This document shows, in pieces, positions 1-64,000 of a stretch of DNA of 64,000 nucleotides. The stretch is from Isoetes taiwanensis (lineage: Eukaryota > Streptophyta > Lycopodiopsida > Isoetales > Isoetaceae), in the NCBI GenBank assembly GCA_021234155.1, contig JAJEKV010000096.1, positions 3,843,678 through 3,907,677 on the forward strand, read 5' to 3'. Within the stretch, counting starts at the first letter, position 1. Every line of letters begins with the position of its first letter. A program made the translations under genes and the position numbers. Below the pieces are notes generated by a model, which saw only the letters and a list, made by a program, of their open reading frames with translations, ran no database searches and was not told where the DNA came from.

Positions 1-2
1 AA

Positions 3-83
3 GCGTTTTTGGGGCATGATCAAGAGTTATATGGGAGAGTCAAAACTGTTAAAGAAGCAAGGAAACAGATCTATCGTAATTGA
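3..83 (+). CDS. possible 3' end of an unidentified coding exon
   Basis: An open frame runs from the window edge to a TGA at 81-83, giving 26 residues that end in the basic stretch VKEARKQIYRN. The composition (charged, no low complexity) looks coding and the sequence after the stop turns T-rich like a 3' UTR. No start is visible because the window begins inside it. I do not recognise the family. It could equally be chance, since 26 codons without a stop is not rare. Confidence 0.25.
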   Translation, partial: AFLGHDQELYGRVKTVKEARKQIYRN

Positions 84-1600
84 GTATGTAGGATCATTTT
101 GGGCTTCGAAATGGCCGATTTGCCATTAGCTTCTTCAGATCAGCCAAATTGGTGCTAGAAAAAGGCTCTTTTCTTGGGTTACAGATTTTGCTTTTTTATC
201 ATGTTCTATGCTTTTGTGTTCATTTTTTATTAGTATTAACTTAGTTCTTGGTCTTATAACAAAAGAAGAACTTAGAAAGGCTTGGAATAGGTGTCGAGAT
301 ATATAACCTTGGCTTTGCAGCTTTAATCTGATGTATGAAGACAGATTGTATTTTGTGAGGCTTGGGGTTCAGTGTATCTTAATAGGAAGACGATTATGAT
401 CAAAGGAGTTGTTTTAACTAATCAAAGGAATTGTTTTAACTAAGGAACATGAACTAATAGAGATAAATAATTATAGCTAGCTAGGATAATGACATGCTTA
501 CTCTTGGAGATGGGGCTAGCCTAGAGATCAGATGGCAAAGGCTAAATGCAGTTACGGTCGTAAGACCTTAGGAGTTTTTAAGCCATAAGTGTTCGATTTT
601 GGGATTCTACATAATTAGCTATGGAAAGTGGGGTTTTACTCGGAATATTAAAAACCTTAGCTAACAATGGTTAGAGATAAATAAATGATGAAACCTTGGA
701 GATCATGAGAAGTTGGGCAGTGAGAGCTATATGAGGTATATGGGCCGTCTAGATGAGGCTATGGCGTAGAGCATTGTTATTCTAGGTGTACACTGTAAGT
801 TTCTAAGTTGTTGCACTATATTTTATCAAAGGCATCATAGCTAATAGATTATCCTCATGGGAGAATGGTTCTGAGGTAAGGTTTGCATTGTGTGGATTGG
901 TAGTATCTTTGTCGTAGTTACATCAATGATAGTTAGGCCTATAGCTTCCTCGAAGTGTTTGGATTGCGATCATTATCTTTGTCAATAACCTAGCTACTTC
1001 AACTTGGGAAGGTTGTATGGTCAACATTAGCAGCAGTGTAATCTAGGCACATGTATAGTCAGTTGTATTATAATTCTCTAGTCCAACATAAGAGTAGCTT
1101 TAACCTCAATTTGGAATATCAAACATTACCGTCAATATATCTTTTTGCTTCCATTTCAAGCTTTGAGGATTATATGATGTACAAAGAAGGAAAACATAAG
1201 ATTGAGCTATGACTAAATGCTTCATGCCCAAAATTCTTAACAAAAGGATGGTCTCACCTGCTTGAAAAAGCATCTAGCTGACATCAACATCTGACAATTA
1301 AAGCCTTTGCATCAAAAAGGCTTTGGACAATCGCTCCCATAGGCCTAGTGCTATACTTTATGGTGGTTGAAATCTGTCAAAGAGGATATTTCGATTAAAG
1401 TAGACATGTCAATTTTTACAAATAACAACTTGCTATCCTGAATCTATAAGCAAATCATTACCTCTCAGCCCTTCTGCAAATTGAGAATGTGACAGTTCTG
1501 TTGGATTCGGCAATGCAAGCTTCCTTCTCGTCTGTCTAGCCAGACACCTGGAGCATGCAATTGGCAGTCTGAAGACATAAAAGGCGACAGAACCACTGTA
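84..1600. other. intergenic, nothing recognised
   Basis: AT-rich sequence with frequent stops in all frames. I see no motif-bearing ORF, RNA gene or repeat I can support. Confidence 0.5.
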
Positions 1601-1609
1601 ACAGGGTTC

Positions 1610-1703
1610 ATCACCTCTATCTTCCCGATGTGGTTGGCAGAGCACCATCATCAAAGTCTAGATTTGCCTGCAAAGCTTTTGCTAGGTCAACATCTTGATC
1701 AAC
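1610..1703 (-). pseudogene. DA1-like exon, second ubiquitin-interaction motif (fragment)
   Basis: The - strand reads VDQDVDLAKALQANLDFDDG, matching the second ubiquitin-interaction motif (acidic patch, then A-L-x-x-x-L) of plant DA1/DAR proteins, where UIMs precede a LIM domain and a C-terminal peptidase. An AG acceptor lies immediately upstream (ACATAG|GTT) and an AG|GTGATG donor downstream. An in-frame TAG sits before the donor, so the exon is either mis-bounded or decayed. I could not find a LIM cysteine pattern or HExxH peptidase motif further along the - strand inside the window. DA1 proteins bind ubiquitin and limit organ growth; activity of this copy is not claimed. Confidence 0.5.
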
Positions 1704-2008
1704 CTATGTAGTGTGACTGTTTTCCTGACAAAAGCAAAATAGATGTAGTTGAAAAACAAAAATTACGTGTAAAATGTAATATATTTCCATACAAACGAAT
1801 TCCTTGGTCTTTTGGCACTAATTAACTTCTTACAACATTTGATAATGATTTATACAACATAAGTCAAGATATCCTTCAACAATTTAGCATTGCCCATGTG
1901 ACTGCTGCAATCCTTAACAAGCAAAGCACTGGTGCATGTATCTAGACTTCAATGATGTCAAAGCTTGGAGACCTAATTTCAAATAGTACCTAATGCCTTC
2001 ATCAGTTA

Positions 2009-2117
2009 AAAGCTAGTTGTTTATTATCATATTGTTCTTCAGCCAAAGAAAGTGCTATGGCATGATCAAGATCTTCATCCTCAGCATTATAAGAATGTGA
2101 ACCCTTATGCTTAACTC
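2009..2117 (-). pseudogene. DA1-like exon, first ubiquitin-interaction motif (fragment)
   Basis: The - strand reads NAEDEDLDHAIALSLAEEQ, a textbook UIM: acidic run, then a conserved A-x-x-x-S-L. It begins after a CTCTTGCAAG acceptor and runs to an in-frame TGA 12 residues past the motif, with a possible AG|GTACT donor beyond that stop. Together with the second UIM about 0.3 kb downstream on the same strand, the order UIM-UIM is that of DA1/DAR family N-termini. What is seen is the two motifs; the assignment to DA1 is inference. Missing LIM and peptidase exons may lie beyond the left edge or be lost. Confidence 0.55.
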
Positions 2118-3036
2118 CTTGCAAGAGACACAATATAATTTAATTTATTTTTTATGAAAATCAATAACTGCTTTCAACTGATCAACTTGATATATAAGTA
2201 ACGACTGCATTTTATTCTTTAAAAACTAGCCGTGATTGTTTTCTTCAATGTTTCCTTTTTGGTTTGAAGATTTAAAAAATTTGTTCAACGAACGCATGTT
2301 GACCTAAAAAACATAGAACAATTCTTAAGCGGAAATAATCTTAATGCAGATGTATAATCATTCCATGTTTCATGATTTGGGTTTATGCCCTATCAAGGCT
2401 CTCCATGAACTGATTGCAAACTTGATTTTTCTTCTTAACCACAAAGCCAAAAATTTGAGTAGTTTAAGAAAACTTTTAAAAGCTCCATGCTTAACTCACC
2501 TATTGTATCAGCTCTAGCCCCTTCTTCAGCTCATTGCCTTTCTAGATAATGATAATTCCGACGGAGCAAGTTGATGGCCAAGTGCAATACCAAGTTCACT
2601 GAAGCAAAATACAATCCAACTGAGTACAAAGCTGGAAGGAATATCCTATTATCCTGGGTGGAATTCTACAGTGAAATTATGGGCGACAGGGCGGTGGAAT
2701 TCTGGGCAACAGGATGGGTAGCTACCAGGCCCCCAAAATTGAATTAGTATGATTTTTTTCTTATGATTTTATAATGAAAATCAATTCTTAAAATCGATAT
2801 GGGTTTGTGGGCCAAAAAGTTTACAAACCATGTCTAGTTATACAATATAGTTCGTAAATGCAATTTTATAATGTGACAAACAAACACTGTTTTCAAACAT
2901 GGTACTAAAGGTACTAAAGATGCTAATTGTAACTGGTTTTTATGACAACTTAAATATATGATCTGTGCTACTACTTGATTTATCAAGTTTATCGAAACGG
3001 TATTTGATCATATCTATTATCTTTAGTTTATTGGCA

Positions 3037-3135
3037 TTGTAATTTTGCATGCATAATTAGTATGATATTTTATAGTGATTAATCATAGTTGTAATTTTAA
3101 GTGCATAGTTATTATGATATTTTATAGTGATTAAT
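3037..3135. repeat. tandem duplication, 52-bp period
   Basis: Two diverged copies beginning TTGTAATTTT and ending TATAGTGATTAATC, at 3037 and 3089. Both share the core ATGATATTTTATAGTGATT. AT-rich, no coding sense. Confidence 0.8.
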
Positions 3136-3262
3136 CTTCAATAAAAGTATGCTTGATTTAGATATACTAGTATGTTTTTTGAGCCATGGTACCAATGTAA
3201 TTAAAGAATATTGTAAATACATTTGATTTTGAATGTGAAAAACTAGCGTTGCATTATATTTG

Positions 3263-3370
3263 GCCTGGTTAATATCTCTAGTATATTAGTCTAGTTATTT
3301 TAAATGTATTATAGTAGCCTGGTTAATATTTCTAGTATATTAGCCTGGTTATTTTAAATGCATTATTAGC
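3263..3370. repeat. tandem duplication, 54-bp period
   Basis: Two copies beginning GCCTGGTTAATAT at 3263 and 3317, each containing TCTAGTATATTAG and TTATTTTAAATG. Differences are single bases. Confidence 0.85.
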
Positions 3371-4883
3371 ATGATATATTACAATGCTGCAACATAATTT
3401 ACTTGGTTTGAACATGGTAACATGACTTCTTTTCATGATATCAGTTTATACCTATGATTTGGCACCATGGTTTTTCATGTACCATATTATTTGGTTCATT
3501 CATGGTTTTAAAATTTATTTCATCTCTATTTGCAGTAATCTTATAGTATGAACCTGAATGTCATTGCATACCTGAATGTCATTGCATTGTGCTTATTGCT
3601 TTCTTTGTAGCACATGCTACAGGCACAAAAACAATGAGGTCCAAGGATTTGAACTTGGAAACCATACCCATGTGCCTATGTTAGAAAATAGAAAAACATA
3701 AAGAGTGCCCAAGAATTGGAAATGCCTCTAAATTTTTCTGCAGCTTCAGATTAGTAACGAACATCTGGTAGATGAGAGATCTGCAGCAAAACATATGCAA
3801 TTCAACATAATTTAGGCACTACATCACAAATCTACATCACAAATCTATGCCAAGTATAAGCCCAAAAAGTACAAGAAATAATATAAAAAAGTGGCTCTCT
3901 TACCTTAGATACCACCATCAACAGCAAATATTGCCCAATAATGAATGAACATCAATTATGGAGCAGCAAAATGAAACTTAACATGAGCAAGTCTGCCTCT
4001 CGCCCAAGCTCATTGCTCCATAAATAGAAAGCCAAAATCCTGTTATGCACAAAAAGCAATGCAAACTAGCCACCACAACATCATTAGGTGGAACTTTTGT
4101 AGAGCAGGGCCTTACCTACTAGAGACGAAATGCAATGCAGATTTAACACCTTGTAGTCGTATGTTGGTTAACAATCTCATCTTCCCAGAGCAGGGCCCTT
4201 TACCTACTAGAGACTAAATGGAATGACTAGCTTCAACTTCAAGGATTGCAAGCAAAAGTTTCACCAATATGTAAATAATCAAACAATGGGGCATTAGAAT
4301 TCAAAATGTTCTTAGGGCATAGATTTGATCATATGCATATAGCAATGAGCATCTAAGGCCTCTCAAGCACTAAGAACATGGCGTTACCCATCGAAATGAT
4401 GTTCAAGCTTCTTTTTCAGCCATTGGTGAAGGACAAAGCATCTTCATGAACTTCTCCAACCTGCAAGCAAAGGGAAATCCAAAGTGGAGTACTACCTCCG
4501 AAAAAAAATGCTCTGCACCGGAGCAATGAGCATGTAAGCATAAAGAAAGCAAAATAAACCACCATTGGAGGAGGAGGGTCTCCTTGCAATGCAAAAGAGT
4601 TGACAGAGTTGAGAGGAATAAGAAACATTGAATAAACAACAACAAGAAATGTTTTCAATCAAAAGCAATTGAATTGACAACAAAGTAAGTTTATCTTCAG
4701 AGTGCAGAAGAAATGGAAAAAAAGAATTTTCATACCTCCTTGTTTGAGAGAGATCGCTCTGGTAATTACAACTTATGCTCCAACTTATATATCGCGTTAC
4801 GGGGTTTGAATCCAAATGCTGCAACGGAATCAAGATCCGAAGGCATGAGAGAGCATCTTTGCATGGTTGGAGTCGCAGCTCGA

Positions 4884-4912
4884 TCCCTAACCCTAATGGC
4901 CGAACCCTAAAC
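4884..4912 (-). promoter_or_regulatory. telobox-like motifs (possible 5' UTR of the - strand gene)
   Basis: Three AACCCTAA/ACCCTAA units lie within 29 bp (CCCTAACCCTAA and CGAACCCTAAACC). Such telo-boxes are common just upstream of or inside 5' leaders of plant housekeeping genes. Placement upstream of the - strand DA1-like exons fits a promoter, but the link is inference. Confidence 0.3.
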
Positions 4913-5074
4913 CTGCCTTCAACAAAAATATCATCACGTTTAGGTTAATTATTTTCCAAGGTCTCCAAATTAAAGATATACTTGAAAAAAAATGTCCATC
5001 GTTGCCATAAGTTCAAAAACTAACAATAATAGCTAGCCAAGTTTGAAAATAATAATGCATTTGTTCTTGTTTTT

Positions 5075-5190
5075 GGGTTGCCCCTAGGGGGGCAAACCCT
5101 TGTTTACGTGGGCTTTTGGCATATCTTAGGTATATGCTGGAATATACCTAGGATATGCTGTGACTGCTCCAAACCTACTCTTACATGTAA
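5075..5190 (+). repeat. dispersed repeat copy 1 (GGGTTGCCCCTAGG family)
   Basis: About 115 bp starting GGGTTGCCCCTAGG is repeated at 7939-8055 with matching order: GGGGGCAAACCCTTG, a TTTGG/TTTCGACATAT segment, TATGCTGAAATAT, then a CCTAGAATAT-like block. The same orientation in both copies and their position just before coding-like DNA suggest a small dispersed element. Confidence 0.7.
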
Positions 5191-5489
5191 ACTCTCGGTC
5201 GCTATTGTTGATGTGCGGCTGGTGTGGAAACTGGTTAACCGGCACAGCCAAGCATTAGAGCGAAGGCTTTCTATCGAGCCTGGTCCTGCTTCACAGCTTC
5301 ATCCCAGGATCGAGGTCTCTGCTCTGCTTAAACAGGTTACGGCAGAAGATGGTTTGTGCAAGAGACTACGGTTCTAAGAAGTTGCAAGGTAACGTTTTGT
5401 TATTAATCCATTTGGTGCTTGCTTATTTTTCGAAATGTAATCCTTGGAAGTTCGTTGAATAATATTTCTTTGCTGTGATTCATTTTGGT

Positions 5490-5721
5490 AGAAGACTTTG
5501 TACGCCATACATGCTGGAGTAGGGATGTCTGTGCCCCGATGCATCGTCAACAATCACGAAACTTGAAAACCAAGGGGAATGAGAATCAAAATGACCTGGT
5601 GACCTCAGACGATACAGTATTGGAACCGGAGGTTCTGTTTCCTCAGGGGCACATAGTTGATGATGCTACACCAAAAGGGAGGCTCTCCCCAGCTGCAAGA
5701 AATACTATAGAACAGTCCAGC
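5490..5721 (+). CDS. candidate exon, unidentified protein
   Basis: An open stretch following TTTTGGTAG and ending at CAG|GTGCTT. It encodes an acidic, hydrophilic segment including VTSDDTVLEPEVLFPQG and RLSPAARNTIEQSSR. Splice-like borders and non-repetitive composition support a real exon, though I do not recognise the family. A possible next exon starts near 5871 after TCTGATAG. It could belong with the membrane-segment exon at 7133; that join is inference. Confidence 0.35.
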
Positions 5722-6494
5722 AGGTGCTTTCTAATGCTAAACTCCATAGTCATAGCTGTTAATTAGATGTCACGGAATAGTTTTTGTAAGATATTGATTG
5801 CTAGACATGGTTAGTGTCTCTTATGGTAAAGATGGATCCCTTATGGTTCCTGTTTAGATTCTGATAGGCTGAATGGATCAACAGGGAAAAAGATGAAAGC
5901 AAATTTCAAGACATATGCATCTGTAGATGTCCAAAATGAAGCTCGTAACTTGGTGGAATTTTGCTGCTTCCGTTATTTTTCCAGATGTGGGGCCGACTTC
6001 CATCCCTCGTTGCAAGTAAGCAAGCATGACAAGCATATTTGGTTCTATTTGGCAACTACTATGTTTTCATTGTCATATTGGTTTGCTAACTAAGAACGTC
6101 TCAAATCACATTACTAGTCCATCAGTAACATTCTGAGACCATAGTATTTCTGCTGAACCAATAAAGAATGCATTGAAACAAGAAGCAAGAGAATCAACTT
6201 AAATAAATAGGAGACTTAACAAGATGGTGGAAGGAGGAAGGTGGAGCAGTGAGGGATGGTGAAATGTTTATTGCCAATGAAGCATCCTGTAAATTACACC
6301 ACTCTGGAAGGTATTAGTTTCAGGGATGTAATAGACAATTCAGAATTTGAAAATATAGGAAGTAAGATTGCGTTAGCATTTCTTCAACAAGCTACAGCCA
6401 TGTCTTTTGATAAAACCCTGCTTAACAGACTGATTTGTCTCCTCTCAACAAATAAAAGAACAAAAGGGAAAACAAAAATACCAAGACACTTTTC

Positions 6495-6712
6495 TGCAGC
6501 TCTCTCCCTTTTGTCTCTGCAATCTCTAGAGAGGAAAAGAGTTTGTTAGGACCACTGTTATTTTCCATCCCCACCTACCTCAGAAAAGAAGAAAAGAAAA
6601 AGAAAACAGTCCAGCTCTCTCCCTCTTAAAAGACACGATAATAAAACCATTTCTATTGCATTTCTTATCTTTTGTCTGTGCAGTCTCTATACAGGAAGAG
6701 CGTTTGTTAGAA
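6495..6712. repeat. diverged two-copy repeat, ~165-bp period
   Basis: A segment with TTTTGTCTCTGCAATCTCTA...GAGTTTGTTAG near 6511-6550 recurs near 6667-6712 as TTTTGTCTGTGCAGTCTCTA...GCGTTTGTTAG. Both follow similar CAGCTCTCTCCC-rich DNA. Confidence 0.6.
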
Positions 6713-6983
6713 GAGTCATCATTTTTGCATAGATAAGCCTTCTATTTGAGAACTTTAGCTGAGCTGCACCAATGACCTGGTGATACCGTGTCTACTGTAG
6801 ATAGTTCAGGTTCTTTACAGTTTTAGTGTTTAATATCATACATCATATTTGCTTGTTAAATTAACATTAAAGATTTTCATTGTGTGTACAAGAACTGGAT
6901 TCGGTTTGTTATTCCATCACTTCTTATTTTAGGAGCAGCCATGTAATTTTCAATACGGGCAATAAAAGCCAAAGGTCAGGTAG

Positions 6984-7065
6984 CGGGTGATTTTGGTAAA
7001 ATAACAAGAAGAGAACCACCACCCTCAAATACGGGTAATTTTGGTAAAATAACAAGAAGAGAACC
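6984..7065. repeat. tandem duplication, 48-bp period
   Basis: The string TTTTGGTAAAATAACAAGAA with GAGAACCA following occurs twice, beginning CGGGTGA at 6984 and CGGGTAA at 7032. Confidence 0.85.
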
Positions 7066-7132
7066 AAGTTCATTGCGCTCATTCAAACTGTAAATATTAC
7101 ATTTCTAAAACTTTGGACACTTTTTCTGTCAG

Positions 7133-7452
7133 GTCCGGATAAGGCTCTAAATATAGGCTTGCTTGTGCTAGTTGGAGTTGCTGTCACATTCTTATTTGTT
7201 TCATTTAATGTTCTATGTGCGATTGTCATGCTTGATCAGTTCACACAAGAGCTTCAATCAGAAAGCCAATGGCGAAAAGGTTCATTGGCCAACTGAAGGA
7301 TTGGTGGGAAACAATACCTGCTGCACCCGTTGTTGTGTTACCCTCATGAGAAGGAGGATGGTATTGATGACCTTTCATTAAAAACTCAAACACTACTATT
7401 CAAGGTAGTTGGTGTTCCAGATGCAATCATGGAATGGCTTGTGGATAACTAA
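7133..7452 (+). pseudogene. exon with one membrane segment, unidentified, one in-frame stop
   Basis: After a TTTTTCTGTCAG acceptor the frame encodes a hydrophobic helix (GLLVLVGVAVTFLFVSFNVL) followed by MLDQFTQELQSESQWRKG, then a TGA, and continues in the same frame with KEDGIDDLSLKTQTLLFKVV and ends at TAA 7450. The continued sense after the single stop suggests a recently broken terminal exon of a single-pass membrane protein. The family is not recognised. It may be the 3' end of the gene whose earlier exon is at 5490. Confidence 0.45.
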
Positions 7453-7938
7453 TTATGTATACATGTATGGCATGGGCTCTGGTACATAATAAAACACTAA
7501 GCATGCATTCCACCTCTAATGGACCTCTCCGGATGCAAGTATGGAATGGCTGGTCTCTATGAACCTAGCTTATTTTGTATGCAAGTTACTTCATTTGGAA
7601 ATCAAAGACGAATAGAAACCAAGGATGCCCACTTATTGATAGATCTAGTGTGATGAAAGAATGACAAATAAATAAAGGAGAAGTAGTCTCCAATGCAGTA
7701 TGCAATAATATGTTTCTTCTACGAGATGTTTAGATAAAAAACTAAGATTTTAAGGGCTAACGAGCCTACGAGAGATGCACACAATGTTAACATTGCTGAT
7801 TCAATCCTTTATCGAAATCACTTTACGTTGAAGGCTTTCAGCTTTCGAAGATAAAAGAGCATTTTTCCTATTCCATTTGAGACCAACAAGCCACAAGGCT
7901 ATGATATAACCACCACTAACATAGTTCATTCGAATCAT

Positions 7939-8055
7939 TGGGTTGCCCCTAGGGGGCAAACCCTTGCTCATTTGGGTTTTCGACATATTCTATGCATATG
8001 CTGAAATATGCCTAGAATATACTGGAAACTACTTCAAACTTGCTTAAACTGGAGT
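7939..8055 (+). repeat. dispersed repeat copy 2 (GGGTTGCCCCTAGG family)
   Basis: Second copy of the repeat at 5075-5190, same strand. It lies directly upstream of the PPR pseudogene, about 115 bp before the first PPR-like residues. Confidence 0.7.
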
Positions 8056-8169
8056 CGCCAGGGTTGTTAGGCGGATGTTGTTGGGCGTAAAAGGGCGTGG
8101 CATTTTACATGACGGTGAAGGCCGCGATAGTGCATGTGAATCCAATCTAACCACCCAGAAACAAGTAAA

Positions 8170-9346
8170 TACCCCTTCAGGCCACTGTAGGGCTTATCGG
8201 CTGGTGCATAATTGCACCCATCAGAAAGACTTGGATTCAGGTAAGCTCCTTCACTCTTTGATGATTCAAAACTGTCGTGATTCTGCTCCCTTCTTAGCCA
8301 ACCATCTCATTCGTCTTTTAATGGATTGAAGCGAATAATACATTAAACATGCTTTCAAAATCCAGATCGTTATTCATGGAATGCAATTATTTATGCTCAT
8401 GCCAAGCCCAAAGATGGTGAGAGTTGTTTTTACAGTTGTATCATGAAATGCAAATTGCGAGGCATTTCCACGCACAAATTCACGTTTTGGCTCTCTTGAG
8501 AGCTTTGCCTGTGCTTGCCTAGCATGTCGTTCATGGGCAAATATTTGGCACTTATCTCAATCCGGCCTTGTTGTGGAGAATTCTTTGATTAATATGTATG
8601 CCAATGTGGGAACTCACAAGAAGAGAGGGCAAATCAACATTTCTAAAAGCCCCAATGTGATATCATGGAATGCAATAGTTCTTGGGATTTGCTCAAAGAT
8701 GATCAAGACCACCTTGCACTAAGTTGTTTTACACATCATGGAATGCAATAATTGATAGTTGCAGGATTTTCTCGGCATGATCAAGGCCACCTTGCACTAA
8801 GTTGTTTTACATATGTAGCTTAATGGATCCATGAGCAGTTTGAATGGAGATGACATTTCCTATATCCCTGAGGTCAATATGGAAAATACACTTATTGACG
8901 TATATGCTGAATGGGGTAGCTTAAAGAAGGCAATCGGGGTCTTTAATAATTTGCAAAATAAAAAGGATGTAGTGTCTTGGGGAATAATGGTATCAGGATA
9001 TGTTGAAAATGCTGAGGATAAATTGGCACTGGAATGTCTTGAGGGGATGCATAAAGAAGGAGAGCTCAATAATGTTACATTCATTATGACCTTGAAAGCA
9101 TGTAACACAGGTGGATTACAGAAGGGCAAGTGCATTTATGAACAGGTTAGTGTAGGCACCAGTCCGACTTAGCAACTGGAAGTACACTTGTTGACATGTA
9201 TACTAATTGTGGGCACTTGCAGGAGGCATATGGAGTCTTTTGCAGATTAAAAAATCGTAATGTTGTGTCATGGAACGCAATGATTGCAGGCTATGTTCAA
9301 CATGAACAAGACCATTTTGCTTAGAGTGCGTCAAAAAGATGCAATA
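8170..9346 (+). pseudogene. PPR protein pseudogene, 5' part (split by Helitron)
   Basis: Fern/bryophyte-style pentatricopeptide-repeat protein remnant. Such proteins bind organellar RNA and act in editing or splicing. In order: an N-terminal segment with HQKDLDSGKLLHSLMIQNC and HLIRLL (frame of 8075-8329); YSWNAIIYAHAK (8359-8499, other frame); VENSLINMYANVG and NVISWNAIV (8560-8680); LIDVYAEWGSLKKAIGVF with DVVSWGIMVSGYVEN (8831-9172); then, one frame over, LVDMYTNCGHLQEAYGVF with NVVSWNAMIAGYVQHE (9169-9324). At least four frameshifts or stops. The final readable residues before the break are ECVKKMQY, which join the 3' part in frame at 12235. Confidence 0.85.
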
Positions 9347-10158
9347 TCCTATATTATAATGTTTTGGTGTGTTGAATCCAGCCCTAAATCGAAGGGTGAG
9401 GATTTGATTGATTTAATTGAACGATTGAGATTCAACATAAAAAAAAGCCCATGTTAAAGCTAAAAGGGAAAAGAGCAGAGGACCGGGTGGGCGTGGATCA
9501 GGGTGGGCGTGGATTAGATCAGGGCGTCAGTATGGAGCAGAACAGGAGGGCATGGATCAAAGCAGAGCCGAGGCATGGTTTAGCTGATCAAGGTAGAGCG
9601 GAGCAGAGGCGACGCTAGCACTGCACCAAGCACTTTTTCAAATTCGGCCTCACAGAATGGGAAGATGGCAGTGACCTGACCAGTTGATCCTACGGCCGAT
9701 TTGATGCAGCTATACCACTGTTTAGTTATGCTATGGCGCCATCGAAACAGGGAAGAAGGGGCTATCAACGGAAGGGCAAAGCTAAAGCCGAACAACGGCT
9801 AATGCATGGCGCAACCTAAATCCGGCCACTGGAGCTTCTATTGTCCACATCAGGCCAGATCTCTGTGCCCACATGGGCCTATCGAAGCTCTTTTTGAAGA
9901 GCTCTTCATCTTATCAGAGCGAGGCTCTGTGTTTGCAAGCTTTTTATTTGGAACTAGCCGTCCATGAAATTAGGCCATGGCAGGATTGAACCCAATTATA
10001 TCGTGGATGTCATGGCATTATATGCACGTAGCGGATGGTTATGGTCCCAGTGAACTTATGCTTGGTCACCTACCTATGCTTGGTTCCTTCAAGCGATGCT
10101 TAGAAAGCTTAGAAAGCCCGATCGAGACCAGTAGCTAGATGCACCAAATCCGCATAGC

Positions 10159-11222
10159 ATGGTGTGGACTGGAGAAACAAGGAAGGAAAAAGGATGGATG
10201 GAGCTGGAGGCCATCGTAACGTGGAGCAAGCAAGGTAAACTCTTTCCTTTTCTTTTTCGTTTTTTCGCATGTTCATTTCGGATGGCAGGCTATAGCTCAT
10301 TCTGGTATGGTCTGCAAGCACAGCTATGGTTTTTAATGCCAACAATGGATTTTTGCATTAACTTAGCTGTGGTCTGCAAGCAAAGCTATGGTCTGTTGCC
10401 CTGCATGCAATAACTGACATACCAAAGCATTCTGTGTCTAACCCTTTAATCTTTCCATGAATATCAGGCAGCGTGCCAAATGACTGAGCCAATCCATGAT
10501 AGATAGCAAGGTTTTAACATTTCTAGAAATGACAGTTTGGATCTTGGTTTGTCTCTTCCTCCTAGCTTTTTCTACCAAGCAGTTTTTCCTAACATAAAAT
10601 TTAGAGGACAACTTAGTGCCAGGCTGATTGCATCATTCTCAAAGCCTCATTGTTATTCTATAACTGGATCAGAGTCAGGCTTTGAGGGTATCACCATTTT
10701 GTATAAGAGATATTCAGCTGCCTGTAACATTCTTAAGCGATTATTGATACTACAACACATGATTTGTAATGTGATTACATGCTATTTAGCAGTTGAATGA
10801 ATGTAAATAAATATGACAATTTTTTGTTGAACTATCTTTGTCTGGGTTGAAAGGACAACTCATTCTGACAACTCCTTCAATGAATTTGGAAAAGGATTTG
10901 GACAATTTGCTGGTTTATAATACTTCAGATGGACGGTTTTTTTAATGATGTAGAGCCTAGAGATGACTGTTATGGATTTCCTTGGCAGGTAATTCCGCCA
11001 TCATGCTTATGAAATCCTCATATTGTGCAAAAAGCTGTTGTGCCTTGCATTTTTGAAGGGACAATTACAAGTATTTAAAAGAATGATTGACCAGAGGAAT
11101 GTTACTATTCTATGTTTTTGTGCACATTGTGTGAGCTTGCATAAAAAGAGCAAAGAAATGCCTAGCCTTGGTGTTGATTCTGGAATGCATCAACATATTA
11201 TTCTCAAAGGTACTATAGTTTG
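10159..11222 (+). other. Helitron interior, no recognised gene
   Basis: Short open frames occur (10159-10413, 10537-10800, 11023-11223) but none carries a motif I recognise, except that 11131-11205 (LHKKSKEM and DSGMHQHI) faintly resembles the helix-turn-helix of a PPR unit. They may be captured gene pieces, as Helitrons often carry. Confidence 0.3.
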
Positions 11223-11415
11223 AATATAGGGGCTTCTGGTAATTTATTAACATTTTTACATCTGTCCTTATCATTGCTATGCGCAATTGATAATTGTAAG
11301 CATAAAATGCTTTTTTTTTTTTAAGAACACAAGTTGCTTAAAGGTTGCATGTGAAAGATTGGATGTTGGCATATTGTAACCTATTTAGTTGAATGGATTG
11401 TTTATTTATTGTTGA

Positions 11416-11496
11416 TGCGGGAACATAAAGGATGCTTGCCATTTGTTCAATTTGATACCTGCCCATAATACCATATCATGGAGTGCTATGATAGCA
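11416..11496 (+). pseudogene. PPR-like fragment carried inside the Helitron
   Basis: The frame reads CGNIKDACHLFNLIPAHNTI followed directly by SWSAMIA, the standard 'C-G-x-x-x-x-A-x-x-x-F ... SWxAMI' signature of plant PPR proteins. It has no start, and an in-frame TGA lies directly upstream. Since it sits inside the Helitron that itself disrupts a PPR gene, it is either a captured fragment or a relic from a different locus. Confidence 0.6.
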
Positions 11497-11512
11497 CTAG
11501 CACTCCATGATA
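11474..11512. repeat. perfect 14-bp inverted repeat
   Basis: TATCATGGAGTGCT (11474-11487) and AGCACTCCATGATA (11499-11512) are exact reverse complements separated by 11 bp. It begins inside the PPR-like scrap, suggesting a fold-back duplication of its end. Confidence 0.9.
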
Positions 11513-11638
11513 CAACATAAAAAAGATACAACAAAACATTCAATACAGATAAAAAAGATACAACATTCCATCACTATTACAAAACATGGCTTAACATTCC
11601 AAGTCACAAACGGTGACTTGGTCTTATCATTAACATGT

Positions 11639-11808
11639 TTCCAACTTTGCCTAGATAAACAATGCACGAATTGGACCATAATATCCAAATGTAAGGCAAT
11701 TGATTGTATCACTAAGTGGTTTCCAACTTTGCCTAGGTAAAGAAAGCTTGAAAAGATTGGACCATAATATTCCAATGTAAGGCTAGAAAAGTTTGGACCA
11801 TAATATCC
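11639..11808. repeat. interspersed short direct repeats in Helitron
   Basis: TTGGACCATAATAT(T)CCA occurs three times (11671, 11757, 11793) and TTTCCAACTTTGCCTAG(A/G)TAAA twice (about 11638 and 11720), each followed by ATGTAAGGC-like DNA. Partial tandem expansion of a ~85-bp unit. Confidence 0.8.
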
Positions 11809-12234
11809 AGATGAAAGACGATGTTACACTTTGCTAAAGTGATATCATAAATATAGTTTATAAAACGATCGTTATGTGTACTGAGGATGATGACTCCAGT
11901 TAATCATTTACAATGTCCCACTATATGCCCAGCCTCATAAAGAGTTATAGACTTTGACTATAGCCTCACCCCAAAACCTGCTCAAATTAACACTTTACTC
12001 ACACCCAGGCTTGCTATAAACAAGGACTGTGTTGTTTTAAAAGCTCTCAGAGATAATGATGAACTATCTAACATTAGGGAGCTAAGTTTCTTTCAAATGC
12101 TGTTTTAACTTTGGATATTTTTGTTATAATAAAAAGTTACAAAATTTGAATTGTTACTGCATGCTTTTCTTATTGTGGTCAAAATGTTTACACACTCCCA
12201 ACTTATGCCCAGCAACGCTGGGCACCCTTACTAG

Positions 12235-13010
12235 TGATGGTATAAAGCCTGACAAAGTAACACACCTAAGTGTCCTGAAAGCATGTGGGAGCATTGGTAG
12301 CATAGAGAAGTGCTACTGCTTTCATGAAGGTATCATTGAGATTGGGCTATAATATGATAATGCTGTGGGGAGTACAGCTGTTGACATGTATGTCAAATGT
12401 AAGAACCTGGACGTGGCATACAAGGCTTTTCAAACATTGCCAAATAGAAACCTTATGACTTGGAATGCAATAATTGCTGGATAGCTCAAAATGGCGAAGG
12501 CCTTCTTGCTTTGGATTGCTTTGAAAGCATGCAAAGGGAAGGCACAGATCCAAATGAATACACATTCTCAAGCATTTTAAAAGCACGCAAGAATGTAGCA
12601 GCAGTAGACCTAGGCAGGGGCATCCACAAGACCATCATTAGAAGTGGACTTTGGCCTGATGCTCCTGTAGAAGATGCCCTTATTGATATGTATGCCAATT
12701 TCGGAGTTCTGTTAGAGGCATGTAAAGTCTTTGATAGAATGCATAATAAAAATCTAGTGTCATGGAATTCAATGGTTGCTGGATATGGTCAGCACAAGGA
12801 AGCTGGAATGGCAGTACAATGCTTTGAAGACATGTATCTATGTGGTCTTATTCCAAATGGGACAGCATATATGGTGGTATACTTACTGCATTGCGTCAAG
12901 TGGGGTTTGTCAATGAAGCCCTTTGGTACTTTCAGACTATGAAAGAGTATGGTTGATTAACTCCTGATATGCGTCATATTACATTGCTTGACGAATTTCT
13001 CGGTTATCCA
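12235..13010 (+). pseudogene. PPR protein pseudogene, 3' part
   Basis: Continuation of the split PPR gene. It opens with YDGIKPDKVTHLSVLKACGS, then VDMYVKCKNLDVAYKAF and NLMTWNAIIAG with an in-frame TAA and TAG, then the long clean block 12460-12942 (CFESMQREGTDPNEYTFSSI, ALIDMYANFGVLLEACKVFD, VSWNSMVAGYGQH). The last part shifts frame to read NEALWYFQTMKEYG and LTPDMRH before sense is lost near 13010. The unit spacing is that of P-L-S type repeats. No E/DYW cytidine-deaminase motif (HxE...CxxCH) is visible, so the C-terminus is missing. Stops and shifts on both sides of the Helitron mean decay also continued after or before its insertion. Confidence 0.85.
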
Positions 13011-13860
13011 TTAGGAGGCGCATTAGCTACAATGAAAATAGATCCTCAATCATTGCGCCAAAGCGTACTGAAGAGTCGGGGTAAATGCATGTTCGAGCTC
13101 AATCACGGACTCCAAATCATTGCATTCGTGAGGACCCAAACTCACAACCAACAAAAGACATGCCTTCTTATTTCTAAGCAGCTTTCCTTAGCTTGCAACT
13201 TCCATGTATTTCATGCTATTAAATTCTTAGCAACCTTCATTTTAAAATATCGAGTTCTTCCTTCGTACCCTCAAGAAAATTGATATACAAAACAATTCAC
13301 AGTTCCTAAGTTCTTTTGCACCCCACTCCTCCTCTTACTTCTCTATTTGAATTCTTCATACATTACTTCCTATGTTATCAAGTATCAAATACTCCATGCT
13401 ATTAATAAACTCATGGTATCAAGTACTCTATTGTCTAAGTAGCAACTTGAATCGATTGTCAAAACATGACTTTGAACTATGATTTAAGTCACTTCACAAA
13501 ACATGAATTTCCATTCTCTCCTCTATTAGACTTCTCCTTATGCTTTTGCCATCCTTGTTCCATACCGAGCACCACAGACCAATACGTTACACTCAAACCC
13601 CAATGTCCATGTGTCCAGTTGGATCCTAGTCTAAGAGGAGCTCAACATCTAAGGAGGAGTTAGTGATGCAAATGGGTACAATCATCTTCACAAAATGACA
13701 ATGTTCTAAAATAGCAATTTTGATTGATTATAAAAACATAACTTTCAAGTATGATTTAAGCCACCTCAACCTCCGGCCATGGAGGGCAACCCTCCGTGCG
13801 CAGCACCTTGTTCTTTATATTTTTTAAGTGCAATGAAGACATCTTGAGAAGATATTGTAT
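13011..13860. other. non-coding, nothing recognised
   Basis: AT-rich with scattered stops; no motif or repeat I can support. Confidence 0.5.
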
Positions 13861-13861
13861 A

Positions 13862-13976
13862 GGGGAATGGAGGTTGGGACTCCATTCCCGGTTTTGCAGG
13901 TGGGGTCCCGCGACCGGCGTTAGGCGGGAGCGGGTCACCTGCAAAACCAGGAATGGAGGACCAACCTCCATTCCCC
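13862..13976. mobile_element. 115-bp palindromic MITE-like element
   Basis: Ends GGGGAATGGAGGTTGG and CCAACCTCCATTCCCC are perfect inverse complements. The pairing continues through ~41 bp per arm with about three mismatches, including GGTTTTGCAGGTG/CACCTGCAAAACC. The element is flanked by TA on both sides, as for Tc1/mariner- or PIF/Harbinger-type MITEs. The GC-rich centre is unlike the AT-rich surroundings. Confidence 0.8.
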
Positions 13977-13980
13977 TACA

Positions 13981-15197
13981 AAATAGAAATAGGGGAGTGG
14001 TTCAGAGATTCGGCAAAACTAGAGGCTTCGAAGCATAACAGAAGCAAAAACAGATTCGGCTAAAACAGAGTTCTTGCAAAAGCAAAGGATCTGAAACAGA
14101 AGCTCTGGCAAACACAGGGGATTTAAAACAGAGCATTCGACAAAAACAGAGAATCCGGCACTGATTCTTTTGCATAGCTCTAGAAGATGAAATCTTGCCG
14201 AGTTTTACCTGCAGAGTTTTATCTGCATTCAGCTGGAGCATTTTCGAAGATGAAATCCGGCATTGTCTAGAATTGTCATCCTTGTTATCAATGCTCAAAA
14301 ATTGTTTATATTATCATTTATTGTCTCTATGACTTTATGCAAAACCCAAAGATTCAGTTAAAACGAAGGTTGCATATGCTCAACCCTAGTGTCCCTATGA
14401 TATCGTAAGAATGCAGTCAATCTATCCCAAAATATCTTAAAACCACTTGCCTGGTGCACCATATACGAAACCTTCTAAATAAATTTGCAAGGGTTTGCTT
14501 TCTCTATTGTTTATGTGCTATAAACTAGAGTTGTAAGTTTTTTGTAAAAGAAACCATTGTTTTGTACATCTTTCTATGCTTCAGGGCAACAATGCAGGTG
14601 GAATTCCAGGCAACAGAGCGGCCTCCATTTGCAGAGCAGACCAATTTTGGGGAGCCATGGTTTGGTAGAATATCGACATAAGGCCCCTGCTTTGGAGTCT
14701 CCAAACTGAGGGCTCTGTTCTGCTCTGCTCTGAGCGAACTGAGGGCTCTGCTTTGGGAATCAACGAGGCCTCTGTTTTGGGGCTTGCGAATTAGGGCCAT
14801 GGGCCTTACAAATCATAGTAGACAGGCTTCATATCCAAGCCTTCTTATACTTCCTCTTGTTGATAAAACAGGGGATTATACCTTAAATTGGAGCTTTCAT
14901 TCGAATTCCTTAGTTTGTGAACAAAATTTCAAGCCTCAAAATCTGGTTAATCTGGAAAGGGATGGGCCTCAAAAACTTCAGAGACTTGTTTTTATCCATA
15001 GCCATTTTGCCAGAGCAATCCCTACAGAGTTTCGTCCATCAAAAAGCTCATCCATATAACAAAATGGCCATTTATATATTGTACAGATTACTTACTCCAT
15101 AGCATTTTATCTATCAACCTGTGAGACTGCCGACAAAGAACATGTATGTAGATGTGCACGACAGAGCAAAGCTCAGACTCCAAGAACATAGTAAACA
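13981..15197. other. non-coding with scattered (C/A)AAACAGA-type short repeats
   Basis: 14035-14160 holds several GGC(T)AAAACAGA/GCAAAAACAGA words and 14590-14770 several GAGGGCTCTG(C/T)T words. I see no gene. This is the left flank of the truncated LINE. Confidence 0.4.
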
Positions 15198-15242
15198 GCA
15201 GGCTGCCATAGCTTCGCATTACTCCGCCTATAGATTGTAGAC

Positions 15243-16293
15243 TGTAGAAGGGGTGTCAGACAAGGCTGTCCATTGGCCCCCTATCTTTTTCTCATAGTTG
15301 CAGAAATGGTGACCAGACTTGCCAACAGGTTACATGAGCAGCAGAAGATCAAATGCTTGGAATTACCACAGGAGGGAGGCCCCTTCATTCTTATGCAGTA
15401 TGCTGATGATACATTTGCCTTTCTAAAGGCAGATGATGATAGCCTCAAAAACTTTATTTCTGCCCTGGAGCTATTTGGGGATGCTTCTGGAGTCAGATTA
15501 AATAAAGCAAAATCTGCCATTATCCTGGAATCTGATTTGACAGAAATACAGGGCATCAAAATCATTGGTAACACTCAGGCTACCAAGATTTTAGGGATTC
15601 CAATCTCTCTGAATATGTCAATCCATGGCTTATGGGATTCTATTGTTACTAGAATCAAGAAAAGGTTGCTTCTGTACCCCTCCACACTCTCACTAGCAGG
15701 GAGAGTTGAAATAGCAAATTCTGTCATAGCCAGCACTCATGTTTTCTTCTCTTCAGCAATGATTGCTGACAAAGCCTCCTACAAATGTATAGAAGTGGCT
15801 ATAAGGAAGTTTATTTGGCAAGGAGCTCATAAAGTTGCCTGGACAGATTTAATCAAACCAAAGAAAGATGGAGGATTAGGTTGCAAAGATTTGTTCACCC
15901 AAGCTCAAGCTCTAGTAGCTAAGATGATCTGGAGGGCAATCTACTCCACAAACCCCTCTCCTGCTCTAAAGTTAGTCCAATACTGGGTTAGAGAATCCCA
16001 TCCAGTTGGCAGCTCAACAATCAAACATCAATTACCAGACTCTGCCTTTTTTCAATTCTCCCCTAAAGCAGGTACTTCAGTGATCATGAGGAGGATGATA
16101 ACTGCTTGGAATGAAGCTGCTCTATGTTTGGACCTCGAAGTTGACTCGGATGCCGCCAGGTCAATCTTTTCTGGCATCCTTGCTTTGTTGAGGAGGAAAA
16201 TGGTTGTATGGCTTTCAAACATCCTCAAAAATATATGCAATGGTATAGGGCTGGAATTAGGTATGTTGCAGACCTAAGAATAGAAAACAGATG
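15243..16293 (+). pseudogene. LINE (non-LTR retrotransposon) reverse transcriptase, 5'-truncated
   Basis: The frame carries the RT signature GVRQGCPLAPYLF, the catalytic box QYADDTFAF (about 45 residues later), GVRLNKAKS, the plant-LINE block LGIPI, and SLAGRVEIANSVIASTHVF, FIWQG and GGLGCKDL, in the order of plant L1-type ORF2 palm-thumb regions. The 5' half (endonuclease and RT fingers) is absent; sense begins near 15243 just after an in-frame TAG. The ORF is open to the break point, where IENR is cut by the TGTGACG end of the giant LTR element; the protein resumes at 43127 as WMSWEEVKDKI. Reading on through the break gives only element sequence. Confidence 0.93.
16289..16293 (+). repeat. 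target-site duplication AGATG (left copy)
   Basis: Five bases AGATG directly before the TGTGACG terminus, identical to 43127-43131 after the CGTCACA terminus. Confidence 0.95.
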
Positions 16294-17987
16294 TGTGACG
16301 TCCCCTACTCATTATCACGATTTGCACTCACCGTATACAAACAGGAGTTCATCCCCATACCGGCTCCATGCTAATCTGGGGCCCTTCACATGACCTTTGC
16401 AAGCGTGGCGGGTGCGATTGGGGAAGAGTGAAGGGGTCATTACCCGTCTCCCTCGGGGGCCTACCTAGGCTGCGGAAGCGTAAACATACATGTCGATAGC
16501 ACATACATCAACATCATATGACCATCACGAAGGATGGTCCTCCACATATCTGCATCGACAAAGATCAGCACATCACATAGGGAATCCTACCCAAGGCTCG
16601 GACTCAAAGGGATGACCAGGCGGCTTAGGTCTCGAGTTCATTGCGCAGAGAATTCATGACAATGGATTTGGGGCATATGAACATGGCTTAGGGTTGTCCA
16701 CTCCATCCGCCCCTCACCTGCACACTTTGCGAGTGGGCTGAAAAGTGTCGGGACATTTGTAGCCAGCGGGATGCATAGCCAAAAGGGCTATTCACGGGCT
16801 CATCCTCCCGATTCCAGATGGGGCGGTAGGGATCACTCCCTCCGAGAGATCTACATCTTGACTCAAGGTGACTAGAGGGCCTTTGCCCGTATCAGGCCTG
16901 GACCCGGAAAGTGAACACCACTTCGCGGGTGCGAGCCCATGCCTTGCCCACACACGGTGGCAAGCCATTGGACCTAGTCACAATGATCCCGGGTGGGCTT
17001 TACACACGGAGGGATCGTTCAAGAGTCGGGACATGAACCTCTTTCTCGGCCCGGTCGGCCCCTTCACCCACATCCCGGTGTGGCTCTTGTGCAGGCGAGA
17101 TCTCACGGTGTGCTAGAGAGGCTACTCTAGGAGCATCAACTACAAAGCTTTAGGTCTCTACCCCCCTTCCCAATACAAGGAGTTCATAGAGATACATCAT
17201 CCATATACTTCACAGAGAACTAAAGAACTAGATCTAATCTACAACATAGAGTTAGGTTCTTTAGTTAGAATCTGCTATCTAGAGATCTAGAGAGCTGCTA
17301 TGGGCAATCTAAGAGGCTAAACCTCACGATTCTATGGTGAAATAGGGTTTAGACTATCTAATTGGCTCAATACCTGATCCTTGAGGGGCTCCTCCTGACC
17401 TGAGCTCGACCATCCTGCTGAAACGCTCGAATCAAGGGAAACTAAGGATGCAATTCTCCCAGGCAGAGTCTGGGAGGCGGTTTTGGCTGTTGAGGCAGCC
17501 AAAACAGAGTTCTAAAACCCTAGAATCGAAAATGGGCAAGTTAGGGTTTCCCACCCTATATAGACAAGGGGGTTGGTTAGGGTTTCCAATTATCCCCTTT
17601 TGGCATGTGGGATAATTGGCAATGGGCCCACTTGCCTTTAAGGCTAGGTGGCCAAATGTGCCCACATGGAAATGTGTGCACCCAAATGTGCCCACATGGA
17701 AATGTGTGCACATTAATGAATGTGTACATTGGAAAATGTGCACATTAATTGCACCTATGGGTGTGGCCCACTTGGCATGAAGTGGCCATATGGGAAAATG
17801 TGCATCTAAATGAATGTGCACATTGTTTAATGTGCACATTAATAAATGCGCACTCCTTGCACGTTGCCCCCTAGGGCTACTAGCCTAGCTACACGTTGGC
17901 GTACACGTCAGTCGGGGTGGCGTGTGCGGCGTGTGACGGCGGTATAGTATCGTCACGGGCGTATCTTTTGTCTTTGGAAACGTCACA
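16294..17987 (-). repeat. 3' LTR of the giant chromovirus
   Basis: 1,694 bp, starts TGTGACGTCCCC and ends AACGTCACA on the + strand. It aligns along its length with 39558-43126 apart from the nested insertion there. As the element lies on the - strand, its U3 side is the high-coordinate end; 17640-17860 there is built of AATGTGCACATTAAT-like words. The other end carries CACCGTATAC and GCATAGCCAAAAGGGC blocks shared with the right LTR. Confidence 0.93.
17640..17860 (-). repeat. U3 array of TGTGCACA palindromes
   Basis: The palindromic word (A)ATGTGCACATT(AAT) and variants (AATGTGTGCACC, AATGTGTACATT, AATGTGCATCT) recur about eight times. The same array is in the other LTR at 42790-42995. Tandem short motifs in the U3 of plant LTRs often act as enhancers; that role here is inference. 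Confidence 0.75.
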
Positions 17988-18003
17988 TTCTCCCCTTGAA
18001 ATG
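17988..18003 (-). promoter_or_regulatory. polypurine tract beside the 3' LTR
   Basis: The - strand reads TTTCAAGGGGAGAA|TGTGACG. A purine run directly upstream of the 3' LTR is where plus-strand DNA synthesis is primed in LTR elements; it confirms the - strand orientation. Confidence 0.8.
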
Positions 18004-18840
18004 ATCTTTGTCGCGGCATCGGTGGGTCTCCACCTTGGGATCATCTAACACGCAATCAGCGATACATCGATAACTACTATAATCCTTACACATTTATTAA
18101 GATTACCTTAAGGTAATATTTTTATGACATTATCACATCATTATATTATGAAACAACTTATCAATTCATAACATCACTAAAAGCGGGTTACTCCATAATT
18201 CACTTAACATGACAATTAAGTTTATCAAAATTTAAAATTAGCTTGGGGTACTCTTCATTTCCTTGCAACACATTCCAACAAAATTTGTGTTGCAAGTCTT
18301 CTTCTTCGACCTCCTTGCCCTCGGAGGCGCTCTATTGGCTGTGGTCGACACTACGTTAGTACCATTTAATTATTAATAAAATTTTGGTTATATGGTGACC
18401 ACCCACCTATCTACATGGATGCATGGCTAATCTCCGTAGGAAGAGGGTGAATCTTCCATTATGGCCCGTGGAAGCGGCGCCTATATGCCTATATGCGCTC
18501 ATGCCTACACCCTAGTTGCCCGGTGTGGAGGATAGGTCCTTCAGGTATATGGGCGTGAAGGGCTGATTCCTCCTATCAAAGCACATATGGGGCTAGAGGT
18601 GCTTTTTATATCGTGCATTCCTCAATGACCTCCCTTTCTCTCGAGGGTGCGTCTGCTTACGTGGGACCAGTAGACTTTCTAATCTACCTTCCACTTCGCC
18701 CAAAGCGAAAATGCGGTCATGCCTACATTGACATTACACCCGCCCTAGAGATCACCAGTAGTGGTCCCATCGCCGGTAACGCGCATGCGACCCATACTAA
18801 GCATAGGTTGCATGCATAGATTAATCTTAACTACACAGAA
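18004..18840. other. non-coding 3' region of the chromovirus
   Basis: Between chromodomain and polypurine tract. AT-rich near 18060-18240, otherwise short frames without motif (18613-18819). Nothing recognised. Confidence 0.5.
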
Positions 18841-18849
18841 TTAACCTAC

Positions 18850-19010
18850 ACAAATCGACATGCACGGCGATTTCTTCGGAGATGACCTTGTCGTCCCATT
18901 GCTCCATAAGCGTGGGTCTTTGCTTCACTAAATCTTTCTTAAGTACCCGTGGCGTCTTCCAGCGGTAAGTGTTTCCCTTGACCAAATATTGGAGGAATTA
19001 CGATCTCCTC
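18850..19010 (-). pseudogene. chromodomain at the integrase C-terminus (frameshifted)
   Basis: Across frames the - strand reads HLPLEDATG, then VKQRPTLMEQWDDKVISEE. This matches the tail of chromovirus chromodomains (consensus 'KWKxLPxEDATWExxxFxxxxPxLxxxWGDKVxxE'). In chromoviruses this domain follows integrase and steers integration to chromatin marked on histone H3. The first aromatic-cage strand (QYLVKG) is visible but shifted. At least two frameshifts. This places the element among chromoviruses. Confidence 0.75.
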
Positions 19011-19059
19011 GTTTTCTTGAAAGCTTTATCAAGAATCAGTGCGGAACTATTTCAATTTG

Positions 19060-20290
19060 CTCCTCGTCATTTCCAACAACGTTGGAGTGTCCAAGACTTC
19101 ATCACGGATTTGGGTATGCTTCTTCAACAAACTCCGTGGAAGACCTTATGAATCTTTAGGTGTCTTTGGCAAGTCTAGCTTGTAGGATTGATTACCTACT
19201 CTCTTGACTATTGAAAGTTCGGCCCACCTTGGAGCAAGCTTCTTGCAATTCCCGATCTGAGCCGCTGCTTCACCTTGATCTTGAGCCAAACATCATCTCC
19301 AACTTTGAACTCTCTTCTTTGTTCGATGCTTGTCGTGATGCTCTTGACGACATCTTTAGCGCCGGTGAGATACCCTCGAACTTCTTCCACAAGGCTGCGC
19401 ATATCGGCCAACATCTGGCTGCGAAACTTCCACTTTTGACGGGGTTGTGCCAAGTTAATGCGGGTTAGGCAGCGATGGCCGTAATTGATCATAAGCGGCG
19501 ACATTTGGGATGATTCTGTTTGGTGCTATTGTATGCAAACTCCACCAAGTGAATAAATTCTTCCCACATACTTTGCTTATTCGGACATAGTTTCATAGCA
19601 TGTCCTCTAAAATCTGTTGGTCGCTCCGTTTGGCCATCCGTCTGCGGATGATACGCCCGATGCTCATGGATAGCCCGTGCGGATTGTCGCAAAGAGGTCT
19701 TGCCAAAAAAGCTCATGAACATCGGATCACATGGGATATAATCTCCCTTGGCATGCCATGAAGCACGAAGATCTCTTTGGTGAAGAGCTTTCTTTGTATC
19801 CATATTTGTATACGTGGTTACGCAAGGCCGCGAAATGTGCTATTTTCGACAATTTGTCGACTACTACCATCAAAGCGTCTTTCCCTCTTGCGGTCCTTGG
19901 GGCCACGTGATAAAATCCATGCTAATCACCTCCCACTTGGCGTTTGGCACCGCTAATGGCTCGGGCCCACGGGCCGGGGCTGCTCCGCCTTTTGTCTGGC
20001 GACATAGGCTGGCATTCCTTGATGTAGCGAGCTATCTGTTTCTTCATTCTGGCCAATAGTAGGCTGCTGCGCTTTTGAAATATGTTTTCATGAATCGCAT
20101 GGCCGGCTATTGGGAACATTGTGCGTGTCGTGGAGGATCAATTTCCTTACACGATGATTGGTGCGCACAACTTGTTCTTATGGTATAACGGGTTGCCTTC
20201 CTTCTTATAATGTTTAAAGGCTTCCCGCTCCTTATCATTTCTAGCCTCTCTAGAAGCGGCTTGCCCACACTTCCTTGAAATCCACATCCG
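19060..20290 (-). pseudogene. Ty3/gypsy integrase (frameshifted)
   Basis: From the N-terminal side: YHKNKL, then RKLILHDTHNVPIAGH and YIKECQ (zinc-binding HHCC region, second cysteine pair damaged); ALMVVVDKLSKIAHF (core, around the first catalytic Asp); a broken SDRDP-like stretch; YHPQTDGQTER (19.7 kb) preceding the catalytic Glu region; EFAYN; then VGDDVWLKIK and GP at the GPY/F-like C-terminus (19208-19504). Integrase joins element cDNA to chromosomal DNA. Frame changes at about four points mean no functional enzyme. It lies next to the chromodomain, as expected in a chromovirus. Confidence 0.88.
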
Positions 20291-20460
20291 TTGGCAAGGA
20301 CTCTTCGATCTTCTTACCAAAAGTCATTTGGAGATTCGAAATTGCATTGCAATGCACTCTAGTTGTCGGGGGATGCCTTGAAAAGTGGCGTCGCTACCAC
20401 ATTGAGCTTCCCGGCTTGTGGGTGCAAAATCGGTCTTGGGTAGCAGAAATCACCCGTCCG
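20291..20460 (-). pseudogene. RNase H-integrase linker of the chromovirus
   Basis: The - strand gives linker-like sense (KLNVVATP, FGKKIEESLPTDVDF, KEVWASR) leading into integrase. Sense stops near 20460-20490 at AAGTGCTTAAAATCGG, taken as the left border of the inserted block that carries the SDG...HGKG gene. Confidence 0.5.
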
Positions 20461-20879
20461 GACGCCGCTTACAAGTGCTTAAAATCGGTGTGTTTTAAAC
20501 CACGGCGTGCGTGATTGAAATATTGACATGTAGGGTCTTGGCGGCAGATCAAATGGGTGAGAGAATCATGAACATGTTTGGTGCGGAAACATGAATGCAC
20601 GTAGCCCGCCATATTCTGGATGGCGAGGCTAACCCATCTTAATTCAAGCAAAATGGAGGGACTAATTGTTTCCAAAATTGCACGAACGAAATTCAACAAT
20701 TTGCCCTCAACAATTCAACAATACGAGAAATCAGGGATAGATGAAACCCAATTCCTCTCCCGTTCAATTCTGAGCCATTGATGCGACAAAGGAAGAGATC
20801 GAGGCGAGAGATTATATGCTGCAAAAGGTAGCAATGAAGAAGAATTCCCCTTCTAAAGATTAAGCCTTCAAAGGCGAAT

Positions 20880-23390
20880 AAGAAATTGAGGCCCGAGTGG
20901 CCAGCGGAATAAGAGAAATTTCAGGAGAAATTTATGAAGTATTCAACCAAATCGGTACAAATGTTGATGACAATGACAAAGGCCGCATCCTTGGCGGTCT
21001 TCTTTGGAGGGCAAGGGATTTACCAATTGCTTCTATAAAGAAATCTAAGCGGGTTACTATGGCCGAGCAAATGGTGAAGAATTTGAAGGAAACAATGCAA
21101 GAACATAAGTTTGAGAGGAATTATGACATGCCGTGCAAGGAAGTCCACACCGATAATGGCGGCCCGGCGGTACAAATGGTGTCAAGCCATTGAATCAGCG
21201 AGAAGTGGCAGTTGCTCGGCATCGGAAAAACAATTTCAAATGCTTTTCAAAGAAGGGTGCAAGCTAACAAGGGGAAGGACCTTGGTCAATGTTGAGGAGG
21301 AGGAAAGCGGATGGATAGCATGTTAGATCACAATAGAGAAAATTTTGTTATCAAGTTGGGCCGAGAAAATACAAGAGTTTCTCCATACAAGAAAAGGCGT
21401 GAGGAAGTATGTATCGAGAGAGGCGGGAATAAAGATGGAACATCAATTCACCTTCTTGAAGTCATTAAGTAAGTATTCATCCTATATTGTAGTGTTCATT
21501 ATATGTAGCATTTATTTGGCATTCACGATTTCCCTGCGGTTGCAATTCTACCTCGGGTTTAGAGATGAGAATCCTCATATCAAAATTGCATTCTGAGACT
21601 TTTGAGAAGGTTGAAACCTAGTTTTGTAAGGGAGGATCGTGAGAGGCATACATCTTTGTTGCATTTACCACTTGAAATTTGAATACATCATGCAAGGATT
21701 GAGCGTCTTTGAGAAAATCGGGTGGAGTTCATGACAATTGCAAGCTGCCTTTGTGAGATTTGTGGCCCTGGCCGAGAATGTGCAGCCAAAGGAGCATACA
21801 ATCAAGTGTACCGGTGATTTATGGAGACAAGTGGTGCTGCGACAAAGGTGATGATGAGGAGTGGTTTGATCATAGCGCTTGATGTTGGCGTGTAAAAAAT
21901 GTGGGTTGGATAGAATTAGAAAATGTCCACGGGGAAATGGATGGTACGGGTTCGGTACTAGTTAATTGGAAGACATTTGAAAAGCAACTGTGGACCGGGG
22001 CCGGAGAGAATTGAGGGGGATCAAGAAAGGCTTTGAGGTACAAACTGTCTTGAGATTAGTCTGAGAGGACGAAGTCCCAAAAGAATTTCAAGAGGAAGTG
22101 AAGAAGGTAATATCAGATTTTGTTCCACACAATTACATAGCACATTGGCGGGCCAATCGGTTTAAGCGGTGTGTGTCATCATTTCGGAAGATACAATTGT
22201 ATACCATTATTGACTTTCTGAGAAAATTACGACATCAAGATCGAGAATGAGCCCAGTCAATGCAGCGGCATCTGGACCAAGTTTCTATACTTGTTCACAT
22301 AACATATAGGCATGACAAAAGTCTTGATATTCTGTTTCTGTCGGAATGAGAAGAAAGGCTGTCAAAGAAAAAACGAGAAGGTTGGGCGGTCGGGGAATAG
22401 ACTCAACAACGGTAGGAAGATCATAAAAGAGACTCACTTTTACATTTCGATGATAAAGTGCATGACTCATTATTTGTGGAACAACGCCTCTGAAGCATGT
22501 TGCATGGCTTAAGGAGCGAGGAAATAGAGTATGAGAAGCATTGGTTTTGGAGTGATGGCTGCTCATCACAATTCAAGTCGGGGAAAACCTTTTTTTTCTT
22601 AGGCGGGTACTTCACAATCAATGACAAAGGAAATAGTGTGGAACTACTTTGCCCTTGCTCATGGTAAAGGTGAACATGATGGTGCAGTCTTTGTTATCAA
22701 AAGGCTGATTCTAAGTAAGGAACAACTCAAACCCAATGGTGTGCAAGCGAGGCATGCTAAAGATATTGTAAAATTTACGTGTACATATTTGATGAGTCTA
22801 CCGGTCGATAAAGCAGATGAGATCAAAAGATATTTTTGGGAAATTGAACTTCTTTGTTGTGGCAAACATGGAAGAATATGAAATTGAAACACTCAAAGGC
22901 ACAAAGAAGATTCAACTTTATCAGACTGTCGTGAGGACTAGACCAAGCAGGCTTGCTCATAGATGCACATCATGTTTACGCTTTCGTTTTGCATGGATCA
23001 TAATTGGGACTCTGCATCAATCTCTGGTAGATTTGGAAAGTGGGAGGTAATGCTTGACTTAAAAACCGAGGAGTTGAGAAGAAAAAAGGAGACTCTTGAA
23101 CAAGCCAATGAATGGATCAGTAATTTGGTAGAGGTAGGTGACAATTTTGCGGTGAATCTTTGAGGTAGACAATTGAGGAGGGTGTGGACTTCTACATCCT
23201 CAAGTGCCTGAGAACCCAAATGCACACTTGAAGATTCATACAAAGATGGATGGGGGCAAAAAATTTGGAGTGCATGAGGTTATCTTAAGTGGATTGTATT
23301 ATCAATTCATGGGTAATTTCAAGTATATGTTGCTCACTAAACAACCAAACCTCAGGTCCCTGACCATGTGGTAAGATATCCTAAAATTGA
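20880..23390 (+). pseudogene. 'SDG...HGKG' family transposon-like gene (degenerate)
   Basis: Opposite in strand to the chromovirus around it. Readable landmarks over several frames: EVHTDNGGPAVQM (21.15 kb); DEEWFDHSA (21.86); IIDFSENYDIKIENEPSQ (22.2); QVSILVHITYRHDKSLDILF (22.28); DDKVHDSLFVEQ (22.45); HWFWSDGCSSQFKSG (22.54); HGKGEHDGA..VIKRLIL (22.66); KGTKKIH; EVGDNFAV (23.13); GVDFYILKCLR (23.18); YYQFMGNFKYMLLTKQPN (23.3). I recall this order, 'DFxEN ... SDGxxxQ(Y/F)K ... HGK..xDGxGxxxKR', from uncharacterised, multicopy proteins of ferns, mosses and animals (from memory, unchecked). The invariant acidic residues suggest an RNase H-like nuclease/transposase; this is inference. At least eight frameshifts or stops. 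Confidence 0.7.
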
Positions 23391-24164
23391 TATGGAAAAA
23401 ATAGAAGGCCTGAGACATATGCAATTTCACAGGAGACCCATGAAAAAATTATGGCCGATCTCCCAATAACAATGTAATTCTTTGACACTTAACCAAATTG
23501 ATGGCATTCTTTTCAAGTGATTTGTTGTTCCGGCACCTAAGCACGTAAGCACACATTTGTATATATATTAATAATAGTGAGGATGCACAAAGGGTGGTGT
23601 GCATGGACACGTACTTTGAAATGAAGATTGAATTGTTGTTTAGAATGTACATTTGTGACATTGGAATAACATTCAATTATTTATTTTGATACCATCACTA
23701 TCCCAACATTCTTGGCAAAATTATATTGTAAAGGCATTTCCTCGATGTGACATGTGTCAATTCAATGGTCGTCTGCAATTATTTAAGCACAGTTGCAATT
23801 AATTGTTACGGCGTGTGAGGTTTTTCATTATCTTGTGGCGCCTAAGCATAGGATTTAAGCACTAGGCCCCTAATCATAGGATTTCAGCTCTTCTTCGCCC
23901 TCCGCTACCGCCTTAAGCCCGAATCCGTTTCAATTAAGCCTCACGCTCGTTTATTTGCAATGGCCTGCATGTGGAAACCAAGCACCAGTATGTGCTTAAA
24001 CAAGTGCGAAGATCGCGGATGTAAAGCTCCATAATACAAGGGGCCTACTTCTTCGAGCGGTTCAGCCGGATTCAAACGGAGACAGAAGATCGAGGAGGAA
24101 GAAAGAAGGTATTATCTTGTTTTGCATTTTTTTGTTTTGTTTTCTTTTTCTAACATTCTTGTTT

Positions 24165-24197
24165 ACGAAGTGGAGGCGGGAAGTGGGGCAGGAAGTG

Positions 24198-24228
<31 letters not shown>

Positions 24229-24405
24229 TGGAAGAAGAAGAGGAATCGAGAAGAAGAAGAAGACAATCGAGGAAGACAATTACGAGGAGGAAGATGGAAG
24301 ATGGAGAGGAAAGGAAGAAGCGGATGAAGAAGAAGAAAAACGGTTTTTGGAATTACATTATGAAGCCCACTAAGAGGCGAGGAGGAGGGTGGAGGAGAAT
24401 GTGTG
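24165..24405 (+). repeat. purine-rich GAAGAAGAGGA low-complexity tract
   Basis: About 240 bp of (GAAGAAGA)n/(GAGGA)n. It encodes Glu/Arg/Lys runs in the three + frames, so the ORFs seen here are compositional artefacts. Confidence 0.9.
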
Positions 24406-24417
24406 GAGTGAGCGAAA

Positions 24418-24545
24418 GCCCTTGAAGACACCCACGAAGACACCCCTTGAAGACACCCCACGATTTCAAAGACACCCCTGTTCAAATACACCCTGTTCAA
24501 ATACACCCACGAAGACCACCCACGATCAAAGACACCCCCACAGGC
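24418..24545. repeat. GACACCC(C/A)-type minisatellite
   Basis: GAAGACACCC and AATACACCC(TG/AC) words repeat about eight times in 125 bp with spacing of 10-20 bp, right after the purine tract. Confidence 0.8.
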
Positions 24546-24763
24546 TGAAGACAGGCACGAAGGCCTTTTTTAATAGAAAAATTTTTGTTAATATACAAAA
24601 ATTTTGTCTCTCACAACTTTCTCTATCTTGTCTCATCTACTTCTTTTCAAACATCACATTTTGTTTTTTCTATTGAGTAAAGAATGAATTCATTTGATGT
24701 TCTTACTTCTATTATCCATGCATGTGGCAAAACATTGAATTCTTATGCAGTCCATATTGCTTG

Positions 24764-25345
24764 AATGTAGCGGTGCTCACGGCTCAAACCACGAAGCACT
24801 TTAATTAGTTTCGGCCGGTGCTTGTGAGTAAACCTTTGGAATGCAAAACACACATGCAATAAGCGACTATCGTAGCGGTTATATAGCATAACGGTAAAGC
24901 TACGCAAAGCGATCTGAGAACATATATGTTTTCATCTATGAAATGTTATTTTTGTCTATCTATCAAATTTATGAAGTTAATTCTGTGCGTCCATTCGGTT
25001 ACGCTTGAGTGTAGCGATTAACGGTGCTCTAGCTCTTTCATTAGTTTCAAACACTAAGCACTTTAATCACTTTCGGCCGGTGCGGTGAGTAAGCCTTTGG
25101 AACACCACGAGCACTTATGCAATAAGCGGCTACCTTTAAGCGGTTATATGGCTTAGCAATAAACCGCGCACCTTACATGCATGCCGGTAAGCACATGATG
25201 ACATTAAGCAACTACATAAAAGTATCGTCTTTGCAAGACAATAGCGATATATCGCCATTAAGACTCAAACCATAGCACTTTTTTTTTTTTTTTTTTTTTA
25301 AGCACTTGATAAGTTTTAAGCATCCCTTTCGGTCGGCATTGAAGT
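24764..25345. repeat. three diverged ~245-bp tandem units
   Basis: Two good copies start at about 24764 and 25012: GTAGCG, CGGTGCTC, AAGCACTTTAAT, TTTCGGCCGGTGC, GAGTAA(A/G)CCTTTGGAA, TGCAATAAGCG and GCGGTTATAT in the same order. A third shorter one starts near 25241 (CTCAAACCATAGCAC, TTTCGGTCGGC), broken by a poly(T)/(A) tract. Confidence 0.75.
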
Positions 25346-26389
25346 ATATAGAAACAATATAGCAAAAACTTATAGACAAGTCGCATTGAACTACATAAAC
25401 AATATAGCAATAACATTCTTAAATTAAGATAAAGATGGTACATGAAAAGTGTAGGATTCCTTGGCCTAAATAAATGACAAACGGACCAATAATCATGGAG
25501 AATGACAAAGCGTCATCACCATAAACCTTCTCAATTCCTTCTTCACAAACTGCAGAGCTGCAAATTTGTTTTCGAGAAAGTCTTTCAAGCATAGCTTCAT
25601 AATCTTTCTATCTGTCTTAGGCCAAGGCTTGTATCTATGTGTATTCTTCACGGTGACTTCATTTCTTCCTCGGTCTTGGCACTGATATTTCTTCTATCTT
25701 TGGGGTGAGTCTTTGGAAGCACTTCATCATGGACATCCATCTTGAATGCAGTACCATGAGAAATTTCGAGGGGCTGCTAAGGTAAGACTTGTACAATGAA
25801 TCATCAAGAAGCAAAAGTCTTACCCGGTGAATCTTAGGTATGACTCATATATTTTCCCAAGTGGCTTCATCATATTTGGACAGCCGGGTTTGTTAGGGTG
25901 GTGGCAGAGTGCACACATTTTCTCCCCATACAAATTCAAATCTGTCCCTCAAATCACGGACATAGTACTTGCGGCACATCTTCCACATTGGAGAGTTGCA
26001 TTGATGACCATATACCAACCACGACATACGTAACAAAGTCTTCAAGAAGAACTTTGCCGGATGCGAATATCACTTTCTTTACGCTAGTGTATGTCATTGT
26101 CAATCACCTTCCAAGCGTATGTGTTCATTTGCACCAAATGTTTTTACCAACACACCATTTAAATCCAAGACAATGAGTTTATCTTTGGGTGGCAAATCAA
26201 TATTTAATGCGTTGGAACATCACGAATACCTACACAACGGGAATTACTACATGAATAAATAGATGAAGATGAAAATGAAAAATGGGTTGAATGTGGAAAC
26301 CTTTACGTATCAACGGCGAGGATTCTCGACCTAACGAGAATGAGGCTGGTAATCCTACGATGAATGCAACAAAAGAAAATCAATAATAT

Positions 26390-28170
26390 TCAATGTTTTA
26401 ATCAACATTAAGTTGTGGACTTGCCCAACAATGCCCATACCCCTTTCGAGGGGTTATTAATGGCAGAAATCACTTGTTGAAGATCGGGGCTCACGAACCT
26501 TGAGGGGGCGATTACGCATTTTCTTCAGAACACGCCGATATTTGTGGTGTCATGATTGAGGGGCGCTTCCGCATCTTTTGCATAGCTACTTCTTGTTCTC
26601 TTTCTTGTAGCCTGAACAACTACTTTGCTATCCTCCGGCTTACCCCTCTTTGTTCTTACGCCCTTTCCTTTACGCAAATATTCAGCCAAGTTGCCCTCAT
26701 CCAGATGGAATTACTCCCTCAACTTCCTTAGGTGCTTGATTGTGGCCTGTCAGGTCGTTTGTTCTTTCCTGGCCCGGTGTTGTGTTCTGGCTTCTTCTAT
26801 AGCTTCTTGGGCTGACTTCTTGGGTGGTGGTGGTGGGTTCTGTTTGTTGCAATCAAATCGATCACAATTATTGGTACTCCTATAGGACTTCGCGGTGTTG
26901 TGCATCTTCAAATGGCACCATTGTCCTTCTTTGAACCCTCAGCGGTGAGACCTCAATTGCGGGGCCGGATTAACACATCCTTTTTTTGGTGTACTATTTG
27001 AAGCACACGCAACATGGCCAAAACCTAGCTCGTCAAATACACCCTCGGCACCTTTCGGGCAACCATGAATACATTGTCCTCCTCTCAACAATGAACAACA
27101 AGCTATATGATACTCATGTTGGCAATTCGATTGCTAAACTTAACTTTTGTAAGCTTTAGTGAATTCGGACCACATGCGAACATGTATAAAATGAATCTTC
27201 CACTAGCAACTTATCTCGTATAATAGTAGAGATGCTAAATGTTTTGAGGAGTATCCATTTTCACTTCCACAAATTGTTTATGTAGAAATGCGAGGAGTCT
27301 CTGTTCTTCTTGAGAACTTTTAACTCCTCCTCAAGTTTGAGTTCACGTTTGACTGCTCATTAACAGATGTAGGGTTCATTGCTTTTTTGTACCTTGTTCT
27401 GTGCCAAGTTTCCATCGAGATGGTCTGCTCCAAATCTTTAATTTCGCCTCCAACTCACATGTTGGATTAAGCGAACTCCTCTCTTTTTGTAGCCAAATCA
27501 TTTGTGGCTGTCTTAAAGCTGTTTTTCAGCCTCTTCCAACATCATTTTACGTAATTGAGGAGGCCTTCTCATTGCCTTTCAGCTCACTTCCCTCTTTGCT
27601 TCCAGATTCTTTGTGATAAGTAAAACCGATTTTCCAATCTCATCTTTGCATTCTCTAAGGTTTTATGTTTTTCATCACATGCTGACCTCATTTGATCATT
27701 TTGCCACCTTTGGCTTTGCCTTCATTTTAGTTTTTCTAACATGTGCTACAACATCACGCCTCTGTTTTACTTGTCTATTGTTGTGGTATCTTTGACATTA
27801 CCGCGACAAATGCAGCCCAGTTTACTTTGTGTTCCTCGGGTGCAAGTATTGATCTAGTGCAATTTTCAAGCGCCAAAAGCAAAGGGGCCGGTTGCTTTCT
27901 TACTTCTTTGTTGTGACAATTCTTGTAGATTTACCGGTGAGTATTTCCAACTTCTCTTGAAGATGCTCCTTTGCCACGGTGCCATTTTATCTTTCCCTTG
28001 TTCAACTTCTTTGTCCAAGCAGAATCCCAATCTCGATCCGTGACATTATTTTCCAACCAAGCTTCTTCCTCGTGGGGCTTCACCCCGAATTACCTGAACC
28101 TCGATGGTGTGAAAATCATCCCGCTCCATGCCTCCATCGTCAGCGAGGTGAAACAACGATCTGAGTTTTC
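26390..28170 (-). pseudogene. degenerate coiled-coil protein, unidentified
   Basis: The - strand gives long runs of charged, helix-forming sense across frames: AKREVS...LRKMMLEEAEKQL, KRELKLEEELKVLKKNRDS (about 27.3-27.7 kb), then KKSAQEAIEEARTQHRARKE, LRKLRE.FHLDEGNLAEYL and RKGKGVRTKRGKPEDSKVVV (26.5-26.85 kb). No catalytic motif. The pattern is that of a basic coiled-coil DNA- or RNA-binding protein. It faces the SDG gene within the same inserted block and might be its partner, as DNA transposons often carry two genes. I do not recognise the family; stops every 20-60 codons. Confidence 0.35.
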
Positions 28171-28269
28171 GCGCCCGGGGAAAAGGAGGGAGAAGGGCGT
28201 GGCGAGGCTTCGGCGTCGCGAAGTTTCAGCACTTAAAGTGCTTAAACGCTTCGCCAAAAAGTTTACCCC

Positions 28270-28536
28270 ACTAGCGATTTTACACCCTTGTAGACTATAT
28301 CAAAGTCGTACTCTTCAAGGAACTCCATCCACCTTCTCTGCCTCGGGTTGAGGGTGTGGTTCGCGTGAATACATATTGGAGGCTCGGTGGTCTGCAGTAT
28401 CCAAGCTGGAACTTCCTTCCCAAAAGGTAGTGCCTCCAAATTCTTAATGCCCTGACAACCGCAAGCAATTTCTGATCGTGCGTGGGGTAGCGCGTTTCGG
28501 CGTCGTTCATCTTCCTGGAATCATACGCTACCACAC
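28270..28536 (-). pseudogene. chromovirus RNase H, C-terminal part
   Basis: The - strand reads VVAYDSRKMNDAETRYPTHD, then QKLLAVVRALRIWRHYLLG, then, with shifts, LNPRQRRWMEFLEEYDFDIVY and KGVKSLVG, the classic second half of gypsy RNase H (degrades the RNA of RNA:DNA hybrids during reverse transcription). Its first part is 3.75 kb away at 32.3 kb because of the inserted TIR element. Sense ends near 28270, the right border of the next insertion. Confidence 0.9.
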
Positions 28537-29280
28537 AAGTCGTATTTAATTAAAGTGGGACTCATTCCATTCCCACTTTTTTGCGGAACTCTGTTATTTT
28601 ACACAAGAAGGAGCACCCCGACCCGAAAACTGTCCTTAATTCGATTTTTTGACTGTTACTGTGCATCCAAGCTTTCTCCGGTTTTTTGTGGGATAGCGAG
28701 TCGAGTCCCTTTTTTGGGGCTTATTTGTCATCAAAATAAAGAGTTTTTGGCGTGAGGGGTGAATTCCTTTACCATGACATTTTGGCTCTATTTTCTTAGG
28801 TGGGTAGACAAGAGATCACAAATTCCAACAAAAAATAAGCAAATTGTTTACTTAATTACCAAAAAATACTAGTTTTGAGATACCTTATATTTATAAATGG
28901 GCTCATTACAAATATATATTACAGGTGGTGAAGCGACCATAGTGGTCGTATTATCACAATGATTACACCATCTTCACACATGAACCACATAGTGGCTTGG
29001 CGGGTGGAGCTCTGTCAAGTCACGAACAACTTCTGGGGCGATAGAAATTTGTATGAGGAGTTCCTTCATAGGCCACGTGCTTGTATGTCCAAGCGATGTC
29101 ACCACCCTCTTTCGCATCTTTCTTCAATGGGTGGTCTTTTCATTTGCTCCCAAGCATGTACTATCCGGGTCGAGATAATCGCAAAAAAGACAAAATCCGT
29201 TAGTCAAGTGATGCTCACGAGGGCAAAAAATTAAAATAAAACAGGTTCTTAGGGCCATTTTGGAAAATACGGGCTGAGAG

Positions 29281-29628
29281 CCTTTCGACTGTAGTCGAGA
29301 AAGCGGCCTCAAAGCATGAAGTTTTAAGGGTCCGGAAGGCCTTTCGACTCATGAGTTGAAAAGAAGCCCGACTCAACGAAAAACCGCGGAGGTTTAGGGT
29401 GAAGGCCTTTCTCATTCGAGAAAAGGATTTAGGGAGAGGCCTTTCTCGACTCGCTGGTCGAAAAGCGTCAAAAAATGAAGGCCTTTCGAGTAAAAGACAA
29501 TTTCAAACTCGATTTCGCCCAGAAGATTCAAAGAAATCGAGAAAAGTTTTGTGGAAGGGTAGTTGAGAAAGGCATCAAAAGCGAAAATGCAAGTTGAGGG
29601 GCCTTTCGACATTCGCGAGTCAAAAAAG
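29281..29628. repeat. array of CCTTTCGAC...GTCGAAAAGG mini-hairpins
   Basis: At least six units each form a short stem: 29281 (CTTTCGACTGTAGTCGAGAAAG), 29341, 29406 (CCTTTCTCATTCGAGAAAAGG), 29440, 29482 and 29602, with spacing near 60 bp or its multiples. A further one lies at 31683. All lie in the TIR element. Confidence 0.8.
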
Positions 29629-29694
29629 GCATTTCGAGGTAAAAAAGGGCAATTTCAAAGCTCGAGTCAGGAGAAGGTCGAAAATTGTGGTAGT

Positions 29695-31840
29695 ATAAAA
29701 GTACTAATGTGTGCTAATTAAGGTGTGCTAGTATAAAAATGCTAATGTGTGCTAATACTAATGTGTGCTATTATAAAAACAATTGTTAAATACTAAACTA
29801 TATCATACTAATTTGAAACTTAAAAAGAGGGGAGGGTTGGGGGATTTTGTACATACCTTTGAAAAAAAAAAGAGATTTGGGACAATGCCTAAATGTTCAA
29901 ACTATATCATTTTTTGGTGGTAGGCGGTGGCTCCGATCCCAAAGACCCCTTAAGTGATGGAATATATAGCACCTCGCACTGCATAAAAAAGAGAAGTGGG
30001 GGTGTATAAATAATCGTCAAATTATATATATATTAACATTAATTTTAGATGCATCAAATTGTGGAAGGGCAAAAGAAATGACTAGACCTCTAACTCGTGA
30101 AATGCAAATATTTAATCAACAAGGGAGAAAGTGAGCCACTAGAAAACAACTTGACATCAAATATTGAATTAAAAGGGGAGAACATCAACCAACTAGAAAA
30201 CAACTTCGACAATGCACATGTAAAAATAATAAATTCCATAAACCATGGGCCCTAAACGCTAGTGGGAGAATGTGACCAACAAAAACCAACTTAAATCCCA
30301 ATGGCAGCGTTAATTTTATACTTGTTTTTTTTAAAGTATTTTTAACCCGCTTTTTTTTATACCCGCCATTTTTCCCATGCTTGAAATTCAAAATTTAGTG
30401 CGTACCTTTTGAAATCGTGGCGGCTATGGCGAACTCTCAAGAACACCTGCTATGGCATGGGCGGAGCTATTCAAGAACCATTTCTGCTTTGTTATCTTGG
30501 CTATGACGCGAGGCATTTGCATTCAACTTTACTTGCATCTGAATCTACATTACGAATCTACATCACATTTCCGAACTGTGGGGGCAAAATATACCTCTCA
30601 TCGCCATGGCTGGAAGCTCGTGCGCGCCATAGCAGGGCTTTCGACTACCGGTTCGCGGCCTCGCTTCCTTAGACCATCGGCTATTGGCGGCCATAAGTCA
30701 ATCGCCCGGCAAAATGACCATAGCCCAATCCCTAGCGTGAGCGGAAATTTCAACAAAATTACACTTCCTTTTGCTCCATCGGTATCTGCTGGTGCGGATT
30801 GATGGCGGGCGGATTCAATAGCGAGGAGCGGATCGATGTTGGAATTGATGGCGGGGATCTGTTCTTCCGATTTGGTGTCCGGGAGTCTTCTTTCGCATAA
30901 GTTACACATGCGCCTCTATGCCGTTAGCTCTCTTCTCTTTTAGTTCGACCCTCCTTATTTTTACGTAAAAGACATGGAGGACATAGATCTGTGGCATCTG
31001 TGTGAGAATCTTGGGAACTCTGGCCGGATGGTTGGCGAGAGGCTATGGGCTTCTTCCTTTCTTTATTTTTAGCCTCCCATTTCTCTTTTTCTTTAACTTC
31101 TTTCTTCTTTGTGCGAGGAGCGGGGAAGCTTATCGTAGGTTGGAAGCGAGCGGCAATGGCGAATGACTAGATCGCCATTGATCTGGTATACAATGGAAAT
31201 CGGCGAGGAGCAAATTCTAGTTTGAGCTTCCACCAGATCGGTGTGGCAAAATCTGTTGCCAAAATTTAATGGCCCGGACGTCGGATCTGGCTGCGTCGCG
31301 TGAATCGGGCATGGCGATCGCCATGAAATCCACATCTCCGTTCTCGAATCCGCTTTCCGAGGCCAGCGCCGGCGATCAAAATCTGCCCGATGGCTCTGGC
31401 GTTTCAATATTTGATCGAAGCGAGTAGGAGCATTTTTTTTTTGCCCTCAGCTCGAAGGGGTTTTCCCCAAAGCGATGGCTTTGCATATGGAAATGGGGTT
31501 ACATGTATATTTTGGGGGGCGGGGACCCTTTGGCAAATTTTTGAGCACCGTTTATGCCCTATAATCTGAGAAGCAAAGCTGGCGTCTCACGCCCATCCCT
31601 CGCTCATCCTCATCTTTAAGCTTTTTTTTTTTTAATGTTTGAAATTCCTCATCTTGGTGTTTTTTTGTCTTTGGAATTAGATTGCCTTCTCGACTAGTGG
31701 GTGAGAAAGGTTTATGATGGAGTATTTATTTAATTTAATTTATATTTGATTATTTTATCAATAGATTAATTTAATTTATTATTTAATTAATTATCTAATT
31801 AGCTTAATTAATTATTGATTATATATTAATAATTAATACT
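29695..31840. other. interior of the TIR element, no recognised gene
   Basis: 29700-29780 has GTGTGCTAATACTAAT-type short repeats. 30400-31430 is GC-richer with frames of ~100 codons on both strands, possibly a captured promoter and first exon, but no motif is readable. 31700-31840 is nearly pure A/T. Confidence 0.4.
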
Positions 31841-31849
31841 TTTTTTTTT

Positions 31850-32220
31850 GTGGGGGGGGGGGGGCTTGCCTGCCCCTCGCTCATCCTTTGCTCCTCCCCC
31901 TCCTCTTTTGCCTCTTTGCTCTCCGCCCCTTCCCTCCCCCTTATCCTTGCCCCCTGCCCCTTCTTCCAACTTATCCCCTTCCCTCTTCAGCGTGTGGCCC
32001 CTCCCTCTTTCTCCTCTTACCCTTCTCCTTATCAAGGTGTGCCCCTCTCCCTCCCCCTCCTCCTTTGCCCTTTTGCTCTCCTCTCCCCTCCTTGCCCTGC
32101 CCCTTCTTCCAACTTATCCTCTTCCCCTCTTCAGCGTGTGGCCCCTCCCTCTTTCTCCTCCTACCCTTCTCCTTATTAAGGTGTGCCCCTCTCCCTCCCT
32201 CTTTTTTTTTTTTTTTTTTT
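31850..32220. repeat. polypyrimidine tract with a 144-bp tandem duplication
   Basis: G-run then C/T-rich DNA. A unit containing CTTCAGCGTGTGGCCCCTCC and TTATCAAGGTGTGCCCC occurs at 31985 and 32129. Pro/Leu/Ser-rich ORFs across it are artefacts of composition. Confidence 0.9.
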
Positions 32221-32287
32221 TGTATGAGTCCCATTTTTGGTCCGAGTCCCAAAATTGAGATTTGTCCCACTTCAATTAAATCGACTT

Positions 32288-33480
32288 ACCGCTCTTCTTG
32301 CATAAGCATTGCTCTGTAGCTATCTTACTTGCGTCAATGCTACAAGCTTATCTTTCTCCGGGTCGGGGAGTTAAGGCTAGGCGGTTGTTAAAGCTTCCTT
32401 CAACAATTCAAACCACAGCTTGGGCTTTCTTGTACCAATGCTCTTGCCCAATCTTTCACTTTCTCCGCCCTCGTCAAGTAAATTAGCAGGGGCGCTATCT
32501 TGGCAAAGTTCTTCCACGAACTTCTGTTAGTACCACTGGTAGAAAACCGACTTCATGCACATTCTTGACGGCCAGCGAATAGCGGCTTCAATCTTTCGCG
32601 GGGATCCGTCGAGATGCCTTCTGGCGAGATCACATGACCTAGATACTCCACCTTCTGCATTTGAGTGGTGGCGCCCGACAACTTGGCGTACAACCGGTGC
32701 CTCTTCAACTTCTCGGCCTCTTCTCAAGTGTTGTACATGCTCTTCAAGGGATCTGCTATACACCAAAATGTCATCAAAACAATCACAAAGGTGTCTAAAA
32801 CTCCCACGAAGATGTAGTTCATGAGCCTCATGAGCGTCGTTGGGGCATTCGATAAGCCGAAAAGGCATTACAGTGAACTCATAGTGCCCATACGGCGTTA
32901 GAAGGCGTCTTATGGATATCTTCTTCCTTTATCCTGATCTGATGATAAGCGACCTTAAGTCAATTTTGGAAGATTTTTGCTCCTTGTAGCTGATCCATCA
33001 AGTCATCTGATGCAGGGGGGCGTGATACTTGTTCTTAATGGTGTGCTTGTTCAAGCTGCCTATAGTCTATGCACATCCTTAAAAGCGCCATCCCTTCTTC
33101 TTAACGAAGAGAATGGGCTCCAAATGGCGAAACACTAGGTCTAATGAAACCTAGGTCAAGCAGCTCGCAGCTGCTTCTTTAGCTCAGGCAACTCTGCGTT
33201 GTCATTCTATATGGAGCCTTGCTTTCGTTGGCTTTGTTCGGTTGAGTGCTATCTCACTTTCGACTCCCCTATAAGGAGGGCTGCTTGATCTCATCCGAAA
33301 GAGATCATGGAACTCCGTGATCGGCTTAGCTACTTGCTTGGCAACTGGCGAGCACCTTGTCTTCTTTGCTTCCCGATTTAGGCTCACTAATCTCAAGCGA
33401 GGGATGTATGCCACCTGCTCGCTCTTGATGCGCTTGAGCAGCCTCTTAGAAGGCAATACCGCGCATAATGGGAACAACTT
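32288..33480 (-). pseudogene. chromovirus reverse transcriptase and start of RNase H (frameshifted)
   Basis: From the N-terminal side: PITEFHDLFRM, PPYRGVESEIALNRTKPTKA, EPILFVKKKG, IDYRQLNKHTIKNKY (damaged), MPFRLIECPNDAHE, the catalytic box CFDDILVYSRSLEEHVQHL, then YLGHVISPEG (shifted), DPRKIEAAIRWP and RFVEELCQD, ending in the RNase H start (LPDPEK and MQEER). RT copies element RNA into DNA. The order is complete and the YxDD equivalent reads FDD, but six or more frameshifts and stops kill the gene. The RNase H continues at 28536 after the TIR insertion. Confidence 0.9.
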
Positions 33481-33529
33481 CTTTGTGATCTCGATGATCT
33501 TGCCGTCGGTGTTGGAAAGGTCACCTTAA

Positions 33530-33900
33530 AGCTTTCCCTGTCGATGGCGGCCCCTCTTCAGTCCAAGATACTCCATGCCTATGATCAAGTCATACTTGCC
33601 AATGCCCATTACTTCTGCCCCCCCATCACGGATATTAATCCACGGCAAGTCGATGTCGAAGTTAATTCTCTTGCCCGTCGCCTTCTTTGCACCACTTGCT
33701 AAGACAAGCGGGCCTTGGCTTTGACTTTAATGGTTTTCAGCTTCAACATTTGAACCATTAGGGGGATGCAAAGTTATGGCTACTTCACGAGTCTATCAAG
33801 ACTATGAAGGACTTAGTCTTGGCCTTCCCTACTGTGGAAATTACTTTATACTGGCTCTCTGCTTGCTCTGTATCTATTGCGGCAAAGATATGGCACTCAC
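33530..33900 (-). pseudogene. chromovirus aspartic protease region
   Basis: The - strand reads INIRDGGAEVMGIGKYDLII followed by GMEYLGLKRG, the 'DLIIGMDWL' end of gypsy proteases, between gag and RT as expected. The catalytic D-[ST]-G is not clearly readable, so the N-terminal half is damaged. The enzyme would cleave the Gag-Pol polyprotein. Confidence 0.65.
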
Positions 33901-33904
33901 CTGA

Positions 33905-35262
33905 ATGTAGTCAGCGGCATTCCTCGCCGTCGTCGTCCGAATGAGCGTCCCAATCTCCCAACTCCGCTAGAGCTGCACTCATGGCGTAAAGGCGGTTTCT
34001 TTGTCCTATGGCCTGTTTGGAAGCACTGGAAACAAAAGCTGCTTTTCTATGCACTCTGCCTCTTTTTCCTTGGGCATCGCACGCAAAAGGATCGCCTTCT
34101 GCTTTGGAGTAGTTTGACCCCTCCTGCTTGTCCTTGAAGGACACCTGCTTCTTCTCCTGCTGTTTCCCCTGGTTTCCACCATGTGGGGCTCTAGTTGGAC
34201 CTGGACTGGCTGCTCTAGGGCTATAGCTTCTTGTCGCCTTGCCTTTATAATGGAAATCACTGCTTTGCACGCCCGCTATTACGAGGTCAGTCCCCGCAAG
34301 CTTATAGCCTTGGACTCAACTTAAATCTTGTCCTAGGGTTTATTGCTCTCCACAAGCTTCGGATCTCCTCATTCAACCCCTCAATATAGCTTTCTCTTTG
34401 CATGCTTCTCTTCCAACTTTGGCACATCTGACCTTAGCCTCATGAATTCCTCGTATATTTTGGACTGATTTGTTTCCCACTGTTGGAGCCTATAGAACTG
34501 CTGCATCATGCTGGACTTATGTTCCCTTGGGACGTAATGGCGCTTGAAGGCTTTAGCAAACTTCCTGAACTTACAAGCATCCCTGCTTAAGCCATGTGCC
34601 TTTGCATAACCCTTCCACCAAATCCGAGCGGCCCCTTTCAAGTTGGCTGTTGCAACTCTGCCTTTGTCTTTATCTTTCATGCCATAAGCATTGCCGTACT
34701 CACTCATTTCGTCCAGCCATGCCTCTGCTTCCAATCGACTGTTCTCCCCAGAAGCTGTTCGATTCAGGGCCTTCCATACATTGCCCAGTGCGGAATCTAC
34801 CTTCTTCTGGTAGCCAGAGGCCCTGGTATCTCTTTGTTATTCCTCTGGGGTGTTCCTCTGCCTTCCCTCTTTAGTGTTCCTTTGCCTTCCATCTGTTTGG
34901 TTCTGGGCCTGCTCTTCTTCTTCCTCGGAGTCGAAGTCTGAGTCTGAGCTTGAGTCGGAAGATTCCGGACTGGAGGATCTCCTTCTCTTGCTCCTCTTCT
35001 TGTCCCTTCACGCTCTCAGGAGCTGATGCTTCAGGCAACGGCGTTGCCCACGAACCCACTCACCTTTGCGGGGACACCAAGGCCTTTATCTGCTCACCGT
35101 CCTCATCACGGGATATCTCCTCCTCAGGGTCATGGGTTCCATTTCTTCAAATAGGTTCCTTGCCGGGGGTGGTCTAGGCGGGGTCTGTTCTTCTCTAAGT
35201 TTTCGCAGTTGTCGTTCCCCTGCGTTTAGGCCTCTAGCTGCATACACAAGTGATTCATGGCT
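33905..35262 (-). pseudogene. chromovirus gag
   Basis: Core block 34734-34381 reads RLEAEAWLDEMSEYGNAYGM, AARIWWKGYAKAHG, FKRHYVPREHKSSMMQQFYR and LQQWETNQSKIYEEFMRL, the retrotrans_gag pattern (W..F...F...Y.P). Upstream is an acidic/serine stretch (SSSPESSDSSSDSDFDSEEE) and a coiled region (GERQLRKLREEQT) starting near 35262; downstream is a basic nucleocapsid-like part (34270-33911). A clear CCHC knuckle is not visible. Gag would form the particle. The start is uncertain because frames shift twice in the first 300 bases. Confidence 0.85.
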
Positions 35263-35419
35263 ATATGGTTAGTTTTCCTTGTTCTCTTGCATTGTTTATG
35301 TTTGTTGGTATAGTTGTGGGGCAAAAATACATCAACGAAACATTTAAAGTGCAACAGAGATTATACTCATATATTATATAATATTTTAGTACAAAAGGTC
35401 TACGGGATCAAGAGTCTAA

Positions 35420-36898
35420 CTAGTCTTGAAATCGTAGGTAAGGCGGGTTGTCCTCAAGGAACTTCTTAACTTGGGCCGTTCCTACCGAAAGTGACCCAAG
35501 TTCACGATGGCGCTTCCGGCGAGCCCCCTGAAGGCTCTCGCCCGGATCTTCCACCACGGATGGGATGTGAGGGGCGGCGGTCACAGCCAATCTTCGCCTG
35601 ACGTCGATGGGGTATGGCGAAGTCGAAGAGGTCGAGTGCCATTGCTCTCTTGACCAAGACAAAGATACTTTCGACATTTTGCCGCTATGCGAGCATGCCC
35701 GCCGAAGCCCGAGAGTGCAATCAACATGAACCTCCTTCCTCCCTCGATCGAGGTTGAACTGCGGGTGTATCACCGCTATTCTCCCATCGGCCCAGCAGTG
35801 GCAAGTAGTACTGGCGACATTGCCGTTGTGTGTCGCGAGAAGCTTCTCCACTTGTCGGCCTCCGCTCTATGTCGCCACTGCATACTCGTCGACCCTATCT
35901 CGGTGAGTTCGATTTTATCCTATTCCTCCTCCTCTTGCGGGGGGTGGTGTTGGGGACTTCGGCATTAGGATGCTCGTGGTTTTCCACGGATCCCCATCTG
36001 TTCTTGGAGGGCGAGGAACTCCTCCTCTGTTGGCAGCCTCCGCCGTCCATCATTTGCCCGATCTCCGCTTTGTAGGCGGATATCGGAGGTCGCTTCCCTG
36101 TGTAGGTGTCGGCTTCTCGACTGACCCCGGAAGTCAGAGACTCGGACGATGAAGTCGTCCATGTCGGTCTACCCTTGATTGGTGGAAGCGATTCATCCAA
36201 TCGAGCTCCCTCTCCCCTGCATTAGGGAAGGTTACGGATGTGTTGAGGAGTAGATACTCCTCTCGTTGATGATGATAGGGGCTAGGCTTGTGATGCCTAG
36301 CCCGAGTGGGAAACAACTTTCGATGCCTCGCCTCCATTTCGAAGTTGATCAGCTCCTACTACGCTTGGCGCCGTTCTTCATCACGAGTCGAGCTCCAGGT
36401 GTATTCCTCGTCATCCTCCTCTTCTTCTTCCTTTACTTCTTGCTCACGCTATCTTTGCGAAGCATCTACTCTTCTGCTTGGGCTGCTATGGGGTCCACCT
36501 CCATCGGAGGGATAGAGTTGCTCCCATCGGGTTTTATTGTGATGGGACAAGAAATGGCTAGAGGCGGTGTAGGAGAAATACTTGGTCACGTTGGCGCCGG
36601 GACCATGTAGTCGAGTAACCCTGGCGCCTTATTGGTTAAGTACTTGGCGATGTTGGGGACATCACCCAAAGCCTTGAAGGGATTGGCAGGGGGCGAAGTA
36701 TCCTATACAAGGGGGACTGAACAAGGGAGGGCCCTACCCTAGCTTGAAAGTCTGCTAGCACTTGCCTATATCTTTGGTGTTGCATTTAGCGTAGCTTGGA
36801 TGTCAATTTCTTTCCCAAAGACTTGGAAGTGTCGTTGACATCCGCCCGGCAAGATGGGCCCGGCTGATGTACCATCGCCCGAAGTCGGCGGTGGCCAT
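35420..36898 (-). pseudogene. accessory gene B of the chromovirus, unidentified acidic protein
   Basis: It starts at ATG 36898, about 115 nt after a CTATAAATA box, and begins MATADFGRWYISRAHLAGRM. Later sense, over several frames: NPFKALGDVPNIAKYLTNKA, an acidic run (EEEEEDDEEYTWSSTRDEERRQA), REEYLLLNTSVTFPNAGERE, LPTEEEFLALQEQMGI, THNGNVASTTCHCWADGRIA, FNLDRGRKEVHVDCTLGLRR, ending VKKFLEDNPPYLRFQD. I do not recognise it. It lies between gene A and gag, on the element's sense strand, and shares its promoter layout with gene A (two palindromes plus TATA). The closing VGTAQVKKFLED vaguely recalls the start of a histone fold but is far too weak to name. Confidence 0.5.
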
Positions 36899-37010
36899 TG
36901 ATCTAGCGAAGAAGAGAGTATCAAACGGATGCGAAGCGCCTCGGGGGAGTTGGAAGATCGCCTAAGCAGTTGAGAGCAAACTTGCAGGGTGCTAAATGAG
37001 AAATGGGGAA

Positions 37011-37021
37011 CTTATTTATAG
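37011..37021 (-). promoter_or_regulatory. TATA box for accessory gene B
   Basis: The - strand reads CTATAAATAAG about 115 nt upstream of the gene B ATG; the counterpart of the gene A box at 39001. Confidence 0.55.
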
Positions 37022-37203
37022 AATTGGGGGAAACCCTAATTTTTGGATGACCTAGATTTTACTGAGATCAGGTGATTCTGATCTATTAAGGGATGCAATT
37101 GCAAGTTTGAAGACTATTTCTAGGGTTTGAGCATGCTAAGGACAAATAATGAGCCTATTGCAACAATTTGGAGATCATTTGGTGAAGCAAATAAATAGTG
37201 CGA

Positions 37204-37272
37204 GGTCTCCTGCGTTGCGCCCGGACCGATTTTGAGAATCTCATTTTTCATTGGTCGGCGGCGTGTGAGACA
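37204..37272. repeat. 70-bp palindrome, copy 1 (upstream of gene B)
   Basis: GGTCTCCTGCGTTGCGCCCGG ... GGTCGGCGGCGTGTGAGAC with centre GAGAATCTCATT. The weakest-preserved of the four copies. Confidence 0.8.
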
Positions 37273-37401
37273 TGGGTCCCTAATTGGGCTAGGCTTACTC
37301 AATTTAAGTGATCTAAGGCTGTAATTCCACTAAACTCATCGAGTTAGGCAGAATTGACCCCTTATTTGGTCGATTTGGAGCTGTTTTGGGCATTTTTGGG
37401 C

Positions 37402-37472
37402 ATGGTCTCACACGTTGCGCCCAGCCCGAAAATGAGAATCTCATTTTCTGTCCTGGCGCGACGTGTGAGACA
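37402..37472. repeat. 70-bp palindrome, copy 2 (upstream of gene B)
   Basis: Best copy: GTCTCACACGTTGCGCCCAG pairs with CTGGCGCGACGTGTGAGAC, around the self-complementary centre AATGAGAATCTCATT. Confidence 0.9.
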
Positions 37473-37614
37473 TCGTCTCAATTTTGCTCAAAAGCTCCAA
37501 TTTGACTAAAACAAAAGCTAGAATTCTATAACTTAACTTAATTAAGCTAGATCAGACATGTTATTTACTTCCAAAATTCTTTATATTAACAAAATTCTGA
37601 TTATTTACAAAATC

Positions 37615-37890
37615 TCAAAGGCGTTCTCCCTTGATGTGTGAGGCCATTTGCATGTCTGCTTCATGAGGGTGACCCTCTTTCGTGTAACCGTCGCGGTAGA
37701 TGAATCTTCAAAGTCTTTGCACTATTTTTAGCCTCTGGCGCCTCGCGTAAAGCACAACAACATTTCATCCGTCACCGCATGTTTGTATTATACTCTGCAT
37801 GACCTCTCGGACCAAGCGTTGAAAGCGGTGCAGGGGGATCGAGAGTCCGTAGCTCCTCTGGAAGTGCCGGATTTCCTTGAGCGCCCTATT
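37615..37890 (-). other. histone H3 fold domain within gene A
   Basis: Aligned without gaps to H3 in two long blocks. ALKEIRHFQ and FQRLVREV correspond to ALREIRKFQ and FQRLVREI; FEDSSTATVTRKRVTLM corresponds to FEDTNLCAIHAKRVTIM. The segment from REV to ALREAPEA is 27 residues, as in H3. The C-terminus MASHIKGER matches LARRIRGER. Three frame changes (near 37767, 37715, 37650) separate the blocks. The N-tail before it (PRAPGKKRAGRKKLEN) is basic but lacks the ARTKQT start of H3. Confidence 0.88.
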
Positions 37891-38898
37891 CTCCAGCTTC
37901 TTTCTGCCGGCCCGCTTCTTTCCTGGTGCTCTGGGAGGCTTCGGCTTTGGTGGGGGTGGCTCAGAGTCTGCTTCGCCGCGGGGTACTCCACCTTCAACTG
38001 TCCTCACCCGATGCTCCTGAAAGTAGGCATTGTATGCCTCCCACTTCTCCATATAGGAGTTGTGCTCCCTAATTCTCTTCTGATAGACCTTGACAGGGTC
38101 TATCACATACGCCTCCCGTTGGGGTCGCGGGGCTTTAACCCTATCCCACATCGGAAAGGTGGGGTTTATGGTGTCAGGCCTCTCACGCTCACGTGCTACA
38201 CGCTTTCGGGGCTTCTTCCTCTGACTAGGGGGTTTGAAGAGCTTGCTCCCTCTGCGCCAGGCACGTAGTCTTCATCCGAGTCGTCGGTAGTAGGCGGGGT
38301 CTCTTCGCCTGATGGTTCATTGATGTTGATCCCGTTCACCGCTTGCAGAGCCCTCCGACCTTCCTCTTGCGCCTTAATGGCTTTGGCCTTCCTCTTCTTG
38401 GGCTGGGGGCGAATTAGTCGTCTTCGGAAACTCTTCGTCCTCGGCTCCGTGGCTCTTTAGCTTCATACTGGCGATGAAGCGTGCAAGATCGGCTTCTTAG
38501 GGGCTGAGTGTTGTTGTTTTGCTGCTCTTCTCTTCCTTGTTCTTCTGCGGGTGGGTCGGCCTTTGGGGTTGTTCTGGTACGTTGGTACGTCCGCTTTGCT
38601 CCGTACTCCTCAGGTGGTTGGGCCTCGGCTGGGGTTGCTCTGGCTGTTGATCGCCTGCTCGCGCTCCTGCCGCTCCCGCTTCTTCCCTCCTCTTGTGCGA
38701 TCTCCTCGAGGATTTGGTGCATGATGTCGGCGGCCGTCCTCTATGAGCTCCGTATGGTCGCTCGATCCGATCCGCATCCTCGCTCGAAGAAGATTCATGG
38801 AGAAGGCGTTCGAAGGACTCTCGAAGAGGTAGGGTACCGGTATTTGGAGGATCCGCCGGCTAGGCTTCCTTGCGGTTTGTTTGGTCGCGGGCCATCAT
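37615..38898 (-). pseudogene. accessory gene A: histone H3 fold on a long N-terminal extension
   Basis: Starts at ATG 38898, ~105 nt after a TATA box. The first ~335 residues are hydrophilic: LLHESSSSEDADRIERPYG, a basic Arg/Lys/Pro region (38722-38414), TTDDSDEDYVPGAEGASSSN, then YVIDPVKVYQKRIREHNSYM. From 37890 the H3 fold follows: alphaN RALKEIRHFQRSYGLSIP, alpha1 HRFQRLVREVMQS, alpha2 start ALREAPEA, alpha2 end and loop DFEDSSTATVTRKRVTLM, and C-terminal DMQMASHIKGER ending at TGA 37617-37615. Span from alphaN to end is 92 codons, the same as canonical H3. A TGA/ATG overlap at 37768-37765 and two more shifts break it; codon 13 is TAG. HFQ and SIP recall centromeric H3, but loop 1 has canonical length. 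Confidence 0.85.
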
Positions 38899-39000
38899 TT
38901 TCTGGTTTGTCGATCGGAGACTAAAGCGCCCGGAAGATCGCCTTTGTAAGCACGCGAGCAAAGTTCTAAGGAAGAACACGAAAATGGGAGGGGTCTAGGT

Positions 39001-39010
39001 CTATTTATAG
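39001..39010 (-). promoter_or_regulatory. TATA box for accessory gene A
   Basis: The - strand reads CTATAAATAG in a GC-rich setting, 103 nt upstream of the gene A ATG. Same spacing class as in gene B. Confidence 0.6.
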
Positions 39011-39086
39011 GGGCCAATTTTTAGGTCAACTTTTAACTACCTTTTGGGTTGCCTAAAGCATCTAAAACACCTAATTAAGCAGAAAA

Positions 39087-39160
39087 GGCCTCACCGCGTT
39101 CGCCCAGCCCAAAAATGAAAAAGTCATTTCCTGTCACCGGGCGCGACGTGTGAGACATGG
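39087..39160. repeat. 70-bp palindrome, copy 3 (upstream of gene A)
   Basis: GGCCTCACCGCGTTCGCCCAG ... CGGGCGCGACGTGTGAGACA with centre AATGAAAAAGTCATT; same layout as copies 1, 2 and 4. Confidence 0.85.
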
Positions 39161-39293
39161 TGGGGCCCACTACTAAATTTTGTACTTTTTTGAACATGTA
39201 ACATGCTAAGTCTACTGATTCTTAGCTTAAAATTAGAATTATCAAGTTATTTCACTTTGTAGTTTACAACTTTTTTGGTGCCTAAAATGTTGA

Positions 39294-39360
39294 ATGTCTC
39301 ACGCACGTTAGCCCGGCAAAATGAAAATGTCATTTTTCGTCTGGGCGGCGTGTGAGACCA
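39294..39360. repeat. 70-bp palindrome, copy 4 (upstream of gene A)
   Basis: TGTCTCACGCACGTTAGCCC ... GTCTGGGCGGCGTGTGAGAC with centre AATGAAAATGTCATT. About 205 bp from copy 3, the same distance as between copies 1 and 2. Confidence 0.85.
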
Positions 39361-39539
39361 CCTACCACGGATGTTGGCTCACCAATTTTAGTCTTTTAAC
39401 GTTTTTATTCATTTTAGCATTACTAGCTTAGCATAACTACAAAAATGAGAAAAAAATTTCCCATTTTTCGAGGTTTAAAGATCCTATCAAGTTAGTGCTC
39501 TTTTTGGGAACATGGCGCTGCTTTGCTCTTGGTTTCCAA

Positions 39540-39557
39540 GAACATAGCTCGATACCT
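39540..39557 (-). promoter_or_regulatory. primer-binding site (initiator Met tRNA-like)
   Basis: Immediately after the 5' LTR on the - strand: AGGTATCGAGCTATG, close to the initiator-methionine primer site TGGTATCAGAGC used by many plant gypsy elements; one base substituted and one missing. It fixes the element's orientation. Confidence 0.75.
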
Positions 39558-42500
39558 TGTGGGCGTCCCCTACTCATTATCACGGTGCACTCACCGTATA
39601 CAAAACAGAGAGTTCATCCCCATACCAGCTCCATGCTAATACTGAGGGCCCCTTCACATGACACCGCAACCGTGGACGGTGCGGTGGGAAGAGTGAAGGG
39701 GTCATTGCACCCCGCCTCCCTCGGGGCCTACCTAGGCTGCTTGAAGCGTAAACATACATGTCGAGCACATACATCAACATCATCATATGACCATCACGAA
39801 GGATGGTCCTCCACATATCTGCATCGACAAAGATCAAGCACATCACATAGGGAATCCTACCCAAGGCTCGGACTCAAAGGGATGACCGACGGCTTGGGTC
39901 TCGAGTTCATTGCAAAGCGAGAATTCATGGCAATGGATTTGGGTGGCATATGAACATGGCTTAGGGTTGTCCACTCCATCCAGCCCCTCCTTGTGCACAC
40001 TTTGCGAGTGGGCTGAAAAGTGTCGGGGACTGGATCAGAGCTCACCGGATGCATAGCCAAAAGGGCTATTCACGGGCTCATCCTCCCGATTCCGATGGGG
40101 GGGTAGGGATCACTCCCCTCCGAGATCTACATGCGACTCAAGGTGACTAGAGGGCCTTTGCACGTATCCGAAATTTGGACCCGGGAAAGTGAACACCACT
40201 TCACGGGTGTCGAGCCCATGCCTTGCCCACACGCAGCGGCAAGCCATTGGACCTAGTCACAATGATCCCCAGGGCTTTACACACCAGGAGGGATCGTTCA
40301 AGAGTCAGGACATGAACCTCTTTCTCGCCCGGTCGGCCCTTCACCCACATCCCGGTCGGCTCTTGTGCACAAGCCGAATCCACGGTGTGCTAGAGGCTAC
40401 TCTAGGAGCATCAACTTCAAGGCTTTAGGTCTCTACCCCCTTCCCAATACAAAGGAGTTCATAGAGATACATCATCCATATACTTCACAGAGAACTAAAG
40501 AACTAGATCTAATCTACAACATAGAGTTAGGTTCTTTAGTTAGAATCTGCTATCTAGAGATCTAGAGAGCTGCTATGGGCAATCTAAGAGGCTAAACCTA
40601 CTGATTCTATGACTGAAATAGGGTTTAGACTATCTAATTGGCTCAATACCTGATCCTTGAGGGGCTCCTTCTGACCTGAGCTCGACCATCCTGCTGAAAC
40701 GCTCGAATCAAGGGAAACTAAGGATGCAATTCTCCCAGGCAGAGTCTGGGAGGCGGTTTTGGCTGTTGAGGCAGCCAAAACAGAGTTCTAAAACCTGTTG
40801 CCCCTTGAAGTGGCAACATGAAGAAAAGATGAAGATATGAAGAAAATTCTAAGTATTGGAGGAGCTATTAAGGAAAGGTATCAGGCTGAAAGAGAATCTA
40901 GGCCAGGTGAGCACCCTTGCCAAATCCTTTAGCCAAAACTAGCCACCCTTGATTTTTCCCAAATTTTTTGAGCCTATCTCCTATTTTTCCTTGAATTTCC
41001 CCTATCGCTGGCCAAATATTCCCCAAAAATGCCTAAAAATCTATACCTTTGCCAAGTGGCATCCTAGTCATCATCCTAAAGTACCAAAGATGTCAAAAAG
41101 TCAAGTGAAAGTCAAAATAGAAAGTCAAAAGGCACACTTTCCAAAAAATACCCTTGCCACGTCATCAAGAGTCAAAATGCCACCTAGGATGGCCACCTTG
41201 CTCACCAAAATGCTTTGTCATCCAACTTTGGTTATATCTTTGCCACTTGGGTCAAAATCATGCCACCTCATCAAAAAATATCAAGGGGCATTTAAAAGAA
41301 AATCCACTTGGGCAAAAAGCCATGTTTGACCTTGCCACATCATCCTCCATTATGCCAAGTCATCATTATACCATGTCCAGTCACCATTGATTCACCTTTT
41401 TTTAGCCAAAAAATCAAAGTGCCATTTTTCAAAACTTGACCACATCACCATGTTGCCCCAATGAAAATATGCCACCTGGCACAAAAAATTTCCAAAAAGA
41501 CCTTATATAGACCTTTGAATTCCAATTCTTGGGAATCGTGCCCTTTGAAAAAAATATAAAAAAATTGTCCTATTCTACCCCCGACCTAGATTCCTTTTCA
41601 CCAATCCCCCCCCCGTGGCTCACCCGGGCGTGGGGCGGTGGAGAATACCGAATCCCGTGGGCAAGACCGTCAATTTAATAGTTAGCCCGGATCGAGCTAT
41701 ATATACCTGGGCTGACTTTTTGATTTAGGCCTGTGGGATATATCCACTGAAGAAGATCTGGCAAAAAAACCATTAGGGTTCTATGATTCTCGGCTTCCCG
41801 CGCACTTTGAATGATGCAGAGCAGTTCGCCTGATCATAACCGACTTCTGGAACCAATCGAATTATGAAAAGGATGCCGAATTAATGGAGATCATACCAAG
41901 AACAGAGCATTGCCTATTTTTGGGAAAGAAGAGTTCGTGCCCATATGCAGACAAATTAGAGCTCTAACTACCCTGACACAGGTCTATAAAGATGATCCGA
42001 GCCGTATTCCAATTAAGGAGAGGAGATTTTTGATTAGAAACCCGCCCTTGTTCTTGAAAGCAAAGATTTTGGAAGTTCTGATACCAATTCTATTTCAGAG
42101 TGATCGAATGGATTACCTGACAAGTGTATCATGTTCCTAAGATAATCTGAGAAAAGTTTTCTTGAGCAATCCATGGTGTTTCCCCTTTTCTTCAATCGAT
42201 TTCTGAGTGTTTTTTTCAAAAAAATAGTTTTTTCCCATTTTTTATGTGCCAGTCCACTTCTGGCGAACTTTGCCAAGAATTTCCCATCAATCCTGATCAA
42301 CAAATGAGTTGAAATCAATTCAAACTATCTGATATCATCTAGATTTGGCTTAACAAATAGCTATTCTGCCAGGATTTGCTCGTATATTTCATTTGCATTC
42401 AAAGGAAATTTGACTGCATCCCAGAGCTTTTTCTTCAATCATTTTCACCACCTTGTTCCAGAAAACATCCTAGTTATACACCTGCATTCACATATCACCT

Positions 42501-43126
42501 TATTTCCTCACATTTGCACATCTTTTCTCATCCCCTCACCACACATTTGGCTCTCTGCACCCTAAACACAGAATTTGGCAAGTATCTTTTAGAAAATCCC
42601 ACAATTTAGAGATTTGTGCATCACAGTTTTTGCAAGGATTCTGTGAAAGGCAACAAAACCCTAGAATCGAAAATGGGCAAGTTAGGGTTTCCCACCCTAT
42701 ATAGACAAGGGGGTTGGTTAGGGTTTCCAATTATCCCCTTTTGGCATGTGGGATAATTGGCAATGGGCCCACTTGCCTTTAAGGCTAGGTGGCCAAATGT
42801 GCCCACATGGAAATGTGTGCACCCAAATGTGCCCACATGAAAATGTGTGCACATTAATGAATGTGTACATTGGAAAATGTGCACATTAATTGCACCTATG
42901 GGTGTGGCCCACTTGGCATGAAGTGGCCATATGGGAAAATGTGCATCTAAATGAATGTGCACATTGTTTAATGTGCACATTAATAAGTGCGCACTCCTTG
43001 CACGTTGCCCCCTAGGGCTACTAGCCTAGCTACACGTTGGCGTACACGTCAGTCGGGGTGGTGTGTACGCGTGACGAGGCAGTATAGTATACGTCCTGGG
43101 GGCGTATACTGTGCTGGAACGTCACA
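39558..43126 (-). repeat. 5' LTR of the giant chromovirus, with nested solo LTR
   Basis: Starts TGTGGGCGTCCCC and ends AACGTCACA (+ strand). Matches 16294-17987 throughout except for 40796-42655 plus its 5-bp duplication; without these it is about 1.70 kb. Small indels against the other LTR are numerous, which argues for an old insertion. Confidence 0.93.
40796..42655 (+). mobile_element. solo LTR nested in the 5' LTR
   Basis: 1,860 bp starting TGTTGCCCC and ending GGCAACA, with the 5-bp duplication AAACC at 40791-40795 and 42656-42660; the undisturbed sequence in the other LTR at this point is CTAAAACCCTAG. TATA-like words (CTTATATAGACC at 41503; GCTATATATACC at 41696) suggest a + orientation. 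It has no coding region; 41080-41480 is rich in TGCCAC(C/A)TCATC words. Likely left by LTR-LTR recombination. Confidence 0.9.
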
Positions 43127-44447
43127 AGATGGATGTCTTGGGAGGAGGTGAAGGATAAAATAAAAGGCTCCAAGGTAGATAGGGATATCTTTCAAGCTTT
43201 TATGAATGTATTGCAACAATATCAGGAGTTGGCAATGAACACCAATTATTGGACTTTGAATGGCAGTATTGGATACAAGGTCAGTGCAATTTATAAAGGA
43301 CTCTTAAATCCTAAACCCTCAAGAGCTACCTTGTTGTGGAATTGTAGTGAGGGTCAATTAGCCAAGAACTGTGCTAAAGGTTGGAAATCCTACATGGCAA
43401 GCAGGATTCAGACATTTAGATGGCTAATCTTACATTAAAGTCTTCATACAAATGCAGTAAGGAGCAAATATGTTCAGAATACTTCAATGTTGTGCCCCTT
43501 AGGGTGTGGAGAGAAGGAAACATCCAACCATGTCTTCCAATGCCCCTGGCTCCAGGAGTTCTGGACTTGGACTTCTCAATTGAATAAAGGTTCACTTGGT
43601 GACCTGAGGCATTTCTTAGAAGCTGAGTCGAGAATAGTGATCACTACGAGGGCCTTATGCTGCTGGTGCATATGGAAACATAGAAACAGAGTAGCAATAG
43701 AAAAGAAACGACCAAACCTCACCTGGATCAAAATCAGTTTCTTACAGGCATTAACAGACTCAGCAAATGCACACAGAATGGTTAAAGGGAAAAGTTATGA
43801 CAAGGAATGGGACAGAATCGGGAAATTCTGTGGGAATTTCAATTTCTTCTTTCTATTACTAACTGATGCTAATGGTTTGCTTCACAGAACAAATGAAGAG
43901 AATGACTGAAACTGGTGCTCCCTCCAGATGGGGACATGATCGATTGTCAAGGACCGAGGTAGCTGACACTTTTATTATGTTGAAGCAGGAAGTGGTACAC
44001 GCCATGGCTATACAGAAAATGCTGATAAGAAGGGAGGTCTGGTGCTTCAACAACCTCAAGCCGTACTTCACACGACTTTTTCATAAGTGGCAGCAGAGGA
44101 GAGAGGCGCATATTCTACTGCTCCTTGTTTTCACTTCCTTCTCTGTTAAACAGTTAGATAAGATGCTCTGCATCTTTGGCAACTCGGCTGTAGCTGATAT
44201 AACCATACATGACCTTATAGAAGTGGATGATTAGGACTATGGAATAGTATGACAGTTGTCAGTTGCAGCTTTTTGAACAGCTAGATTTAATGTATCTCAT
44301 AACTAACTTTTCAGTTATGATCTAAAATGATGCTGCTAATGTTAGAATTTGAGCAGCAATGGAGGTATATCTTTAGATTCCTCCGGGTGATCCACTCACC
44401 TTTTTTCCTTATGTATCTTTTTTAAATGAAATATAAAAACTACCGTG
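43127..44447 (+). pseudogene. LINE 3' part with zinc-binding RT-associated domain
   Basis: Continues the LINE ORF after the giant insertion: WMSWEEVKDKIKGSK, then WTLNGSIGYKVSAIYKGL, ASRIQTFRWLILH, a stop, and CPLGCGEKETSNHVFQCPWL with FWTW. This is the zf-RVT domain (C-x-x-x-C...H-x-x-x-x-C) found at the C-terminus of plant L1-type ORF2. Two in-frame stops or shifts (43438, 43909). The tail to 44447 is 3' UTR. Confidence 0.9.
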
Positions 44448-44466
44448 CCTTCAAAAAAAAAAAAAA
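44448..44466 (+). other. LINE poly(A) tail
   Basis: A run of about 14 A after CCGTGCCTTC marks the 3' end of the LINE. The next base enters the copia-like segment (CAAGATACACAAC), which has an uninterrupted counterpart at 46816. Confidence 0.85.
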
Positions 44467-45769
44467 CAAGATACACAACTATTTATGCAATAGGAATGTA
44501 TAATTCTCAATATCTTCAAAGCTTTCAATTCAATTTCAACTTCATCGAATTTTAACGAGTAAAACTATTGCAGACAATATCACAACCATTAAGTCATTAA
44601 TCTCATCATTTCCATCATTTGTCAGCTTTAAAAAACCCTGTTCCTTCAGGAAATCATTTATACAAGCATACCATTCTCTGGGTGATTGTTTTAGGCCATA
44701 AACAGCCTTTTTCAATTTCCACACTTTTCCAATTCCCTTCTCAAAGCCCTGAGCTTGATACATGTATACCTCTTCTTTTAAATCAGCATTTAAGAATGCA
44801 GTGCATACATCCATATGATGTAGATCTAAATTAAAAGCATTTGAAATTGCAATAATAGTTCTTATGCTGACCAACTTTACCACTGGAGAATATGTTTCTT
44901 CATAGTCAATGCCTTTCTTCTGTGAGTATCCCTAGGCAACTAATCTTGCCTTATACATTGGAGTACCATCAGAGTTCATTTTCAGCTTCTAAGTCCATCT
45001 GTTTCCTATTAGATGCTTTCCTTTTGGTAAATCCACCAATTCATATGTGCCAGTTCTCTCAAAAGAGTTCATTTCTTCCAACATGGCATGTTTCCATTTA
45101 TCCCCTTCAATACCTTTGATTGCATTTTCAAAAGTTTCTGGTGTCCCAACTTGCATTATCATTAAAGCTTCATCATTGTTTGATTCTTGATCCAATCTAT
45201 TGCTTCTCCCATCTGCCCTTCTTCCATACTCTGATATATCCATCTTTAGTTCCTCTCTAAGTCTTTCCCCTTCAGGCTTTCTTCTTTTTGTTTTCATGTT
45301 ATCTTTCATGTTTTGATGCTCAGCAATTTTTTTCTGGAATTTCAGTGGCTCTTGTGGCTGTTTCTTGCTCATTTTCATCTCCTCCTTCTGTGTCTGTATC
45401 AGATTCCATTCCTTGGTCAGTGTTTTCTGCTGTGATAGTCTCCTTGTTTGTCAAATTAATATCATTACTGTTTGCATTCTGTTTTTCATCTTCCTTTTCT
45501 TTTCCAGGTTTGTATAACACGTTTTCAACAAAGCTTACATCCCTGCTTACCACAATGTTTTTCTTTAAGGGGTTGTACATTCTGAAACCTTTTGAATTTT
45601 CATCATATCCCACTAGATATGTGATCATTGACCTGTCATCCAACTTCTTTCTCATTTTCTGAGGTATATGAGTGTAACCTAGACATCCAAACACCTTAAA
45701 TTTGTCATAGTTTGGCAATTTTCCTGACCACATTTGATCTGGACTTTTTCCTTTTGTGCAACTCGTTTC
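44467..45769 (-). pseudogene. Ty1/copia pol fragment, copy 1
   Basis: On the - strand: integrase C-terminal part with FKVFGCLGYTHIP, RKKLDDRSMITYLVGYDENS and KGFRMYNPL; an acidic linker; ETFENAIKGIEGDKWKHAML and NSFERTGTYELVDLP; then RT start NRW, KGIDYEETYSPVVKLVSIRT, DVCTAFLNADLKEEVYM and KKAVYGLKQSPREWYA. It stops before the YVDD box. No LTRs, gag or RNase H. Its right end fuses in frame-like fashion to the Gly-rich gene (KKYEPG|LEKRKR). An in-frame stop occurs in the RT part (44930). Confidence 0.92.
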
Positions 45770-46620
45770 CTTTTTTCCAAACCAGGTTCATATTTCTTGT
45801 CTCCATTTATTCCATGAAGTCCGTTTCTCTTTTTAACATGACGGCATTTTCGCGGCACAGGAGATGGACTCGGTTCTGGGCTCGCAGGTGGAGGTGGAGT
45901 TAAATAATGGCCATGCACGCCAATAAAGTTTGTCACGTATTTTAATTTTGCCACTCATGACAAAGGCAAATCCTTTTTTGCAACTCGTGATAAAAATTCA
46001 AACTCCAAAACCGTGACAAAAGATTAAAATTTGACTCTCGTGACAAATTATGTCACTCTCTTGTCATGCCCGACAAATATTTGTCATGCGTGACAAATTT
46101 TAATCACTTTTTGTCACAGTGATAAATTTTTATCACGGGGGCCCACTATTTAGCGTCAAAAGTTTTAGTATAGAACTGAAATCACTATAAGGCGCAAGGG
46201 TCTTTCGTCACGGGCAAATAGGGAGGAGCAAATTCTACACTGGAACATGAAACAAATTCCATAAACATGGCAATGGAAGAAGAATGTACTTGATATTGCT
46301 TGTGGAAAGCTTGGGTCATACACTGTCAATAAGAAACGACTGAACTTCCTTCAATATACTGAACCTCGTTTAACAGAGAACTCAATCTCATAAATAGAAT
46401 CAATGACAATGGCAAAAAATACATTGTAGGTTCAAAATAAAAAACATATACTACTAAGAGTTTTTAACATATATTCAGTTATCGACCATTTCCTCCAGGT
46501 CCACCTGATCCGCCAGGAGCAGCTGGCCCTCCGTTTCCGCCCGCACCGCCATTGCCAGGCCGTACTCCGCATTCTTCGTTTGCATCTGATCCAGCTCCAT
46601 CTGGAAAACCAGGTTCACTT
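45770..46620 (-). repeat. Gly-rich gene array, unit 1
   Basis: Unit of ~850 bp holding, from right to left, the promoter, the N-terminal coding part (LTPPPPASPEPSPSPVPRKC, 45770-45954) and, to its right at 46484-46612, the C-terminal coding part of the neighbouring copy (GSDANEECG, GGAGGNGGPAAPGGSG). Repeated three more times to 50398. Confidence 0.85.
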
Positions 46621-46621
46621 T

Positions 46622-48117
46622 TTGATCACGGTGATAAATTTTTATCACGGGCAATATAAGATATCAAATGTTGCAGTCAATGTAATATTAAGGTTCTTCC
46701 TGCCCTTCCTAACTTTTCCAAGAAATTAAATAAAGAGAACCATCATGTTGTAAAATTAAATTGTTAATCAATCTAATGACAACAATTTTCCAAGGCAATA
46801 TAATCTTGCATTCTTATGTTCAACAAGATACACAACTATTTATGCAATAGGAATGTATAATTCTCAATATCTTCAAAGCTTTCAATTCAATTTCAACTTC
46901 ATTGAATTTTAACAAGTAAAACTATTGCAGAGAATATCACAACCATTAAGTCATTAATCTCATCATTTCCATCATTTGTCAGCTTTAAAAAACCCTGTTC
47001 CTTCAGGAAATCATTTATACAAGCATACCATTCTCCATAAACAGCCTTTTTCAATTTCCACACTTTTCCAATTCCCTTCTCAAAGCCCTGAGCTTGATAC
47101 ATGTATACCTCTTCTTCTAAATCAACATTTAAGAATGCAGTGCATACATCCATATGATGTAGATCTAAATTTAAAGCATTTGAAATTGCAATAATAGTTC
47201 TTATGCTGACCAACTTTACCACTGGAGAATATGTTTCTTCATAGTCAATGCCTTTCTTCTGTGAGTATCCCTAGGCAACTAATCTTGCCTTATACATTGG
47301 AGTACCATCAGAGTTCATTTTCAGCTTCTAAGTCCATCTGTTTCCTATTAGATGCTTTCCTTTTGGTAAATCCACCAATTCATATGTGCCAGTTCTCTCA
47401 AAAGAGTTCATTTCTTCCAACATGGCCTGTTTCCATTTATCCCCTTCAATACCTTTGATTGCATTTTCAAAAGTTTCTGGTGTCCCAACTTGCATTATCA
47501 TTAAAGCTTCATCATTGTTTGATTCTTGATCCAATCTATTGCTTCTCCCATCTGCCCTTCTTCCATACTCTGATATATCCATCTTTAGTTCCTCTCTAAG
47601 TCTTTCCCCTTCAGGCTTTCTTCTTTTTGTTTTCATGTTATCTTTCATGTTTTGATGCTCAGCAATTTTTTTCTGGAATTTCAGTGGCTCTTGTGGTTGT
47701 TTCTTGCTCATTTTCATCTCCTCCTTCTGTGTCTGTATCAGATTCCATTCCTTGGTCAATGTTTTCTGCTGTGATAGTCTCCTTGTTTGTCAAATTAATA
47801 TCATTACTGTTTGCATTCTGTTTTTCATCTTCCTTTTCTTTTCCAGGTTTGTATAACACGTTTTCAACAAAGCTTACATCCCTGCTTACCACAATGTTTT
47901 TCTTTAAGGGGTTGTACATTCTGAAACCCTTTGAATTTTCATCATATCCCACTAGATATGTGATCATTGACCTGTCATCCAACTTCTTTCTCATTTCCTG
48001 AGGTATATGAGTGTAACCTAGACATCCAAACACCTTAAATTTGTCATAGTTTGGCAATTTTCCTGACCACATTTGATCTGGACTTTTTCCTTTTTTGCAA
48101 CTTGTTTCCTTTTTTTC
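46622..48117 (-). mobile_element. copia-fragment insertion, copy 2, inside the Gly-rich gene
   Basis: The pol segment 46816-48072 is nearly identical to copy 1 but carries an 18-bp deletion removing LKQSPR of the conserved YGLKQSPRxW motif. Left and right edges both show AACCAGGTTCA (46616 and 48118), a probable ~11-bp target duplication, so the whole 1.5 kb is a discrete insertion. 46620-46815 is an extra segment with no readable gene. The vehicle that moved this LTR-less fragment is unknown. Confidence 0.7.
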
Positions 48118-48950
48118 AAACCAGGTTCATATTTCTTGTGTCCATTTCTTCCATGAAGTCCGTTTCTCTTTTTAACATGACGGCATTTTCGCGGCACAGG
48201 AGATGGACTCGGTTCTGGGCTCGCAGGTGGAGGTGGAGTTAAATAATGGCCATGCACGCCAATAAAGTTTGTCACGTATTTTAATTTTGCCACTCATGAC
48301 AAAGGCAAATCCTTTTTTGCAACTCGTGATAAAAATTCAAACTCCAAAACCGTGACAAAAGATTAAAATTTGACTCTCGTGACAAATTATGTCACTCTCT
48401 TGTCATGCCCGACAAATATTTGTCATGCGTGACAAATTTTAATCACTTTTTGTCACAGTGATAAATTTTTATCACGGGGGCCCACTATTTAGCGTCAAAA
48501 GTTTTAGTATAGAACTGAAATCACTATAAGGCGCAAGGGTCTTTCGTCACGGGCAAATAGGGAGGAGCAAATTCTACACTGGAACATGAAACAAATTCCA
48601 TAAACATGGCAATGGAAGAAGAATGTACTTGATATTGCTTGTGGAAAGCTTGGGTCATACACTGTCAATAAAAAACGACTGAACTTCCTTCAATAGACTG
48701 AACCTCGTTTAACAGAGAACTCAATCTCATAAATAGAATCAATGACAATGGCAAAAAATACATTGTAGGTTCAAAATAAAAAACATATACTACTAAGAGT
48801 TTTTAACATATATTCAGTTATCGACCATTTCCTCTAGGTCCACCTGATCCGCCAGGAGCAGCTGGCCCTCCGTTTCCGCCCGCACCGCCATTGCCAGTCC
48901 CTACTCCGCATTCTTCGTTTGCATCTGACCCAGCTCCACCTGGAAAACCA
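48118..48950 (-). repeat. Gly-rich gene array, unit 2
   Basis: As unit 1. The N-terminal coding part 48112-48293 is cut by copia copy 2. The C-terminal part at 48823-48950 belongs to the ORF that starts in unit 3. Confidence 0.85.
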
Positions 48951-49142
48951 GGTTCATATTTCTTGTGTCCATTATGAAGTCCGTTTCTCTTTTTAGCATG
49001 ACGGCATTTTCACGACACAGGAGATGGGCTCGGTTCTGGGCTCGCAGGAGATGGACTCGGTTTTGGGCTCGCAGGTGGAGGTGGAGTTAAATAATGGCCA
49101 TGCACGCCAATAAAGTTTGTCACGTATTTTAATTTTGCCACT
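48823..49142 (-). pseudogene. small Pro/Gly-rich protein, copy in units 2-3
   Basis: Around 105 codons: a short lead, LTPPPPASPKPSPSP, an internal duplication adding ASPEPSPSP, a TGA in place of the Arg codon before KCRHAKKRNGLH, then GFPGGAGSDANEECG and GGAGGNGGPAAPGGSG to a TAA. Collagen-like glycine spacing suggests a structural or disordered protein. The family is not known to me. Confidence 0.5.
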
Positions 49143-49661
49143 CATGACAAAGGCAAATCCTTTTTTGCAACTCGTGATAAAAATTCAAACTCCAAAACCG
49201 TGACAAAAGATTAAAATTTGACTCTCGTGACAAATTATGTCACTCTCTTGTCATGCCCGACAAATATTTGTCATGCGTGACAAATTTTAATCACTTTTTG
49301 TCACAGTGATAAATTTTTATCACGGGGGCCCACTATTTAGCGTCAAAAGTTTTAGTATAGAACTGAAATCACTATAAGGCGCAAGGGTCTTTCGTCATGG
49401 GCAAATAGGGAGGAGCAAATTCTACACTGGAACATGAAACAAATTCCATAAACATGGCAATGGAAGAAGAATGTACTTGATATTGCTTGTGGAAAGCTTG
49501 GGTCATACACTGTCAATCAAAAACGACTGAACCTCCTTCAATAGACTGAACCTCGTTTAACAGAGAACTCAATTTTATAAATAGAATCAATGACAATGGC
49601 AAGAAATACATTGTAGGTTCAAAATCAAAAACATATACTACTAAGAGTTTTTAACATATAT

Positions 49662-49900
49662 TCAGTTATCGACCATTTCCTCCAGGTCCACCGATCCCCG
49701 GGGAGCTTGGTGGCCCTCCGTTTCGCCCAAGACCGCCATTGCGGAGCCGTACTCTGCATTCTTCCTTTGCATCTGACCCAGCTCCACCTGGAAAACCAGA
49801 TTCATATTTCTTGTCTCCATTTCTTCCATGAAGTCCGTTTCTCTTTTTAACATGACGGCATTTTCGCGGCACAGGAGATGGACTCGGTTCTGGGCTCGCA
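49662..49900 (-). CDS. small Pro/Gly-rich protein, most intact copy
   Basis: The only array copy with an open reading path from the Pro-rich start through PRKCRHVKKRNGLHGRNGDK, FPGGAGSDAKEEC and GGLGRNGG to the stop at 49666. Opening at the internal Met gives 68 residues; the longer start seen in other copies is disturbed by a 99-bp insertion (49925-50023) just upstream. A second frame over the same DNA (MLKRETDFMEEM...) is likely a shadow. Function unknown. Confidence 0.4.
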
Positions 49901-50032
49901 GGTGGAGGTGGAGTTAAATAATGGTCCGTCGAGGCAGGAAGGGTTGCATCTCCCCTTCCTGGGGTCTAGAGGTTCCACGGGCAGCTAGAGAATCGTGGCG
50001 ACACACGATTCGTCCCCGACTTGGCCATGCAC

Positions 50033-50255
50033 GCCAATAAAGTTTGTCACGTATTTTAATTTTGCCACTCATGACAAAGGCAAATCCTTTTTTGCAACTC
50101 GTGATAAAAATTCAAACTCAAAAACTGTGATAAAAGATTAAAATTTGACTCTCTTGACAAATTATGTCACTCTCTTGTCATGCCCGACAAATATTTGTCA
50201 TGCGTGACAAATTTTAATCACTTTTTGTCACAGTGATAAATTTTTATCACGGGGG
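50033..50255. promoter_or_regulatory. GTGACAAA/TTTGTCAC palindrome cluster (four copies in array)
   Basis: In each unit (also 45925-46140, 48264-48480, 49105-49325) about ten GTGACAAA, TTTGTCAC, CGTGATAAA or TTTATCACG words lie within ~210 bp directly upstream of the Gly-rich ORF. It resembles subterminal repeats of CACTA-type transposons, or a multi-site binding region. Confidence 0.65.
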
Positions 50256-50398
50256 CCCACTATTTAGCGTCAAAAGTTTTAGTATAGAACTGAAATCACT
50301 ATAAGGCGCAAGGGTCTTTCGTCATGGGCAAATAGGGAGGAGCAAATTCTACACTGGAACATGAAACAAATTCCATAAACATGGCAATGGAAGAAGAA

Positions 50399-50914
50399 TT
50401 GTTAGTCCTGTGCCTCCTGGCTCAGAACTATTCATGCACACGACGGACCAGGTCAAGCTCAAGGATCCACAGTCAGCCACGGGTCAGCCATCAAAGGCCC
50501 AGCAGAAGACCAAACAGCAGACCACGCAGTCAAAGCCTGGGTCTGCTATCAAGAGGCGCCGCTCAGACAAGTGATGGCCTGTCACCGCCCGCGTCAGCGT
50601 CAGCGTGATTCTAGGCACTTCAAGAGGCACCGTCAACATTCCTGCAAATCAGGCCTCCTTCCAGGAGTCGGCACCGAGATCAGTCAGAGTGTCTATATTG
50701 GGCCAAAGGCCATTGTACTATATATATGATCAGAACTAGCACATGAAGGCTAGATGAGTTTTGAGTCTTGTCTCCTTTCAGTTTTCTCTCTATTGCGAGA
50801 GCTCATGTATGTTCATCATTGATATCAAGGAAGCTTATCATTTTCCTCTCCATTTACGTTTTCTTCTTCTTGTTCTCTTCTTGCAAATCCGCGTGACATA
50901 GTCCCCGGACTCTC
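50399..50914 (+). repeat. putative 5' LTR/leader of the + strand gypsy element
   Basis: Begins TGTTAGTCC where unit 4 of the array stops. Contains TACTATATATATG (50718) as TATA region and a pyrimidine-rich stretch before CGTGACA|TAGTCCCC. No matching 3' LTR was found in the window, so the limits are tentative. Confidence 0.4.
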
Positions 50915-50975
50915 TGTTAGATCCACGGGTCCTCCGGGGTGTCTTCCGGGAGTTCGAACCCGGACCCCAAACAAC

Positions 50976-52633
50976 ATGCCCGCTGCGAGGTCACGATTCA
51001 ATCCTACCTTTCTTACGCCCGCCATGCGTAGAAACTTCCGCGCGGAAGAACTCCTTTCGAGCGGCATCTCGCGGCTTGCGCCATCGGCGTCGAAACTGTT
51101 CGAGACATGTATGGATACGCTTATGACATTGAGGGAGGCCATCGCCGGTCCTAGGGCTCGGTCGGCGCCACCCACCCTCGCATTACATCTCGCCCCACTT
51201 TCCCGCCCCAAAGCGTGCAAACATTGCTCACGACCTCGGTTACCTCATCACTATCGGGGAGCCCTATCAGGGCTCAACCTTCTCAACCTTACTTTCATAC
51301 CCACGAACATGCCTACATCCATCACTCTTCAGGGCCATACGCCTTTTCCTTCACGACCATCATCTCCCGGGGTGGGCGGGGATATCCACAAGTCTCTTTT
51401 GCACTTACCGGTGAATTTCCTTTCCCTACATTTCCCACTTTGCACTTCATTTTACAACCTTCACAGATCTCAAACCAATGCTTTCGGGCACCTTCGGTTC
51501 CTCAACCACGGTCACCCCTTCATCAGGGTCCTTCCGGCACCATGCCACCTCCAACTCAACCTCCATATCCTCATTATACTGGTCCTGTCCAGCCAAGCAC
51601 TTTCACATCTACCTTCCGGACTGAAACTGACTTATCCCACCTTTGGCAACATTTAAAGGCAAACCCTTAGACCAAAGTGCTCGGGCCCACATGGAAGAAT
51701 TTGAGGCTCTAGCTGTCCTAAATGGTCATGCGCAACCTCAACTGAAATTCCACATCTTTTCTACCACCCTGCGTGGCTCTCCTCATCAATGGCTCATGTC
51801 CAACAAAAGCCATTGGAAACAAGATTGGTCGAAATGAGCGCTTTTCTTTCTCATTATGGGACCACGGATGATGATCAACTTCATCTCAAGCAACTCAATG
51901 AACTTCAACAAGAGCCCCAGAGTCTGCGGGGGATTTTATGGATCGCCTTCACATTACGCTAAGTAAGCTCAAGGAGTACCCAACTGAGAGCAGATTTTTG
52001 GTCTGGTTTCTCCAAGGACTTCCTCGGCTATTCGACTCATGATGAATACACAAGCGTCCCAAGACTTTGGAGCAGGCTATCGACCTTGTCAATCACTCAG
52101 TCAATGTTTCCTCCCGTGGCGTGGCTCTTCAAGAGCTCCCTTTCATTCCACCTGTCATGGTTCCACAGACGGCTGTCCAGCCTCAACACGCCAATCCACA
52201 ACGCAGTCAGATCTGGTGCCATATTTGCAAATACCAAGGCCATTTGGCAAATGAGTGCAACTCCACCAATGGCCCGCCTCATTGCAAGCGATGCAACATG
52301 TGCAATCATGCCACGGAAGAGTGCACTCGCACTCATCCCACACCTTTCCGAAACAAACTCGTTTATCAAGTGCAAACCACACCTCAAAGAACAATCGCAG
52401 ACTATCGTGACCACCACTTCAGCGAACCGGCTCAACTCTATCAAGAACAAAAGAGCAACAACGGGGACCAAACCCACGTCCTCCTTTTGATCCTTCAAAA
52501 GCTCAGTGTTATCACTGTCAAGAATGGGGTCATACCACCACGGCGTGCCCTCAACTTCCACAAGTTCAGATCTGACTTCGGCACCAATCGGACCACATCG
52601 GTCCGCCTCGGCTTACCAACTCTGGATTGCTAA
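50976..52633 (+). pseudogene. gypsy gag with two zinc knuckles (frameshifted)
   Basis: First part 50976-51656 is Pro/Ser-rich. A capsid-like block follows (HMEEFEALAVLNGH, FSTTLRGSPHQWLMSN, FLSHYGTTDDDQL). Then 52067-52633 carries two CX2CX4HX4C knuckles: CHICKYQGHLANEC and CKRCNMCNHATEEC (52217-52324). Gag packages the RNA. Frames change at about 51650, 51840 and 52060. Two overlapping antisense frames are shadows. Confidence 0.85.
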
Positions 52634-53008
52634 TGGCAAACAAGGCCCGAGACCAGTTCTTAAGAAGCCACCAAGAGCCAAAGCAATCACGCTTATCAAC
52701 CAGCTCCGGCAAATCAACCCATTTGGATCAACAAGCATGGGGAGGAAATTTTTCGGGCACTTAATCCTCCAAAGTCTGACCATCAAATTGGGTTGGTTTG
52801 GTTTCACGCCCGGCACTGTGGCATCACGTCCCTTGACCATTATTCCAAATGGCACGCAACCCGCCTTTGCGGTTGACACCATTCCTCATGAGGAAGAAAA
52901 AAAGGTTCATTTTGCACGACTTGGAGAAACTCATGCCAAATGTCATGCCTAAAGTTCGCCAAAGCATTTTGAATCTCATGCAAGCTGGCGAAGGCCGCAT
53001 GCTAGCAA

Positions 53009-53725
53009 ATGTTCATGCCACCACCAGAGCTCAACAAAGACCACGATACACCTTCCACATCTCAACCTCCACGCCTCGGACATATCCCAATATTGCTGCA
53101 GAGGTTGACTTACTCAAAGAAGTTCTTTGCGCTTCACTACCATGCACTCAAAGACCCGTGGAACCAAAGGAGATCCTTTTTCTCATGTGCCTCGGAACTC
53201 CAAGAGGAGCTAGCCAAGATCAAAATTCCTTTAAAGCTTGGCAACCATTTTGAAACTTCGTCACGCTCTCAAGGACCGGTTACCACTCTCAAGCTGTTTT
53301 TAGTTAACGTGGCTACCTCTACACCCACGATCCATGCCGCGGTGGGTAATCGGCAAGTCAACCATGTTCAAATAGGCGAGGTAGCGCGGTCAATCTCATC
53401 GCGGATAAACTCCGCCAAACAAATGGGCATCAAACAACTCTTTTCGTTGCCCCATATGACATCAAGTTGGCTAATGGCCATATCACTGGACCTCAAAGCG
53501 TCCACGCCTCTTCTTCACATCAACATCGGTGATCTCCGATTCCCCATGGAATTTGGAGTTTGGAAGGCTGGCGAAGATCCTGGTGATTATGAAATGTTGG
53601 TGGGCCGACCTTTTCTCCGCCAGGGCCAAGAGTATCCATTACTAGGCCCGCAGTCGGTTGGTCATCAGCGATGGTCACCTCAATGCCACCATGGACTTGG
53701 AAACAGGCAAGATCATTTACGGTGA
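53009..53725 (+). pseudogene. gypsy protease region
   Basis: Readable: GNRQVNHVQIGEVARSISSR, KQMGIKQLFSLP and GDYEMLVGRPFLRQG. The final block is the 'xxLGRPFL' end of Athila/Tat-type proteases. The catalytic Asp motif (normally near VLIDGG) is mutated at VQIGEV. Located between gag and RT. Confidence 0.65.
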
Positions 53726-54389
53726 ACATCGCGGAACCCTCTCATTACGAACCAGTTGAGGAAGCTCAAAATATTTATCAAGTTCGGGGCTCCCCCTGCT
53801 TGAGTGCGCCTCTGTCATCCTACCGAATATGCTGATCCTTGGGGCGACATGACTCTTGATCGGGGACCGGTCATGGCTGCTTTGCTTGACCCTTACGGCT
53901 CCTTGCAATAGAATCCAACGTGTTGATCACTTTTCAGATGGTGAACCTCCCCGCCACTCCTGTTGATGTACATCTTTGTCATGAAGCAACCCTGGCTGGA
54001 TGAAACTTCGGCAACCTCTCTTTTTCACCACGCAAAAGTGCCACGATCTGTTATGCTTCAACGCTGCACATATTGTCGGGACACTGAAGTAATACCTCAT
54101 ATTTAGACTCACGAAGTTGAGATCGTGGGACGTGGGCAACAATCACTGTCGCATTAGTTTTTGCAAATCTTCCGCCCCTTATCGTAACGGGGCCGTCAAA
54201 GCTCGTTCAAAAATTCAAACACATTTTAGCCGGAGCTACTCTGAGAGATCTTGGGGGAATCAACAAAAGCTTGGGGAACTCACCATTCCTACCAAATCTG
54301 ATGCAAGACCGGTTTAGCAGCAGCGATCTACGGCTCAACCCTAATTACCGTGATCGCGTCAAAGGCGTAAATTGACAAACTCACCATTG

Positions 54390-55060
54390 CGGGTTTGATC
54401 TATGAGGTCAAACATTCCGGAATGGGTGAGCCCCATCGTCATTGCCCTCAAACACAATGGTAAGATCCGCGTCTGCGTGGACTACCGAAAACTCAATCAG
54501 GCCCGCGGGCGTGATCATTTTCCACTTCCCTTCGCCGGACGGGCTCACGGAAGAGGTTCTTTGGACATGAGATGTACTCCTTCATGGATGGTTTTACGGC
54601 TACAATCGGATCTCCATCAAAGAATCTGATCAATCGAAGACTACTTTCACCACCCGGGTAAAGCACTTTTTTTTGCCTACAAGGTGGTTTCCTTTTGGCT
54701 TATCAAACTCTCCATCCACATTTCAACGCATCATGCTCTCGGTTTTTCATGATTTCATGAAGGAAAATCCCTTCTTACAAATTTTTCAAGATGACTTCTC
54801 GCCTCACAGTTCCATGGCTGACCATTTGGATAAATTGGAACTTCGTCTTCGAAATGTGATGAGTCAGGCATTAGTCTCAATCACGAGAAATGCACCTTTT
54901 CGTCACCTCGGGGAGTTACGTTAGGCCACGTTGTCGATAGCGGTATCACCCGAGATCTGCCAAAATCGGTTATTGTGCTCAAGGCTCAAGCCCCACCAAT
55001 ATCAAGGAGAGACACGCTCTTTCTGGGTAAGGTCAATTATTACTCCACCTTCATTCCCGG
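54390..55060 (+). pseudogene. gypsy reverse transcriptase (degraded)
   Basis: Readable: EWVSPIVIALKHNGKIRVCV, DYRKLNQA, RDHFPLPF, then PFGLSNSPSTFQRIM (54680), QDDFS (in the place of the YxDD box), HEKCTFS, LGHVVDSGI (shifted) and GKVNYYSTFIPGLATIADPI. Domain order is right, but the catalytic box is damaged and at least four frames are used. Confidence 0.85.
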
Positions 55061-55064
55061 ACTA

Positions 55065-55540
55065 GCGACCATTGCAGATCCCATTCATAAACTTACGGTG
55101 GCGAATCCACGGGCTTGGAATTCTAAGGCGGATCTTTCGCTTTCAACGGTTGAAGCTTTTGCTTTTCGGGCCCGGTTCTTGTTCCTCCTCAATGGGACAA
55201 GCCCTTTCATGTTCATGTCGATGTCTCGGCGTTTGCTATTGGAGCTGTTCTTTTCGCAAGAATATGATCGCTGCTTCGACAAAACCAAATCGATCGCCCG
55301 GTAGAAAACTCAATTCTGGCTGGCGCAACTATTCTGCCCGCAGGCGTGAAGCTTTGGGTCTCATTTTTACGTGTCCAACGCTTCCGTCACTACCTTTTGG
55401 GCGATCAAATCAAGTTCTTTGTGGACCACCAAGCACTCCTTTATTTGATCAACAAGTCCACGCCCACCGGGCGCATTGCTCGTTGGGTCCTTCTTCTTCA
55501 AGAATTTGCCCTTTTGAAATTGTTCATAAAGTAGAGGCAA
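55065..55540 (+). pseudogene. gypsy RNase H
   Basis: FHVHVDVSAFAIGAVLF (shifted), then KLWVSFLRVQRFRHYLLGDQ, FFVDHQALLYLINKSTPTGR and IARWVLLLQEF, the standard gypsy RNase H C-terminal part. Followed by LSPDYLSRIP-like linker sense at 55550. Confidence 0.88.
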
Positions 55541-55779
55541 ATCTCATGTTGTCCCCGGATTATCTTTCACGCATCCCACGGATGATCCCTCAACCGGAGT
55601 CTCGGACGCCTTTTCACGATGCTCAACTCTTTTTAGTCGCGGCAACACCACATTGGTTCCATGATTTTCAGCGGTACCTCCTCCTCGGGTGGTCTTCCAC
55701 CGAAGACGAGGCGCTCTCTCCGCCAAGAGGCAATCCCGTCGACATCAATTTCTCTCGCGAGGTCGTGACTACACCATGG

Positions 55780-56931
55780 TTGCGGGGACATCTCTACAAA
55801 AAGGGTAAGGACACCATCAGCCCGTGGCGTGTGTTCTACCTCATGAAGTTCGGATATTGTTGAGAAGCTCATCAAGGGCTAGGTGGTGGTCATTTTCATG
55901 GTGACACCACGGCCGCATAAAATCCTTCTTCTTTGGGTATTTTTTTGGCCCACGCTCTTCAAAGGCAGCTCACACCTGCGCCCCATACGTGTGATGCTTG
56001 CCGGCGTGTGGGACGTACGGCGGCCGTGGCGGCTCTTCCCTTGGCGCCCGGTTGCCCGCTTTACTTCGCCCGACCAAATGGGGAATGGATTTTTGTGGGA
56101 CCCATCGACTCTCTGGCGGCGGCACCCGTGCTTTCGTTACGATACAGTTCTCGCGCGACTATGCTGCAAATGGGCGGAAGCTTGCGCGCTTCCGACAACA
56201 ACGCTGACCCAACGACCGCCGGTCCTTTATCAACAAATCATCGCGATTCGGCTGCCCCCCGAGCTGGTCGGTGATCGTGGTGTCCACTTTATCAATCATA
56301 CCATCAAGGAGCTGACGGATTATCTCCTGATACATCATCACAAGAGCACACCTTACTATCCTCAAGGTAATGGTTTGGCAGAAAGCACCAACAAAACTTT
56401 GGTCACCATTCTCAAGAAAATTTGTGACGCTTCACGCACAGACTGTCAAACAAAACTTCCTACTGTTCTTTGGGCCTACAATACTTGTTTCAAAATTGCT
56501 ACAGGTCACACTCCTTTCAAATTGGTTTATGGTCAGGAGCTCTCATGCCGTTTGAATACATCCTTCCAACACTCCGTTTTCAACTGGCTACTGCTCATAA
56601 TCCACCTGCTGCATTCAAAGAAAGGGTTTATCAATTAGAACAGTTGGATGAACTTCGAAGGGATGCTTATATTCGTGTTCTTCATGGACAACAGTTGCAA
56701 AAATCTTTACATGACAAACGACTGAAGACAAAGACATTCAAAGAAGGAGATTTGGTTCTTTATGATTCTCGGTACAAAAATTTTCCGGGTAAACTTAAGT
56801 TTCGTTGGCTTGGCCCTTATCAAATTGTTCACGTGGTTCGACCTAGCATTTTCCAACTGGCTGAGTTAGATGGCACTCCATTACCTACACTGGTTAATGG
56901 TTTTCGCCTCAAAACATTTCATCACACATAA
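55780..56931 (+). pseudogene. gypsy integrase, Athila/Tat-like C-terminus
   Basis: Zinc-binding part GGGHFHGDTTA and HTCDACRRVGR (55870-56030); core with GDRGVHFINHTIKELTDYLL, HHKSTPYYPQGNGLAESTNK and LPTVLWAYNTCFKIATGHTP; C-terminus FKEGDLVLYDSRYKNFPGKL, FRWLGPYQI and VNGFRLKTFHH. The last motif is typical of Athila/Tat elements; no chromodomain follows, unlike the giant element. The block 56214-56931 needs only one or two shifts. Confidence 0.9.
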
Positions 56932-57918
56932 AGTGACAATCAACAAAGCAGTCTGAGTTCAAGAAGCAAACACCACGGATAGTGACTAAACGGTGGCATA
57001 TTATATTATAAGTGGATATTTTTACAAAATGCGGGCCTGACCCGACTAATTCGCTATGGGCACCGTCCTATATACAAAAAGCGGGCTCGAGCCCTATCTA
57101 CTAAAACCCTAAGAGGAAAAACCCTCTACCGGGTTGGGCAGAGGTAATGCGGAGAGGAGGTGGTAGAGGTTCTGCTTTCGGGGTCCCAGCGGTGCGAGAA
57201 CCACCTCCATCCCGTTGGTCATAAGTCGGGATGTTCAGCCATCGGGGAGCACCAGCCATCCATTCGCGACGCCACGGTTGTGGCGGCGCCTACGAGTCCG
57301 CACAATTCATTTTCAGGTGATCCACTCTTGACAGTTAGTCGGCATGGTGCAACCCTCGTTCAAACCAGCATCCGCCATGCTAAGCGCCATCGAATGTCTT
57401 CGCTTCACTCCCGGTTCGTCTTATATAGCCAACCGAGGAACTGCTAGTCGAGGTGGACCAATCAGAAATTCGCCAACGTGTTTGCAATGCAAGGCTCTTT
57501 CTAAATTGAGAATCTTTTCTCCCGCCGCCTATCTAGCCCGGGTACCCTCTGACACATTCGTTTTAATGATATCCCACTTCAAGTTGCCAGCATTAAATGC
57601 CATTGCTTCTTTTCATACCCGTCAAGCATTAATATGTGTCATTTGGCCACCTGTCACATCTGATCCTTCTCTCACGTCTCATCCACACCGTTCATTGCTT
57701 CTCCCTTAAGTTGTTTGGGGACTTATCCAAATTTTTGCCTCTTAATCCCCTCCTTGGCATCTTTCGACACACAGCACCATCAAGCGGCTCTGATTTAAGC
57801 CCTCATCATGCCCTTTAAGCCTCAATTGCGGCGCCCTAAACCTTTTAGATCTCTCTGCGCCCCGTTCTCCGTTCTCCGCCTTCTTCACACAGTTCTTTCT
57901 GTTCCGACGTTTTTCGCC
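56932..57918. other. spacer between integrase and the extra ORF
   Basis: No motif in any frame; 57000-57120 contains A/T-rich DNA and GCGGGCCTGACCCG/GCGGGCTCGAGCCC short repeats. Could hold a promoter for the extra ORF (CTTATATAGCC at 57420). Confidence 0.45.
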
Positions 57919-59710
57919 ATGGCCACTCTCAAGCTTTCTACACTTCAAGCTTCTGCTCCAAGGGATGCGACTCTTTTCGGGTCTGTGTCTTTTTTGACGC
58001 CCACCTTTCGAGAGGCCCTTGTTGGTGCGAGTCGGGGAAGTTCTTGAGCGCATACAAGCTTTACGAATTTTCAAAATGGAGCTCCGGCCCCAAATCGAGC
58101 AATTGCTAGTTCATAGCACACATCGTCAACAGCCCGGAAGGATTTGCTACGGTGGTCGATGGCACCACCATTTTACTTACTCAGCATTTGATTTCTGAGG
58201 TATTCCACATCCCTTTGCCAAAACCTGCTGTTTCTTGGGCTGCTTTACAGGACATAGACGTCACTCAGTTTGGCGCTCCTGCTTATCAAGCAAACCAGCA
58301 TCGCCTCACCAATATTGCCAAACCACATGAGACTTTTGTGAAGTTTCTGTGGAGAAAATTGCTTGGGCATTCCATTAAGAACACCCACATCAATAAGCCG
58401 TTTTACAATATGGTCATCACTGCCATCCACTCCAATATGAATATTGATTGGCCACAGCTTTTATTCTATCGCCTTCTTCAAGAAGTAGATCGCATCCGGG
58501 CTACTCCCTCCTCTGTCTCTGAAATTTCCGTGGGAGGCCATCTACAAGCCCTAATTCGTCATTATCTTCCTGTTCTTGAGAGCCCTTCCACTTCCCATAC
58601 CTCCACTCAGCGCTCTCGGCATTCCCAGCATCAAACTCAACAAGCTGTACCATCACACCAGGCCTCCCCTCGTCCTGTTCAACCTCAGGCTGTGCATGTT
58701 ACTGTATCTTCTTCCTCCTCTGAGGCCACGCCTGTCAATTCCTGCCATGCTTCTCAACACTCTCAGACACAGCAGCAACAGGGCCCTGTGCCTCCCCATC
58801 CTCGACAGCTCCTGTACCAATTCCAGCAAGATGTTCAAGCCGCTGCCATGCAATTACAAGCATCGGGGAAGCTCTCTCATGGACTGGTGTTCAGCGCCCC
58901 ACGGAGGCTTCGATCTTTGTTCAAAGAGACCTTCAAAGGCGCCACTGCCCGATTCAAACTTTGGAGACCAACCTTCAAGACAAGCGCGGCGTCTCTATTA
59001 CAGCCCGTATTGACCTCACAAGTGCTTTCGAGGAACGGACTAGCCTCCTTACATATCGGCGAGGCTCGGCTCCAAACCCAAATTCGAGTTATTGGAACAA
59101 AACAAGTCCAAAGATACTCTCCTGGGTGAAAAGGAGAAACACATTGCTAAGCTCGATACTTTGTACTCTGAGCTTTGTGACAATTACAACACTCAAGTTC
59201 AAAACCTAACGGAGCATGAAACTCGACTCACCTCCCTTGAAGCTCAGCACACCACGCTTAAATCAGTTAACGTCCCTCGGACTTCAATTTGTTGGAGGTT
59301 CGAAACAAAAAGTCATCGATGATCGAGATTGCCACCCACGCCTCCATACTCACGGGCAATCCTCTTCACATGCCACGCTTCCTGGTAAACGGGTCCGTGA
59401 TCAGTCCCGTCTTTTGTTAGAACAGGAGAATCGGATCCGTGACCTTGAACATCAGCTCCAGCAAGCAGTTCAATCTGCTGAGGAAGCCCAACACAAACAG
59501 GAGGGATATCTTGAAATTGCTACCAACATCCCGGTGGACTTCTATACTCCTTCCAGCTATCTAGATTATGTGGTGGCCCGACGGCACCTCTTTCTTTTGA
59601 AGTGGTACGCGGCCAATGGCCAAGTTCATCAACCGCCGTTCCACAGTGTGGACTTCCTTCGGATCTGGCCGGATCTTTCTATCTTCTTATATTATAATGT
59701 TATACCGTAA
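57919..59710 (+). pseudogene. extra ORF after integrase (plant retrotransposon-type, coiled coil)
   Basis: Starts MATLKLSTLQASAPRDATLF; after two shifts the long frame 58152-59129 has VDGTTILLTQHLISEVFHIP, HETFVKFLWRKLLGHSIKN and HINKPFYNMVITAIHSNMNI, resembling the 'putative plant transposon protein' domain found beside gypsy pol genes. A Gln/Ser/Pro-rich linker follows, then a coiled coil (EKEKHIAKLDTLYSELCDNY; LEQENRIRDLEHQLQQAVQ) and a C-terminal block ending FLYYNVIP. No enzyme motif. Role unknown; similar ORFs occur downstream of integrase in Tat/Athila lineages. Confidence 0.6.
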
Positions 59711-60839
59711 GTGCGTAGTGCACCGCGCCCTAAATTGGGCGGCCCAGATTGATTTATGCAACGTGGCATCATCTTGCACTTTCATTTTAACTTATCTTTT
59801 TGTCGCGTGGTCAACGCACCCTAAAAGTTCGGCAACCCATGACCAAGCAAGCAAAACTCTGCTTAGGCGATGGCAATCTCCTCTTCAGCTCTTGGTGATG
59901 GCAGCTTTGGAGAGGACAGAACGGATATACTGCGGCTATAGCTATGGCGGCCTGCTATGATCAAGGCGGTTGGGATTACCATAACTGAAGGTTCAGAGAT
60001 AAAGAAATAAGGTTTCTTCAAGGGTCAGTTATCCCCTGTTGCTTTTATGGAGCCTTTGCTTTAGAAATCTCGAACTGGAGAGATCTGGCCAGTAAAATCA
60101 CGGCGAGCAGAGCTGGCCAGTTGTTCCTGTAGACATTGCTTTCTTTGGAGTTTAGGGTTTTCCAAATTCGTTTCTAGCATTGAAGTTATGCTTCTGGATG
60201 GGAAAAACCAAAATTCATTTTCAGCATTGAGGTTATGCTTGCTGGACGGAAAAAATGACAGAAAGGGTCGGACAGGAGAATCCAACGATCAGAAAGCTCG
60301 GTACATATAGATCTAGATGCTGGTCTGAAACGACTGCTTTGAAGAAGAGTATTGCTCTGGCATCTACAGGACATGGCTTTAGAGCCAGACATACGATATG
60401 AATGCTTCTGGAAGAGACCTGTGATGCTTCTGGAAGAGACCTCTGGGAACTTCTCTGCCCCATTCTACAAGCTAGGTAATGCTTTCCAATATAGATGAAA
60501 TAGTTTACGTTATTTGTTTTCTTCTACTGCATATACCTTTGCAGACCTTCCTTTAAAATTTGTATTAAATGAAATATTTATCAAGCGTCTGTAGTCTTCA
60601 TTGTTGTTTGTTAAGGGAAAGGGGAGTCTATGTGTGACGTCTTCAACCTTGGACACCAAACAGAGCTTCCAGACCAGAAGCCTTATTTGCTTAGAGGAGC
60701 TCTAGAAACATTCCTATTGTTCAGATTGCTTGCACGATATTGTTGTTTATTTATTATTACGCAAAGATTTTCAACAGGTGTTGATTGAAAGGGATAACCA
60801 TGGCATACTAATCAGCCAAATGTGCCAATCTCTCAGGCC
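59711..60839. other. non-coding, right flank of the gypsy element
   Basis: No LTR copy of 50399 and no motif seen. 60390-60450 has a short duplication (TGCTTCTGGAAGAGACCT twice). Confidence 0.45.
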
Positions 60840-60941
60840 TTTCCAGAATCATCAAGACATGGTAAGTTTACATGTACTTGCACTTCATCCTTTCCAGAAT
60901 CATCAAGACATAGTAAGTTTACATGTACTTGCACTTCATCT
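60840..60941 (+). repeat. tandem duplication, 51-bp period
   Basis: TTCCAGAATCATCAAGACAT begins each copy (60841, 60892) and CATGTACTTGCACTTCATC ends each. 51 bp is 17 codons, so the overlapping + frame (FQNHQDMVSLHVLALHP twice) stays open. Confidence 0.9.
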
Positions 60942-61019
60942 TTAATGTTTTGTGTCCATTCTGTTTAGAGTAGGTGCAATGCTTATTTTATTTTATATAC
61001 GGAAACGTGCATTTATATA

Positions 61020-61190
61020 ATGGAAGTGATCATTTTAACAGGACATGCTGCCTTTAAGATTGATGGAGGGATGATAGCTCAGAAATTAAGCGAAATATTG
61101 CCAAAGAAGTACGTGCAATGCATGACAGCAAGGGAGTTATCTCCAAGGTTGGATGTGAAGAAGTTGGAATTGAATTTAGTGACCATGTTT
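61020..61190 (+). CDS. candidate coding exon, unidentified
   Basis: Open frame with AFKIDGGMIAQKLSEILPKK and MTARELSPRLDVKKLELNL after an AACAG acceptor-like site. Balanced composition and helix-like spacing suggest genuine protein sequence, but I do not recognise it and no partner exon is certain. Confidence 0.35.
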
Positions 61191-61584
61191 GTGCTACAAA
61201 TTGTACTACTTTGTTGTTCTAGATAGCACATTCTGTCAACAGTAGGCATGTTTGTGGTAAGTAAGTGCTTCCAATATCCAAAACCATTTGGGGTTCAATT
61301 CTTCTACATATCTACAATCTAATATATCACAATGCAGGCAGCGCCTTTCTCAGGGCATATGTTGTTCCATATGATCACTGGATGTACATGTATGGAGGTC
61401 CTATATTCTCTTTCTTTTTGTTACTTAATTTTTAAGATCACAAAGGTTGCATCAGACATTCTACATAATCATTACATATAGATGCTTTCTTGTGCTGGCA
61501 GGACAGCAAATAGCATGATTTAATCCCAGGAGCTGTACTTTGGATTCATAGAGTCATCAATTTAGAAGCTAAGTCTGGTTGCAG

Positions 61585-61653
61585 GAATTTTCCAAACATC
61601 GTGTGCCAATTTGGAGAGCTGGCTGCAAGGAATGTTGTTCCATATAAACCGTG
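61585..61653 (+). CDS. candidate 69-bp exon, unidentified
   Basis: Bounded by TTGCAG| and |GTATGT, encodes NFPNIVCQFGELAARNVVPY then KPW. The end resembles the segment at 61365-61390 (VVPYDHW), which also follows an AG. Both may derive from one duplicated exon. Confidence 0.35.
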
Positions 61654-62267
61654 GTATGTAGTACTTCTCATAAATTTGCAATTGCAGCATGTTAGTATAT
61701 AAGGTTAACAAGAAGTCACTGTGCAAGTTCCTCAGAGGGTGCAATTCTTCCATATGGTCTTGACTCTATTTTCCATGCCATGGATCCAGTTCTACACTTC
61801 ATCAGTGTCTAGGCATATTATCCTTGCTGTGATTCTCACACTTGGAGCTTACAATTCGAATAACAGTTTATACATTTGGCACAAGCCAATCTACTGCCAC
61901 ATATCTAGGTTCAATGTAGAAAATATTTTGATGTTCCTCTAATAGCACCATAGATATTATTGTTTATGACTTTGGGCCGTTTGCAAGTACATGTGTACAA
62001 GTATAAGCTTATGAACAATTAATGAAATAGTTGCAGCAACTAGATATGCTCGAGCAAATGGCATGTGATGAGGTACTTTACAACTTTTGTAACAGTCTTC
62101 GTTCTTTTTAATACATCTCGGCAGGCAGACATTGTAGTTCTTACCAATACAAGCATGCCTGAGTGTGAGACGTGGATCTGGTTGTTCAATTGGTTGCATC
62201 ACTTATTGTACATGTACTTAGTGGAAGTTTGATACACTTATTGGTTGCATCAATTGTACATGTACTT

Positions 62268-62313
62268 ATTGGAACCTTGATATTGATACACTGGAACCTT
62301 GATATTGATACAC
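62268..62313. repeat. 22-bp tandem duplication
   Basis: GGAACCTTGATATTGATACACT occurs twice in a row. Confidence 0.85.
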
Positions 62314-62430
62314 TGAATGACCAATTCAAACATTTGGAATTCTTTATTTGAGTCAAGTGTTTAGCTGAATGACCAATGCAAAATCAAACTATATAACCTT
62401 GAAGGTGCTAATTGCAATGTTATGGTAAAA

Positions 62431-62465
62431 CTAGTAAGGGTGCCCAGCGCTGCTGGGCATAAGTT
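62431..62465 (-). mobile_element. Helitron 3' terminus, same family as 9347-12234
   Basis: On the - strand: ACTTATGCCCAGC-AGC-GCTGGGCA, six bases, CTAG, then T. It is identical to the 12201-12234 end except for one base in the loop. The element body would run to the right (higher coordinates); its 5' TC end was not found, so it may extend past the window or be truncated. Confidence 0.85.
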
Positions 62466-62535
62466 CGAAGTCTATAAATGTTTTGATTGCAATGAGGAAA
62501 GTGTGCAGTAACCTTTTTTTTAACAAAAATGTCCA

Positions 62536-62572
62536 AACATAGTAACAGTGCACAGCGTTGCTCGGGATTAGT
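62536..62572 (-). mobile_element. degenerate relative of the Helitron terminus
   Basis: The - strand reads ACTAATCCCGAGCAACGCTG and TGCACTGTTACTATG, a mismatched version of the same hairpin and tail about 105 bp from the intact end. Either an older nested copy or a duplicated end. Confidence 0.5.
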
Positions 62573-62699
62573 TTGAACCTTGTAAAGTTATAAGAAGAAT
62601 GAGAAGAGAGTGTAGTATAAACTCGAGAGTGTAGTATAAACTCTACAGTTGAACTCTTATTCTTGACATCTTTTATTGTTGGCATGGCAATATGTGAGC

Positions 62700-64000
62700 G
62701 AGCTTAGATAGGGGAGAGCATTGCTAGGTTGCGTTCTTCGTGTTTGCATTAAAGAAATTGATTTCTTAACTTGTTGCAAAATTGAGCCATTTAAACGGAT
62801 TCACTTCAACCATTGCTTCTAACACATAAACTTCAATGCATATGTTTATCTTGCATAGAACTTCTTCTATGAAGAGATTGAGGTTCACAGCTTTTAGCAG
62901 GGACTGGTGCCTGATTTAGATTTATGCATTTATGCATCTTAGTTCCTGATTTAGAATATGTAAGTCATTGCATTTTCCAGTCTCAAATGTTTGAGCCAAA
63001 TATGATGGCTAGTTTACAATTGTTCACAAACATTTCTCATCTCAAGTTAAGGACAATCAATGAGACACAAATCATGGAGAATACTACAGATGCAAATATT
63101 TTTGGCAATCTTATGGTCCTCTCCATATGTAAAAGACACCATAAATGGTTCCATATCAATAGGCCTTTGGTGCTTGTAAATTGGTGCATCTTCTCTCTAG
63201 TTCCACATTCTCATACATTCTGTTGAAGGCTTGTAATATATTCTACGCCTCCTTGAAATAACAGGGCATGGCCTACGGGATGAATCATGCAATTGTTACG
63301 ATCCGTGGTTGGCTCAAAACCATGCCACTTGATTTGTGCGAAATACCGGATACCAAGAGCCCCTGATCCACTAAGTCAGCGTGCTTACATGCGAGAACCA
63401 CGAGAGAACACAGAGGAATGTGGCATTGTTTAGTTTCACACCCTCAATTTGCGTTTCCTTGAAACAAAGGAATGTGACATTGTACATTGTTTGGTTTCCC
63501 ACCCTCAACTTGCATTTTCTTGGACCAGTTTAATGCAAGTGCACCTTTGCCATAGTGCAAGTGCACCTTTGCCATGCTCTGCATAACTTCCTACCATTCG
63601 CCCAAGATATAACATCTCGTTTAGACATCTTGCTTTCAAGATGGTGATAATGTGAAATAATTTTGCATGGAGTCCCCTTGGCTCATGCTATTGTAAAAGC
63701 TGTAGACTCAAATTCTCATTGCCATGTTCGTTATGAGCCTCGAAAATTGCATTCCAATTAACATGGTTTTACCAGATTAGCAAAGGCAACATTTGCTTCC
63801 ACTAAGTGACCAGAAGAAGTGAATACTCGAATAAGATGGCTTGCTAGCACCCCAATGCAATTAAGGCCACTTTATACAATAAGAGAATAGAGATTCTTTT
63901 CAAATATAAAATCTTTCTGAGGATTTGTACACACATGGATGATGTGGTAGGCAAGATCTCTAGATATGGAAATTCCTTGTTCCTGTAAAAACTTCACAGA
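62700..64000. other. non-coding right edge with small tandem duplications
   Basis: 63416-63528 carries two ~55-bp units (GGAATGTG(G/A)CATTG ... CACCCTCAA(T/C)TTGC); 63535-63575 repeats AGTGCACCTTTGCCAT. No gene recognised. Confidence 0.5.

Follow-up and report, generated by a model that had tools for sequence, protein, structure and literature searches.

Why should a retrotransposon carry a gene for histone H3? The question is raised by a locus in the genome of Isoetes taiwanensis, where an original prediction, made from the letters of one stretch of DNA, had seen an H3 fold encoded inside a giant chromodomain-bearing gypsy element and had pointed to fern genomes for intact copies; the host is in fact a quillwort, a lycophyte. 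Silencing of retroelements proceeds via histone H3 methylation, a mark that certain chromodomain elements can read, according to the available portions of PMC9289625 and PMC3350952. Elements that encode H3 would hold a direct weapon or an addressing system in this silencing conflict, if the protein is made and used in that way. Here we show that a Ty3/gypsy chromodomain lineage carries an H3-fusion gene, gene A, between primer-binding site (PBS) and gag, in at least three subfamilies (g1, g2 and g3).

The window element and its decayed gene A

The window, the whole stretch of 64,000 nucleotides that was analysed (contig JAJEKV010000096.1, positions 3,843,678 to 3,907,677), contains one Ty3/gypsy LTR retrotransposon on its minus strand, with the LTR pair, the target site duplication (TSD) and the PBS all present and with fragments of gag, RNase H and integrase in Ty3/gypsy order (Table 1). 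The PBS is of the TGGTATCAGAGC type, which we take to be the initiator tRNA-Met type. The two LTRs diverge by K2P 0.075; across 1672 aligned sites they differ by 30 indels, of which 27 would shift a reading frame. The giant size claimed for the element stands in so far as it occupies 26.8 kb of the window, but 1.86 kb of this is an insert in the 5' LTR and some 8 kb is other sequence lying between the matches to RNase H and to integrase; a complete relative measures 11.2 kb.

Table 1. Positions of element features in the window and of the LTRs of the complete relative.
Feature	Position	Strand	Remarks
5' LTR	39558..43126	-	TGTGACG...CACA; insert at 40796-42654; self-BLAST against 3' LTR reaches 39564, ends read from sequence
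3' LTR	16294..17987	-	self-BLAST reaches 16299; ends read from sequence
TSD AGATG	43127-43131 and 16289-16293		both element flanks; read from sequence
PBS	39546..39557	-	resembles TGGTATCAGAGC
Leader hairpin 1 of gene A	39292..39362	-	present in relatives
Leader hairpin 2 of gene A	39085..39160	-	present in relatives
TATAAATA before gene A	39002..39009	-	shortly upstream of gene A in 6/6 g3 relatives
Gene A start	38865..38898	-	M-MAR, frame change, TKQTARK = H3 tail residues 1-9; open in L030, L031, L033
Gene A extension	37885..38864	-	acidic/proline/charged; several frames in window copy; open in relatives
H3 histone fold	37621..37884	-	alphaN to C-terminus; 88 codons; three frame changes and one in-frame stop
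Hairpin after gene A, first of gene B leader	37395..37475	-	-42.5 kcal/mol
Second hairpin of gene B leader	37201..37275	-	
TATAAATA before gene B	37013..37020	-	
Accessory gene B, decayed	35420..36898	-	assigned by position and by eye
gag	33911..35058	-	capsid 34836-34384 passes Pfam Retrotrans_gag; CCHC remnant by eye
RNase H fragment of pol	28266..28549	-	~28.5 kb
Integrase, decayed	19050..20435	-	weak SH3_Tf2-1 match
Chromodomain remnant	18948..18997	-	by eye: QYLVK.../GKHLPLEDATG; resembles relative's QYLVKWKHLPVEDATW
LTRs of L013/L029	L013:1316-2999 and L029:827-2583		TSD CAATC; K2P 0.0455

The complete relative, made up of element L013 and the neighbouring piece L029, is intact and spans 11,169 bp. 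It has a PBS, a gene A that is open for 453 codons, and gag, protease and reverse transcriptase in one frame, followed by RNase H and integrase (Pfam); it is without gene B. Directly after the integrase, L029 matches Pfam Chromo (PF00385, E 2.9e-8). The chromodomain that had been ascribed to the element is therefore present in this relative, but the window itself has only a degenerate motif that does not reach Pfam Chromo significance, and an HP1 chromodomain aligned to the window gave no above-chance signal (2/100 shuffles equalled it, and the place was wrong). Judged by eye, the relative's chromodomain (QYLVKWKHLPVEDATW) is of the plant group II type, in that cage aromatics 1 and 3 are missing, two of the three; the available text of PMC3350952 defines that group as being without cage aromatics. 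Reading of H3K9 methylation by the element's chromodomain is accordingly doubtful.

Gene A occupies 38898-37621 on the element's own strand, between PBS and gag, just where it had been predicted. Within it the open frame 38271-37768 alone passes Pfam Histone with 29.7 bits against a cut-off of 26.4 (residues 102-160), and it also matches solved H3 chains (best E 2e-5). In frame-tolerant DNA alignments, which took an H3 sequence as reference and 400 shuffles each, the whole fold scored 151 against a shuffle maximum of 50 (0/400 shuffles reached the fold score), the part after alpha1 scored 82 on its own against a maximum of 37 (0/400), and the second-best place for the fold in the entire window, both strands included, scored 43 (426 tiles). 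The predicted H3 fold is thus upheld, and so is its canonical length from alphaN to the C-terminus, since the 264 nt aligned at 37884-37621 are exactly the length of H3 residues A47-R134 and the stop codon follows one residue past the aligned fold, as in H3. The three frame changes reported for the fold recur in our alignment, together with one in-frame stop. At the other end of the gene, MAR and TKQTARK of the H3 tail (38895-38865) score 38, with a shuffle maximum of 27 (0/400) and a second-best place in the window at 28. About 300 acidic, proline-rich and charged residues separate this tail from the fold, and the sense strand of the extension contains only 12% T. Typical plant introns are U-rich. 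An intron-bearing host gene was rejected on this difference and on the copy, slot and shuffle tests, and chance resemblance to H3 was rejected by the same three tests; the shuffles also dispose of one of the two outcomes named beforehand as fatal, a match no better than shuffled sequence.

The decay of the window copy can be compared with that of its LTRs, from whose divergence 2.1 frame-shifting indels would be expected in the fold, and 10.3 across gene A, since insertion. We counted three frame changes in the fold (P of three or more = 0.36) and about nine between ten open pieces of the gene, the pieces being chosen by eye; if all divergence of the fold from H3 (40 of 86 residues identical) had been neutral, 23.7 frame shifts would be expected in the fold. 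Taken on its own, neither the number of stops in the fold (1, where neutrality predicts 2.6; P 0.26) nor the proportion of conservative changes (0.35 against 0.24, P 0.06) rejects neutrality. Because the frame changes fit the decay of the LTRs and lie far below the neutral expectation, we conclude that most divergence of the window fold from H3 probably accrued while the gene worked. The published assembly was built from polished Nanopore reads, according to the available text of PMC8566536, and some of the indels in gene A may therefore be assembly errors.

Copies of gene A in the genome

A search of the genome with the Pfam Histone model, in which the best 150 of 8705 first-look candidates were listed, separated two groups of places. 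Fifteen scored 164-165 bits, and the eight of these that were read are all canonical host H3; the other 135 scored 144.5-154.7 bits, and many of them contain an open frame of 400-494 codons. Twenty of the 135 were sampled, nearly all for their long frames (337-494 codons) and good H3 score. Every one has an open H3-fusion frame, complete from the start methionine in 16; four relatives score 142.6-150.4 bits with Pfam Histone, and a profile built from ten relatives reaches E 9.5e-68 against H3 in the PDB. Pieces of 9.9 kb taken for the 20 contain an exact TGGTATCAGAGC PBS upstream in 15, gene B downstream in 19 and gag in 17. The 20 elements fall into two subfamilies, g1 (16 copies, gene A beginning MPRFKLTVDLKK...) and g2 (four copies, ME..KQVYKRKP...), with 41-43% identity between their gene A sequences.

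The window element belongs to a further subfamily, g3. When its gene A piece was compared with the genome, the window and at least 149 other places were found at 65-80% identity (best 150 of 6743 candidates). Six g3 relatives were examined (L030-L035): L030, L031 and L033 are open from MARTKQTARKP until the fold ends, L034 retains the tail DNA but its frame is interrupted, L035 reads MACTKQTARKP, and in L032 the tail is altered and the piece shows no PBS even with two mismatches allowed. The genome encodes MARTKQTARKP exactly at 419 places, against 0 for a reversed-pattern control, and the 100 matches listed use various synonymous spellings.

A sample independent of H3 was obtained with the window capsid (best 150 of 12375 candidates). 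For 33 listed gag places, a listed gene A lies no more than 15 kb upstream in the same orientation, and in 27 of these pairs the two starts are 3209-3470 bp apart; two other arrangements of gene A and gag occur among the listed matches. From the first eight gag matches that had no listed gene A partner, 1.9 kb was taken at the expected gene A slot, and the H3 fold was present there in seven, L040 being without it, and the exact tail start in two. No complete open gene A was found in these eight 1.9-kb pieces (longest sense frames 110-269 codons), so many copies have decayed. Folds at the same slot in so many copies indicate that gene A belongs to the element, and a one-off insertion of a host gene, the outcome that had been named as fatal to the prediction, is rejected on the number of copies, their shared slot and the seven of eight elements chosen by gag. 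Three scans of viral contigs found no relative.

Fold, extension, constraint and leaders

The g1 and g2 folds are identical to host H3 at 81-85 of 96 positions and split from plant CENH3 at 98/97 in the tree; the g1/g2 fold is canonical H3, not CENH3, and a derivation from CENH3 is not supported for these two subfamilies. Plant CENH3 has a loop 1 two residues longer than that of H3. In g1, g2 and g3 alike 14 residues lie between the end of alpha1 and (A/C)LQEA, as in H3, and the lengthened CENH3-type loop is absent from all three. The examined g1 and g2 copies keep the canonical loop 1, RVT and the residues of H3-H3' contact, positions whose roles we assume to be those known from H3. Their tails differ from that of H3: the ARKS context of K9 and K27 is absent in 20/20 copies, and in all 20 a proline stands at the K9 position, before a conserved (S/T)TGGK-like motif. 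Subfamily g3 combines a copy of ARTKQTARK at the far N-terminus with a divergent fold; residues 1-9 of the tail are exact in four of six copies, S10 is a proline and the remainder of the H3 tail is replaced.

A search of 5.8 billion proteins with the g1 extension found no relative, all 3282 candidates having an E value above 0.01, and the whole g1 gene A gave 3963 protein matches, the best 120 of which cover 23-39% of the gene. A 168-aa piece from the window, compared with proteins of up to 294 aa, gave 39 candidates, none of them significant. The claim of a fusion to an extension foreign to cellular H3 is borne out for g1, but the account on which it was based had missed the H3 tail, MARTKQTARK, at the N-terminus.

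Pairwise dN/dS (Nei-Gojobori) was 0.036 for the fold in g1 (116/120 pairs usable), 0.019 in g2 (6/6) and 0.047 in g3 (15/15), and for the extension 0.135 in g1 (34/66 pairs usable), 0.153 in g2 (6/6) and 0.216 in g3 (15/15). The g1 capsid gave 0.030 (12 usable pairs from eight copies, with 9/15 stretches intact) and g1 gene B about 0.11. At 0.245 (seven usable pairs among six copies, two altered tails included) the g3 tail is less constrained than the fold. Since H3 score, similarity or an open frame had decided which copies were taken, fold dN is biased low, and the capsid control does not cure this; the sample excluded the copies chosen by gag. With that qualification the ratios show the fold in the sampled copies to be under apparently strong purifying selection, like the capsid. 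A host-type core histone thus appears to be kept by selection in a parasite genome (dN/dS 0.02-0.05 in the sampled copies).

In the window, the leaders of genes A and B have the same order of parts, two palindromic hairpins followed by a TATAAATA box and the ATG, with 111 nt from box start to ATG for gene A and 122 nt for gene B, which is open in relatives in stop-to-stop frames of up to 502 aa. The TATA before gene A and the hairpin after it recur in 6/6 g3 relatives and both gene A leader hairpins in five, L035 having one. Similarity between the two leaders is above chance in the stretch after the hairpins (0/500 shuffles), and the stretches between (183/500) and before the hairpins (496/500) are not similar beyond chance. 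Within the hairpins, compensatory changes affect 4 of 17 pairs, three of them coming from one element whose three hairpins changed together, and the covariation term is -0.11; changes so few and clustered, with such a term, give weak support for an RNA structure over a DNA palindrome. Upstream ATGs are below expectation in all 13 g1/g2 leaders that have a PBS and a complete gene, and they are not reduced in the window leader (12 against 11.6 expected).

Roles considered for protein A

The H3-fusion gene is present in at least three subfamilies, apparently under purifying selection, and the reading that we prefer, at a probability of roughly 0.55, is that its product is built into nucleosomes in a manner that favours the element. 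According to this model, gene A would have been taken from host H3, and protein A would pair with host H4 and enter nucleosomes, where, we infer, it may alter silencing or targeting. The resulting chromatin could favour the element in g1 and g2 through escape from H3K9 methylation and in g3 through a tail that serves as bait for chromatin readers or writers, and the extension might tether protein A. Because g1 and g2 are without the K9 tail and g3 has it, one common use of the tail cannot hold, and the missing tail in g1 and g2, together with the group II type of the chromodomain, argues against a simple loop between chromodomain and tail. A bolder version, which we regard as possible and place on the short side of even, is that the lineage makes its own nucleosomal H3 variants and rewrites chromatin near its copies, the g1/g2 H3 being unmethylatable at K9 and K27, and the K4/K9 tail of g3, displaced by 300 residues, acting as bait for writers, readers or the element's own integrase. 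If this were true, the host genome would contain selfish nucleosomes.

It is unlikely, though worth weighing, that protein A works instead mainly as a soluble, H3-like mimic or decoy, tying up H3 chaperones or silencing enzymes (H3K9 methyltransferases, readers), rather than as a component of nucleosomes. An exact ARTKQTARK N-terminus in g3, found at the 419 places despite the divergent fold, would suit such a decoy, as would the alteration of the chaperone-recognition stretch in g1 and g2, which reads AFAIL (AFAVL in L017, AFALL in L022) or THAIL where host H3 has SSAVL or STAVL. VANDAL transposons are of another kind than gypsy elements, and their VANC protein is not known to include a histone. 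Transposon-encoded anti-silencing proteins are nevertheless known: VANC counters host silencing, a role that is here proposed for gene A, and differs in being sequence-specific, as far as the available text of PMC10398659 and PMC5735166 goes. A pure tail decoy, however, would have no need of a fold, yet in g1 and g2, which are without the tail, no part of the gene is better conserved than the fold (dN/dS 0.02-0.04).

We consider it improbable that the protein compacts or protects element cDNA in particles, or bridges the cDNA to Gag or integrase. Gene A does lie beside gag, and it encodes a basic fold, joined to a long linker, on which constraint is as strong as on the capsid, all of which packaging would explain, but a lone H3 would depend on cytoplasmic host H4 as its partner, the residues that never vary are mostly those of a nucleosomal H3, and no clear second histone was found in the accessory region of the window or in gene B. 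Scans of the window region for H4, H2A and H2B gave raw scores of 31-44. Gene B was itself tried as a second histone, its C-terminus being H2A-like by eye, and was rejected when a profile comparison with gene A gave a probability of 0.2%; searches of gene B against PDB and Pfam gave nothing usable.

Mimicry of centromeric chromatin, in which gene A would derive from CENH3 and steer the element to centromeres, is very improbable. It draws on g3, whose long branch falls with weak support on the CENH3 side of the tree (83/88, with two of six g3 copies included) and which has ALKEIRHFQ and RVTLM in common with Arabidopsis CENH3, and on the near-tie of the window fold by identity (40 of 85 with H3.1 and 39 of 85 with maize CENH3). 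By alignment score, in contrast, the window fold reaches 151 with canonical H3.1 against 107 and 100 with CENH3, the relatives have the canonical length of loop 1, and g1 and g2 group with canonical H3 (98/97). That gene A is a captured H3 passenger without function, or an insertion peculiar to the window copy, is scarcely credible: the window copy is broken, a complete open gene was found in 0/8 pieces chosen by gag, and plant LTR elements are known to capture genes (PMC7264820, available portion), but the many copies in one slot, the many open frames, dN/dS far below 1 and the exact tail at 419 places all speak against it.

Known systems resemble the preferred nucleosomal reading in parts. 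The orchid Gypsy_Pa_2799, in the accessible sections of PMC9289625, likewise represents a plant Ty3/gypsy lineage of large size (25 kb) in which an additional ORF encodes a host-type domain and has persisted through several replication rounds; unlike gene A, that ORF is a captured 2-ODD/AlkB m6A RNA demethylase and no histone, and the host belongs to another plant group. Plant chromoviruses with group II chromodomains share with our element the gypsy backbone and a chromodomain, cage aromatics 1 and 3 being missing by eye, and the available part of PMC3350952 mentions no H3 gene. Single H3s of DNA viruses, as presented in excerpts of PMC9145170, have a host-like fold (73-87% identity, compared with 81-85/96 in g1/g2), in some cases foreign or longer N-terminal tails, including about 170 extra residues in two MAG H3s, and an altered chaperone site (SAIL/TAIL there, FAIL-like/HAIL in g1/g2); these are not retroelement genes, whereas gene A has many genomic copies with measurable selection and, in g1, an extension for which no relative was found. 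A parasite-encoded core histone is also known from a bracovirus, whose H4 joins host nucleosomes and acts via its tail (PMC5423620, PMC9145170, each in part); it is an H4 of a wasp virus and not of a retroelement.

The original prediction knew of no description of the arrangement, and in the open-access literature, searched by titles and abstract starts and by exact phrases too, with subscription journals mostly outside that scope, we likewise found no report of a retrotransposon-encoded histone. The word 'histone' occurs 0 times in a review of additional ORFs in plant LTR elements (PMC7264820) and in two Isoetes genome papers, one of them PMC8566536. According to the available text of the latter, the published repeat library had been cleared of repeats similar to plant proteins, so that the gene A family, if removed with them, may have stayed unseen; in genomes of this kind some histone H3 annotations may belong to transposons.

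With their different tails and folds, the three or more subfamilies amount to a natural experiment that could reveal which portions of H3 are needed by a parasite. The gene A tree splits g1 from g2 cleanly at 100/100, and the gag tree, for which 15/20 copies were usable, forces at least two switches between them, suggesting that the g1 and g2 types of gene A have been exchanged between gag backbones.

Accessory genes and exchange of gene A between elements

Gene B, the accessory gene that lies between gene A and gag, has been kept in relatives, with a dN/dS of about 0.11 in subfamily g1, and gave no usable match against Pfam or PDB. Gene C, the third accessory frame and a small one, sits between gene B and gag, and 17 of the 20 g1 and g2 element pieces have a match to it. 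In these same pieces (L009-L028) the gag backbones are intermixed with respect to the g1 and g2 types of gene A, and therefore this accessory gene, gene A, recombines between elements.

Putative internal promoters and leader palindromes

In the window, similar leaders follow both TATAAATA boxes, one set belonging to gene A and the other to gene B. Because of these boxes and the similarity of the leaders after them, the sequence suggests a separate putative promoter inside the element for each of the two genes.

A near-perfect palindrome of ~70 nt is repeated in the gene A and gene B leaders, in the window as in the g3 relatives L030-L035. In L033 the same swapped stem is present in all three palindrome copies, which look as if homogenised within the element.

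Coordinates of accessory, leader and pol features
Feature	Location	Relatives
Palindrome copies	window 39292-39362, 39085-39160, 37395-37475, 37201-37275	
TATAAATA boxes	window 39009 and 37020	
Gene B	window 36898-35420	L010, L017, L020, L024, L027, L028
Gene C		L017:6915-7421 and equivalents
Repeated Copia-like pol fragments	window 44465-50399	
Second gypsy-like pol	window 54402-56859 (+)	

Other transposon sequence in the window

Pol fragments that are Copia-like by eye recur every 2339 bp at 98% identity, and are a local duplication. A second, more distant gypsy-like pol retains reverse transcriptase (RT), RNase H and integrase pieces at 21-39% identity.
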